Assembly: GCA_014871385.1 (NCBI GenBank)
Contig: CM026426.1
Span: forward strand, 61,108,084 to 61,172,083
DNA: 64,000 nt
Direction: 5' to 3'
Source of the DNA: Ceratodon purpureus
Taxonomy: Eukaryota > Streptophyta > Bryopsida > Pseudoditrichales > Ditrichaceae
The position numbers and the translations under genes are program-made. The stretch's first letter is position 1. Each line of letters starts with the position of its first letter. The notes below the pieces were generated by a model, which did not search any database, was not told the DNA's origin, and saw nothing but the letters and a program-made list of their open reading frames with translations. This document shows positions 1 through 64,000 of the stretch, piece after piece.

Positions 1-1190
1 TATATATATGAAAGAGGGGTACGGTAGTCAATAAAAACTAAAGGAGTAGGGTAATAGAGTGGTGCGATTGGAGGTATAAAATTTAACAAATGGAGGAGTG
101 CGACAAATTGTAAAGGAATGTTGAAATACCAAAATAAAGAGTGGTTGCTTGAGGGTTAGAATTTTATACGTAATTGAAGGAGTATATTGAAAGATTGGCA
201 GATGTAGAGATTTACAATGAAACAATGACCGGATTTAAATATTATGGTAATAAAATGTTTGAAAGGCCATGAACGTAACGAGGGGGATGAATATCACCTT
301 CCAAAAAAAAAAATCAAGATAAAAGAGTAGTGGAATGGGTAAGAGAAGGAAAGAGAAACAAGAAAAAACAAGCTTGAATGATGGAGGAGCATGTGAAAGA
401 ACCAAATATAAATACATATTCAAGTTCTAAGGAATTTAAGTACATGGAGAACGAGTATGGTGGAAGAGTGCTGGAATTAGTAAAATATAATTTAACATGG
501 GTCATGGAGGAAATGAATTGAAAGAGGAACGTTCGAAATGAAAGAAAAGAAAGAAATTCAACATTAACATTTCATGAACTTCAAGGGTTTCAGTGGTAGA
601 GTAGACAAATTACACAAGTATTAAAAAAAGGGCATAAAATAGAGGGAAAAAACATAGAGGAATATAAAGAATAAGTAAATGAAAAACGGGTTCGAGAGTG
701 GAAATTGTATAGAGGGAGGAACGTTAAAAATACATAAAGAGATGGTAAATCGAATTAAATTGAGAATATGAAACCCTTTAGTGAAAGAGAAGTAGAAGTA
801 TTTCTGTTTTTAAAATAAAAACGAATCAAAGCGGAGAATATAAGATGGACAACTATTAAGATTAAAAATTCTAAAACGGGTTCAAGTGGGCTGGATTTCA
901 GCAGAGAAGTTCTGGAGTGGGATGGTAGACTATATGAAATATATGGAAAAAAAAAACGAAACGAATGATACAAATAAATGACACATACATTAAGTTGGTG
1001 TTAGTGTACGGAATAATGACTTGTTGAAGAATTTCGACGGTTTGCATACCATGAAGTCTTTAAATTCATGTTAACATTAACTGTTATTCCGATTTTAATT
1101 GGTGAAAGAAATTAACTGTTTTAGTTTAATATGTGGTCGGAAGTTGTAGCATTATATGTTTTTCCAATTTTTTTCTAAAAAAAGAAAGGG
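1..1190. other. AT-rich, purine-rich stretch without a gene
   Basis: No convincing gene is seen. The + strand is dominated by A and G, which produces long but meaningless open frames on the - strand. By position it could be the AT-rich spacer of element B, matching the spacer at 12543-13535 in element A, but no shared sequence was found. Confidence 0.5.
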
Positions 1191-1197
1191 GGAAAGT

Positions 1198-1683
1198 TTC
1201 CCGCGGCCGTGGGCCGTCTCCGCGAGGGGCCGACCGCGGGGACGGCCCCTCGACCACGGCCGTGATCGAACGGCCGTTGCAGCCGAGTCAGCCCCAATCG
1301 GACGGCCGCGGGCCGTCTCCGCGGCCGTCCCTCGGCCGTCCCCGCGCGGTCGGCCGCCATCAGACGACGACGGCCGCGGAGACGGCCACGATCGGACGGC
1401 CGCGGAGACCACCACGATCGGACGGCCGCCAGCCGCCCCTTGGGGGGCCGTCTCCGCGGCCGTCCCCTCGGCGATGGCCGCCATCGGACGGCCGTCGCCG
1501 AGGAGACGGCCCGATCAGACGGCCGCGGAGGCACGGACCTCCGCGGCCGTCCCCATGTCCCCCGACTCGACGGCCTCTAACGGTCGTCGTCAGGTTTGGG
1601 ACGACGGCCATTGGCCGCGGCCGTAGGGTCGGGGGCCAACGGCCCTAGGCTCGTGGGGACGGCCGTAGGGTTGGGGGCCGTTG
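1198..1683. repeat. GC-rich tandem array upstream of the element B RING gene
   Basis: Degenerate tandem repeats built on GACGGCCGCGG / CGGCCGTC, about 480 bp, in sharp contrast to the AT-rich DNA on the left. The array ends directly before a TATA-like sequence and the RING gene. A related CGGCCGTCGCC array lies at the other end of element B (8795-9065) and in element C (21650-21850). The long open frames on both strands here are low-complexity Arg/Pro/Gly sequence and not genes. Confidence 0.85.
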
Positions 1684-1693
1684 CCATATATGG
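1684..1693 (+). promoter_or_regulatory. TATA-like / CArG-type palindrome before the element B RING gene
   Basis: CCATATATGG lies at the edge of the GC-rich array and about 250 bp before the first ATG of the RING gene. It can serve as a TATA element and also fits the CC(A/T)6GG CArG consensus bound by MADS proteins. Its position matches the TATA boxes of the other genes in these elements; the CArG reading is inference. Confidence 0.45.
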
Positions 1694-1944
1694 CGATGGC
1701 TGTCTCCTACTTCCTCACTTCACTCTCCTCAATAGTCCCCCTGTGATTGCTACAGTTTTCCAATTTACTTGGGAGCTTGTTGGTACGTGGGGGTGAGGAG
1801 ATGGGGGTCCATTTTTATTGTTGGGGGGGGGGGGGGGGGAAGTTTTTGAATATTGTGTATTCGTTATTTTGTAAACCGTCATTTATCAACTCCTTGTTTT
1901 CTTTAAAACAATACCATAACGTTTTTGTTTAAAACGAGGTTACT

Positions 1945-4900
1945 ATGGCGGATCCGCAACATGATGAGATTGGAGGAACCGGCAAGAAGAACAGGCCGAA
2001 GGGAACGCGCCACAACTTTTCATGGAAGATCCTAGACAACAAAAACATCGTAGCAGAAGAAGGCTGGGAATCTGTGGGGGACATTTACTGGACTTTCAAG
2101 GAGTGCAAGAAGTATGTGAAGATGTATCACATTGATAAGTTAGGGCCCCAAGAACAACACGATTTGAACACACGGAGTTTTACCTGCAAGCCTTGGTCAT
2201 GCATGGATGACCATTCCTTGCATCGAACATATGAGTTCTGAACTACTCTGTTTGGGCAACGTAAGCCTAGCAAAGGCCATTTCAATTATACCATTTGCAG
2301 TATGGTATATGCGGAGCTAATATTGAAGCGGAAGATTAGTTGGTGTACGTATCCCACTACGAAAGACAAGCCGTTGCAAATTGGATGGATGATAAGAGAC
2401 ATTCCGGATTTATATCTGATCGATCCTTTGCAAGCGAAGAAGGTCGTAGCGGAGTTCCGAAAGCGGCAGTGGCCACATCTAAAGAGCTTTCCGAAGAATG
2501 AAGTAAAAAAATTACAGAATGAAACTCCGCATCGTCCAGAGGAAAGGAAGATTGTTGCCATTGCCAATGTGATCGCTACGATGTTCCCCATTGCCACGGT
2601 AACTAATTTCCCTGTTATTCCTAGAGCAGACCTGGGAATCACGGTGAAATCTTCCAACGATACAAAGGGCAAGGCAGCCGTGGATGAGGTGGAAGTTGAG
2701 GTGGACAATGACTGTTCAACACATCTTACGGCTGCGGAAGCTGGATGCTCCAACCCTCGTTCAGTGGACGATGGTCCGAGTTCCTTGGCAATAGTACAAG
2801 TGCCTACCAAAGAGGATAGCACAAAGGATGCAGTTCATTCCATTTTGGAGATTATGGAGCTGGTGAAGTCGATGCCAAACAACGAATCATTGAAGGAGTT
2901 ACTAGATTTTAGCATCAAATGGACGGAGGTGTCCTCTGATGAACAGCGTGGGGGCTTAGAGAATACCACGGAGGGAGACGATGCAGGAAAAACCACGGAG
3001 AAAGTGCAACAAATTCATAATGTGTTGAAGATTGCACACACCCTGAAAGAAGGGGCTTCCGTATTAGGCGCTATGGCACGAGATCTCATAAATATGGCTC
3101 ATGCATTTGGAAGTATCACTCCGGGCATGATACATGGTGCCTTCGGCTTTGAGACTTTGGTATTTTCCATTAAGCCTCTTCTGGAAGACCGTGTGCAATT
3201 AGGCGAAGAGAACGTGGCGCTGAGTAAGGATCTAATGGAGGCAACGCAGATAATCGAGAAATTGACAAATGGGTTGGACAATGTGAAGAAGAGTTGGAGT
3301 GCACAATTGGAAGAGTGCAAGAAGTACCACCCTAAAGATAAGGAGAAAAGCAAAATAGAAGAAGTGAGGCCTAGGGTGAAGAAGGAAGCGGTGAAGGTGG
3401 AAGAAAAGGATCGTGTCATTGAAGTACTGAGCGATGTTGAGGATTCCGATGACCTCGGCCTTTCTATATTCTCAAATAAAAGTGGAGATGGGGCCACACA
3501 GGGGATGGCGTCTCAAAAGTCTAAAAGGACATGTGGTCCTGTTCCATTGGACATTGGCTCTAGCCAAGCAACACCAAGACATGAGGATAGAGGAAAGGGG
3601 CCAATGGATGATTAAAAAGAAGTAGACATTCTTTTACCGGATTTGGAGGTCGCTAGAAGGGAAAGAGACGAGGCCCGTACAGAATTGGAGAAGCTGAAGA
3701 CCACTGTACAGATGGTAGACGATACACCATGTTCCACAAGGGCATTATTGTGGCTTGTTTGAGTCCACAAACTGCGAGATAAGGAGGCAATAGTCTCTAA
3801 AGCACAACAGGATATGAAGAAATGTGCAATTACTTCCATGGATGTCGAAGAAGCTATCCAATCATCTTTACAGAAGTATAACGAGGCAGCAGCCAAGGGC
3901 GGCAAGGATGCTATAAAAATCACGATATGGCGCGCACATTACATAGTTTCAAAAAGAAAGAAGGGGTCATTGACTGGGCGCTAGAGGTCGAGGAGGGGTG
4001 GATGCCGTACGATGTACTATCATCTCATTTGGATGAATCGAAACGTGTGGTTATCCGTACCCGCAAACCGTCGGAGGAATATTCGAAGGAAACGTGTCCC
4101 ATCTGTCAACAATATTTTGGGCCGGTAGGGCCCTTTGGGATGGGGAATTGTAATCACAAGTTCCACATAACCTGCATCGCGAAGGCTGCTTTAAACAACA
4201 AACTGTGTGTTATGTGCCGCTCCCCAATTAGTTCATGCTTTTACGCGATGCTGGGACTACAACACGTAATGCCGCCTGGGCATGAGTTTGATGATTGATC
4301 GGTGGAATTTACCACTAGACCAACTACCTAAGAACGAGGTGAATTATTTTGATTGGGACAAATCACTTGCTTGGAACCCGGAGACAATGACTCACCAACT
4401 ATCTACGGCGGGCAATGCCGGAATGGACGATTTTTCATGGATGACACACGACTATGAGGTGGAGATGAGGGCACGTGAAATTCCGGATGCCAAGGAGCGA
4501 GAATTTTTTTGTAGGAACTTCGGTGGACATTGGAGTGTACATGGCAATCGCTTCTTCCGGTTTCCAAAACCGGAAGTTGTGGTAGATGCCGACGATAAAA
4601 GAAGAGAAGTAGAATGGGACTATGGGCAACTTGATGAGTACAAGATGTATGAGAAAACCCTGGTTGGGAGGGCACTTGTATTGGCCAAACTAGAAGAAAC
4701 CATTCAGCATCATCGCACTATTACAGAGGAATCCTTCAAATATTCAGACCTAGACTACTGGGTGATCATTAAGAAGTCTGACGATGCTTTTCAAAAAATA
4801 GTTTCCGACTTGAGAAGGGCACTTCGTGCGGAGGATAATTCCTCTCGTTGGTCACGCACTAGGATTGAGAAGATTGTGCAAGAAACAGTAGCCAAGATTG

Positions 4901-5100
4901 AAAAGGCAAAGGAGTTGTGGGACGGGAAGAATTCCAAGAAGCGCAATCAGGACGGCCCTTATGAAGATGACCGTGAATGGGGGGAAGATAATCGTCGTTC
5001 GTTGGAACGCGTGGAAGAAGAATATCGATCGGGGGGTACAATTACACATCCAAGCGAGCGACGCCAAACTCGGAGGTCAAATGCAAACAATGAACGTTGA
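1945..5100 (+). pseudogene. RING-H2 coiled-coil protein gene of element B, broken
   Basis: Homolog of the gene at 12018-9637: both share a block starting MVYAE (here at 2302), a RING finger with the following PP(G/S)HE motif, and a C-terminal block containing GHW/GYW. The product would be a candidate E3 ubiquitin ligase, inferred from the RING only. The finger (about 4097-4250) reads CPIC...CNHKFHITC...CVMC, a complete RING-H2 ligand set. A lysine/glutamate-rich, coiled-coil-like region precedes it. The frame is interrupted by TGA at 2239, TAA at 3613, TGA at 3760 and frame changes near 3925 and 4290; between these the frame stays open and matches the paralog. The start at 1945 is the first ATG after the array and TATA-like site. 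It converges with the hAT gene. Confidence 0.75.
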
Positions 5101-5563
5101 GTAGAGTATATTGTTGGACATGGTACCCGCATTACTTCGGTTAATGTGACAATACACTGGGTGATAGTCGTATTTAGAGCAATATATATATATTGGTTGC
5201 GTAGCCGGGTGTATGGACTTTACTCTACCTCTATATGTACTTGCAAAAATTACCTCTGGTTTTAATACAATTCCATTTATGTGTTCTCGGAGTTGCATTT
5301 GTGTTGAAAGAATTGTTAGTACTTAGATGCATCGAACTTCATATGTAGATTTTGTACATTCATTACGAGAAAAAAATTGCATGAAGTACAATCAAAGTAA
5401 AAAAAAGTACATAACGTGGAGGACAATATTGAGGAGGCAAGCACCACCGCTTCAAAGTTAAATGTATATGATATGATAATGGTTTCTAGAAATGGACATT
5501 CATAAAAGAGTGGCATTCTAGGGTGGTGCACTGGAAATGCTGCCTTCTAACTATCGTGCGCAA
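5101..5563. other. Convergent intergenic region
   Basis: Holds the 3' ends of the + RING gene and the - hAT gene of element B. AT-rich, no gene seen. Confidence 0.5.
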
Positions 5564-8500
5564 TCATGCCACATTATCGCTGTCGTCCTTCACTTCGGCC
5601 TCACGAGGACCGGAAGAATCGTATTCCTCATCGCCATCGCTCTCGCGTACCTCCTTCACCCTCGCCTTAGTCTTCTTCTTTGACTCAAATGGGTTCATGA
5701 ATTTCTTTGGGCCATTCGGGTCATCCAAAGGAGTTTTTGGCTTCTCAGGATTAAAAGCCAACACCTTCTGAGTCTTGTCTACAGCCTTTCGCTTGGACAT
5801 GGCTCTAGCAGGGGGTTTTTCAGGAAATATGTCCGGTTTTCCCAAAGCCAACTTCGGTCCAAAGAGATGCTCGATTGGAAGTCCATCATCAGTAGAGAGG
5901 ATGCCCGGGTCCGCTTGTCGGGTTCGGACCAATTTCTTCCTACATTTCTCCGCTACTTCAGCAGCCTTAGCATCTTCCTTCATTTTTTTAGACAACTCAA
6001 TCAACCTCGTGGACGATTCAAACCCACCAACTTGGACCCTAGTCTTTGCGGTTCCAAACAATGTCCGAGACGCACCCGATACGGGTACGGGCACATCCTC
6101 CTTTGTAGTGGGTGGAACCATTTCCTCCTTCAGGCGGTTGAAGTTTGGAGAAACAACTTTAGAAGTATCAAGGGTGGGGTCTTCCTCTTTCTTTGGTACG
6201 ACCAAACCCACGGTAGTATGAGATGATCCTCCCCGTAGAATCTTATCACTGTTTAGTAAACCGTCTCCATTCAGAAAAGTGGCAAGAGGAATCGTATCCT
6301 CCTCGTTGGTACCGTCTTCTTCGACATTATCATACTCGAAAACACGCTCCATCGGCGCAGGAGAACAACGGAATTTCCCTTTCGGTGAAACCTCGAGGTC
6401 GTCGACTGGGTTGTCAATGGGGGGGTCAATTGATAGATCGTTGAAGGGTACATCAACATCAGACTCACTAGAGTAGTCAACGTCCTCGGTTTCCATAGCC
6501 TTCGGATCCTCCTTCCCCTCCAACTCCCCATAGAACCTCCCTAAGGCACTCAATTTGGACTGGGAAATTATCTTGGAATTTGTATACACAAACACGAGGT
6601 CATTAGCCCTTTCCGGAAGTAAACAGTTTCGCTTCCTGTCGTGGACAAAGGAGTAGCTACTCCAATTCCGCTTGCATGAAGTGGAAGACAGGGGTTGAGC
6701 TAAAATCCTTTTTGCAATTGGGGAAATGATTTTACCAGCGGATCCGTATATATCCCACTAACCAGATGGCAGCAATTGTGACTTAGAGGAGTCACGTACA
6801 TCACGAATCGGAGGATAAGCTTCACGAAATGCAAAGAACTCTTCTATGACCACCTCCTTCAGTGTCGGAGGAGCCATCGACAACAAGACCTCCTTCGCCG
6901 ATGCCATCGCATCAGTATCATTGTGAAGGTCCTCATCGTCAATAAGATAAGGGTTTAGAAGCGCAGCAGCCCACTGTAAGGGTGATTTGACCATGGCTTT
7001 ACGCTCATAGAATGAGTCCTTGCAGAAATCAGCATTGTCAAAGTCCAATTTGAAGGGCTCATGGCGTAAGGAGCGAACATGCTTCTCAAGGTTGCGGAGA
7101 ACGACGTAGGCTTTACCCAATGCCGATTCCTTCGCATCAAATTCTCGTAGGGCATATACAACGGGACTCGTCATCCACTTGAAGTTTGCACATTGTTCCC
7201 TGAAAACGTCATCCAAGACAACCCTCTTAACATCGCGTGAGATCTTCGCTTTGTCACGGGCAGATAAGGTCTTCTTTGTTTCGTAGTTTCTCCAGTCAGG
7301 ATCCACAACGCTCTGCTCCAATGCTCCTCGAACCTTCAGTAGACGCGAAATCATAATGTAGTGCGATGCAAACCTAGTCTGACCAAGAATCAGCAAGCTA
7401 AGTTTTGCCTCGTGCTTTCGAAATACCGAGAGTGGCATTTGCCTTATCTTTATGAACTTAAGCAAGTTCTTAGCCCGATCTAGGAGCTCCTTCACCCACT
7501 TCATCTTACTCCAATCCTCCAACAAAAGGTCCATCGCATGGGCAGCACATCCTTGGACAAATATGGATGGATAGAGTGCTTGGACCAACTTTCCGGCATT
7601 ATGCATCATTGGAGCATTATCGTAGCATACTTGAATGATGTTCTGTTCTCCAACTTGCTAGATAAACTTCTCAATGACGGTCGCTACGAAGACGGCATCC
7701 TTCTCTTTCCCACTCGTGTCAACGGCTCCTAAGAATAACTCACCATCGGGACATACAAGCATTGCATTTATTAGAGGGCGACTGCTTACCGAAGTCCATC
7801 CATCCAGGGCCAACGTTCCCTCGTACTTCCTAACACATGAAAAAATCCTATCATTTAAGGAAGTCTCCAAATCAGTCCTTCCTTGGGCTAGTAAATTTGT
7901 TTGGAGATGGTGGAAAGATGGAGGTGTGTATGATCTTCAACACAGCGTCCTTGGAAGAGGCACACTCAGCGAGGTTAAACGAGATAATGTTCTCGTAAAA
8001 ACAAGTGGCCCATGCTTTGTCGCATTCCCGCCTCTCCGTCTCTTCGAAGCCCTCTTGAAGGGTAGATTGCTTCTTTGCCTTCAAAGGAAGAAAATGTCTA
8101 CTACCTTCCCCCGGAAGAGTGGAAATGGAAGGTACACCCTCACCAAATAAAACGTGTTCATTCTTCGGAGTAGAAACCCACGATCCAGCGCATGAGTCCA
8201 CATCCATGGGAGTGTTCACTCTCAGGGATATATTGCCACGAGTCACGGGGGAAGTACTCTGCTCCGACATGAATATTCTGGAGTCGTTGGGGAATTTGCC
8301 ACCGCAATTCTTGAACAAGGACAGTATAGCGGGTGACAAATTAGTGCAACGACCTACTCCACTAGTCCGTACACCTAGAACTTTGTCATAGCCCAGATGA
8401 CTGAGCATCCGCTCAATCCTCTTTGCGAAAGTGTTCTTTGCGAAAGTGTTCTTGAACCATCTCAGTCTTCTTCTTCTCGGCATCGATCATATGAACTTTG

Positions 8501-8628
8501 GTATACCATGGTGAGTAACTTCTAGACGCCATTGTTGCACTTGATAGATCGCCCGGGAAGACTTCAAAAGATCGGGGTACCACGTCCTCAAGAGAACTAG
8601 AGCCTCCGAAGAAGCTCCAATTCAACAC
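5564..8628 (-). pseudogene. hAT transposase of element B, broken
   Basis: Plant hAT-type transposase. A DUF659-like core contains LDGWTSVSSRPLINAML (near 7790), then CYDNAP, the CxxH motif GCAAHAMDLLLEDW (near 7530) and the C-terminal dimerisation block with KRNWSSYSFVH (near 6660). After this, an acidic, lysine-rich tail of about 320 residues follows. Damage: the N-terminal BED finger has lost its first Cys pair next to a 15-bp duplication (8425-8460); frame change near 7880; TAG at 7658; and TAG at about 6756, where a Trp (TGG) is expected before WDIYG. Between the lesions the frame is open. Start: ATG at 8532 (MASRSY), or in frame at 8628. The closest relative in the window is the element C fragment. 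Confidence 0.85.
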
Positions 8629-8736
8629 ACTTTTAAACGCCGACGTTCACCATGCAACAGATACACACGTGTATTAGTGCAACTAGTAGCACATGGAGTA
8701 CAATTCAGAAGTGTAATGCCAACTTCTAGGAGGGGT

Positions 8737-8744
8737 GTTTTATA
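8737..8744 (-). promoter_or_regulatory. TATA box of the element B hAT gene
   Basis: On the - strand the sequence reads TTATAAAA, about 110 bp before the upstream in-frame ATG (8628) and about 50 bp after the GC-rich array. The same position in element C reads GGTATAAAAG (21600-21591). Confidence 0.65.
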
Positions 8745-8794
8745 ATCATCCCATGTAATGCCAAGGGGTGAGCCCTAAAAATCAAGGGAGGACG

Positions 8795-9065
8795 GCTGTC
8801 GAGACCGGAAGTTAAGCGGGGGGCCGTCGGATCATGGGTTGTCACGGCCGTTGAAGGGGCCGTCGCCGGGGACGCCCCCCCCCCCCATTGCGGCGACGGC
8901 AAGGGGCCGTCGCCGAGGACGGTCCCCCCACCGCGGCGACGGCCCGCCTCCACCGTGGCGACGGCAAGGGGCCGTCGCCGGGGACGGCCCGTTCTGAACG
9001 CGGCCGACGCCCGCCCCCCCCTCCGCGGCGACGGCCGCATTCTCCCCCGCAACCCCTTCCCCGCG
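8795..9065. repeat. GC-rich array upstream of the element B hAT gene
   Basis: Tandem degenerate copies of GGCCGTCGCCGNGGACGG with C-runs. It is matched by the array of element C at 21650-21850 and related to the array at the other end of element B. It lies upstream of the TATA box and inside the right terminus, so it may be a promoter, a set of transposase sites, or both. Confidence 0.85.
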
Positions 9066-9076
9066 TTCAAGGTGTG

Positions 9077-9084
9077 GTTTCACC
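9077..9084. repeat. Left target-site duplication of element A (GTTTCACC)
   Basis: GTTTCACC directly precedes the terminus CAGTGTTGTC. An identical octamer follows the right terminus at 20484-20491. Eight-base duplications are typical of hAT insertions. Confidence 0.95.
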
Positions 9085-9182
9085 CAGTGTTGTCTATTCG
9101 GACGGACATGGGCAAAATTTCCGGACATAGACGGACGGACGGACGGACGGATAGGTCGGTCCCCGGACATAATCGGACATTG
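9085..9182 (+). repeat. Left terminal and subterminal repeats of element A
   Basis: Terminal CAGTGTTGTC followed by clustered CGGAC/GGACGG motifs (a run of GGAC tetramers near 9130-9150 and CCGGACAT copies). Such subterminal clusters are binding sites for transposase in known hAT elements (Ac); that role here is inference. Confidence 0.8.
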
Positions 9183-9304
9183 AGAGGAGGAGGAAAATTA
9201 CTAAGTTAGTTTTTTTTTTTTACAACTTACCTATAGGGGAAACATATTGATGACATGGACAACGAACGATGACGGGGAATTCCACATATGCAAAAGGGGT
9301 GCCA

Positions 9305-9382
9305 GCATGTGTAGGGGGCGAGAGCGGGTACAGGGGGGGGGGGGGGGCGCGAGCGAGTTCAGGGGGGGCGCGAGCGGGTTTT
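9305..9382. repeat. Short poly-G / GCGCGAGCGGG array near the left end of element A
   Basis: About three copies of a GCGCGAGCGGGTTCAGGGGGG-type unit with long G-runs. It is the inverted counterpart of the C-rich array at 20036-20262 near the right end. Strong G-quadruplex potential. Confidence 0.8.
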
Positions 9383-9636
9383 TCGTGCAGCCCATTTTGT
9401 AGATAGTAAATTTTTGACAATGCAAAAAAACCTAACATTTTCATCAAAATAATATATTGGGGCTAAGCGCAATGACAAATGTGTAAATTCAGATACTCGT
9501 GAGCCAAAATACATGGACTTTGCAATGTTGTATACATTTATGAAAGTAAAAGCATTTCATTACCAATTCAAATCAAAACATTACAAAAACTGTAGTATAT
9601 GATAACTAGTCACTTAGTACTAAGTTGTAACTATTC

Positions 9637-12018
9637 CTATTCATCTGCATCTACTCCCGCTGTGCCACTTGGTCCCGCTCCATCGTCCAGCGTCAAGCTG
9701 CGCCTGGCTCTCGTCCGTGTCCGCCGGAATGGGCCATCACTTTCACTGAGAGAACGCAGAATTTGCGAGTTCCTCAATTCTCTCAATGTACGCAATGTCT
9801 GTGGAGAGTGTTCCTCCAGAAGAAAGTCAACAGCCTCATGTTTGAAAATTAACTTCCACTCCGAAAGAGACATTTGGACTGCATCTCGGGCGGTCAAAGA
9901 CATGAATTGACATTCGAGGTCTGTAACCAATTTCCCGTCCTTGTCCCATAAGAGGCCTTTTGGGTGATTACCAAGTTGGAACTTCCTATTCTTCGTATCC
10001 CAGTATCCATTCAAAGTCTGATAGAAGAAATTTCAATTCCCTTCGTCCTCCTTCTTTGATCCAATTATCTTCTTTGCCACCCTCACAATCTGATTGGGGT
10101 CATCCTCCCACCCCAACTCGTCACTTACATTGCTCTTGAAGACCGAGTGAGTCTGGGCCCGCCAACTCCAAATCAAATCTTCCCCCCACATGTTGCAGTA
10201 CTCTTCACCTGGTGTGTTTTCGGGATTTCTCTCATGGCTTGGTGGCATGTATGGAGTGAGTCCAAAAACCTCGTACAAGCGTTCATGGAACGCGGATTTG
10301 CACACCGGGCAAAATCTCCTTACCAAAAATATATTAATTAAACACATTGGATAGTACATGTGGGTACATGATCCAACTGCCCATCCACCCTCAGGACCAA
10401 ATGTATTTAGACACACACTACATTGTTTTGAACCATCCATCACCCACGGTTGAGGATTTGGCCAAAGCTTTCTGCTATTAACTCCTTCCTTCATTTGAAG
10501 ATCATGGCACGAAGTTGCGTTCTCCACATCGAAATTCAACTGGGCCCAATCTATGAGTTTAGGATTCGATTCTTGCATTGGCATGTCATCTGGATACATA
10601 TCATCTGCGTTAATCCATGAAGTGAGGCCAAAATTCCTTCGTCTGTTGTGTTGCAAGTACGATTCGTCGATCTTCTTGAACTCTAATGCAATTTGGCGAC
10701 CGCGATCAACGCTGAGAATGGTTGCCACTTTCCACTCGTAGTATGCTTTAGCAAACTTAGAAACAAGGAGCCGCAAATCATTATTGGCTCTAATCAATGT
10801 CTCCACTTCTCCCGTTAGAGCATTGGGTGGAAATGACAAGGAATCTTGACTTAATGGTCCATCGATGTCCACATAGGGTCGCGGGTATGGGGCTGGTGGA
10901 GGCAATATCACTCCAACTCGTCGTCGTTTTGCTGGTGTGGAAATATTCTCCAGCACACCGGCCGTCGCAACATCAACCGTGTTGTTGATGTAAGATTCAT
11001 CCACCAACATTGGATCCTGAACTACAGGTATATCATTGGCTTGAGAAGACTGAGGTCTTTCTCGTTCTTGCAATTGATTGCGCAAATCTGATAGTACTGC
11101 ATCTTTTGCTGCTGATTCCAATCGTAATTTTCGGATGGTCTCTTGTAACTCTGCAATGAAGCCATCCTTTTCTATAACCTGTAATTGCAACTCCCCGACC
11201 TCCTCGGTTTGGTTAGACTGGTCATTTCTAACTACAACCGGCATGCCAAGAACCATTGTAGGTTCAGTTCCGACCACCTCCAAATTAGCTGCCGTATTTG
11301 GATCGTTTTCCACGAAGATGGTGTTCGCATTGTCGTGAGGTTCTATGACGTCCGCTGGATGGTTCATTGGAGGCTCTACAGCCATATTTGCTGGTGCTGC
11401 AATTCTACGTGGCACTCTTTCTCCACGACGACCATCGGAATCAGAATCTGGTTCAGACTCTGTTGTATCAGGCTCCCGCACTTGTGTTTTTTCCTTCATT
11501 TTTTTCCCTAGGCCACCATCTGCGTATTTCCTTTGTTTGGGAATGTCACGCTCTATCGGCGCCCTAACACTCGGCGTGGATTTGATGGTGGACCAATCCA
11601 CCACTTTGTGAAGCACCACCTCAGCATACACCATTCTGCAAATGAACAATGGTACTTCATTGCGTTCGACACAAGATTGCTTGTATAGATGCTGGTAAAC
11701 TTGTATAGAACGTTCAACAAACTCCGCATTCAAGCAATAATAGAGGTTAGCCTTGTCTGAGATCCTGTGTTTTCTGTGCCGATCGTGTGGAAATATTTTT
11801 GTGATGTGGCACCACTCAATGAATTCCTCGCATGTGGAATATTTCCACGGTTCCAGCTCATCTTGCCAACCTCTAAATGCCAACTTTGTCGGGTTGTTCA
11901 ACACATAAAGCCGCTTCTTCATCTTCTTACCACCACGCTTCCGTTCACGATCTCTGATTTTTTTCTTTTCGACCTTGGTGAGTGGCCTTTCCGCCGCCGG
12001 ATCTGGGTTTCCCTCCAT
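9637..12018 (-). pseudogene. RING-like coiled-coil protein gene of element A, one stop
   Basis: A 794-codon frame read from ATG 12018, interrupted only by TGA at 10035-10033. After the stop the frame goes on with GYWDTKNRKF, matching GHWSVHGNRF of the element B paralog, so this is a nonsense mutation and not the true end. Visible parts: a basic N-terminus (KKKIRDRERKRGGKKMKK), a region about 150 residues in containing MVYAEVVLHKVVDW, an acidic/Ser-rich linker, a glutamine-rich coiled-coil stretch, and a RING-like finger near 10440-10300 (CSVC...CTH...MC...CPVC). In the finger the fifth ligand position is Tyr (HMYYPMC) where the element B copy has His (HKFHITC). The role as a ubiquitin ligase is inferred from the finger only. 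Confidence 0.75.
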
Positions 12019-12350
12019 CGTGGTGTACTGGTAAAGTTTTGTGTGTTAAAAAACACACCAACTCCTCAAAACTTCCCCCAATTGATTTTACAATTTTCCT
12101 TTGTGGTTGATTATGGTATTGTAACTATACTTTGTGGCCCACCTAAGTATTCAGCAATAAGCCACCGTGAGGTAGTTTAGGGCCCGAATTCCCGGATGAG
12201 CATACAAAATACGGTTGAACGAGGTACGTGGCGTTGTCAAAATGCTGTAGACCCCACCCAAGTACTCAGCAATACGCCACCGCGAGGTAGTTCAAGGCCT
12301 GAGTGCCAAGGTGGAGCTTAAAAAGTGGGGGGGGGGAGGGCGCCCCCTTC

Positions 12351-12360
12351 ACTTATATAG
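12351..12360 (-). promoter_or_regulatory. TATA box of the element A RING gene
   Basis: The - strand reads CTATATAAGT, three bases from the end of the poly-G array at 12363 and about 335 bp before the ATG at 12018. The same GACTATATAAG core precedes the kinase-like gene at 13730-13740. Confidence 0.7.
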
Positions 12361-12361
12361 T

Positions 12362-12362
<1 letters not shown>

Positions 12363-12393
<31 letters not shown>

Positions 12394-12542
12394 CGCGAGC
12401 GGGGTCAGGGGGGGCACGAGCGGCTTAGGGGGGGGGGCGCGAGCGGGATCAAGGGGGGGGCGCGAGCGGGTTTGGAGGGGGCGCGCGCGGGTTCAGGGGG
12501 AGGTGCGCGAGCGGGTATCGGGGGGGGGCGCGAGAGGGTCCG
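12363..12542. repeat. Poly-G / GCGCGAGCGGG tandem array upstream of the RING gene
   Basis: Begins with a run of about 30 G, then about eight copies of a ~20-bp unit, GCGCGAGCGGG plus GTCAGGGGGGG-like spacer. The unit is the same as at 13540-13728. It lies on the same strand in both arrays, although the two genes they precede point in opposite directions. Confidence 0.9.
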
Positions 12543-13535
12543 GACCTTAAAACAATCTCTCATTTTTCTTAGGAGTAGCATTGAAGAAGGTTGGAAGACA
12601 ATAATAAAAAGAAATGCAATGGATTTTTTCACCATTTCTTTAAAAAATAAAATAAAAAATAAAAAATTACAAAGAGATATTAAAATAAGGAATATTGATT
12701 TGAATAATTTGGCGATGAGATATCAAATTATAGAAAAACAATCATGACTATAATAAGAGACTCGGGATAAAAAGGGATGAATAACATGGGATGAAAGAAG
12801 TTATCAAGATGAATAAATCTCATGATGATTAGAAACTGAGTTATGCCATAACGGAATAATGATCTAATGCACGATGAATAATATAATGTTGACCACAAAA
12901 AAAATAGTACATTAATATTAGAAGAGATGTGGAAAACTAAAAAAGATAAAACATTGGAAGAGATGAAGGGAATAAAATAAAATTAATAGCATGGAGTCGA
13001 AGACAGTTGGATTAGAGTTTAAAAAAATAATCTATATATTTCATTGTACATACGGATCCTACAATGCTCTAACATATAATTAAAAATATAAAAAATCATA
13101 AAAAAGGGGCTTGATGCAATTGGTTTGGCAGATAAACGGAATAAAATTAAATCAAAATCATTGAGTGGAAGAGATGAAGCGATTAAAATTAAAAGAATAG
13201 CATGGTGTGGAAGAGAGTTGGATTAGAGTTTAAAAAAATAATCTATATATTTCATTGTACATACGTATCCTAAAATGCTCTAACATATAATTAAAAATAT
13301 AAAGAATCATTAAGAAGGGGCTCGATGCAATTGGTTTGGCAGATAGACGTTTTAAAATTAAATCAATAGCATGGAGTGGAAGAGAGCTGAATGAGAGGTT
13401 GTGCATGTATAAAATCCCCAGAGTTTCTATTTGTTTTTTTAAGTATTTATTTTATTTTTTTCTCTTAGAAAGTAGTGTAGAGATTTGACTATTTCCAGAA
13501 GAAAAATGGAAAATAAAAAAAGAAGTTGTAAAACA
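12543..13535. other. AT-rich spacer between divergent genes of element A
   Basis: Separates the RING gene and the kinase-like gene. No ORF of interest; it contains the tandem repeats described at 12965-13400. Confidence 0.7.
12965..13400. repeat. Tandem repeat with ~211-bp period in the AT-rich spacer
   Basis: Two near-identical copies: ATTAGAGTTTAAAAAAATAA occurs at 13011 and 13222, followed in both by the TGCAATTGGTTTGGCAGATA block. A third, partial copy of the AGCATGGAGTGGAAGAGAG part is seen at about 13365-13385. Function unknown. Confidence 0.8.
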
Positions 13536-13539
13536 AAAG

Positions 13540-13728
13540 GTGGGGGGGGGCGCGAGCTTGTCGGAAGGGGCGCGAACGGGTGAAGGGGGCGCGGACGGGT
13601 TCAGGGGGGGCGCGAGCGGGTTCAGGGGCGCGAGCGGGTCGGGGGGCGCGAGCGGGTACGAGGGGGGGCGCGAGCGGGTACAGGGGGGCGCGAGCGGGTT
13701 CAGGGGGGGGCGCGAGCGGGTCCGTGGG
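13540..13728. repeat. Poly-G / GCGCGAGCGGG tandem array upstream of the kinase-like gene
   Basis: About nine copies of GCGCGAGCGGGTTCAGGGGGG-type units, ending in GTCCGTGGGGG four bases before a TATA box. G-quadruplex-prone. Confidence 0.9.
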
Positions 13729-13731
13729 GGA

Positions 13732-13739
13732 CTATATAA
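13732..13739 (+). promoter_or_regulatory. TATA box of the element A kinase-like gene
   Basis: CTATATAA directly after the array and about 160 bp before the ATG at 13897, a normal distance for a plant core promoter with a short leader. Confidence 0.75.
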
Positions 13740-13896
13740 GGTGGGGAGAAGCTCTCGCCCCCCCCCACTCCTTTCCACTGCGGCTCCTTGTCCTGACGTG
13801 TGAAAACACGCCTTTCTTGGAACTGCTTATGTGGGAAGTCCTCATTGGGGCGGGGGGGGAAGTTGTTGATTTTTTTTTTCAGGGATTTACTTTGCG

Positions 13897-15477
13897 ATGT
13901 CTTCTAGACAAGGCTCCGGCAAGCGGCCTATCTATGAGGACTTGGATGCTCCAGATGCGGTGGACCCTATGAGTTTCGTAAGACCTCATGGTTCTACTGG
14001 TTCTACTCCTTCATCTAGCTCAAAGGGTAAAAAGAAGAAGAGTATTCCGGCGCATGAGAAGGATGACAGTTATCCACCATTGGAGTATACGCATTTCATC
14101 AGGAAGGTGACCGTCGAGTACTACAGGGCCCGTACCATACGAATGTTGAAGGCAATGTACCTTGATCACGGAGAGAATGGTATCTACAACCTCCAACGTG
14201 ATTTGGAAAGGGAATTTTGGAGCGCATTGGAAGGATCAGAGTTGTACATGGATTGCAAGACGAAGTATTTTCACAGCCCGAAGTGATTGACACAACAAGT
14301 GAGTAGTGCTACGACAAATGTCATTCATGTGTTTGAATCACATGTGAAGAAACCACAAGGCGAAGAATGGAGCAACCAAGACAAAGTGTTTATTCAAAAA
14401 CTGACAACGGTTCAGGAGGCATGTCAGAGATGTTCTAAGGGGAAAACAAAGATTATGCCTTGGAATGAGCAAGCATTGAACTCAGCATTGGAAGCACACA
14501 TGTATGGTGCATTGATATGGATTCCGGTTACGGCCAAAGTTGTGCCATTATCTGGCTTCAATGCCGAGGGGGGGTATGGCAAAGTGCGAAAAGTGCGAAT
14601 AGCCAATATGAAGAAAATTCCAATTCACATAGAATTTGCGGGAAAACTTTCCAAGGCTAAAACTGAAGTGAAGCAGCGAGAGGAACGGGCGATTGAGGCC
14701 ACGGTTAACCCCGTAGAGCATCCGGGTGTGATAAAATTTTGGGCCATTCACTCGAAGACCATGGAAGCTTATACCCTGTGGTGGAATGGAGATTACCTCC
14801 GCAACTTCCTCAAATTAAATGAGAAGGCAAGCGAGGCAACAGATTACAAAGAAATTTTGAAGTCGAGGGATATGCCCATGGAAGAGTGCCAAAGAATTGT
14901 TGCCTATCGAAAGAACCGGGGAATGTTGGCGTGGAGTCTCATCTACGTTATGGACATAGTCCATAAGGCTGAAATCCTCCACAACGACTTAACGCCATCC
15001 AACATTCTACTCCACTTTCCACCTCATGACAAGGATAAAGTATATATTGGTGTGTGCGATTGGGGTATGGCAAGCAGAGTCATTGAGAAGAAGGCCTCCC
15101 CATATGGTGTGATGGACCCCGATGATCTTGTACGAGTAAAGGAGAGGAGGGTAGGAGTTGCACCGGAGTTGTTCTTTTTATATGGCAAGAAAGATGATGA
15201 GGAACGGAATTTGGAGCGCATGAAGAGGATGCATCCATGTACGACGCTATCTGATGCATTTTCGGTAGGCCATTTGGCAAAGACAATATGGAGAGAAGAA
15301 GATTGCCCAGAACTCTTCAAGGATTCAATCTCAAAGATTGTATTCTCATCAAAGTTGGATGGCTTGCTTAACGAAGATCCTACAAAGAGGCTTTCACTTG
15401 CAAAAGTTGTGAATGATTTGATGAGCCCCCCTTACAACTTCCAAGCTCCCAATGGTTGTTTTAGATACACATTGTAG
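13897..15477 (+). pseudogene. Protein-kinase-like gene of element A, one stop
   Basis: A 526-residue frame with a single TGA at 14284-14286. The N-terminal 130 residues are Ser/Lys-rich and unassigned. The remaining ~396 residues hold a kinase fold signature: a Gly-rich loop (AEGGYGKVRKVRI, near 14565), a candidate ATP-binding Lys in FAGKLSK, the catalytic-loop motif HNDLTPSNILL (HRDLKPxN in standard kinases, so Arg and Lys are replaced), DWG in place of DFG, and APELFF for APE. Catalytic Asp, Asn and metal-binding Asp are kept, so activity before the stop arose is plausible. The conserved order of motifs makes a chance match unlikely. I do not recognise the subfamily. It lies between the RING and transposase genes inside element A, with its own array-plus-TATA promoter. 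Confidence 0.8.
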
Positions 15478-15689
15478 TTCCATAGTGAATTACGTTTGGA
15501 ACATTTTGATTGCCTATGTGGCCTTGTTTGCACATTTCTAATATTTTAATAAATCGTTTTTTCGGCGTATACATGCCTTGGTGGAACATGAAATGGTATT
15601 GTTGGTTTTGTAATGGAATGAAAAATTGTTTTTAAAAAAAAAATTAAAAAACTGTATGGCCCATTCACCGGGACTGCCCCTCGTACAAG

Positions 15690-16250
15690 GGTGCCTCCCC
15701 CCCTTTCAGAAGCTCGCGCCCCTCCCCCCCCCCCTCTAGAAGCTCGCGCCCCCCTCCCTTCCAGAAGCTCGCGCCCCCCCTCTGAGAAGCTCGCGCCCCC
15801 CCTTGCAGTAGGTTGCGCCCCCCCCTTGGAGAAGCTCGTGCCCCCCCCCCCCCCCCTGGAGAAGCTCGCGCCCCCCCTGGAGAAGCTCGCCCCCCCCCAT
15901 GGAGGAGCTCGCGCCCCCCCCTGGAGAAGCTCGCGCCCCCCCCCACTTGGAGAAACTCGCGCCCCCCCTGGAGACGCTCGCGCCCCCCCCCCTGGAGAAG
16001 CTCGCGCCCCCCCTCTGAGAAGCTCGCGCCCCCCCTTGCAGTAGGTTGCGCCCCCCCCTTGGAGAAGCTCGTGCCCCCCCCCCCCCCCCCCCTGGAGAAG
16101 CTCGCGCCCCCCCTGGAGAAGCTCGCCCCCCCCCATGGAGGAGCTCGCGCCCCCCCCTGGAGAAGCTCGCGCCCCCCCCCACTTGGAGAAACTCGCGCCC
16201 CCCCTGGAGACGCTCGCGCCCCCCCCCCCTGGAGAAGCTCGCGCCCCCCC
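15690..16250. repeat. C-rich tandem array with higher-order repeat, upstream of the element A hAT gene
   Basis: About 25 copies of a ~20-bp unit, CTCGCGCCCCCCCTGGAGAAG on the + strand; its complement has the same GGGGGGGCGCGAG core as the other arrays of element A. The block from 15780 is repeated from about 16014, giving a higher-order period near 235 bp. The array ends eight bases before a TATA box. All long frames in it are low-complexity artefacts. Confidence 0.9.
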
Positions 16251-16257
16251 TCACGAG

Positions 16258-16263
16258 TATAAA
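16258..16263 (+). promoter_or_regulatory. TATA box of the element A hAT gene
   Basis: TATAAA (in GAGTATAAATGCC) follows the C-rich array and precedes the transposase ATG by about 200 bp. Confidence 0.7.
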
Positions 16264-16461
16264 TGCCACCAACTTAGCCCAAGCCTAATATCATTTGAAA
16301 TCATGGCCTTTAGTCCCGGAACTCCTTGTGGGCTCCTTGCTTGAGACTATGTGCATCACATTGGCCTGTGGTTGATGTCTACACATACCATTTTTTTCTC
16401 ACATGTGTCATACTAACACTTGCAGACAGGAGATCATTGTACTTTTTCAGAGACACGGAGA

Positions 16462-19400
16462 ATGGCAGGTCAACAGCGTCAGTCGATGGCTGAGTGGGCT
16501 CCGTGGTGGACGTTCATTGATAAGGACCATGTTAAATGTGTGTGGTGCAATTTCACCTTTCGTTATAAACGACAAAGAGCTTTCAAGCACTATGGATGGG
16601 GTGAAGGTTCAAGCAAGAGTCATTGTACCAAGGCCCCTGCCGCCGTATTTAGACGCTTTGCCAATTGTGGTAATGTAATACCAAAAAGAATGACACATGC
16701 GGAGATATACGGCACTGATGGTGGTGATGGCGAGGCACACTTGGCACACTTGGCACCATGTTCTAGCCAGTCTATGCCTGCTGAGCAATCTACGGAAGTG
16801 CCTCAGGGAACGGAGGAGGTCCAAGAGGAGAGGATTTCCCAAGTTCAACCGTCTCAGTCATCTCCGCCTATAAGCAGAGGCGATTCATGTACACCAAGAT
16901 CTATGCGGCAACAAAGTTTTACCGAGGCCTATTAGATTGGAAAGCGCAATGATTTAGATGAGAAATGGGAGGCCTTTTTTTACGAAGCAAATGTGCCTTT
17001 CAATGTGGTTAGACATCCATCTTTTATCGCTGCTGTGGAGGCAACATCGAAAGCGGGTTTTGTCTACCGTCCACCAGCATACAACGCAATGCGAACCAAG
17101 CACATCCAGCCAACAAAGCAGCTTCTCAAGATGAAAATAGAGGAGAAAACGAAGCAGTGTATTAGCTTGTACGGGGCAACTATTTGCTCGGATGGATGGG
17201 ACAACGTTGTTCATCGGCCGTTGATGAATGTCATGCTTGTGTGTCCAGCAGGAGATATATTCCTGGGTTCCATTGATACAACGGGGTACAAGAAATCAAA
17301 GGCATACATAGTTGGGAAATTGAAAGAGTACAGCAAAGAAGTTGGACCGCAGAATGTGGTACAGATTTGCTCCGACAATGCTAGTGCGATGTTGGGAGCC
17401 ATAAACCAGGTGGTAGAAGCTTACCCACACATTTACAAGCAAGGTTGTGCAGCATGGACCTCACATCATGGACCTCTTACTAGAAGATTGGGGGAAGGAA
17501 GCAACCTTCAAAGAGCTGATTGTCTTGGCAAAACGCATACCGAATTTTATACGTCGCCGTCATGTCACCATGGCTTTGTTTCGCCAATTCAGCCCGAAGT
17601 TGTCTCTGTTGTTACCAGCGGAGACAAGATTTGGATGCTAGTACTTGATGATTTTTCGATTGCTTCAACTGAGGGAGGCACTAATCCAGGTGGTAGCCCG
17701 TCCGAAATGGGACGAATATGTGGGTACTTTATTCAATCGGTCAAACGGGTATCGTGCTCACGCCTTAGCATGTCAAGTACGGAGTACCATTCTCGATGAG
17801 ACATTTTGGTTACGTTGTGAGGATCTTGTGCATGTTATGAAGCCGGCTGTTGTGACCTTGAAGACATTTGATGGACAAACACCGACAATGGGGAGGGCAT
17901 GGTTGGCCATGAATAATTTGAAGAAGCATGTGTTCCGTCTACGGGTTGATCCTTTTTTCCTAGACCCCGCTATAGCAGGGCGCTTTGAGAAACATTTTAC
18001 GAAGAGATGGAAGATGATGTTGACAGATCTCCATTACGCAGGCGCCATTTTGAATCCCTACATTTTCCCGGAGAGCCACGAGCTATTGACTAACGGTGCT
18101 GCGAAGCGTGCACTCCTGCAAGTGCTAATTCATTTGAGTGAGTCCCTTAAACTAGACCACGATACTGTGTTGTTCGAGCTAACACAGTTTGAGGAACGCA
18201 CCGGTCCATTCAGCCCTGTTGGAGGCCCCAAACATTTGACAGACTAAGATGCTACCTCATCAATGGTGGCAGCGGGTTGGGGGCGATGCGTTACCGTTGA
18301 TAGCAAAGCGCATCCTTTCGTTAACATGCTCGGCATCATCATGTGAGCGAAATTGGAGCATGTATTCCTTTGTTCACAGTAAGGTTCGCAACCGATTGGC
18401 CGTGAAGAAGGCAGAGGACTTGGTGTACATTTACACGAACAGTAAGCTCCTTCGAGAACGACGTGGAGCGGATCCTGTTCTTTGGTACGAGAACCAACCG
18501 TTCTCCGAAGACTCGGATGAAGAAGTTCCAGCCATGTACGATGAAGACGTATGTCATGATGATGGAGATGAAGGATTCCACGACGGACTTGAAGATAATG
18601 AAGGCGATGGTGATGACGGTGGAGTTCATTACACTCCTGCTACTATGGATGATGAGTATCTAGAGTTACCCGTGGACAATGGTGATGGTGACATGCCACG
18701 CACTGAACCCGTTAACCAGCCGAATGGAGTTTTTGACTGGGCAGGATTTGATGAAGAGGGAGCTACTTCGCCTCACCACGTTGTCAATGAAATACAAACT
18801 AGAGGCGAGGTCGCATACGATCGGGCAGACGATGATATTGACGATGAATTTGAAGTCGAAATGACTCACCATCAAAGCGACGATGGTGGCAATAATGATG
18901 ACATTTACCCCGTTCGTAGCGTTTCGAACAATGACAATGAAGGAGGGGGTAACAACATGGGAGAGCAAATTCCAATTCCAGAAGACGTTGAGGGAGGAGA
19001 AGAAGTTGAACAACTCCAGGGCACTCTGCCAGTAAATGTTGAGGAAACAATCAGGTCCGGAGGTTTGGATGAAAGCCCTCCAAGAAATGAACAATCAGAG
19101 ACAGTCATAAATGGACAAGAAGATGAAATTCCTATTGGCCGATTGTTTCAAACACCCTTGCCCCAGAGTACACCTTTAATCGGAGCAGTACTTGCAGGGT
19201 TGGGTCGACCTCCCCCACCTCGTTCAAGCACTTCTACTGGGCATGGTTCATTAACTCCAACACCGAATACAAGCATTCCACTCACTTCTTCTGGACGAAG
19301 TCTACCAGCTGGACCTTCTACGACGCGTCATGGAGTGATACGGTCACGGAAAGGTCCAACAAACGTTCGCCCTTTTTTTTAAGAATATACTGTTGGGACT

Positions 19401-19754
19401 ACCCCGTCTTTACCTGTGGCTGTGAGTAAACGTAGATTAGCCGTAATGAATGTGGACGGAATCACTGATAAGACCAAAAGACGGAAGATCAAAAGAATTG
19501 TGACCACAGTGGTGGATGGTACAATTGACCACGAATTGCGCAACATTCATTCCACGGTGGAGGAGTTTGTGCCTAATCAGGGGGGAGATGGAGATGACGA
19601 GGGGTCGAAATCCTCAGAAGGATATTACTCATCAGAAGATAGCCGTGAAGAAGCACCTGATGATGAAGACATTGTTGTAAGAGTACCATTGGGTATGCCC
19701 GGTACTCGAAGGAATCCAGAGCGGCGCACTGCCAAAAAAAATAAAAAAAAGTAA
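16462..19754 (+). pseudogene. hAT transposase of element A, broken
   Basis: Starts MAGQQRQ at ATG 16462. A BED-type finger (C26, C29, then H43/H54/C55) is followed by the DUF659-like core with FYEANVPFNVVRHPSF, CSDGWDN, RPLMNVMLVCPAG and CSDNASAML. Next come IMDLLLEDWGK, long spacer homology to element B, and the dimerisation block WWQRVGGD...SSCERNWSMYSFVHSKVRNRL (near 18340). An acidic tail of more than 300 residues follows, rich in Asp/Glu and later Pro/Ser, to TAA 19380; an in-frame basic/acidic piece goes on to 19754. Lesions: TAG at 16933, frame change near 17450, TAG at 17640, frame change near 18247. The DGW and DNA acidic residues of the catalytic core are present. Confidence 0.85.
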
Positions 19755-20035
19755 TACATCTATTAGCATATTACATATAGAAGTTATATAGAGAAAGTAT
19801 AATATATATGTCTCCAAAATAATTTTAAAAAAACACAAAAAAAAATAATATATATATATATATATCTAAATTTTATACGTAGATACTTATATGTTAACCT
19901 TAGTCAATGTCCATAAAACATTAGCTAAGGCTATTGAATGTAATTTTGTTTCGACATGAATTGAAACTTCTCTCATTTATGTCACTATGAAAACTTCAGT
20001 CATGTCTTAATTTCCTTCAATGCTTGATTCTTGTT

Positions 20036-20262
20036 CCCCGCTCGCGCCCCACCTTCGCAGGCGCTCGCGCCCCCACCCTAAACCCCTTGCTCGCGCCCCC
20101 CCCCCACCCCCCCCCCCGGGCCATCAAAGGCGCTCGTGCCCCCCCCTTCGCAGGCGCCCGCGCCCCTCCCAGTCGCTCGTGCCCCCTCGCTCGCGCCCCC
20201 CTTCCCAAGACGCTCGTACCCCCCCTCTCATACGCTCGCGCCCCCCTCACTCAAGGTGTTGG
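20036..20262. repeat. C-rich GCTCGCGCCCCCC array near the right end of element A
   Basis: About ten degenerate copies of a GCTCGCGCCCCCC-type unit. It is the inverted counterpart of the array at 9305-9382. No gene start follows before the right terminus, so here it may serve transposition rather than transcription. Some 280 bp of AT-rich DNA without a gene separates it from the hAT gene. Confidence 0.8.
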
Positions 20263-20427
20263 CGCCCTTCCTCTTAGCCACGTCATCCCCCGAGTCAACT
20301 GTATATGTGGAATATTTGGTGACATGTCAGACGCGTGGCATCCTAGGTGGCCAAGGTAACTCCCATTTCACCATTTGGGTGGTCAACCGTAAGTCTTGGT
20401 CAAACGGACCTCCCCTGACCCCTAACG

Positions 20428-20483
20428 GACGGACGAGCGGACCGGACGGACGGACCGGTCCTTTTGTCCCATGAACAACCCTG
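20428..20483 (-). repeat. Right terminal and subterminal repeats of element A
   Basis: Read inward on the - strand: CAGGGTTGTTCATGGGAC, then GGACCGGTCCGTCCGTCC-type repeats that mirror the left subterminal CGGACGG cluster. Confidence 0.85.
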
Positions 20484-20491
20484 GTTTCACC
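20484..20491. repeat. Right target-site duplication of element A (GTTTCACC)
   Basis: Identical to 9077-9084. Joining the flanks across one copy gives the GTTTCACC-ACGG-GGTGAAAC palindrome of element B. Confidence 0.95.
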
Positions 20492-20580
20492 ACGGGGTGA
20501 AACTTGTGCGGGTGATTTTTTTTTCTAAGTCACAGGACGTCCTGTGGCGCTAATGGACGTCCGCGGGCGTGACAACCCTG
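20492..20580. repeat. Right terminal segment of element B
   Basis: Matches 21879-21992 of element C base by base for most of its length (shared GTGCGGGTGATTTTTTTT and GGACGTC motifs) and ends GACAACCCTG at 20580. It is cut off from the rest of element B by the insertion of element A. Confidence 0.85.
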
Positions 20581-20588
20581 CACGCGGG

Positions 20589-21386
20589 AGATACCAGCAT
20601 TGCATTTATCAGAGGGCGACTGCTTATTGAAGTCCATCCATCGAGGGCCAACGTTCCCCTCTACTTCCTAACACTGGAAAAAATCCTATCATTCAAGGAA
20701 GTCTCCAAATCAGTCTTTGCTTGGGTTTGTAAATTTATTCGGAGATGGTGGAAAGATGGAGGTGTGTATGATCTCTTCATGTTGGACGTCTTCAACACCG
20801 CGTCCTTGAAAGAGGCACTCCAAGCCACGTTAAATGAGATATTGTTCTCGTAGAAACATGTGGCCCATGCTTTGTCGCATTCCCGCCTTTGAGTCTCTTT
20901 AAAGCCCTCTTGAAGGGTAGATTGCCTCTTTGCCTTCAATGGAGGAAACAGTCCTCTACCTTCCTCTAGAAGAGTGAAAATGGAAGGTACACCCTCACCC
21001 TATAAGACGGGTTCATTCTTCGGAGTTGAAACCCTAGATCCAGCGCATGAGTCCACATCCATGGGAGTGTTCACTCTCGGGGATATATAGCCACGAGTCA
21101 TGGGGGAAGTACTCTGCTCCGACATGAATATTCTGGAGTCGTTTAGAAATTTGCCACGGCAATTCTTGAACAAGGAGTGTATAGCGGGTGACAAGTTAGT
21201 GCAACAACCTACACCACTAGTTCGTCCCCCTACAACTTTGTCATAGCCCAAATGACTAAGCATCTGCTCAATCTTCTTTGCGTAAGTGTTCTTGCATAGC
21301 ATACATTGAACCATATCAGTCTTCTTCTTCTCCGCATCCATCACATGAACTTCAGTATACCATGGTGGCTAACTTCTAGACGCCAT
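20589..21386 (-). pseudogene. hAT transposase N-terminal part of element C
   Basis: Related to the element B transposase. The BED finger is preserved here (VQCMLCKNTYAKK, then SHLGYD), unlike in B. It reads on through the linker into ATCFYENNISFNV and the start of the DUF659 region, then ends at the junction with element B. A stop follows five residues after the ATG at 21386 (MASRS, TAG), so translation from that start would fail. Confidence 0.75.
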
Positions 21387-21590
21387 TGCTGCACTTGATA
21401 GATCGCTTTGAAAAACTTCAAAAAATCTGGGCAACAAATCCTCAAGACAACTAGAGCCTCCCAAGAAGCACCGATTCAACACACTTTTGAACACCGCTGT
21501 TCACCATGCAACAAATACACACGTATATTAGTGCAACTAGTAGCACATGGAGTACAATTCAGAAGTGTAATGCCGACTTCCAGGAGGGGT

Positions 21591-21600
21591 CTTTTATACC
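21591..21600 (-). promoter_or_regulatory. TATA box of element C
   Basis: The - strand reads GGTATAAAAG, equivalent to the TATA box at 8744-8737 of element B, and lies about 50 bp from the GC array. Confidence 0.65.
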
Positions 21601-21649
21601 CGTCCCAAGAACTGGCAGGGGGTAAGCCCTAAAAATCAAGGGAGGACGG

Positions 21650-21850
21650 CCGTCGCGGCCGTAAGTCAAGCGGAGGGCTTTCGGATCATCGGTCGCAGCA
21701 AGCCCCACCCACGCAGCCGCAGCAAGCCTCCCCTCCGCGGCGACGGCAAGGGGCCGTCGCTGGGGACGGCCCCCCACTCCACGGCGACGACAATGGGCCG
21801 TCGCCGGGGACGCCCCCCCCCCCCCTCCGCGGCGACGGCCGCTCCCTCTC
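21650..21850. repeat. GC-rich array of element C
   Basis: GGCCGTCGCCGGGGACG-type repeats, equivalent to 8795-9065 but shorter and diverged. Confidence 0.8.
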
Positions 21851-21864
21851 CGCGTTCAAGATCT

Positions 21865-21886
21865 GGTTTCACCCCAGGGTGAAACC
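21865..21886. repeat. Subterminal palindrome GGTTTCACC-CCAG-GGTGAAACC
   Basis: Perfect 9-bp arms with a 4-bp loop, about 105 bp inside the right terminus of C. The corresponding palindrome of B is the target of element A, whose duplication is exactly the left arm. It could be a subterminal transposase site; that is inference. Confidence 0.75.
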
Positions 21887-21992
21887 TGTGCGGGTGATTT
21901 TTTTTCTTAAGTCAAAGGACATCCTGGGGCGCTGGCGGACGTCTGCAGACGTCTCGACGTCCCGAGCGTCCCGGACGTTCGTGACAACCGTG

Positions 21993-22699
21993 CTTGCAGC
22001 TGACTCGAGGGAAGACGAAACCCCAAGGCAACGTTCAAATCCAAGAATCTTCATTGCTGCGTGTATCTGCGCTTCCATAGGATTTTTGCTTCGCTCGGTT
22101 TATACACGAGATGATATCAGCTAAGAATTTGGATTGATCAAAAAAGTCAAAAACGCAAACGACAGTGTTAGTTCAATTCAAATACAAGGAAGGATTTTGA
22201 AATGGAGATGATGACTCACCAGTGCGCAGAGGATTTGTTACCTTCCATGTTAGTGCGTTTTTTTACTCATCGCCAGTAAAGAGCACCACGTATGTTTATG
22301 TGTTAAGTACACACTGAGATGATTTCCTTTGGAAATTTTATTAAATTCGGTGCTCCTTTGTATGCAGCACTCTCATGACATGGGGTCGTAGGGTGGGCCA
22401 GGGCTGAAACTCTGGACGTTCTAGCACACAGACTAATGATCAATCTTGCATTAGCAAACCACGACTCTGTACTTGGATACAATCAGAGCTCCTGTAGATT
22501 ATCGATCTAATCTGAATACTGAGCCTCTAACAATTAATGTGTGCATCCACAAATTTTTAAGATAGCCGAAGACTGGCCCATGTTGCGAACCCTTCACAAC
22601 CAACTATGACGAGCTACAATGTACTTTACACAAGTTCACTTCCTGACGGCGGAGAGAATTGTATATTCTCTGTCAAAGACCGCCTACAACCTTCACCAT
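21993..22699. other. Flank right of element C, no gene seen
   Basis: Mixed-composition DNA without a good reading frame. It probably belongs to the 3' side of the CACTA-1 TnpA-like gene. No CACTA terminus was found. Confidence 0.4.
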
Positions 22700-25600
22700 C
22701 TACTTGACCTTACTGACTTCGACAAAGTTCAGGTACCAAGTACTCCACAGGATTGTCGCGTCTTCAGAAAATTCACCGTTCACTACGTCCAAAACTGTCA
22801 GTATGCCGTCGCGCTGTTGAGAGTCGTACATTACTTTTGTCCGTGCAAACTCCGGATATATGCGCTCGATCATAACCTGCTGCATGTCGTACTCCCAAGA
22901 GACGCCCTTAATGTTTGGTACGCATCCCTTAGGTGTGGATCCCTTCTTATAAGATCTCCAATGCGGTCCAGCTCTGGCAAGGGCGATTGTCTTCCTGGGA
23001 TGGTCCGGGTGGAGGACCCAGACGGCGCTCTTCGGGGGGATTGGAATGCACTGTCTATATTGACAACGACTCCAAGAATTGAGTACTGCGCAACCTGCTT
23101 TAGGGAATAATAAGATAGTCACTTGTTACGCAGGGAGTTGACAGTAACTTTTCACCGCGAGGTTTATTCTCTAGAGACAGTACGTAGTCGAGGAATTTTG
23201 AAGGTTTCTTAGAGTTCCTCCGGGGTCTCTTGATCGGCTCATCCATGTCTGCACCCGTAGCCGATTCAGGGACTTGAACAACAACGGCAGCTGGCGTTAC
23301 TGGCAGTGGAGTTTTTTGGAGCTGTGTCTTTGTTCTCTTCGGATCTCTGCTACGCTGAGGCTTTGCTCCTACACCCGCAGAGCCTCTGAATGGTGTATGG
23401 AGAAATGTGATAACGACGCGGACAGAGACCCTTACAGAAGACAATATCGCTGCGATAACATCTAGGGTGGGTACCCAAATCTACAGATAAATCAACTTTT
23501 CACTTACCAAGTGGCAATAGTCGCTTTCGAACTAATGGTAGTGGGCATTTTCCAGAGATCCCAAAAACTGCCTGAAGAGAGCTTATTCCAGGTTGCACCG
23601 GTTGAATAGTTGTCCCCGAAGTGAGGTTTGAGCGATTTTCTTGCGTTCCAATACTCCGGAGGTTGGATGATTGTACGACTTCGACCACTGGAGGACGACT
23701 AACTGTTAAGCGGTTTTTGGTAGAATCGCTTGTTCCAGCTACAGAAAGTAGATTGTCATTGCTGCTTGTGTTACTTGTCAAGGCATTGCCAGAGCATAGT
23801 GTTACTATTCTTAAGGCGAAGGCAACCTATACCTCATGAGCAGCATTCACCTAAGCATTACAAGAAACACACATGATTCTCGATCTACGCACCTGGCAGC
23901 CCGGAACGTAAGTCACGCGTCGTAACTTATTCAACAATGTCGACCACAGGCGTGAAAGGTTCATTTGTGATTGCAGAAGTGGAACACCCTTTGGTCGTCG
24001 TTGCGAGGTCAATGACTAGCAAAGTGTTCTCCTGTGGGTGTACTTCACACTCTTCTGGGGCTTCAAGGTTGTTTACCTCCACCATGTCTTCGGTCGTCGA
24101 TGTACCGTGAGCAAGGCTGTGCATTTTCTTAGAGAGGCTGATGTTCATCTCTAGTAACATGTCAAGCTTCTGTGACATAAATGACATCTCAATGGCGTTG
24201 TTTGTGAAGTAAGAGTCAGCGGTGTCCTTCCACGCAGATAGTGAGGCCAATGTTTTTTTCACTGCCGTTAATCTGTTGCCGAGACTCCTCTGAGCCGTCG
24301 CCGATGACTTATTCGCAGCAGGGGGCAGTGCTCTATGCGAAGGAGTCCGCTCTCCTCGTGCAACATCCCACTGATGTCTACATTGACGACATTGACGACT
24401 ATTGAAGCCTTTGCCCAAGCTGTCTCAACGGCTTAACACGTGCAACATTCTAGCTTAGTGAAGTGAACACAATATTTGATCACATGGCCACGAATTCCTA
24501 TGAGAAGAGAGCTTGTGTACCTGAGCAAATCCTCCGACGTTTGAATTATCCTGTGCAGTTGACTTATCCATCTGACATTACCGTCATGACATGGTGTCAA
24601 ATGCCACGTTGTAAAGTACTATGGAGCGGTTGTGAGCAACGTTCGGAGTGCTAAGGGGAGGATTAGATGGGTATGACGTCATACGTAGACAGGATCGAAA
24701 ATACACGAATTCTGCATTACACAATCCTGTTCTACTATTAGTACAAAGAAAAGTAGAGACGTGTAGGACGACTAACACGGGTTAAGCGAATGTACTTCGT
24801 TCGGGTGGATGGCATTGTTGGTTGACTGGAGGGGGTCGCCGTCGGACGGGGACTCCTCGATGGACTCAGCATCGTCCCAAGATATCGTCCCCGGGTCCTC
24901 GTCAAGATAGGGCTGACAATAGTTACGCACAGTCCCAACTCAATTAGCGCATCCAGTGATTACTTGCAAAAAGAGGACATTAGAGAGCAACGTAGCGAGG
25001 TTGCCTTGGAAACTAGCATGAAGGAGTAATTGTTGATGCTCACAATACGTATAGGAGGAGGAAATGTCTTACATTCCATGGTTCCTCTTCGTCTTGGCTG
25101 TTCAACGTCCCGTTCTGAACTCGTAACGCTCGAGCATTCCAAGCAGATGCTCTCGCCGCTTTCATCTTCTGTGACTCTTCCTCTGCAACTGCTATTCGCT
25201 AGTATGCTACTAAGGCCGGGAAGTACTTGACTGGACAGAGTCTGTGTTTGCTTCCTTTGCCAGTATCCACCCAATGCTTCCTCCATTGATACCAAATAGA
25301 GCGAATGGACTCCTCGATGTAGTACATAATGTAACCTTTCCGTATTGGTGGATCAAAGAGAAAACGTTTGCTGATGTCCGACTCGATTTGGTTTATATCC
25401 AAATTAGGGTGATCGCGGAAATGAATGACGTCCAACTTCAATACACGCCTTGCTATTGCCCTATATTGGGCATGGACAAAAGGTCTAAAGCTCTTTAGAA
25501 TTTCTTTAGAACCTGTACATGCAATTTTTTGTGGCCATTGCTCGGACTGCCGGGTGAATTCCTTCTTCGCTTCTCATTGAATTCTCCGCTGTCGCGTTCT

Positions 25601-26273
25601 CTTTGATTCCTACCATCTTGTTTATGCTTGCGCTTGAACGTCAATGTCATTCATTTGGTCTTTTCCCAGCTTCGTGGAAACCAGACCCTTCTCCGGAGTC
25701 ATAACTGCCTCAGGGTAACCACTGCTTCCGACGTGGAAGGGGGTCATTTGCTGCGGGTTCCCTCCCCAAGGAGGCCACATGCCATCCATTGGCACAACAT
25801 ACGGAAGCTGTGATGGTGCATGTGTGGGCGTAGACCCATGCAAGGATACGCTAGCAGAGGAAGACGTGCCTGTGAAGATAGGTGAACCTGTGTGTTGTGA
25901 TCCCTTGCTGTTCTGCGAGGGCGACCTAGAAAACATAGAGGCGGCGATACCTTGATGCAGTAGTGAGTGTCCTATGGCTCCGGGTCTCAAGGTTTGTTCA
26001 TGGTCTCCGTGCCGCGCTGTACGGGCCATCGTGGATGCCGAGGATTCGTGCTCTTCGCTGTTATTATATTGCTGGACCGCCTGCGCACGAGGTTGCATCT
26101 GAGAGTGCTAGTAATTTGGAAACATATACCTCATTTGGGAGTTCCCAGGCATAGAGAGCATTTCTCCGTTGGGGTACATCATCTGCAGACCCCATGATTG
26201 CATGTACATTGGTCTCTACTGGTACGTGGAAAGCAAGGGTGTCCCTCCATTGCTGGTACTCTGGTGAGAGCAA
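22700..26273 (-). pseudogene. CACTA TnpA-like gene of CACTA-1, broken
   Basis: Homolog of 44933-47871. Exon pieces on the - strand: 26273-26150 and 26098-25622 (Ser/Pro/Gln-rich N-terminal part, joined by a GTATAT...CGCAG intron); 25441-25140 with the conserved block FLFDPP...IWYQWRKHW...FPALVAY, the counterpart of DLRFSFVYPVKPD...KWHKHYV; 24418-23927 with AWKDTADSYFTNNAIEMSF; and 23122-22700 with AVWVLHPDH, the counterpart of PVWIVHPEY. The pattern fits Ptta/En/Spm Transposase_24-type proteins that bind CACTA ends. A TAG near 25199 replaces a Trp expected from the other copy, so this copy is broken. Exact exon limits are uncertain. Confidence 0.65.
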
Positions 26274-26808
26274 GATGGAATTGCTTCAGATACAACAACA
26301 TCGCTGACTCTTGGACTGAGCAAGGCAATTTTGACGAGCAAAATTCAATTTAGCTATTCACTCTATCATACAAGTTTCAATAGCATATTACGCGCGTTTT
26401 GTTCACCGTAAATTTGGTTAGAGGACATACCTGTGTTCCTTGAGATCCGCTCGACATGAAGCTACTTGAAGCCATATGAGCCCCACTAGCAGATGCAAAA
26501 AAACGATTCCCTCCCTTGGTCCAAGTATACGCACCGTGAATACCCTGCAATGGACATGGTCAAGTGATTTAAAAGGTCAAGTAACTTCAGAGGATACATG
26601 CACAAGTGCTGTGAAACGTCTTTCATTTCATGTGAATATGAAGGTACAATGGCTCTCAAAGTACTGTTGATGCCACGGACACGAATGCTCAGTGTGCACC
26701 GCGCTTAGAGCTCTATATATCTCTCGTTACTTTCTCTGAAGACACTGACTCTACTTCGGCTTGGCAGGACTCTACTTCGTATTGGGAGGACTCTACTTGG
26801 GCTTCGGC

Positions 26809-27284
26809 CTAGAAGGCATCTACGTCACCTTCTTCCTCAGTAGAGTTCGTGGACTCAGCTAACTCGCTTTCTACCCTCGTCTGCAGGCGCTCTACGTAGT
26901 CTATAGGGAGCTCTTGCCAAGTGCGGTGTTCCCCTACGGCCCACGATAGGAGACCCTTCTGCCATTCTGCACGGTCCTCCACAAACTTTTTCCACCCCAA
27001 ACAAAGCACCGAATGTCGCAACAAGTTTGGAAGTTGGCAACCTTCGTGCTGCAGTCCATTAGCTTTGGCCACAGCGAGGTCAGGACGATGTCGGACCCCA
27101 GCTCTGGGAGAAAGGATTCGATGCCTTGGGAGAAAAGATCCACTCTGGCACCTTGAAGAATGGAACTGAGACGGCGTTCCTCTTCGAGAAGGTTTCTCTC
27201 CATGGGAAGCTTTGATGATTCAAAAACACACGCCATGTCATCGTGTATGATGAACGGCATGTTGGACCAGAATCTGCTCTTCAC
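26809..27284 (-). pseudogene. Unassigned ORF pieces between the CACTA-1 genes
   Basis: Two overlapping - strand frames (27284-26934 and 27072-26809) look like one coding stretch with a frame change. The first reads FWSNMPFIIHDD and LLEEERRLSSIL; the second ends in an acidic ELAESTNSTEEEGDVD tail. Not recognised, and no counterpart was found in CACTA-2. It may be a third gene or a lost exon. Nothing clear lies in 26274-26808 or 27285-27709. Confidence 0.3.
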
Positions 27285-27709
27285 CCCTGACTCTTAGAGC
27301 TCATATGGGATGAAATCGCAGTTTTCCATGGTCGTTGACTTAAAGCCTCTTTGACCTTCACGATGCACCGTGTCAATACCCTCTCACGACGAACCCTCGC
27401 CAGAGAAATGTACTAGGCAACACAATGTGTGTACAGACTTGAGTGATCCTGGCTACAACAATTTGGCAAGAAAGCAAACATTCACAGTCGCAGAACGGTA
27501 GAGAGAGTATAATGCAAGGAGTGACTTACCTGTGCGAGAGCCCACAGAGGAAGCCGGGTCCTTTCGATAATGGAATCGGGATGCCTTTGGTTTGTACGTG
27601 GTAGGATGGTGGGCGCCCGAGTTGCCTCATCCGGGGGGTACATCCAGATCTCCATGCTCAGCTTCCTGGGACGACAGTAGTAGACGCTAGGTCAGAGAGG
27701 AATTCGGAA

Positions 27710-30700
27710 TAAGGCGTTCGGCACCTACGGAGGCACGCATCCTCGTGAGAGAAGATCGCCTTCTCCAAAGGGAGCTAGCATATGCTCAAACTCAGAGGTG
27801 GTCCAGGATCCCTTGTCCCTGTCGACTCCACATGCGGGTTTCCGAATTGAACCTACTATTGTACGGGAGGTGTTTAAGGGCAAATGGGCTGCATCCGTGG
27901 TATTGCGGTAGCACCGAGGTCGGTACATGCTGACGATCAGGTCTTGTTTCATTCAAATGTGCCTTGTGTTACAATACAATTATGAAATCAACCGTCGGCA
28001 CTTTGTATCTATTGTATGCAGGGCGTTGCAGGAGACGAATCCGACGATGAATGGGATGGCCACATCTCGTGGTTCTATAGAGCGCAGGCAGCAGACGTTC
28101 CACACGGTCATCGCCCGAGTACTCCAGACCCAGGAATGGACGTTACTATGATGGTGGTGGAGAGTCACGATTTAGTTGACCGCATACATGGTAAGGCGGG
28201 ACAAGGGGATCCGGAGGGAGAGCAAGACCTGGATCACGCACACCACGACGACGACGGTCAAGGAGCCTTTCCGTGCAAAGATCAGGTGCCTTTGGTGGCG
28301 GAGGACCAAGCTAGAAGTGTGGCACACCATGGCGCGTCACGGCCGGTCATCGCCATCGCCAGAGCCTCTGGAGACTCACATGGCATCCCCGATATCTTCC
28401 CCAGCTGCATCGACCAACCCGTCCTCACCAAATTCTAATCAGGACTCAGACAGTAACAATGACAACAAAGACGCCTATTATGCTGGAGGATGGGCAGACT
28501 TGGATGACGAAGCTGACGCAGCGGCGGAGGCGCTGCAAGAGGCGGCGACAAGCCCTCTCTTCGTTGGATCACGGCACTCGCGGATGGGTACGACTTACGT
28601 TCTTCTCAGCGGTGGAAAGCTCTACGGGTGCTCGGACGCTTATCTAGACGAGCTATTCCGCACATTGAGTACCACCATTCTCCCTCAACCGAATTCCTTG
28701 CCGAAAACGTATCGAGAGGCAGCGGACTACCTCAAGCGTCTTGGTCATGCTTACAAGAGCTACGACGTTTGCCCGAATAACTGTCGGCTTTTCAGGGGGG
28801 TGTTGAAGGATGCCACCATCTGTCCGGAGTGTCGTGCGCCTCGGAAAAGGCATGAAGGGAAATCCGAGGTACCATTCAAGGTCACTAGGGTTTATCCTCT
28901 CATACCCGGATTGAAGAGGATGTTTCGGTCACCCATGCAGGCCGCAGCCATGACATGGTGGGCTTCTTTACAGGGCGATGGAAATGTTATGAGACACGTA
29001 TTTGAGTCTGAGCAGTAGAAATGGATCAACAGGCGGTTCATGGCGGAGTTTGGATATAATGATCGGAATGTGCGTCTTGCTCTTGTAACAGATGGGTTCA
29101 ATCCCAACTCGGACAAGCGAAGTACGTACTCCATCTGGCCCATCCTCTTACTCAACTACAATATCGCTCCTTGGCTGACTACCAAAAATTAGTTTATTAT
29201 GTTATCAATTCTCATCCTTGGTCCGAGATCTATTACTGCAGATCACTTTGATCAGTTCATTGCCCCCTTGGTGGACGAGCTGCTCGAGCTGTGGACTACT
29301 GGTGTGTATTGTATGCACGTCGCCGCGTACAAGGATTCGTCCCATTTCATCTTGAAGGCCATGGTTGTGTGGACCATCGGGGACTTCCCGGCGTATGGCA
29401 TGCTCGTTGGTTGTGCCACAAGTGGCTTCGTTGGTTGTCCCATTTGTGGTGAAGGCTTCAGGTCCCGAAGATCAAAAGTATTGCACAAAAACGTCTTTTG
29501 CAGGTGTGCAAGGCGCTTTCTGGACGAGGACCACCCCATGCGCACCGACGAAGTGAACTTCGGTGAGGTCAAGCTTTGAAATGCGCCGGTACCTGTTAGC
29601 GGACAGCAGGCGAAGGCTAACGCCGAGGAGCGCGTCCGCTGGCTTCAGGAAGAACGGACCCCGAAAGAGAACGACCCAGTTTGCAAACAAGGCATGAAGC
29701 GTGTCAGCAAATTATTTCGCTTGCCATATTGGGAGGTGAGCTCCAAAATCTTCCTCCACTATATCGTAGTTTGTGTTGCTGGGATTTTATGAGAAAATAA
29801 CATTTGGATTTCTCATCTGTGAATGCGATGTCACGTAAGTCGGATCGTGTCAACAGTTTTTAGTCTCGAATGACAACACACTGTAATTCTGTGTCATGTC
29901 CTTATCGTGTTCGTCATACGAGTCTGAAGGGTACATTAGTTGCGAGCACATACATAAGTGTCAACTTGAACTTGTCTTGGCGCTTCGCTTTGGTCTTCAT
30001 TCTTCGGATTAAAATCAAAGGAATTTGAAATGTTTCGCGCATGCATATTTGTTGGTTCAGAACTGTAAGAGCGTCCAGGAACTACATTATTACTCCAGAC
30101 ATGACTTATGCCTCGGCAGACTTCTCATGGTTTAGATTCGCAAAAATGTAGACATAGGTGTGATGCCAACGTCTACAAACATATGTTTGCCTCAATTCAG
30201 AAATGTTTAATTATATTTTGGCGTGATAATCCCTTATCTAAGGTTGGTTAGGATACTACTAGCACTGCTAGAGGTTACTGTCCTGGAAGAGGTACACGTC
30301 TCACTCTTCAAAAATTACCGTCTAATTTTTTTTTAAAGGTCGACGCTGCCTAGGACCCTTGGAGTGAGTCCAATGTTTTGTGCAGCTGCTGTAGGCGAAC
30401 CCTTCAATGTGCGCAATATGTTCAGTAGCCCCTGTAGACTTAGTCACTGTAACATATTGCCCTCGTATGTGGTAGGCAACTCAAATTGCGGATCTGGCAG
30501 ACTTGGACAGCGACCTCCCAGACTTTTTCTTACTCATTATCTTATTTGCAGGAGCTTCCAGTGAGACATACTTTGGACTTTATGCATGGGTGTAAGCACA
30601 ATAAAGTGGACCACAAAGTGCAACATGTGACCACTAACAAGTGAATATGAAGTGTGCTGTTTTTTAAAGCTCAAAGCTGATTTTGAGCATTTTGGTGTAG

Positions 30701-33383
30701 TTTTTGAGCATTTTAGTCACTTTTTTGGGTGTCGCAAGGTATCTTACACACATCTTCATAAAAAAAACATCCTGAATTGAAACTAAATTTGACCACTAGT
30801 TCTAAATCATGAAAATGAACTTTTCCAAAGTCTTGATTGCTTCATCTAGTGCCCTCTGTTGTCTTTAGAGGATGTTTTTTTCAATTTTAAAAACAATGTT
30901 CGGTGAAAAAAAAGTGACAAAAAGTACCGCGGAAAAGACCCTCTTAAAAAGCATCCTTGCGATACTTTTGGAACCCTAAATCAATCAATGAGTATATTAA
31001 TTGACTATATTAGAATACCTCTTAAACATACAGAGGGCACCGCCAAATTAAAAGTGATTTCGGACAAAACCCTAAACCATTATGTTCACTTTTCCAAATG
31101 ACTGCATTCACTTTGCTTGGATTTAAAGCCTTCATACAATAACTTTAAAGTGTCTACTTTGCACGAAACTTTTCCAAGTTGTAGAAAAACAAGTTAAGAA
31201 TCCATATTAGCAAAAAAAATTGACTTCAATTACATCTTTCCGTCACTTTTGTGCAATTTTCGCAAAAAGACTGAAAGAGACAAATAGTTAAGCACTTTTT
31301 TGGTCCACTTTACCATGCTTACACCCGCATGTTGAATAGAACATCGCCGCTACAACGGTTGGTTCTTTGCTTGACGAAGAGGATACGATTGCAGTTCGGA
31401 AGGATCTGGAAGACGAAGGTGTAATGCCCGACTTGCATCTGGTCCGCCAAGGTATGGGGTCTGACTATGTGATGCCAGCTGCCCCTTATGTCTTGCGTCC
31501 CGGTGAAAGACAAAGGGTTTTGAAAACAATAAGATCAGTGCAGACGCCAATGGGGCACTGCTCAAACTTCGCGAAGTTGGTGAACCTGGAGAAAGGAAAG
31601 ATACAGTTTATGAAAAGCCATGACTGGCAAGTTCTTATTCAAGAAATATTGCCTGCTGCACTCAGGGGGTCCTTAGCTGAGGGTCCACGTCTGGCAGTTA
31701 TAAGACTAGGACATTGCCTAAAAAGGATATGTGCAAAAGTGATAGCAGTCAGCGACCTCCGGGACTTGGTAACGTATGTGGCTGAGACCTGTACACTCCT
31801 AGAGCTTCATTTCGCGCCTGCATACTGGAACGTCATGGCACATCTCCTCTTACATTTGCCCTGTGAGTTATTTTGGTGTGGTCCCATACACGCTTGTTGG
31901 ATGTACAGTATCGAAAGGTACTTAGGGCATTTGAAGAGTTTGGTCCACAACAAGGCACGTCTTGAAGGCTCGATGGCGATAGGATATATGTATCAGGAGG
32001 CACTTGGTTTTGCAACGGAGCACTTCAAAATGTACCTTGCTTCTGCTCATGTGAATAAGAGCATGGACGAGGATGACCGGGACGTGACAGATGTCTTGGA
32101 GGGGAGTAGAAAGGAATTCCATTGCGACGATGAGACTTTGAAGGATATTCACGACCATATCATTCGGCACTGCGATATTACGGACCCATTCTTAAGGTGA
32201 TTTCACACATACGTCCTCTGATTGCGTTTATTTTTGTTGCCACTGCATTATATTCTTCTCAATTGGAGTGGCATTTTACATGGGCAATGAGGCTTAGGAT
32301 GGGCACTTTCTCATTGCCGCATGTACTGTTCTTGCAGTGAGTACCAGTCAATAAGGCGGGTTAAAGAGAGACGAGGTCAGCAACGGTTGCCTTCGTTTGC
32401 CGATTGGCTGGAAGACAGGGTCCGCGAGCTTGGTGCACGGGGACTGAATCCACCAGACGACCTCGTCACGATGTCTCACCTCCCATCCTTGCGAATGAAA
32501 CGCCACCCGTCTATGTGGTCTCGTGGATACCACTATAGGGCCGACCCCGAACAAGGGAAGAGCAACATATCCTTTGACGCAAGAGTTGCGACAAATATCA
32601 CTCATACCTATCGCTCGTCGCATGCTGATCTCTACCCTGTTGAGGCAGTGTTACAGTACATCGGGGTAATTCATGAGATTCTGAAGGTCGACTACGGTCA
32701 CATCACCTTCATTCTTCTAAAGTGCTCCTGGATTAAACCCCATCTTGAGGGTTCCCCGACGATCCGTGTTGACGAGTACATGTTCACGTTGGTCAAGTAT
32801 CATGCAAGACAGACCCCGTCTTACGAGCCCTACATCATCCCGAAAGATACGACACAGGTGAAATTATCTAAAGTCGCTTATACCTAGGTATTCCCTTGTG
32901 CTCCTTGTTTTACAAACTGATTGCCTATACTGACCCTGAAGTAGTCCTCAGTACGAGTGGCGACATGTGTATCAGATAATATTAACAGACCAGGAGCCCC
33001 CTAAAATAATTTTCACTGACTCGAGACATGTGTACTTTGTTGACGATCCGTACGATCCCGAATGGAAGGTTGTCATTTACAAGGACCCCCGCTCAAGAAG
33101 AGTGACTACTCTCGAGGTAGAGACTACTCTGACTGCATCAGGGCGGCCAGTAGTGATAGAGGAGATTCTGCGCCCTGAACCACCCAACGAAGGGACGGTG
33201 CCTCGCCATCTGGCGCCGGTCGCGGAGGCGGACGTGGAGCACGTAATCGCACATGAAGAGAGCAAAGAAGAAGCCACATACGAAGACGTTGACCACGAAG
33301 AAGACGTCGTCCCGGAATATGAAGCCGAGGTTGCGATGGCCCCGGAGGAGCGACCTGTACCTAACGTACTTGACGATCTGTAG
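27710..33383 (+). pseudogene. TNP2-type CACTA transposase of CACTA-1, broken
   Basis: Exon pieces in order: 27710-27920 with RELAYAQTQRW and CPCRL (Transpos_assoc-like finger); 28019-29735 with GSRHSRMG, DVCPNNCRLFRG, YPLIPGLKRMF, NVRLALVTDGFNP and DFPAYGMLVG (Transposase_21); 30552-30587 plus 31331-32210, with LDFMH before the insertion and SHDWQVLIQEILPAALRG, GPIHACWMYSIERYLG after it (DUF4218); 32337-32858 and 32956-33383 with YEWRHVYQIILTD (DUF4216). Intron borders are GT-AG. Lesions: frame change between 28200 and 28440, TAG at 29016, TAG near 29190, TGA at 29577, a TAG near 31337 and the 739-bp insertion. Dead. Confidence 0.85.
30588..31326. mobile_element. 739-bp inverted-repeat element inserted in the CACTA-1 transposase
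   Basis: The ends mirror each other: GGGTGTAAGCACAATAAAGT on the left and, on the other strand of the right end, GGGTGTAAGCATGGTAAAGT. Both sides are flanked by GCAT (30584-30587 and 31327-31330). Removing the element restores the frame context LDFMH-VE that matches VDVMH-TE of the other TNP2 copy. No coding capacity; T-rich. A 4-bp duplication is unlike hAT, CACTA or Mutator elements, so the superfamily is open. Confidence 0.8.
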
Positions 33384-34881
33384 ATCCACCTTCTGTGTAA
33401 GTAGACCAGACCTCGTCAACTCGATCATTCACATGCTTCAGTCACACATGATTTCAAGGATCACATGTTCTTTCGTTTATCCTATCCCATGTATCTCTGA
33501 TGTCATGTATCCCATGTACCTTACCCGAAGGTAGGTGCATCATACAGTACCTGATACATGACGTATGTAATGAATTGCACAGAGTTCCATTTTCACGCAG
33601 GTGGCTGCTACTTCTCGGGCATGACAGCGACTGAAGCATACTTCTCAGAGACAGGATCTGAGATAGAGCCAGGGGCGGTGCAGAATGTCACCAACTAGTA
33701 CGAGCAGGAATGGTGTCTGCATGGACACTTGGTCTCTGTGATTTTCTTCCTTGAATAGTCCTGAAACCTATGGGGACCCTCACATTTGAAAAATAAATAA
33801 AAAATTCACTGACATCCCTAGAGTGCTCGTGTTTATATGTGATCGTCTTTCCACTTGACTTTTCTTCATTGCCTCATGTAGTAGGATCTAACGATACCGT
33901 TGCATTTTTTTAATTATTTATCGAGAAGTCGCCATTGTTTTCTTATGTTTCCTTTTTTTCAGTTCATATCTGCCAACCTTTTATCCAGTTGTTTCCAGTA
34001 CATACTGCGCTCTCTCCAATTATGTGTTTGGAACAAATTGTCGACGTTATGCTGCATTCACATGATGACACGGATATGAGAAAATGAGGAGACCAGTTCA
34101 CCAAAAGAAGAGGAGAGTTGACGAGGTAATGTACTGATCCAATAGTTCTTACATTTCGTTGCACTAAACATGTAGTGTTTAAAAAATCATTATCATATCA
34201 CCTTATGTCATGTACGTGGCTGCGTCTGTTCGCTGGTATGGACACTTGGGCAGTTTCCTATTGTTTAAATGTCTTTTGAGCATTTCCCTTTCATTTCTCC
34301 AAAAATATATTAGCTGTCCCCACGGTAATTTTTTTTAAAAAAAATTCTACTTTATTTCCCACTTCATTGAACTGTTTTCGAATGAACTTGAATTATATAC
34401 AAGCACTATATCGCTTTCAGTTGGTACGTATGACTTCAGAAAATCCACACTATTGTTTCAGTTTGTTGTTATGAATCTTCTTTGTTCATATTCCTTCCAA
34501 GAAGTTTGCCTTCACCAATAAATTATTTTGCCTAGCAGTCGACCCTCTGATTCACTTTGCTTATTTTATTCTTCATTTTGATGTTCTGTTATTAAATTTT
34601 TCCACTCAAATGTCGCTGCTAGAAACTTGTACTGATTCTCTTCGGAATCCCCCTTTCTTTATCCATACTGAATTCACTCCCATTTTACCAGACATTGTTT
34701 CCTTTTTAAATTTTTTTTGGTGATATATCATTCTCTATATCACGCAGTATAGCTTCCTTAACCTTGAAGTCCTTCTCAATTGACCGAGTTTGATTTTTTA
34801 AATACATAACAACTTCCCATATTCTGTTTTTTTTTTTTTTTTTTTTCGTTTCTTTCTCTTCTCTCTTTTTAATTATTTGGT

Positions 34882-34929
<48 letters not shown>

Positions 34930-34963
34930 TTTTTACCTATTTTTTAATCACCCAATATAGCTT
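33384..34963. other. Pyrimidine-rich flank, no gene seen
   Basis: T-rich DNA with a T-run of about 45 bases near 34881-34924. The same composition continues on the far side of CACTA-2 (48829-49400), as expected if CACTA-2 inserted into one such region. Confidence 0.5.
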
Positions 34964-35736
34964 CACTGGTGGAAACCTGTCCGAGGCGACGGGTGGGTTG
35001 CGACGGTGAGTACCATGTGCGTCGTAGGTCAGAGGTTGGGCGTCCAATCACGAGCATCGGCCAATCAGAATACAGTATGCAGCGACTTCGACTACATATA
35101 GAGTGGCACGCGCTGTTCGACAGTTCTGCGGGCCCCTGTTCTAAAGAGGGAGTAATTCCGTTTACTGACGCCTCCCTTCGCCACTGCCCGGGGTCACATT
35201 TTTTTCCTCAAACATTGGACACGTGTTGAGGGCAGCTGCTCGAGTGGATGGAGTAGAATGGAAGGATCTTTCTAAGCGACAGAGTCTCTCCTTCGTTGAA
35301 GTTCGGATGATTTTCCACCCCGGGAAGAAGGGAATCACTTTTTTTTCCTGTGTTCAGTTCTGGGGTTAATTTGCGAGAGGTGTGACGTCGTCATGACTGT
35401 GTTTATTAGATGATTTCGTTCATTCGTATCAATGTCGACAATTCGTTCATTCGATTGTCTGTGTAACACGAAACGATACATCTTTGAATCCATATCAACA
35501 TATTCCTCAAAAAGTCGCACATTAACAAGAGTTTGGAAACCTCGGTGATCTGTCTCCTACTTCATTTGCTGCTCTACGTACAAAATGTTCTCTTCCTGAT
35601 CTACTCTGAGCTAGCTTAGTCCAGTGAGCATACCCTGGTTAACATCATCGTTGTTCGGTAACACACAGTTGGCAAGGTGGAGAACTATAGGTAATACAGA
35701 CAGAGAATTGAACGTCAAGGATCTGAAGTGCACGCA
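34964..35736. other. Left terminal region of CACTA-2
   Basis: Terminus CACTGGTGGAAACC followed by about 770 bp between the end and the transposase 3' side. GC-rich next to the terminus, no gene seen. Confidence 0.6.
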
Positions 35737-38700
35737 TTACACTCCAAGGAGATCCCGGTCATTGTCATCTTTGTATTCGTTGTCATCGTAGTGTGAATCT
35801 GCTTCTTCCCTCGTCATGTGAACATCCAGCTCCTGCACACGAGCAAGGGGAACTTGTCTCGGTTGCTCCCCAATATCACCGGTATCTGAAGCGTTGCCTC
35901 CTCCCGCGGATGCTCCAGCTATGTTTTCCATGGCAGTATCAGCTGGGTTATGGTTGAATGCTGAATTGGAGTCACCGAATATGCGTCGCGCCCTTGGTTC
36001 GTGTCTTAACACGATTTTCCAATCCGGAGTGACTACATCCTCCATGAAGAAGACCTGTTCAGCGTTTAGTGGTAATATGTATGGATTTATGCGACCTTGT
36101 CCTCCTCAAACGCCTAGCTTGCACATCCAAAATCCCATCCGATCTTTCCTCAAGGACTCTTGATTAACCCACTCCACTTTCATAACTACAATATTCCAAC
36201 CTGAAAAAGACACTTGGTAAATGCCCTTCACAACCCCTACCTCGATACTATTGACGCGACTTTCGCTGACGGGTGTGCATACACCAGAGTCATAAGTAGC
36301 GTAGGCTCTCGCGGATTCGTCGTCGAAACACCGATATAAGGCACCATACGCCCACATGTAGGCATACGACTCCGCCATTGCGGATGGCATGGTCGACAAT
36401 TGGATTAATTTCTCATCTAACGGGAAATCTGCTGTCCGAAGCTGCTGCACATGCACTCGTAGCCAATCTGAAAATGGACCCATCTGTGCCAAATGCTCGG
36501 GGTAGGATACGAGACGCCGTGAATTACGGCGATGGTGCACAGCTCTGTACGCTTGTCTGTCCGAGTTCCGGTCCTCTTTCAAAGAACTGTATTCCCTGTA
36601 GGGGCAGCATGTGCATTAGTTCATGTGGTAATACCGCACTGTAATGCATGGACTAACAAGTGCAAACATAAAAACTGTGGAAAAATATCTTACTCTAGCA
36701 ATTCGGCTGTGTACTCAGAGTGTGTGATCACATACTCATGTATGTCATGGACCTCGTCTTCTGAGAGCGTGATGGTTTTAAATTTTCCCATCACTAATTC
36801 TCCTGAGTCACGCAACTCTTCTTCGGAATCCCAAATCCTTCTACGAGAATGTGGAAAATCAGCAAAGTACTCCATGCCAAAAGACAGAGCCTCGTCATCC
36901 CTGTATCATGAAGCCATGCTCGCTTCGGGTCGGGCCATGTTACGGACGTAGCCAGCAAGAACGCCCATATAACGTTCAATGGGATAGCACCAGCGTCCGT
37001 GAATGGGTCCACATTGTTGTAATTCTTCTACCAAGTGCACTGTGAGGTGAGTCATGATGTCGAAGAAACTAGGTGGAAATACTGCTCGAAGAGACACAAG
37101 GTTTCTGCTATAAAATCCATGAGTCCTGGAATCGCGATGGGGTCAATTACTTTAGAACATATGCGTTGGAACACCATGCCCATTCTGATCACCGCGTTCC
37201 TCGGACCTAGTTGAAGGCTGCCTCTGATGGCTGCCGGCATGAGCTGCTGCAGCAAAACGTGATGGTCGTGCGACTTGAGACCATCCAATCTATCCTTCCC
37301 AGCATGCTTCTGTAGCGACGATGCGAATCCCGTTGGAGTGGCAGTATTAGCCAAAACTCTAAGAAAGGCTCTCCGCTCGGAATTAGATAGTACATAAGGT
37401 GCTCTCGGTTGAATGTATGTCTCTGAGTTCGGCCTGGGTTGTAGCCAGAGGTTTGGCATGACACCTGCTTGCTCCATGTCTTTCCTAACCTCTTCTGTAT
37501 CGTTGTCACCGAAGATGTGCTTGACAATGTTTGCTGAGATATTACGCTCTGTGTGCATCACGTCCACAAGGTGACAAATAGGTAGGTCCTGCATTCCAAT
37601 ATATATTTAGTGAGATGAGGTACTGTCTCTCCACATATTGCACCTACCGATTGACAAGACAAAGAGCGCAGCGACACAAAGAAATCAATGACTGCAAAAG
37701 GGGAGGGTTCGGAAAAGTACCTTCCAGTAGGGAAGACGATGCAGGATTGACACCCTGTTCACTCCGTATTTTCTTGCGGGGTCTGACGTTTTCGGAGTTC
37801 CTCCATTGTATAAAAAGGTTGCACGAATCCTGCCATGCCGAACAGTGCACGCACCAGTCGGTCGGGTTGGTGCAACAGAATGATCTACAGATCCACCGAA
37901 GTTTACAAAGTCATTTTGAAGGGGGTGGTTCCTGGATAACCACTTCCGGTATTGGAAGCAAGAGTAAATGTTCTTCTTCAGTGCAATAGAACGTTGAGAG
38001 ATTGTGAATTCAGCGCAACAGGGACAACCAACGTACCCTTTTGTGACCTGACCTGACACCACGCCATATGCGGGGAAGTCATGCAGCGTCCACATAAGGA
38101 TGGCCCTCAAATTGAATGATGGCTGGTCTTGGTATCGGGAGGCATCTACCGTAGGGACACCAATTGGCTGCCATAGACTTAACAATTCTTCAAGGAGCGG
38201 CTCCAGAAAGATGTCAAAACAAGATCCTGTAACAGAGTGAGGACCTGGAATGATCATGCTGAGAATAAGAAATCCCTTCTTGGTGCTCAACCAAGGAGGG
38301 ACATTGTAGTTGATGATTACAACTGGCCAAGTCGACCACGTTGATCGTTTAACGCTGAAGGGGTTCAATCCGTCGGTTGCAAGGCCCAGCCTTACGTTCC
38401 TATGCTCCGATGAGAATGTCTCCTCAAGTCTGTCAATGAACTCCCATTGTGGACTATCTGCAGCGTGCCTCATCTTCCCATCTTGGCTTCTATTCTTGAT
38501 GTGCCAGGTTTGTAATTCTGCAAGCTTTGGAGTACTGTATATCCGTTGCAGACGCGGAATTAGCGGGAAGTAACGTAGCACTTTGCATCGGACTCTGGAA
38601 TTTCCCATGCGTTTGTATTTGGGAGCCCTGCACCCCGCCTTCGTACATTGGTCTCTCAGTTCATTGTCTCCCGGGTACACCATGCAATTGTTTGGACAAA

Positions 38701-39735
38701 CATCTATGTCTTGATGTTGAAGTCCAAGCTTGCGTAACAGTTTAGTTGCCGCATACTCGCTTGGTGGGAGAGTATTAATCTCGGGAAGGATAGCGTTCTT
38801 TAACAATGTGAACAGCTCCGTGATGAAAGAACTAGTGTATTTGTGTGTTCGACATGCTTGGAGCAAAATCATCGTCGCGCTCAGACTGCTCATACGTGAT
38901 CCTGCGTACAAGAGAGTGTGGGAGCTCTCCTCTAGCATCTGTTGAGCGGCATCAACATCTGCTTCCTGTGATGCGTCCGCTGGAATTTCATGCCTCACGA
39001 CAGGTTCTTCGCTGCACACCGGACTTCAAGGTGGATCATGCTCAGTAGCAGCCTCATTCTCAACGGGCAGCGCTTGTTCATCTGCCAGCCGGGTAACCTC
39101 TGCGTACCTACTCAAGGCGTTCTGGACAAGTCCTGTCATGTCTAGGTTAGCGTCGGTTTCAGCTGAAGCCTCCCAAAGCAGTCTTGCCCTTCCAAATCTA
39201 CCGTACTCGTCCTGGATATGAGAGTCCTATTCGTCATCGGAACTGTCAGGTGGAATTCCCTGCAGAGGAACCCCCGATAATTTTTCAGAACTCATAATTA
39301 AGAATTTGGCGGGTTATGTAATACAGTTCATATAACCGGTACAATACATCTCTACCGAAGCAACGTTGCATCATGTGTGTGGCCCGTGGGGGATAGCAGT
39401 CTAAAAAATCGCACAATTTCTATGCCTTCGGGAAGGGAAGTGTGGGACTATTTCTGGAATTTGTATGTTTTATCCAAATTTTCAAGAGATGGCAGAATAG
39501 AATGTACCTGAGTTCGTCCCCTATAGTATGGATGCCTCCCAAATTCGTTAAGATGTCTCACAGACATTGCAGGCGATCGTTTTGACGCTGGAGATCCGAC
39601 ACAAATGTTACATTTACACCGAATAAGAACTAAGTTGTTAGTCTGTGCCCACGCCATTTCCCGTCTGAGCAGCTTCGCGTCCCGGTTTGCTATTCGCATT
39701 ACGTCCATGCACGTTTGCCTGCCCGGGTTGGGCAT
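35737..39735 (-). pseudogene. TNP2-type CACTA transposase of CACTA-2, few lesions
   Basis: Exon pieces on the - strand: 39735-39510 with REMAWAQTNN, CKCNIC and HLNEFGRHPYY (Transpos_assoc-like); 39297-37727 with DVCPNNCMVYPG, YFPLIPRLQRIY, NVRLGLATDGLNPF and DFPAYGVVSG (Transposase_21); 37567-36690 with HLVDVMHTERN, SHDHHVLLQQLMPAAIRG and GPIHGRWCYPIERYMG (DUF4218); 36582-36106 and 36045-35737 (DUF4216-like and an acidic tail). Lesions: TAG near 39230, TGA near 39030, a one-base deletion near 37080 and TGA near 36905 within EASMAS. Otherwise collinear with the CACTA-1 copy, which it complements for defining the family. Confidence 0.85.
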
Positions 39736-40830
39736 GACTCGTTCCTCCAGAGTAGCACTGGCAGATATTTAGCAACAACATTGATCAGAGTCATTGACAC
39801 AAGTGATTCTAAATAGACAGCGGTGCATAAACAAAGCAGAGTTTAAGGACAATTAAAAAAGTTGAAATCCAGGAATTAAGCAGACACCGGAAGCATGCCA
39901 TTCTAACAGCCCGTGGCTATGGACAAAGAGCGCTAACATTTGAAGCACCCCCGACTGTAATAACAAATTTAACAACACATTAGATGAAAGAGCTAGGGTT
40001 AAGAATACCTCGCCATCAAGTCCCGCTTCTTCTTGAGTTACAGCAAGAGTCGCTACGTAATGACGATAACTCCGTGCGCTAAACAATTGCAAGGGTTTAG
40101 CTTTGCAGCTCCGTGAGCGTGGAATTTGACTCTAAATCTTAACAAATAGCTCTTTCTTCGACAAAGTATGCATACCGGCTCTACATATACAGCCCCCAGG
40201 AGGTGATTTGACACTAAAAACGCCTTCTCAGACTCAACGTTCAATACGAAATAAGAGGGCCATGGTCGTGCGAAGACCTTACGTAACATTCGTAGATGGA
40301 CAGAATATACCCTTCACTCCCCAACGCAATATTTCTGGACGTGACCACCTGCCGCATTGTCTGAAATCGTGACCACCTGCTACCTGTGCGGGCTAATTTG
40401 GTGCTTACACAATTCCCTTATGTTCATGAACATCTTCGTGGTGCGATGAGATCCACATTGTGATAAGTTTGGTAGGCACCGTTGTGCCTATAATAACAAG
40501 CCGCCACAGCGCTCTAAACCAGGCATACGTCAGACATTCCACAAGCATCGCCTGCGTCTAAAGGATCGGATCATTCTTTCCTTAGCTAAGTTGGCCCATA
40601 TTAGGGTGGAAAGGGTTCTAGCTATGGCGGCTGGTAATCTAACATAATCTTTGACAAAACGAGCTTCCGAATCCGCGAACAAAATAAACCCTCAACGGTA
40701 CATTGTGCCACATGATCGTTGAAGTAGTACAAAAATCCGGGTAGCTTAGATTCCTTTGAGCTATAATATGGTGCACATATGCCACCAAGTCCCAATGAGA
40801 AGCAGTGCGTTCAATCGAGTGAGTGTGGAC
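39736..40830. other. CACTA-2 intergenic region
   Basis: Upstream region of the transposase gene (-) and the cysteine-rich ORF (+). No further gene seen. Confidence 0.4.
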
Positions 40831-41370
40831 ATGGCCGAATCTGTCGAGGCCAACGGTAGTTCTCACTGGAGATCGGAGTGGAAGTGCAACCGTTTGCGAT
40901 TATCGCCATGGATGTTAGACTGTCTGACTTTAGAATTTGAGGACAACCTGCATGGAATGCACGACGAATGTCACTGTCTATGTGGTAGGTGCTATCAGCT
41001 AATGTGGTTGCATAAACCACAGCACTATAAATGTAGGGGTTGGCAGAAAAAGAGATACCTAGGTTTGGACGATCGGATCAGAACTCGCAGGAGAATGTGC
41101 CGTTGTAATCCCGCCAAAAAGGTAAAATGGATGGCATGGTTTTGTAACAGGTGCACGGAGGTCTGCGAGATGACTGTGTTTGCCCCATGCGTAAGAAGAC
41201 GCCAAGCAGACGATGCAGTCGTGGACGACCTCGAAGAACGCGTGGCTGTAGGGTATACTACTAGCGGAAGCTCGGAGGAAAAGTCCGACAGTACATCGTA
41301 TCGAGGAACTTCACCTGACTACAGCAACGGAGAAGACACAAGCGAAGAAGAGATTAGCTCAGGCATGTAG
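40831..41370 (+). CDS. Cysteine-rich ORF in CACTA-2
   Basis: An intact 179-residue frame from ATG 40831 (MAESVEANG). The middle is rich in Cys, His and Trp: CHCLCGRCY, then CRGW, a basic block RTRRRMCRC, then WFCNRCTEVC and APC. The spacing suggests one or two zinc-binding modules. The C-terminal 50 residues are acidic and Ser-rich (SSEEKSD...EDTSEEE). No family recognised. Its place between TNP2 and protein X in the element suggests an accessory gene, possibly DNA-binding; that is inference. It could still be one exon of a larger gene. Confidence 0.45.
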   Translation: MAESVEANGSSHWRSEWKCNRLRLSPWMLDCLTLEFEDNLHGMHDECHCLCGRCYQLMWLHKPQHYKCRGWQKKRYLGLDDRIRTRRRMCRCNPAKKVKWMAWFCNRCTEVCEMTVFAPCVRRRQADDAVVDDLEERVAVGYTTSGSSEEKSDSTSYRGTSPDYSNGEDTSEEEISSGM

Positions 41371-41819
41371 GTTTATTGGTAGTTTTGTGTTAGGGATACT
41401 GATCGTGGTCGTAGAAGTCATGAAATCAACTCAGGTCCCTTCTACATGTTTCATGTGGAATGGAATTCCGTTGGTGCACATTTAAAACCTCGCGGTTCAC
41501 GGTTAGAGCGGGATTAGGATAGCTAATACCAGTAATCATCACCAAGGTTTTGAGCAACCAATATTCATATAACTATTGATCTTCATAAGGGTCTGCAATA
41601 AAGGGAGTTGATCAATTTTGATCACGTATCTAATGTTATGTCTCTTCACTAGGACAACAAAAATAAGTGTTGGTACGCTGAATTTATGGCTACAAAAACA
41701 TCAATCCGCTGTGCAGAAATCTCACTACATCTTCTTAGAGGGCCACTCTTCTCGCTCAGACGTTGCAAGCACCGAGGATCGGAGCACCTCTGGTCAAGAC
41801 TAACATCATCTGTGTTGCA
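41371..41819. other. CACTA-2 intergenic region
   Basis: No gene seen; AT-rich leader before the protein X copy. Confidence 0.4.
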
Positions 41820-43140
41820 GTTTGATCTGGGAGATGGAGCGCTCTAAGGATCAATGGGCGGAATGGTTTCGCGATTGCATGCTCCTCAATGGACATGGTT
41901 TCTTGCCAGGTCATCCTTCCACCCGCGACATCTTCGGCCGGAAGGAAGTACTGGACCACTAGGGTCCTGCAGTAGAGATCACAGAGGGCGCAGGAGCTCC
42001 ATGTTGAGGATATGAATTACGCGAAGAGGATGGAGAAGTGTATAACCTTTACGTGACAGAATTGTTTGAACGTGTGCATCAACGGACATTGCTTTCCCGA
42101 GTTCTCCCTTACCATTTTGCCCACGGTGTTGCTGTAGAGGCCAGTGGTGGGGCGGTGAACTGGGTAGCGTTTGCCATCACTAGGTGTTTTCCGAGACACA
42201 AAAGAAGTCCATTTCTTTCTGCCACACGGTTCGCCAACGTTAACGCACCACTGCCTTGGACCTACAAGAAGGTGTTGCCAGAGGCAGCCACCGACGGAGT
42301 TGGACCTCCCGTGACATCCGCACCTGTGAGTACATGAACCTCCTGATTTCTATTGTAGTACTGAGACGCATGTCCTGTGAGATTGCATCCTTTACTCTGT
42401 CATGCTATTCTTCATATAATTCAGATGCTCAAATATTTCAATGGACCTCCTCTGTTTCTTTGTAGGTAATAACCTCGAAAGAGGAGGTCGATGATAAAAC
42501 AGAGGATGGGCACACGAGAAACAGCGTTCCCGCACAGGAAATACCGGCGCCAAACATTCTGCAGAACAAATGTGTTTGTATTGCAGACTCTTGCGTTGCG
42601 AAGGGGCTTTACATTATCACCGAGGATGTAGTAGCAGCTGCGCGACGGAAGAAGAGGAAGGTACACGCTGATTTCGCAGCCACTGCAGCAGATATCGAGG
42701 CCATCAAGAAATCCCTGGCAATCGAGCAGGACAAGGTGATCATCGCCAGAGACAAACACGCCGCCATGGTCCTGCACCATCGCCGAGCCGAGGAGCACTT
42801 CACAAAATCTGTTGAAATAGAGAAGTCGACCTCGAATCAATTGGTAGAAATATTATCAGAGAACTCCAATTCACAATCTATTCAGGACCTTCGCTCCCTG
42901 GCAAAGGTAGGCCGGACAATCCGTAATTCTGCTACAGCTGAACTTGATTGACTGACGCGAAAAATGAAATTTGTGAAAGCAAACCTTCGAGCGGCACGGG
43001 CTCGGGTGGAAGAAATGGTGAATAAGTACGAGGAGCTGATTACACGACGTGACAAAGCGTCCGAGACTCTGAAACGTGAGGATGCTCTTATGAGCGCTGT
43101 CACGGAGTTCATGCAGAACGAGAAGGGGGGACCGAATTAG
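41820..43140 (+). pseudogene. Protein X copy 1 in CACTA-2, broken
   Basis: Homolog of 50629-51323. Exon 41820-42325 (ATG 41834, MERSKDQWAEWFRDCM) and exon 42466-43140, joined in phase by a GTGAGT...TGTAG intron. Shared with X2: a WFR...G(F/Y)(L/I)P motif, then (E/L)LF..(V/T)HQ, and W(V/A)AFA with a following Cys. The second exon encodes a nuclear-type basic patch (RRKKRK) followed by a long coiled coil (DIEAIKKSLAIEQDK...). Stops: TAG near 41960, TGA near 42005 and TGA at 42949 within the coiled coil; no frame change. No known domain is recognised, so function is unknown. Confidence 0.6.
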
Positions 43141-43792
43141 CCATGTCATCCAACAATTGACAGTGACAACGAAACAAAGGCACCTGTATTCTACCCGTCG
43201 TGAACATGGTGCGTGGGTGGACAGAATGACCCGATGCAGTAGAAAGGAATTCTAATGCATGTACATGCGCATATCTTCGGAATGCAACGATCCGACTAAT
43301 TATGGAGGGACCTCGAACACAGTGCCTTTTCAAACCGCGAATAGAAAAGGACAGCAGCCCGTGTCAATTCTGCATGCTGCTTATATGATACCTTCTCCCT
43401 GATAAGATTAGTTTGTGTTTCCATTTTGTAGATGCGCAGGAGCTTTACATGTAGAAGCTATGGATAATATTTTCTGGTTTTATACTCTTCCTTGAGTACA
43501 GCGTTTTCGTGTTATGGATTCCCTTGTTAGCACATTCGGAACTGTAGAAACTCATTCAAACAGGGAAGGAGGTATAGTTTCACGGGAACTTTTCATATCA
43601 CTTTCCACTGTGGGACAACTAACAATTCACACGCTGTGCATAACTGTGAATGTGTAAATGAATTTCAACAATCAAAGACATGTGTGTTTCCTACAAAGGC
43701 TGCATGTTCAATAAACCGTAGAGTGCGTGAGTTTTGTAATTAGAATGGGACAAGGATACAGAAGGGTACTCTAAACTACAACAAAGAGGCTT
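43141..43792. other. CACTA-2 intergenic region
   Basis: Tail-to-tail spacer between protein X copy 1 and the membrane ORF. No gene seen. Confidence 0.4.
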
Positions 43793-44560
43793 CTACTTTG
43801 GAGAATAACAATCGAGATTGTGCTCCGCCTCCTCACTAATATTATCGTACCACTCCTGCCACAGTCCTTTCGAATCGTCCACTGAAGTAGTTCCCTCGTC
43901 TTTGGTATTACAAGCGTCTGTGCTGGTCCTGGCAAAGGATCTAGGAATGTCTACGGTCGGACACCAGGTTTTATTCACTCTCGTCCCCACCACAGATGGC
44001 GCATCATTTTCTCTCCGCTGTGCACCTACATTCCCATTTGCATTTGCCAAACAAGCGCATTGAACCTCCCGATTCACAGCTCTATGACTACAAGCCGAAG
44101 TAAGCAGGAATGTTGATAGGCACAAAATCGCAGCTAGAAAAAGTAAAGTGACATAGGAAATATGTGGCTTGTGAAACGTACCCTCTTCGTTTCCAGATAT
44201 AGTAGCATTCACGAGATCGACCGACTGAAGAGAGAGAACTAGCAATACAAGGTTTACTAACTCTGCCCTAAAGCAGGACGTGCCCCCATACTTGGCGCAG
44301 ATACTATCTACGACGGCAGACTCAACCTCCCCGAGACAACCCGAGAACACTGAATTCATATCGAGGCCGCTCCCCACTCTAGCCTCTAGATCCAGCAGTA
44401 CGGTGTCGTTAATGGGTTCCTCTGTCACTTCGGCCTCGACATCGGCCTTCACTAGAGAGGTTCGACTACCCATATGAGTGCTAAAGAACCACCACTTGTC
44501 ATCCTTGTCGTGATCCTCGCTTAGCATGAACTCGTAGTCTGTATCACTCGAGCGCTCCAT
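43793..44560 (-). CDS. Two-helix membrane ORF in CACTA-2
   Basis: An intact 255-residue frame starting MERSSDTDYEF. Acidic N-terminal half, then two hydrophobic segments: about residues 105-122 (LVNLVLLVLSLQSVDLV) and 146-170 (ISYVTLLFLAAILCLSTFLL), followed by a Cys/Asn-containing polar tail. The second segment fits a membrane helix. No family recognised. It faces away from the TnpA-like gene, with a 370-bp shared upstream region. A membrane protein is unexpected in a CACTA element; it may be captured host sequence or a chance frame. Confidence 0.4.
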   Translation of the reverse strand: MERSSDTDYEFMLSEDHDKDDKWWFFSTHMGSRTSLVKADVEAEVTEEPINDTVLLDLEARVGSGLDMNSVFSGCLGEVESAVVDSICAKYGGTSCFRAELVNLVLLVLSLQSVDLVNATISGNEEGTFHKPHISYVTLLFLAAILCLSTFLLTSACSHRAVNREVQCACLANANGNVGAQRRENDAPSVVGTRVNKTWCPTVDIPRSFARTSTDACNTKDEGTTSVDDSKGLWQEWYDNISEEAEHNLDCYSPK

Positions 44561-44932
44561 CTGCCAAAGTCGATCGCAGAGTGCACACTCCGAAAGACCT
44601 CAAATGCTAGGCGTGTTGCATTTCAAGAGTACGTATTCTCCGTCTCTTACGCGGCTGTCACTGCGAGACAACGAATGCAATGCGATGATAAGTATTAGCG
44701 ACCTATTCTCTTCTAATTCGGGTCTGGAGCTAATTGATAGGACATTAGACATCGTGCTCCACAGCAACTTCCAATTCCTAGGATGAAATTTGTGGACGAA
44801 CTGAAAGCCATGGCGTGAGCCCTCCAGCACCTCCCCTCCAAATCGAGCCCTGTGCTAGTTGCGATCATGTGTCACGTAGGGCACCTGCGCCGCTGCAATG
44901 GACGAGATTATCGTGATCCCTAAACGGTCGCT

Positions 44933-47871
44933 ATGGCTTCACTTTCGGAGTGCGGCAGCTGCTCCGGCGATTCAGAATCGGAGGAGTACTTATCTGTTCA
45001 ACGCGCGATACCTAGCTCTCTACGATTTGGCGTAACCAGACTCAGCTTCGAATCCCTCCGCAGCGCTGTAATGGCGTCTGTAATTCCTACCCCAAGCGTG
45101 ACCTCTAGCCGCACAGCAGCACCCACGATCCCACAGGTACGTGCCGATTGCATCGCCCATGTTTGATCCTGATTTTAGGGTTTAAAGATACGCAGTCTTC
45201 AAATTTCCGGATTGTTTGTGACCTATCGATAACAGTCATGTTCCATGCTATAATTCTCAAAATCCCATGGACAATATCAAAGAGTGTACGAGGCTATAGT
45301 TGTCGCCAACGAGTGTTAGTCTTCTACATTAATGCTTGTATTTTACGTTTCCTCTATCCTCACAATCACGACTGTCGAAGTTTGTATGCGAATGGCTTTT
45401 AAGGAACTGATATATTTTGCCATATCCTGGATTAATAGGTAGGTTTGAGCCGCAATCCGTCATGGACACGGTTGCAACCGGATTCTATCCCTACAGGTTG
45501 GGCTCCTGAATTAACTCATTAGCGCAGCACCGAACAGGGCATCTTTAACGGAACTCTCCAGCCGCGAATGGCGGGTTCTTCCCCTCACCAACGGGGACTT
45601 CCACATATTGTACCTCGCCCAGCGCATACTGCGCCACCGAACATTCGCAGTCAGGCATCAACCTCTCAAGACATCGGAGGAACAATCAGCAATGGTAGGC
45701 GGCGTCCGAGAAGCTCCGCAACTAAAGAACGGGAGGCATCGGCTAAACGGAGAGCCCGCACCTTGCAGAACGAAGCCTACGCGATGCAGAGGATTGCACA
45801 CACCGAAGGTCGCCAGATAAGGTACCCTATCTTAACGAATCTCGAGGGTGAAATAATAGGAAATCGGGGGAAATGGCAAGCAGCCGTTAGATCTATCGTT
45901 GAATTGACAGTGGACAGATCAATTTGTGAATACCGAAAAGAACCAGGGGAATGGAAATGGCTATTGAGAACGATTCAACGCGAGCTGGACCTTCGCTTCT
46001 CCTTCGTATATCCAGTGAAGCCAGATATATTATCCTCTTATCTGTCCCAGATCCTGAGCAACGATAGGTACAAATGGCATAAGCATTATGTCCACACTTC
46101 AGGTGGGCAACACGAAGATTGCCCAGATGAAGCCTTCGAAACTCTTCGTCGTTTTTGGAAGAGCACAGAGGGGAAAGCCAAGAGCGAGACGATGAAAGGA
46201 ATCCGCTCTAAGGTTGGCAAGGATGTATCCTGTTACAGTGATCAAGACCACGAAATTACTCCGACGCGTCCCCTGAGAAGCAAGTCCACCTCTGATGATT
46301 TCCATACCCCTGACTCCTATCAAGTAAAGGTATGCATTTGCGTTAACTTGGATTCCTGATTTTGAAATTCCTCCTTTTAATGTGAACTGAAGTTGCTAGA
46401 ATCTTCAGCTGCTCTCTCACACTAAACCCCTGGATTGTATTAGATGCTCTGTGAACAATTCCATCTCATTTGTTTTCTCTTTCTAAAACCATGACCGAAC
46501 GCATTGTTCATGTGCAATATGCGAATCCGTACGGGACTCCTATGTGCAGCGACTGGGTAATGGATGCTCCGACTGAATACGGGGCAACAGAGACATACGG
46601 CTCACATGCGCATTCCCCCGAAGTCGTGAACTCTACGTCTATTCCGCAAGTTGGCTAATGTTGTGTCCCGTTCTGAACAATTTCTCAATACACATGCTGT
46701 ACATTCCACATAGGCTGATGTTCTAACTGTCGTGTATTTTAATCTCATAGGGCACCCCCAGCTACAACCAGTCCACCCCGGCAGAGAATGTCTTGGATTC
46801 ATGGAAGGAGGGGATGGAAACCCGCATGGATTTTCTACAGTTGAATTTGACCGAGTTACTACAGTTGATAAAGCAAGGCACCGTAGCAGAAAATAGAAGC
46901 ACGGGCCTTGTAACGCCGTCTATTCCAACCGTGCTAAGGACTCCTTCAACGTCTAACTCCAATGCGTTCGATGTTGGTGCACTGCATACAGACATCACAA
47001 CGCCAGTTACTCCTTTAGCACCAAGTGCCCCAGGTGAAAATCGTGAAACCTTGCCATCCTCTGAGATTCTGATAAACAAGTGTAATTGCTGATGCATATG
47101 ATGATCCATTTCTGAAACTTCATATTCTATTTCTCATGTATAATAAGATTCTAACATTCACAACTTCGTTCTATAGCCTCTCCAGACGGTACTCATCCGC
47201 AGCCTCTATGTCAACAGCAGGCGAGTTCACCCATTAGCGGTGATACCATTATACTGAATCCGCCAGCACACAGTCAGGATGAGCTCACAACTTCCGAATG
47301 CGCCCCAAGTGGTACTTCACCAATGAGCAGCCACAGCACGGGCGGTGTGTCCATAGGACCACTTCAAGAGTTGTCAAGAATCACACCCTTGTCGAAGTCT
47401 TCCCCAGTGGATCAAAGAGATCCTAGTGTGACAGCATGCATTGTTTCGCCCGTGGGAGATGAAGGGGTTGTAACCCGCGGCGTTCGTGCTCGTAAAACAG
47501 GTCAATGCTCTAAGGTTCCCCCAAAATTCCAACCTGCCAAAGAAACCAATGCATTGGTCCCGGCGAAGAAGCCAGTGTGGATAGTCCACCCTGAATATGG
47601 AGAAATTGTTGTCGCGGCGGGGAAGACTGGGCCTGGCCCGAAGTCTAAACTGCTGAAGGACGTACCACGATGCCCCGACGGCGTTCAATGGATCCATGTC
47701 CTCAGAGTGTTCAAACCATCCGTCAGTGTTATGTACCCAACATCTGCAGATGAACGGCATTCTCTTGACTGTGCTCTCCCTCCAAAGCGGGGACGACATG
47801 CTTTGTTGATGTGGGATAGTCGGTTCCTAATTCCTTACAAAGTGGAGGATTCGATGTCCACATCTACATGA
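44933..47871 (+). CDS. CACTA TnpA-like protein of CACTA-2, four exons, intact
   Basis: Exons 44933-45136, 45523-46329, 46751-47033 and 47177-47871 join in phase through GT-AG introns to a 662-residue frame without a stop. Order: Ser-rich acidic N-terminus (MASLSECGSCSGDSESEE), a basic region (RRRPRSSATKEREASAKRR), a conserved block with RYPILTNLEGE, ELDLRFSFVYPVKPD and KWHKHYV that fits Ptta/En/Spm Transposase_24-type proteins, a short helix-forming stretch (DSWKEGMETRMDFLQL), Ser/Thr/Pro-rich linkers and a C-terminal PVWIVHPEYGEIVV block. The same blocks occur in 26273-22700. In En/Spm such a protein binds subterminal repeats and assists the TNP2-type transposase; here that is by analogy. 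The intact frame contrasts with the broken TNP2 gene. Confidence 0.75.
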
Positions 47872-48828
47872 AATCAGTGTGCATTGAAAGGGCTCCGAAT
47901 GCTAACGAGAGACCTTGAAGAAGTATCGTAGATTCTTACTGCGGATTTATGGAAACGTCTGATGTAACGGTGAATGCAATACTGTATTTAAATAAAGCTC
48001 CGTGCATTTCCATCCCACGTCCGTAACTAGCATCCCTGTCGGAATTTGGTTTTTATAGATGCCAATTAATTTTCCTGCAGTAGTGACGTCATATATTACC
48101 GGATACGTAGGTTGTCTCCACGTCTATAATAAGGCACTCTGCGACCTGAAATCTACGAATCTAAAAAAGGCTCGCCAATCCACAAATAACCATATCTGGC
48201 AATATTCAAGTGAATATTCGAGAAAAAACGCTGTAGTACAACCGACATCCATTAATGGAATAGACGATTTCCGTCCACTTATATGTGCGGATGACACCCA
48301 CTATCCGCTAGAATTATAGATTGATACCCTTTCTAAGTTGATATCCTGAACCTCAACCTAACCACATCGTCGTCCGGCGGTCATCAATTACACCCGCTAT
48401 CAACCGGACATTAGCATCGATAAATGGAAACGGACGTCGATTCGAAAAATGCTATCCGGGTATGACTGAACTGGGTACCATTCAGTATTGGAATCTTAAA
48501 TGGATATTTGGGCCGTTACATGTAGTAAAAATTCTTCAACGCGATAACATTGTAACAAGGACAGAGTCGTCGAGACCCGATGACTAGCTTCTCATCCGCG
48601 CCCATTCCCTCTGAAATATGGGCAGCGCGTTTTTTCTAACGCCTTTGCCCGTCCCAAAAGCTACCCGCACACATTCCGCATGACGCCCTCCCGGGAACTC
48701 GGTAACCAGTCTGACATGTGGACAGATTGACGCAGGCCCGGCAAACCAACGACGCGCCTCACCTAACGCGAGCACAGTCGCCAAACGCGTCGATTTCAGC
48801 CTCGTCCCCCCCCTGATTTCTACTAGTG
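47872..48828. other. Right terminal region of CACTA-2
   Basis: No gene. Contains many short motifs built on CGGAC/GTCCG and ends CTGATTTCTACTAGTG, the right terminus. The last 200 bp are GC-rich, like the left end. Confidence 0.6.
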
Positions 48829-48909
48829 CTTCTAACTCTTTGACCTCCTTCTTAAACTACTTAGCACTAGACTTCACTGTCAATATACCGTCCCATTTCC
48901 CAAATATAA

Positions 48910-48977
<68 letters not shown>

Positions 48978-49111
48978 TTTTCCATTGGTTTAATGTTTTG
49001 GCACCAAGCTTGCTGATCTCTACCTGAACTTCCTTTCATCACCTTTTTTTTTTCCCACATTTCTTTTCCCACCATACTGACTGCTATTTTGTAAGACTAA
49101 TTCACACGATT

Positions 49112-49149
<38 letters not shown>

Positions 49150-49870
49150 TTATTAATTAAACTCCTACTCAGTAACCAATCAGCGTTGTTCCCTCCTTAA
49201 CCTCTTCTTCACTAGAATTCAGTTTCCTTTAGACAACTCTGACTAAACTCTCATATTCATATACTCATATTTTTGGGCTCATTTTTCGAATTTTCAAAAA
49301 AAATTTGGACTGTTATATAATCTCGCTGCTGCATCACATGAACTACTAACCCTTCTTTACATACTGATAACATTCTATGAAATATTTATATTTTTCATAT
49401 TTTGTTTGAGCGACAGAAGGGGGGGGATGGGGTCGTTTTTTTATTCCACGCAGAGTGATGCTTTGAAATGAGTTCAATGAACTCAATTAGTCTCAGCACC
49501 TGAACAGTTGTAAATATGATTGCAGTTAGCGGAGAGGTTTCCTGATGGTGCCTAGTCCGGGTTGTGCAGCACATCCCATGATCCGAGAAGAGTAGACAGG
49601 CAGTTTTGGAGATGGGACTCGAGGAGCTCATGATTGTTCTTCATGAACCGTCCACAAATCAGAGGGGAGAAGACAGGCAGCACTTCTCAGGGCGGCTTGG
49701 AAATGACATTGACAGTACACGATCACTAGAGTAAACGTCTTAACCCGAAAAGGGTAATCATGCCATGTGGTGAGCAGTTGTTTCCCAGGGGAAAATCAAG
49801 TATGGCGACCCCTCCCATCCTACCCGCAACGTCACAGCAACTCCAGTTTCATCCAAGTGTGAGGCGTGGC
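48829..49870. other. Pyrimidine-rich flank with simple repeats
   Basis: Contains a TA microsatellite at 48910-48974 and a C-run of about 32 at 49118-49149. Apart from the promoter of the next gene, no gene seen. Composition resembles 33384-34963, the other flank of CACTA-2. Confidence 0.55.
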
Positions 49871-49878
49871 TATAAAAA
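49871..49878 (+). promoter_or_regulatory. TATA box of protein X copy 2
   Basis: TATAAAAA in GGCTATAAAAACGGG, about 110 bp before the ATG at 49981. A four-codon upstream ORF (ATG 49966, MSQ, stop) precedes the start and could lower translation. Confidence 0.65.
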
Positions 49879-49980
49879 CGGGAATGGAGCGTCCTCTGCA
49901 GGAGACGGTTTCTCCGGAGCACGTAGAAAGCCTTCACCCTACACTCTCCTCTTCATAACGCGAACATGTCGCAGTGAGCT

Positions 49981-52164
49981 ATGCATCTTTCCACTCGCGA
50001 GAGAGCCGCTGCTGCAGGGTACTTTAGGTTGCGGCCGCACAAAGGTGCAGACGAGGATTGTGGCATCAAAGAGTAAGTATCCTCTCCAATTCCATGCTAA
50101 ACAAACCTTTCGTTCTTCGCCATTTTAGTACGTGCGCGTTCCTTCCTCTCTTGTCACCACAGTAGCTACCTTCGCCTGTCTTCCGCTGCGCAGAGTTATT
50201 GTGACCGGGGCTGATTCGCGCTTGAAGTTCACTAACACCGTCCTTCCTTCTGTCGATCGCAGGTACTGTGTTGGCAATCGCGGTGGCGCATATTTTCTCG
50301 GGGACAACGTCGACGCATTCTCTGTGGCTAGTGCTACGTCTGAGGAACACGAGGAGCTTGTTTATCCAGCTTATGCGTACGTCTTCCCCTTCCAAACCCT
50401 ATTCTTTTCTGTATCGTGCTTCGTGCTGAAAATATAGGCCGTCCTTGTCACGGTTGTCTATTAAACCCTAAACCCTATTTGAGTTGAATTGGCTACCGAA
50501 GGGAACTCCTCCTAAACATTACAGTCCAATATGTTACCGTCACCCCATCCGAATAAGTTTGCTGCGTCGTTCGTCATTTGATTCCACTGAGTCGTGTGCT
50601 ATTTCCCTCATGGTACCCAACACCGCAGCCCTAACTCGTATGCACGGAATGCTATGCAAGTGAGAAGGTATTTTTCCATCGCATCATCACCTGATGATGC
50701 TGGGGATGACCTGGTTCCGGCTACGGCAAGATGGTTCCGCGTCACAGAAGGTCTCAACGACATGGGATATATACCGAACTCACCTAGGTCTCACCGAGAC
50801 CATCTGCCAGACTGGATCTGCACTGTCAAGGATTGTCGCAAACGATGGGGAGACGCCCAAGGAGGTCAATTCTGGTATGCGAGGTGCGGACGAGCGGAGA
50901 GTCCCCAAATGAGGTACCGGATAGAGCTCCTTTTTCAGAAGACACACCAGAAACCGATAGGTCCGAGGAGGGCCATTGGATTTGCGTTTGCACGAAGACT
51001 GCTGGCAGAGAAATTGGGCTTTGCCGTCAAATGGGCGGCCTTCGCAGAGATACAGTGCGGCCGCGGCGGTAAGCGTTTTATGTCCTTCACAGAACTACGT
51101 TCACTGTGCAACAACGGGGAGGCAAAGTGGCCAAGGAACGGGGTGCGAGAAGTGGACAACTCCATCCTAACGGGCGCCCCCGACGACTGGCAAGTCAATC
51201 GGAATCCTCGCACGACATTGCTGTGGAGGCCCACCCAGGGCTTCGACCTTCGACTCTCCCTTGAGACACCACCAGAGAAGACCATTTCTACACCCCTATA
51301 CGGTCGACAGAACGCAGCGCGAGGTAAATCAATACAATCCCCAAGCACAACTAAGTATCCGAAATTTTTGAGTATCCATTCCTCTTTGAGACGTTCTAAA
51401 CAAACATCCGTCAGCGGCAGCGCTAATGCCCTACTCGGGAACTGCCGGAAGTATGGATTCAGGGGCTGAAAGATCCACTGGCAATAACACAGGTGCAAAC
51501 CTCGTCACCGTATCGTCCGACAAGGGTAACAGCCGCGAAGAAGGTATTTTTGGACGTTCACACACCATAACTGACTTCCATTTGAATTGTACTTAAGCCG
51601 CCCAGAAGATAGACCACATTCTGTCAAGGACTTTCATTACATTATTGCGGATTACATTTGCCATAACTTAAACAGTAGTTGCATGTTCTGCCACAAACTC
51701 CTCTCTGGTTTTCTATCTAAACAGTGGTCTTGCGCTATCCTTCTTGTAGACGGAGTTTTAACTTCTCGGAACCGCGAACTCTCTAACGGCAACGAAGGCA
51801 CTGGCGGTGGTGTTCACGATCAAGATGACATTGCCCCTCAAGACTCCGATAGCTTCTTCTTCGATTGTGCAGGGCTGATAGTGCTCCAGAAGCAACGCCA
51901 ACTGCTGGAGGCGCGAATCATTGGAGCAAGTGAGCAATCTTAACCATGAGGGTCGACCACAATACATGTTGTTTCATAGTCGTGAATAACCAACCTGATT
52001 CGTTACTTTGTTTGTGTCACGCAGCGGACATGACGGCACTGGCCGACGGTTTCGTGGAGATGTCAGACCGTGAACGTCTGGAGTATCTCTACGACCGTCT
52101 ACAAGACAGCGAGGAGGGGGGAAAACAATACAGTGTGCTCGAAGCAGAAGATGATTGTGGATGA
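49981..52164 (+). CDS. Protein X copy 2, six exons, intact
   Basis: Exons 49981-50072, 50263-50376, 50629-51323, 51415-51543, 51750-51929 and 52025-52164 join in phase through GT-AG introns into a 449-residue frame. Landmarks: MHLSTRERAAAAGYF at the start; ARWFRVTEGLNDMGYIP and LPDWICTVKDCRKRWGD in exon 3, which match copies 1 and 3; IGFAFARRL and VKWAAFAEIQCGRGGKRF; Ser/Asn-rich linkers; then a leucine/glutamine-rich helix (LIVLQKQRQLLEARIIG). No known domain or catalytic motif recognised. A promoter with TATA box and intact splicing indicate a gene able to be expressed. The frame may go on into 52165-52620 by alternative splicing or a frame change at the G-run near 52115. Confidence 0.65.
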
Positions 52165-52620
52165 GATGCAAACGGAAGCGGAATCCTCTCGACAGGGTGC
52201 CAGACAATCAGCCCGACCGGCCACACTCCAAATAGGGTCGCCTGCACGAAACAATCTTGGCGTTGCCTTCACAGACACGGCTACACCTGGTATGTCGAAC
52301 TAAATCCAAAAGAAGTCGTGACAGCGTCGTCGATGGTTGGCACAAGTTTATTCCGTACTTTTTATGTGTTGATCTCTCCATAATTACTTGCACTATGATC
52401 CAGGGAATGACGGAGAGAATAGCATTCATGCATTAGGGTCACCTGGGCAGTCAGGCGCTATCGGTGCGTGTGACTCCCGATCAGTAGCGCGGACTGGAGC
52501 AGCGACGAACGAAGATGTGCCACCAATAACGACATGTGTTGCGGAAGAGGAATTAGCCGAGGTCCATCTTCACTTTCAGTCGATCCCACTAGCAATTCCA
52601 GGAGGTCAGTCTACTAGCCT
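52165..52620 (+). other. Possible further exons of protein X copy 2
   Basis: A frame shifted by one from the last exon encodes KQKMIVDEMQTEAESS, helix-forming like the coiled coil of copy 1. It can be spliced at 52293 (GTATGT) to an exon from about 52405 that stays open to a GTCAGT donor near 52605. Either an alternative 3' end or the remnant of a longer original frame. Confidence 0.35.
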
Positions 52621-53459
52621 TGATAGGAACATAGCACCCTTACTTCACTGTGAATGTACTCAGTCTCGTCCCACAATGTTCATCATGATTTTCTCTTGTT
52701 TATAATGGAGTCTGTACTTACCGACGGCATTTGTTCGTGTTGACGTTCCAGGCCCAAACCCCATTTTGCTTTCAGACTCTACTTCGACCTCGGGGTGCAG
52801 TGAGTGAATCAATTTTGCTCCAGATGCGGACTCAGACAACAGTGAGATGTGTCACTACCAGGGATGCCAATATGGATATGAATCCTCGTTCTTTCCCGTT
52901 TGTCATTGGCATTGTGCATAGAAAATCGTATAGCTTGGCTGTAGAAAATGTATATATGTTGAGGAAGGCTATCAATAGTGGACTTTTCGCGCACCTAGCT
53001 GTAGTGTCATATAAGTAAGCATGGTTGTACAGGCAAGTAGGCAATTTTTTCCAATATGATGGCATCGACTTAGAGTTACCTTTGAAACTGGGCGGACGCT
53101 GTGGAAGGTGTAATTTGCTTGAAGCTTTTTACGAAACAAAGTGCTCTCAGATGCCTAGCGTATTCAGTGGGATTGACGATTTTTAAGAACATCCCCAAAG
53201 CAGGATTTTTTCAATATACAAGGTTGTCTTTTGAAAACAAGTTTTTTCCAAGTTCCTTACTGTCGCTCTCCTCTGAATGCTAAGTTTTTCTTCAGGCCCT
53301 AAACACTCATGTACCGTTGCAAGTGTTCGTGACTTCTTTCGTGACCTTATGTATTTTCGTACTAAATCTAATGAAGGAATCTGTACAAGTACTATTTGAT
53401 TGTGTGCATCCTCCCTTTTTTTCTTTGATGAAATTAAAAATTAAAAAATTCATAACCAA
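52621..53459. other. No gene seen
   Basis: Mixed-composition DNA with short frames only. Confidence 0.4.
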
Positions 53460-54975
53460 TAATACCAATAACCTAGGGGCGAACGGAACCACGTCGTCCA
53501 AGTCGAGGTCCAAAGATGACTCTGTACGTTTCCGTCGTCATTCAATCTACCTGGGTAACTGTGCAATAAAATTAATGCGCACAAGTTTACTGAAAGGTAA
53601 CAGAAAACTCCGGGCCCACGCACTTCGTCCAGCTCGGATCCGGACCTCGAACCCGATTGGTTCCTGGAGAGGCACATGACGTGGGATCCACCGGAGCAAG
53701 CCCGGGGTGAGCGCTTGGGGCAGGAACGACCTCCGCTCAGTGGGAAGCGACAGGTTCCTAAAAAAATGAGTAACGAGACCACCCCTTGCTGCTAGTGTAG
53801 ATCGCTCAATCTGCATAGGCTGCCCCGTCGTGTGTTTGGGTGGCTTATTGGTCTTCCTATGCTGTACTAGCGTAAAACCGTCCTTTGCTTGAGGCTGAGC
53901 CTCAGGGTTAACAGGAGCTTGAGGTTGAGCCAGTGGTGGAGCGGGCCGGGGTGAAATCTGCGGGGCCGTGTTGATTATCTGCTTTGAGCTCCTCTCAGAG
54001 AAAGGGCGTTGAGGCTGCGGTGAAATACCCTTGAGTGTCCCAGTTGGATTGTCTCAGTGGCCATAGGGATGAGGTCGCCCTCCATAGAAGGCGCTGTTTG
54101 ATTTCAGCTCGCCGCAGCCAGCTACCCTGTGTCTGATTTAGTGGCAAAATCGGCATCTCACCGGAGCATTCTCATATTTTATGAGAATGGTGGAAAGAAC
54201 TCCATCGAGTCCTAGAAACTCTACTGGCCAAGGCCAACCAACTCTTAAATCTAAACCAACGCTAAACCTGGGATCTCGCAACAGTTTGTTGTGCGGATTG
54301 GCTTGATATACCGGGCCAAGGGAGGCTGCGATCAGGCCTTCCACGGGCTTGAACTCAAGAGGCAGCTTAACAAGGTTGATCCAAACTGGAACTAACAATC
54401 CCCAGATCATAATCTAGGTTAAAATCTGGAATCCATTCCTGGTATATGCATTGGCCCCACGGTGTGGGATGTGGGGTCATTGCGATAACCTTCCAGTTGG
54501 TTGATATAATCAGGAATCCCCTCCCCACGCCCATCCTCAGAGAAACCCCATTGACCCGTAAAGTGTGATTCAAGGATTGTAACCAATCGGGAACAAAGCT
54601 CTGCGGTTTATTTTTACCCACAAAGCTGGCTATTATCGTCGTCTCTTTGCGGGTAGAAGCTTCCCTTAGAATCACCTCCTGATCCAGTTGGGGTCCCGCT
54701 GTCTAGCTTCGCATTAGAAGGCCGTGATAGTTCCTGGAGAAACCGGGTGGGAGTTGCTCTCAAGGTGTTGCTTGATATGGCTCGTGAGGTCCTGCGTCTC
54801 CGATCCTGTAGCACAGCAACGGACAGGCAAGGGAAGTTTTAGTGCTTATTATTTTGAGCGGAGGGACATGGCGATGGCCAGGTAGTGCCCTCTGTGGAGC
54901 CGGTTCAAGTTCTGACGCCCCTCGTGCGAGGGCGTCACGGTACGACGCTATGCTGTGTTGCCGTGGAGAGAGCAA
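53460..54975 (-). pseudogene. DUF4283 / zinc-knuckle retroelement ORF1-like remnant
   Basis: - strand pieces with frame changes: 54975-54614 (basic N-terminus), 54675-54367 with FVGKNKPQSFVPDWLQSLNH, GVGRGFLIIS and QEWIPDF (DUF4283-like), 54410-54138 with PVWINLVKLPLEF, IAASLGPVYQ, DPRFSVGLDL and the start of a zinc knuckle (CRFCH), then a Pro-rich tail to 53460. This order is typical of plant LINE-type ORF1/gag-like proteins that bind the element RNA. The knuckle is cut by TAA. No reverse transcriptase was seen, so this is a truncated, dead copy. Confidence 0.7.
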
Positions 54976-55544
54976 GTCAACTAGACATCAGAAGCGTGAG
55001 AAAAGAGAAAAATTGGTAGAGGACAAAACCCCAATTCGGGGGGGGGGGGGGGATAAACCAGGAAACACGCACTAAACTGCCCACTAACACGAGTTTAGCA
55101 AGCTAATGATTAGGAACACAAGTCCTGAGAGATCATGATGATTGCCGCTGCATGTCAGCTAGCAATTGAGCGATAAACATCTCGCGAGCTCATCGCGCTC
55201 CGCCACCCCTCCGCTGCACCTGATTCTACAACATCATATTACTCAGATTTGAGTGTCGAGGGCAACCGGCTTGCAGCCTTTTCAAGAACTAGACCTCCCG
55301 AAGTGGGTTGAAGTGACAGCGTAGTGGAAGACATCATCACTAGTCCAAGATTGCGATTTATTTTTATTTTTTATTTTATTTTTATTTTTATTTTGTAGGC
55401 AAATGAACGAACTTCATTGCAGAAAGAATAGTACAACCCTCATCGGATTTTCATCCAGGGTAGAAAGTAACTAGAATTGGAACACATCATGACTGATGTG
55501 ACAGCATGGGTCATGGATGCAGCTTCCGAATCAGATTTTAGCAT
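54976..55544. other. No gene seen
   Basis: Holds a G-run near 55040 and a TTTTA-type repeat near 55355-55395. No gene. Confidence 0.5.
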
Positions 55545-55897
55545 TAGGGGTGTTCAGAGCACATTTGAGGACCACTTGAAAGACCACTAGATCTCATTGC
55601 CGGGACCACCATACTTAGAGGACCCCACATGAGGGCCCCAAACTCACTTGAATTTTAATGAGTTGGCAAGATGAGAGTGGATGCTAGAAATATGTCACTA
55701 GAAACTCATCAAGGAACCCCCCACCCTCCTTGATGAGTTTCTAGTGACATATTTCTAGCATCCACTCTCATCTTGCCAACTCATTAAAATTCAAGTGAGT
55801 TTGGGGCCCTCATGTGGGGTCCTCTAAGTATGGTGGTCCCGGCAATGAGATCTAGTGGTCTTTCAAGTGGTCCTCAAATGTGCTCTGAACACCCCTA
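55545..55897. mobile_element. Perfect long hairpin: 171-bp inverted repeat with 11-bp loop
   Basis: Arms 55545-55715 and 55727-55897 are fully complementary by eye; the loop is 55716-55726 (ACCCCCCACCC). The ends read TAGGGGTGTTCAGAGC, which resembles termini of small non-autonomous (foldback/MITE) DNA elements. Target duplication is unclear: TA or TTA is possible at both sides. A transcript would form a double-stranded RNA of 171 bp, a natural substrate for small-RNA production. No protein. Confidence 0.85.
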
Positions 55898-56960
55898 TTA
55901 TGAGAGAGGGAAGCCCTCAATCCCAGAGACTACTCCTTTCAGAGTCTGCGACGGTATCTTCGACATTCGAAGCCTTTTCCACCTCTGAGGAGACCCGCAT
56001 AGTTTTGCATCGAGCTGCATTGCACGTTCTTATTGTATCCTCTGTCTCTGTAACTCAGAAGGGATGCCGATCAATTTTTCCGCGCTGTGTTCACAATTGC
56101 GTACTGCTTGTACAGCGTTCACGATACGCGTTTCTCCTTCGTTTGGGTCTATGTATCTGTGAATTACGTTTTGTTATGCGTCAGTTCAGAGTGTTGTAGT
56201 TTGCAAACTTTAGTCTAAGTCCTCGTTGATTAACCCCGCTTTTTTTTTTTTTCCCACTTACATTGAATGATGTCTGAGGAGGCAGATAACGTCGATAGCG
56301 AAAGCATTTTCCAGCATCGGTTAATGTGCGGTTCATTTATATCTCTCTCATAGACGGAGCATGTAATCTATGTTTTCTCCTTTGTATCGGCTATGTATCG
56401 GTCTTCCTGTTCTGAAGTGCAGTAGTTCGTTTTGTGCCTGTCATGCGACGCACTTATTACTGAGGTTTGTTTTCATGTACTTTTTCAGTTAGCTTATAGT
56501 CGCTTCCCCACGATCACAATTGGAGATTGCTTTGGACAGTTGAGAATCGCTAACGTCTTTTCCTACATTCTGGAGAATCAAGGTCAGAGGCGACTACGTC
56601 GGACAGGAAAGGAGGTCGTTAGATCGTCCTTCATCAGCACATAAGATCCACCAAGGTAAGAGCCTCTCTGTCGATGCTACGGTATGTGTTCATTTTCGAT
56701 TTCTGTTGTCGTTGATTCATTATGAAGATGTAAAGAGGTTGGTCGGTCAGTTGCGTTCTTCTGAGGCACTGTATCAGATAGAATTTCAGTTTGTGATGAT
56801 TTTCGTGTGCTCTTCTTAGTGCGATCTTGGTATCTTAGCCAGGGTTTAAGCTAAGTGTAGCTTCCGGTAGTGAATCCTCTGTTATTGATATTTCCTGAAT
56901 CCGGTTACATCTTTTGGACTAAACTTATTTGGACATTGTAACCGGCCAGGCCAGTGCATC
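55898..56960 (+). other. Leader of protein X copy 3; no clear gene
   Basis: Contains a possible exon at 56489-56643 (LAYSRFPTITIGDCFGQL...) after a TTTTTCAG acceptor, but no clear match to copy 2. The rest shows short frames only. Confidence 0.3.
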
Positions 56961-58540
56961 ATGGACTCCTCTGCACATACTATTGATGAAGACAAGGGAT
57001 CCCCGAACTGGTTCCACACGGACAGGGGCCTGAACAACTTTGGGTGCCTGCTAGGGTTTCCTAAGTCGAACCCAGATTACCTCCCCGATCATGTCGTTTC
57101 CGAAGCTGACTGTCTAGCGAGGTGGAGGAGAGACCATCATGGGTTCAAATATGCGCACTGGAGATCACCATAGAGCCCCCGCATGCAACAGTTGCATGAA
57201 GGGGTACGTTATAAACTGGGCTGTCTTTGCCAGCAAGCAATGCCGACGACGGAGACCGAAAGGAACTCCTTTCATTCCGTTGGAGCAACCTGTACCTGGT
57301 GTTAGGATGGGGTACGGCAATGAAGCAAACAGCGACGTGGATGCAGGGTCTTCCAAAGAAGACTAGGTTCTAAATCCCCGCATACCGCAAGAGGTGCTTG
57401 ACGCACGTTAAGAGCGTTACGACATGCGACATCTCTTTCGTATGTACCCACCCCACGCTATTAACTGCCCGATTTATATCAGCGTCAAATACACGAAAGG
57501 TACGACGGATTCAATGCCGAATAATTTCTCTACCTCCATCATAAATTTGTGAACACTGTTTTATTTTAAGTACGCTGAATTATCTTTAGCATGGCATTTG
57601 CATCTCACTTACCATAGAAAGCGATTGGCTTAATGAGATCACATAACAATCTTTCACAAGTCAAAGGAAACAACCGTCCATGTGGGGTGTATTTAATTTT
57701 TTCCAGGATTTCTATTTTTTTAGACCGGGAATCGCAGATGCCGTCGGCTGATGGTGTTGAAGCGGAACATGACAGTGACTCCGACTTTTACAATACTGCA
57801 CAAGGTTTTGTCATTCTCTGTGAGTATGTAGCACAATTAAGTCGGAGTAGTTGCAAATCAATTTATCTGAACCGCAAGTTCTGGACTTCATTTTTTTCCT
57901 TTCTAATTACATAGAGAAAAACATTCTGGGACTAAATTTCGCGTTCGTTGGCAACCATGTTTTTTTACAGCAACACGTCATGCAAAACACGGTACGGGAA
58001 CAGGTACAGTACCTGATTCAGCGGAAGATGCAAAAGAAGCAATTCGAAAGGCCAGCGCACAGATCGATTGCTTGAAAGGTAAACAGACGATAGTAGCCAC
58101 TTCACGAATTAGAGAATTTGCGATCGCTCAATGCTACGGTGTTAACTGCAGTTCCTGTAGTGTGAAATGTTAAATCTGACAGGCAGGGTTTCTGTTTGTT
58201 CAGATGTCCAAGGAAAGGCGGAAGTGGCTGTCACACATACGGCGGCTCCTGTCATTGCAAACACATACGCCTTCGTCGGAAATAACTACGTTGCATATGA
58301 TCCAAAAGGGAAAAGGCCTGCCACAGACGATGGCCCATCAAACGTCAAGAAACGCAACATCAGGTATGCAGCATCGTCACACTTTGTTTTAATTTTCTTG
58401 AACATGCCCCCCGATACTCCATCCAATCTAACACGTGAATTTTTATGTGTCGATGTAGTTTCCCTTCAGCTAGTGGTGGACTTCCTAATCAAGCAGCCAA
58501 GGGACGTAATACAGTGAAGGCGGATATGGGAAAGCAAGGT
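56961..58540 (+). pseudogene. Protein X copy 3, broken
   Basis: Starts MDSSAHTIDEDKG at 56961. PNWFHTDRGLNNFGCLLG and YLPDHVVSEADCLARW align with ARWFRVTEGLNDMGYIP and LPDWICTVKDCRKRW of copy 2. TAG at 57171 and a loss of about 40 codons follow; then, in another frame, YVINWAVFASKQCRRRRPKG matches VKWAAFAEIQCGRGGKR. Later exon-like pieces with AG acceptors occur at 57737 (MPSADGVEAEHDSDSD), 57971 and 58202, up to 58540. Not functional as it stands. It lies in the same orientation as copies 1 and 2. Confidence 0.5.
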
Positions 58541-58624
58541 ATCCTCAAATACTGCGTTTCTTTAACTAAAGATATATCCTAGGTGCATATCATTACGCTC
58601 AACATTTCGATAACAAGTAGCACC

Positions 58625-59037
58625 TAAGGTACAGGCACCCATACCGGATAACTGCCCCATCACCAATAACTAGGCTTCTTGCTTACAGAACAATGGAAAA
58701 CCAGTAGCGGATAATTGATGAACATTGATGAACAGTAGATTCAGGATGCATCCTCCAATAGAATGCGTCTCTGACTGCAAAAGTAAGTAATGGAAGCTTT
58801 GTCCTTCACTACTCTTGTTGTTGTCCGTTATTGGTGAAGCTATATGTTGGTTGTGTGTCTCACCCACTTTTGCACTTAAAAATTTGTAGTAATTTCGATT
58901 TTGCTTAATTTTTTTTTTTAAAAATCTCATTCTTCCTGAACCTTATTTCTCTTCAAAGGAAAAATACCTCCTTCTTCATAACCACAACCACACCATGCTG
59001 AAATGCTTAAGTTATCCGTTATAGGTGCTTGTACCTT
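58625..59037. mobile_element. Possible small inverted-repeat element
   Basis: AAGGTACAGGCACCCATACC at 58625 recurs inverted at 59037 as AAGGTACAAGCACCTATAAC, both followed by GGATAACT. A second inner pair (CACCAATAAC at 58661 and GTTATTGGTG near 58828) is also inverted. The ends are imperfect and the target duplication is unclear. Confidence 0.4.
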
Positions 59038-59040
59038 AAC

Positions 59041-59880
59041 TGTCTCTTTAAATGTACACTCCTGCAGAGGCAAAGGCATACACCGAAGAACGTGGGAAAA
59101 GTAATGACCCGGCAAGATTGTTGGAAAATTGTGGAAACAAAATGGAGCGGAATTTGCCAATGGATTCTGGCGCTTGCTTATAACAGTCGTACAACAGTTG
59201 GGTGCGGGCACACTCCGGGGTACAAAAAGGAGTACAAAAAGGAGTGTCTCCAAGGTTTTGTAGGATAGGACACTTTTAACCTTCTCCAAAAAAGGTTTAG
59301 GGTTGACTTTTTCATTGGGTGACTTTAAATTTAGTAAAGTTAACATGTGAGGTACTAATACTAATCATTAGAATGAAATTTTGCAATTTTTTTCTAATCA
59401 TTTTTTGTCCTTTTGTTGAAATAAAGGAAACTGTCTTAATTCCTTTTTTGATGAAAACTTAAAAGGACATGAAAGGATAAGTAAAATGTACTTTTTCAAA
59501 GCGAATTTTGGGGAGATAATATAAATGAGAGAAAATAATACGGAAATGAAGTTCAAAACTAAAAAAACATATTACACCTTTCAAAATGTCAATATAAAAG
59601 CCCAAGTTTATATATTGCACATTTCTTATTATAAAATGTTTTTTTTTTTTTTTTTTTTGAGAACCCATTGTAATATTTTATGCCTAAGAATCCTATGTTC
59701 ATGTGAAAATAGTTTAAAATTGATTTAATATGTTAATTTGCACGAGTGGTTAAAATAAAAGGGCTTAAGTCCTTCAAAGGACCCATGAAGGACTTGGAGC
59801 TCCTTCATGGGTGTGAAGGAGTGTGAAAAGAGTTATTTGTATCATCATTAATAAGTAAAGAGATGACGTGGACAATGTAG
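59041..59880. other. AT-rich, no gene seen
   Basis: Contains a run of about 18 T near 59640 and the small hairpin CCCATGAAGGA / TCCTTCATGGG at 59782-59811 (11-bp arms, 8-bp loop), without a T-run after it that would suggest a terminator. Confidence 0.5.
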
Positions 59881-59885
59881 AGAAA

Positions 59886-59969
59886 GAGAAGGTGGAGGGA
59901 GAAAGTGGAGGGAGAAAGTGGAGGGAGAAAGTGGAGGGAGAAAGTGGAGGGAGATAGTGGAGGGAGAAA
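59886..59969. repeat. Tandem repeat, 14-bp GTGGAGGGAGAAAG unit
   Basis: Six copies of GTGGAGGGAGAAAG in a row, one with a T in place of the central A. Purine-rich on the + strand. Confidence 0.9.
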
Positions 59970-60971
59970 GATCATGAGTTTGAAAGTTTGAGGGGCAAGG
60001 GTATCGGATGCGGCGAGGGTATTGATGGGGCTCGGGTATCGCGGGGGCTAGCCTACGGTATAGTGAGGGGCGAATGAGGAGAGTATTGTGAAGGGTATAT
60101 TAGTAGTTTTCCATATTGTGAGGAGCCTTTTATTTTAACCTTTCCTTGTTTCTTAATATTTTTAGTTTAAAATATTAAATCACTTAATCAAATCAAGTTA
60201 GATTTTTAATATTAGTTTTTTAATTTTTTTCGCAATTATGACAATTCATTAAAATAGAGCATTTCAAAAATTAAATTAGTGATTTCAAAATAATGAAAAC
60301 AGAAATTTTAGCCCAATTGTTTAGAAATGTTACATTAAAAATGAAGAAAACAGTAAAAGATTAAAAAGCCAAAGATAAAATATGAGATCAAGAAATTTAC
60401 GGATCTTTATCTTTATTGTTAATTTAGTGTGATGAAGAACTGCAGTCTATCAAGAATGACATAGGAGTTTCAAGTCTCGATATCGTTATGGATAAAGATA
60501 TCCCATGTAATTTGACTTGAATCCAATTGATCGTTCAATGCACATCATCGAGTATTTCAAATTGATGGATATGCATGATAATACTTCTTGCCGCTTGTAT
60601 ATTTACAAAATACTTAAAATCAGGATCTTCAGGATCTACATTATTGCACTTTATTGCTTTTTAATCGTACTTTAGTGCTTTTTTATTGCACATTAATGTT
60701 TTTTTATTGCACTTTAATGCTTTTATATTGCCTAAAACTTAGAAACTTAAAAAAATATAATATTGGAATTAAGAAGTTGATTTTTATGCACAACATATTT
60801 TTTTTTTTTAAAAATCAGTTATCAAATTTAAAAATAATCAATTAAGAGGATAATTGATAAAAAGTTCAATTGTTTGGAAATGTTAGATTAAAAATAGAAA
60901 AAATTATAAAAGATTAAAAAGACAAGTATGAAATGACTAATGGAATTGTAAATTAGACAACCTGAGTATGA
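59970..60971. other. AT-rich, no gene seen
   Basis: Includes a short GC-richer strip to 60100 and TTTATTGCAC(T/A)TTA-type repeats at about 60650-60730. No gene. Confidence 0.5.
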
Positions 60972-61220
60972 AGTAATGGCCATGGTAGTGTATGTAAATC
61001 TACAGAGCCTCACCGTCCCCTAATTCTGCCTAAGAGTATACAGCCCCACATTAAGTATTCAAACCTTGCACTGTACAAAGTGCGAGTGTCCAATTTTGTG
61101 GAGTACACTAAGAGGCTTGCATTACACATTGGGTACACCGCAGCTGACATTGGAGTGAAGCACAAATCTTTAGATATTACCCGAGTGGATAAGGTGATCT
61201 CGAGATTATCCATGCATTTA
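60972..61220 (+). pseudogene. Coding-like remnant of 83 codons without an ATG
   Basis: An island of balanced composition in AT-rich DNA. The frame from 60972 to TAG 61221 reads RPLILPKSIQPHIKYSNLAL, VEYTKRLALHIGY and KHKSLDITRVDKVISRL, with an alternation typical of a folded protein. No ATG near its start, so it would be an exon or a fragment. Not recognised. Confidence 0.35.
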
Positions 61221-61489
61221 TAGTCCTCCTTCTTCACCAGATCGTAGATTCTTTCTAAGATCGACGTATCAGGACAAAGAAGTGCACACTTAGAGCATAA
61301 TATTGTAGTTCAAACAGTTGGGAGATTGTAATATGACTGAAACAAGAAACAACGTTCTCTCATCTTTAACGCAATTAATCGCTCTCTTATCGCTTAAAAC
61401 TTAAAAGCTAAAAGAAGATATATAATTGGACAAGATAGAAAATGTAGGTGGTGGGATGATGAACTGAAAAAAAAAAATTAAAAATTAAT

Positions 61490-62460
61490 CATTACATCTT
61501 ATTAAAAAAACTAATTAAAAGTGGTTAACTCATATTGAAAAACACATGACTCAATTAAAGGATATAATAAATAAATAAAAGAGATTAATTCATGACTACT
61601 TTTATGAATTAATTCAATAAGGTTGTATTAACAAACAAATAATTCAATTAAAAGTAAAAATAAAAGTGATTAATTCATATTAAAAAACAAATAACTCAAT
61701 CAGAAATAAATTAATGAAAAAATAAAATATGATTATTAAATATTTTTAAAAAAAAATCAATAAAAAATAAGCAAATGAAAAAAAAAAAAGTGATTAGTTC
61801 ATATAAAAAAACAAACAACTAAATTAAAAGAAGCAAATGAAAAAAAAAAAAAAAGTGATTAATTCACTGTAAAGAACAAATAAGTCAATTAAAAGAAGCA
61901 ATTGAAAAAAAATAAAAAGTGATTAATTCATATAAAAATACAAATAATTCAATTAAAAGAAGCAATTGAAAAAAAAGCAAAGTGATTAATTCATATAAAG
62001 AAACAAATAAGTCAATAAAAAGAAGCAATTGGAAAAAAATAAAAGTGATTAATTCATATTAAAAAAAAAATTTAGGAATGAAAAATAAACAAATGAAAGA
62101 ATAAAAGTGATTAATTCAAATAAAAAAACAAATGACTCAATTAAGAGAAGCAAATGGAAATATAAAAGTGATTAATTGGACCATAAAAAACATATAACGC
62201 AATTAAAAGAAGCAAATGAAAAAACAACAATTCATTAATTGATATTAAAAAAAAAACGCTCAAGTTAAATGAGGCAAATGTAAATATAAAAGTGAATAAT
62301 TTATATAAAAAAAAAATTAATCAAATAGAAAAAGTCTAGGAAAAAATAAAGTTGATTCATTAATATTAAAAAAGAAATGACTCAATTAAATAAGGCATAT
62401 GGAAATATAAAAGTGAATAATTCATATGAAAAAAACAAATGGATTCAATTAAAAGTGCTT
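61490..62460. repeat. Degenerate minisatellite, ~60-bp unit, about 15 copies
   Basis: The unit contains GTGATTAATTCATAT, then A-run plus CAAATAACTCAATTAAAAG, then AAGCAAATGAAAAAA. Copies vary in the A-runs and between CAATTG and CAAATG. Very AT-rich; function unknown. Confidence 0.85.
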
Positions 62461-62734
62461 ATGACGCATGGACATTTACATAAACTAAATAAAATAAATG
62501 TTATCATCAAATGATCTTTACAAACAATGGAGAATACATAAAGTATTGAAAACCATATTACAGCGATTTTTAATCTAGTCACAAAGAAAGAAATGGAATG
62601 AAAGGCATTAAATGATATTTAGAAGAGTGATACTAAAAAAAATTAATAATGAAAGGCATTCTAGAGAAATGATATTTAAAAAACAAGCATCCATTCCACC
62701 AATTCATGCAACGTACTAAGAGTCCTGCACCTCA

Positions 62735-62818
62735 AACCATATACCCTGTACCCTAAACCCTGGACCCTAGAAACCCTATATCCCAAAAAACCCTAAACCC
62801 TAGAAACCCTAGACCCTG
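62735..62818. repeat. Degenerate telomere-type repeats (CCCTAAA/CCCTAGAAA)
   Basis: About ten copies of ACCCTAAACCCTGGACCCTA-type sequence, a decayed form of the plant AAACCCT telomere repeat. Interstitial, not a chromosome end, since unrelated DNA follows on both sides. Confidence 0.7.
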
Positions 62819-62928
62819 CCTCCTTTATCTTAAATAAAAATTGAATGAAAAAAATAGCTTTGGGTCGTGGGATTTGTTTGGAAATTATCTCAGTTCAAAA
62901 TTTGGAACAAATTTAGGAAAAAAATAAT

Positions 62929-62933
<5 letters not shown>

Positions 62934-62998
<65 letters not shown>
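62934..62998. repeat. TA microsatellite
   Basis: More than 30 uninterrupted TA units. A second, similar tract is at 48910-48974. Confidence 0.95.
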
Positions 62999-62999
<1 letters not shown>

Positions 63000-64000
63000 C
63001 ATAACAAAACATACATATAAATAGAAAACAATAAAATAAAAAAACATTTCATCAAAGTGATCCTATAAATTTAGTAACTGTAACTACAGAAGCATTTTCT
63101 GTATGATGATTTTTTGAATACAAATAAAGTGAACACATATTGATCAAATGACGCAGGCATATATTATTTACTTATATGAAATCATGAGTTTTATAAATTC
63201 TGTTTGACTCTTAATTGATTGAATAAGATGGTGAGTTTTCATTTACAAAATAAAATTAACATATGATATTAAAAATTTGATACAAGAGGCTCATGATTTA
63301 TGTAAAAAATAAGTCAATTAAATTGCACCGCTCTGAAAATGCACAAGAATGGGTGTACTGAACTGCGTCATTTTATATTTCCATTATGCTCTCATTTGCA
63401 ACATTAAAAAGAAATAGATTTGCAGTCACTCACATCTACGGCTTATGAAGATTCCAAAATCAAGAACTCTGATAACGGCTATATGTACCAATTTGCCACG
63501 GTACCATCATCCACGGCTCCTGCATCGCATGAGATAATGAACGGAGAAGATTTCGTCTCTCTCGTTTTGAGGAGGGTTCTGCATGCTGAGCATTTCGCAG
63601 CTGTAGCAAACTATTTTCTCCGCGTCAATTAAGACACCCACGCAGGAGAATGTTTTTTTGGAGTCGATGCGTACACCGAGTTCTGCATGCCCTATGATGT
63701 CTTTGTAACTCCCGACAGACTCTTTGTTTCTTTGTTGTTTCACCTGTGATGGGGACTCTTGCGAAACCAAATTGAGCACTTAGTTTCTGATGCAATAGCA
63801 GTTTTCGAGGAAGTTTGGGATGTGACAGATTCCGTCTACCTCTTATTCTGGAGAGGTTATGTGGGTTCATTTTTGGTTTAGGGTATTATGTCTCTGTGAT
63901 TCTGATGATAAGGGTTTTGCATGCAGACCACGGAGGTGCGGATTGAGGTGAAAGAATCGAGGTAACTGAGAGTTAATGAAGAACCATTGAGACGATGTTC
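63000..64000. other. AT-rich, then a more balanced region; no confident gene
   Basis: From about 63420 composition becomes balanced, with frames on both strands such as MQSLTSTAYEDSKIKNSDNG (63420-63632, +) after a possible TTTGCAG acceptor. This could be part of a gene that extends beyond the window. Not recognised. Confidence 0.3.

Follow-up and report, generated by a model that had tools for sequence, protein, structure and literature searches.

In the moss Ceratodon purpureus, the element E1 is best explained as an older copy, now dead, from a hAT family of high copy number. The complete form of this family, of about 12-13 kb, encodes a RING-H2 protein (leftward), a protein kinase (rightward) and a hAT transposase (rightward). 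We hold this reading as a whole to be very probable and, judging from sequence comparison, we have the same high confidence that this is a hAT lineage whose three genes are under selection. The family unit inserts whole with 8-bp duplications, and copies with three uninterrupted frames exist. Autonomous plant hAT elements such as Ac carry a single gene, the transposase, and we know of no hAT element with a RING, kinase and transposase set. In Table 1, we report the features of E1 and of the element X that surrounds it, within the window (the whole stretch of 64,000 nucleotides analysed).

Table 1. Features of E1, X and X' in the window, by position.
Feature	Positions	Strand	Basis
GC block preceding the RING gene of X, with 20 GGCCGTC/GACGGCC motifs	1191..1944		motif count
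RING gene of X, broken; RING domain near 4090-4220	1945..5100	+	sequence comparison
hAT transposase gene of X, broken	5564..8532	-	Pfam, comparison
Subterminal stretch of X, rich in GC, with 7 GGCCGTC/GACGGCC motifs	8533..9084		motif count
Left target-site duplication GTTTCACC of E1	9077..9084		ends and empty site
E1, hAT element of 11,399 bp whose terminal repeats CAGTGTTGTC / CAGGGTTGTT are imperfect	9085..20483	+	ends, duplication, empty site in X'
Left subterminal stretch of E1, 2 motifs GCGCGAGC	9085..9639		motif count
RING-H2 gene of E1, with one in-frame stop and without one zinc ligand	9640..12018	-	Pfam, relatives alignment
RING/kinase spacer, GC-rich motif blocks around AT-rich stretch (GC 0.27), 11 motifs GCGCGAGC in + orientation	12019..13896		motif count
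Protein kinase gene of E1, frame interrupted by one stop	13897..15477	+	Pfam, relatives, structure model
Spacer between kinase and transposase genes, array holding 15 motifs GCTCGCGC in reverse orientation	15478..16461		motif count
hAT transposase gene of E1 (DUF659 and hAT dimerisation region), interrupted at several points by stops and frame breaks	16462..19757	+	Pfam, relatives
Right subterminal stretch of E1, 5 motifs GCTCGCGC	19758..20483		motif count
Right target-site duplication GTTTCACC of E1	20484..20491		ends and empty site
X', incomplete relative of X with one end and the beginning of a transposase gene	20581..21993	-	comparison

The left end of E1 reads CAGTGTTGTC from position 9085, the right end reads GAACAACCCTG up to position 20483, and GTTTCACC flanks the element immediately on both sides as an 8-bp duplication. 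In X', the corresponding site is unoccupied, with a single GTTTCACC and no insert (21560-22010 compared), and because X' keeps this uninserted site we take 9085-20483 to be one insertion. The ends, the GTTTCACC pair and the empty site bear out an earlier note on this DNA, which had claimed a hAT element with a perfect 8-bp duplication. The assignment to hAT draws on this 8-bp duplication with its empty site, on short imperfect terminal inverted repeats beginning CA (CAGTGTTGTC and CAGGGTTGTT are alike at 8/10 positions), and on a C-terminal dimerisation region in the transposase (PF05699). E1 is a dead copy, with the RING, kinase and transposase frames all broken, and it is nested within X, another hAT element that has its own RING gene. 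Scans of the window with Rfam and for tRNAs gave no matches.

The reading as a three-gene family is carried by other copies in the 362 Mb Ceratodon purpureus genome. A search with the kinase finds at least 82 places; the matches listed are all full length at 97-99% identity, 80/82 have no internal stop, and dozens of near-identical copies are spread over 13 contigs. The RING search finds at least 57 places (47/57 listed are without a stop), and 32 of these 57 listed matches lie at most 12 kb from a listed kinase, 31 of them head-to-head, so that two separately ranked genome searches concur on the linkage. We read 10 copies with their flanks, hand-picked among the 82 listed places found by the kinase, a sample outside which any transposase-only copies would fall. 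In all 10, RING, kinase and transposase come in one fixed order, so that none has the transposase as its only gene as Ac does. Nine have paired ends, with perfect 8-bp duplications, each different, in eight and one mismatch in the ninth; on account of these different duplications we reject segmental duplication of a host locus. In six of the 10, all three aligned frames are free of stops and breaks. The dN/dS between copies is well below 1 for all three genes (RING 0.25, kinase 0.36, transposase 0.14). The exact 26-bp left end of E1 occurs once in the genome, because the other copies start CAGGGTTGTC.

These copies bear on the possibility of a one-off capture, in which a single hAT copy took two host genes while its family otherwise carries the transposase only. 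That would suit a window holding one element with this set, and the one-gene state of Ac and other known hAT elements of plants. The earlier note, which had proposed a lineage with accessory genes, named transposase-only copies as the outcome that would point to such a capture, and asked for full-length copies with intact frames. Such full-length and intact copies were found, and all 10 hand-picked, kinase-found copies carry the three genes with their different duplications, which refutes the capture for the E1 family. The 31 linked pairs among the listed matches, the RING gene in the distant element X, and the fact that none of the named proteins among 106 kinase matches carries a plant name (in a search that detects only relatives sharing 5-residue words) also speak against it, and we give it almost no credence.

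The three genes that had been claimed for E1, RING (-), kinase (+) and hAT transposase (+), are found there by Pfam matches, the RING match being below the cut-off. The transposase matches DUF659 (E 1.4e-25) and Dimer_Tnp_hAT (PF05699, E 4.4e-6), both exceeding the Pfam cut-off. Residues D234, D295 and E612, which we take to be the catalytic acidic triad of hAT transposases, and C319 and H322, presumably their CxxH motif, vary little or not at all among 16 relatives; the E1 copy keeps SDGW, SDNA and CERNW and has a frame break at its CxxH. The kinase matches Pkinase above the Pfam cut-off (E 4.4e-11), a structure model with pLDDT 78 has a fold that matches kinases, and the residues of eukaryotic-type kinases (catalytic Lys, Glu, HxD...N, DxG) are invariant in 26/26 aligned sequences, a constancy which suggests that the kinase of the family is active. 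For the RING protein, zf-RING_2 reaches E 2e-4 in the E1 copy, under the Pfam cut-off, and E 0.01 or better in 15/17 RING sequences. The eight zinc ligands in RING-H2 spacing are kept across 16 relatives, with Cys replacing one His in two, and the ligand missing from E1 is retained in 16/16. These invariant key residues would make the protein an E3 ubiquitin ligase. A profile search matches its RING-H2 domain to the RING-H2 E3 ligases RNF24, RNF38 and Arkadia, but the match covers only about 50 of 793 residues, and for the rest the same search finds no relative of solved structure. The model of the RING protein (pLDDT 54) is too poor and gives no fold match.

Searches outside the genome used four alignments: kinases (A1), RING proteins (A2), distant kinases (A3) and transposases (A4). 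None has a match in viral contigs. In GTDB contigs, A1 finds three bacterial or archaeal kinases (32-43% over 51-68 residues), which we take as unrelated. As a secondary clue, a 15,563-bp contig with 10 members is given for both the kinase relative P0062 and the transposase relative P0160; in a jitter test, an exact match of this kind arises with odds of about 1% when the long contigs of both lists are compared. A second such match, P0056 and P0112 at 2,719 bp, is due to chance, the contig being too short for both genes.

The four non-coding stretches of E1 hold 33 copies of the motif GCGCGAGC/GCTCGCGC, with none in its three genes and none in the remaining 52.6 kb of the window; 500 first-order Markov shuffles give a mean of 0.05 and a maximum of 2. 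Motif orientation flips at the kinase gene, with 13 copies one way to its left and 20 the opposite way to its right, and the flip recurs in 10/10 genome copies. That one motif is common to both ends and both spacers argues against RING and kinase forming a mobile unit of their own inside a hAT element with a single gene, an arrangement that the different gene order in X might favour as the trace of a rearranged block. A pattern search inside E1 gave no second pair of hAT-type ends, and the nine copies with paired ends show the same order within one outer duplication pair, which leaves a nested unit very improbable. We also find it improbable, if somewhat less so, that the two genes are cargo serving the host, for instance in defence or stress, with the element as a carrier. 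Both enzyme types do occur in plant signalling, but here the extra genes stand in fixed order bordered by element motifs, and their presence in dozens of near-identical copies over 13 contigs resembles the spread of an element.

We regard X as a distant relative of E1. It resumes behind E1 at 20484-20580, terminating in GACAACCCTG; its left end was sought across 60 kb and not found. The gene order in X differs from that in E1, transposase and RING being convergent. A kinase gene lies left of the window beside X, to which it is assigned by adjacency and a shared motif only.

Among known systems, plant hAT elements of the Ac/Tam3 type resemble the E1 family in their subterminal motif arrays and hAT dimerisation region, in the 8-bp duplication and in having terminal repeats that are short and imperfect; they are below 5 kb, whereas the E1 family reaches about 12-13 kb and has two further genes and motif arrays also between genes. 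MuDR (mudrB) and En/Spm (tnpA), autonomous DNA transposons of plants, likewise encode a second protein, but they are not hAT elements and their helpers are neither a kinase nor a RING protein. The Arabidopsis VANDAL elements, of the MULE superfamily, have a helper gene, VANC, besides the transposase, as well as tandem motifs in their non-coding parts that are family-specific and differ between related families, and anti-silencing by VANC has been demonstrated there (PMC10398659). VANDAL elements share with the E1 family helper gene(s) and family-specific motif arrays in non-coding parts, but belong to another superfamily, and VANC is neither a kinase nor a RING protein; an anti-silencing role in the E1 family is only proposed.

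In the mechanism we propose, the transposase would move the element, and the RING and kinase genes would be retained since they help the element itself. Our first choice, tentative and at somewhat less than even chances, is that both enzymes work in trans on proteins located at the DNA of the element itself, the motif arrays serving as putative docking sites. Host silencing would then be removed or switched off, an effect like that of VANC, by protein modification. Our second choice, a substantial minority possibility, is that what the two enzymes control is the transposase rather than host silencing, whether its level, its entry into the nucleus or its activity, with phosphorylation and ubiquitination setting level and activity. 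A kinase and a ligase are fitting regulators, and the three genes travel together under purifying selection, but regulation alone leaves the motif blocks beside all three genes unexplained, though the transposase could bind them. We suggest, as a conjecture that may well fail, a hAT superclade of mosses, perhaps also of other plants or algae, whose own ubiquitin ligase and kinase would predate the split of its main families. They would form a module against silencing or for transposition control, docked on motif arrays that differ between families, an independent counterpart of VANC acting by protein modification.

DNA transposons are usually viewed as a transposase between two ends. If our reading is true, and a hAT lineage maintains a ubiquitin ligase and a kinase by purifying selection, elements of this sort would come equipped with protein-modifying enzymes. 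Annotation of moss genomes would need some caution, as such kinases and RING proteins may be transposon genes. The family would also make it possible to study, in a moss, what both enzymes target, whether the transposase, chromatin or silencing factors.

The hAT transposon that the earlier note had claimed at 9085-20483 (E1) holds up: its ends and 8-bp duplication agree, and Pfam finds the domains of all three genes, namely DUF659 and the hAT dimerisation region in the transposase, the kinase domain, and a RING below cut-off. E1 is surrounded by another hAT element, X, whose right end lies at 20580. Directly after X comes X', a partial relative that shares 87% identity with X across 1.1 kb. 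At E1's place, X' has a single GTTTCACC without insert; as this site is unoccupied, E1 represents one insertion. E1 is a dead copy. Its RING and kinase genes have one in-frame stop each, its transposase is interrupted by stops and frame breaks at several places, and it misses one RING zinc ligand that is present in 16 of 16 aligned relatives. The exact 26-bp left end of E1 occurs once in the genome; the left start of the other copies that we read is CAGGGTTGTC.

We searched the 362.5-Mb assembly (151 contigs), in which the window is C6:61,108,084-61,172,083. We take C6 to be the V chromosome of C. purpureus, reading the VG of KC19_VG232100 in this way. For the kinase, the best 82 of 1,423 first-look candidates, on 13 contigs, each match over the full 526 residues at 97-99% identity, and 80 of the 82 are without a stop. 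For the RING gene, the best 57 of 1,701 candidates are 96-97% identical, 47 of them without a stop. Kinase and RING places were ranked independently of each other, and E1's own genes are in neither set. A kinase from the best 82 lies within 12 kb of 32 of the 57 RING places; 31 of these pairs are head-to-head with a spacing of 2.0-4.4 kb, and the remaining pair is on the same strand, 6.2 kb apart. The 25 RING places with no neighbouring kinase among the best 82 of 1,423 are no sign of true absence, because both sets hold only the best places. At G000:C11:11139919-11145975, two family RING genes face each other with 1.3 kb between them. Each has two in-frame TAG codons, and they are perhaps an inverted duplicate.

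Ten of the 82 kinase places, hand-picked on nine contigs and with the kinase on the + strand in all, were read with their flanks (the left stretch extended for five). The earlier note had inferred a lineage with accessory genes, to be refuted if other copies carried only a transposase. In these copies, found by their kinase, RING, kinase and transposase appear in E1's order in 10 of 10, in agreement with the inferred lineage. Ends were paired by a script that chooses the pair with fewest duplication mismatches. Both ends are paired in nine copies, with 8-bp duplications that are perfect and mutually different in eight (11,845-13,356 bp in length) and have a single mismatch in one. In the tenth, on contig C8, the RING gene is about 9 kb from the kinase, and the left end lies beyond the stretch covered. 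In six copies no stop or break interrupts any of the three aligned frames; two others have a transposase stop, one a split transposase, and one both RING and transposase split.

Pooled Nei-Gojobori dN/dS, copy versus copy, is 0.25 for RING (8 copies, 28 pairs; one split copy and one whose alignment begins at residue 3 excluded) and 0.14 for the transposase (6 copies, 15 pairs; four stopped or split genes excluded), values that the exclusion of broken genes may bias. For the kinase it is 0.36 (10 copies, 45 pairs), biased down because the copies were found through kinase similarity. E1 versus the copies gives 0.42 (RING) and 0.46 (kinase), above the copy-versus-copy values, a pattern that a decaying copy should show. 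Kinase DNA divergence averages 0.5% (0.2-1.0%) among the ten copies and is 2.3-2.6% between E1 and the copies, which indicates a recent spread and an older E1.

All 33 motifs of E1 are in non-coding stretches; shuffled sequence gives 2 at most. In the stretches covered of the ten copies, 240 of 240 GCGCGAGC motifs are left of the kinase and 264 of 264 GCTCGCGC motifs right of it, counts that tandem growth makes non-independent; the check for motif-free genes covered the kinase gene. The orientation flips at the kinase in all ten copies. Nine motifs of the copy on C9 are beyond the element ends. X has a different motif, GGCCGTC/GACGGCC, found 20 times upstream of its RING gene, 7 times near its end, 6 times in X' and 3 times elsewhere in the window. 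VANDAL elements have family-specific tandem motifs in their non-coding parts, bound by VANC with loss of silent marks (PMC10398659).

The kinase has 106 relatives in the protein database (top one 96% identical, full length), RING 23 (top one 95%) and the transposase 45, including two named Ceratodon purpureus and one named Closterium. Across 26 aligned kinases (E1 counted), the catalytic residues (Lys, Glu, HND, Asn and DxG) are invariant, and the kinase structure model (pLDDT 78) matches kinase structures, all of the best 50 matches being kinases. At profile level the RING protein matches RNF24, RNF38, Arkadia and other RING-H2 ligases. The record of the kinase relative P0099 carries the name of a 'Bacilli bacterium' metagenome bin; it may be eukaryotic DNA that was binned as bacterial.

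In the transposase tree, built on 43 of 47 rows after four with short sequences or long branches were dropped, X, the database relative P0160 and E1 fall in three clades with full support. X versus X' gives a dN/dS of 0.47 (253 transposase codons). The RING gene of X has a profile E of 5e-21, with zf-RING_2 above cut-off. From E1's part order we predicted a kinase gene within about 3 kb left of the window; one is found, but farther out, with three in-frame stops and an altered DxG (its top match, P0097, retains DWG). Between it and the window is an unforeseen second RING N-terminal region. X seems to own two RING-type genes, flanking an AT-rich stretch. GC blocks near -7.0 and -2.0 kb hold 11 and 8 X motifs. 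The left end of X was not found over 60 kb, so the left kinase is given to X by adjacency and motif only. Gene order in X is unlike that in E1: its transposase and RING genes converge. A contig common to P0062 (kinase) and P0160 (transposase) is a hint that the third clade, too, has a kinase.

Features in and near the window (negative positions are left of it)
Feature	Position	Strand	Remark
hAT nest	1191-9084, 20484-21993 and DNA left of window		E1 within X, then X'
Kinase gene left of window	about -6288 to -4807	+	top match P0097, 62% identity
Second RING N-terminal region	-2932 to -2396	-	
RING-type gene of X	1945-5100	+	
CACTA-type remains	37688-39025 and 31340-32197	- and +	Pfam Transposase_21 (tnp2) and DUF4218
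CACTA-type remains	28176-29015	+	tnp2-like by eye only
tnp2-like open frames left of X	about -19954 to -15240		by eye
Tandem array	61656-62455		61-63-bp AT-rich unit repeated about 12.6 times
Short AAACCCT run	50449-50478		resembles plant telomere repeat; beside hAT-end-like CACGGTTGTC

Our literature search covers subscription journals thinly and in several lists a fraction of the hits (for example 20 of 10,794 and 15 of 116); none of the titles and abstracts listed has a hAT element bearing RING and kinase genes, a weak negative. A 2018 plant hAT survey gives none in Physcomitrella (PMC6027215), and in Pohlia nutans DNA transposons account for 23.68% of the assembly (PMC9247546). E1 belongs to a real, selected and recently spread three-gene hAT family, of which it is a dead member, nested in the older relative X.
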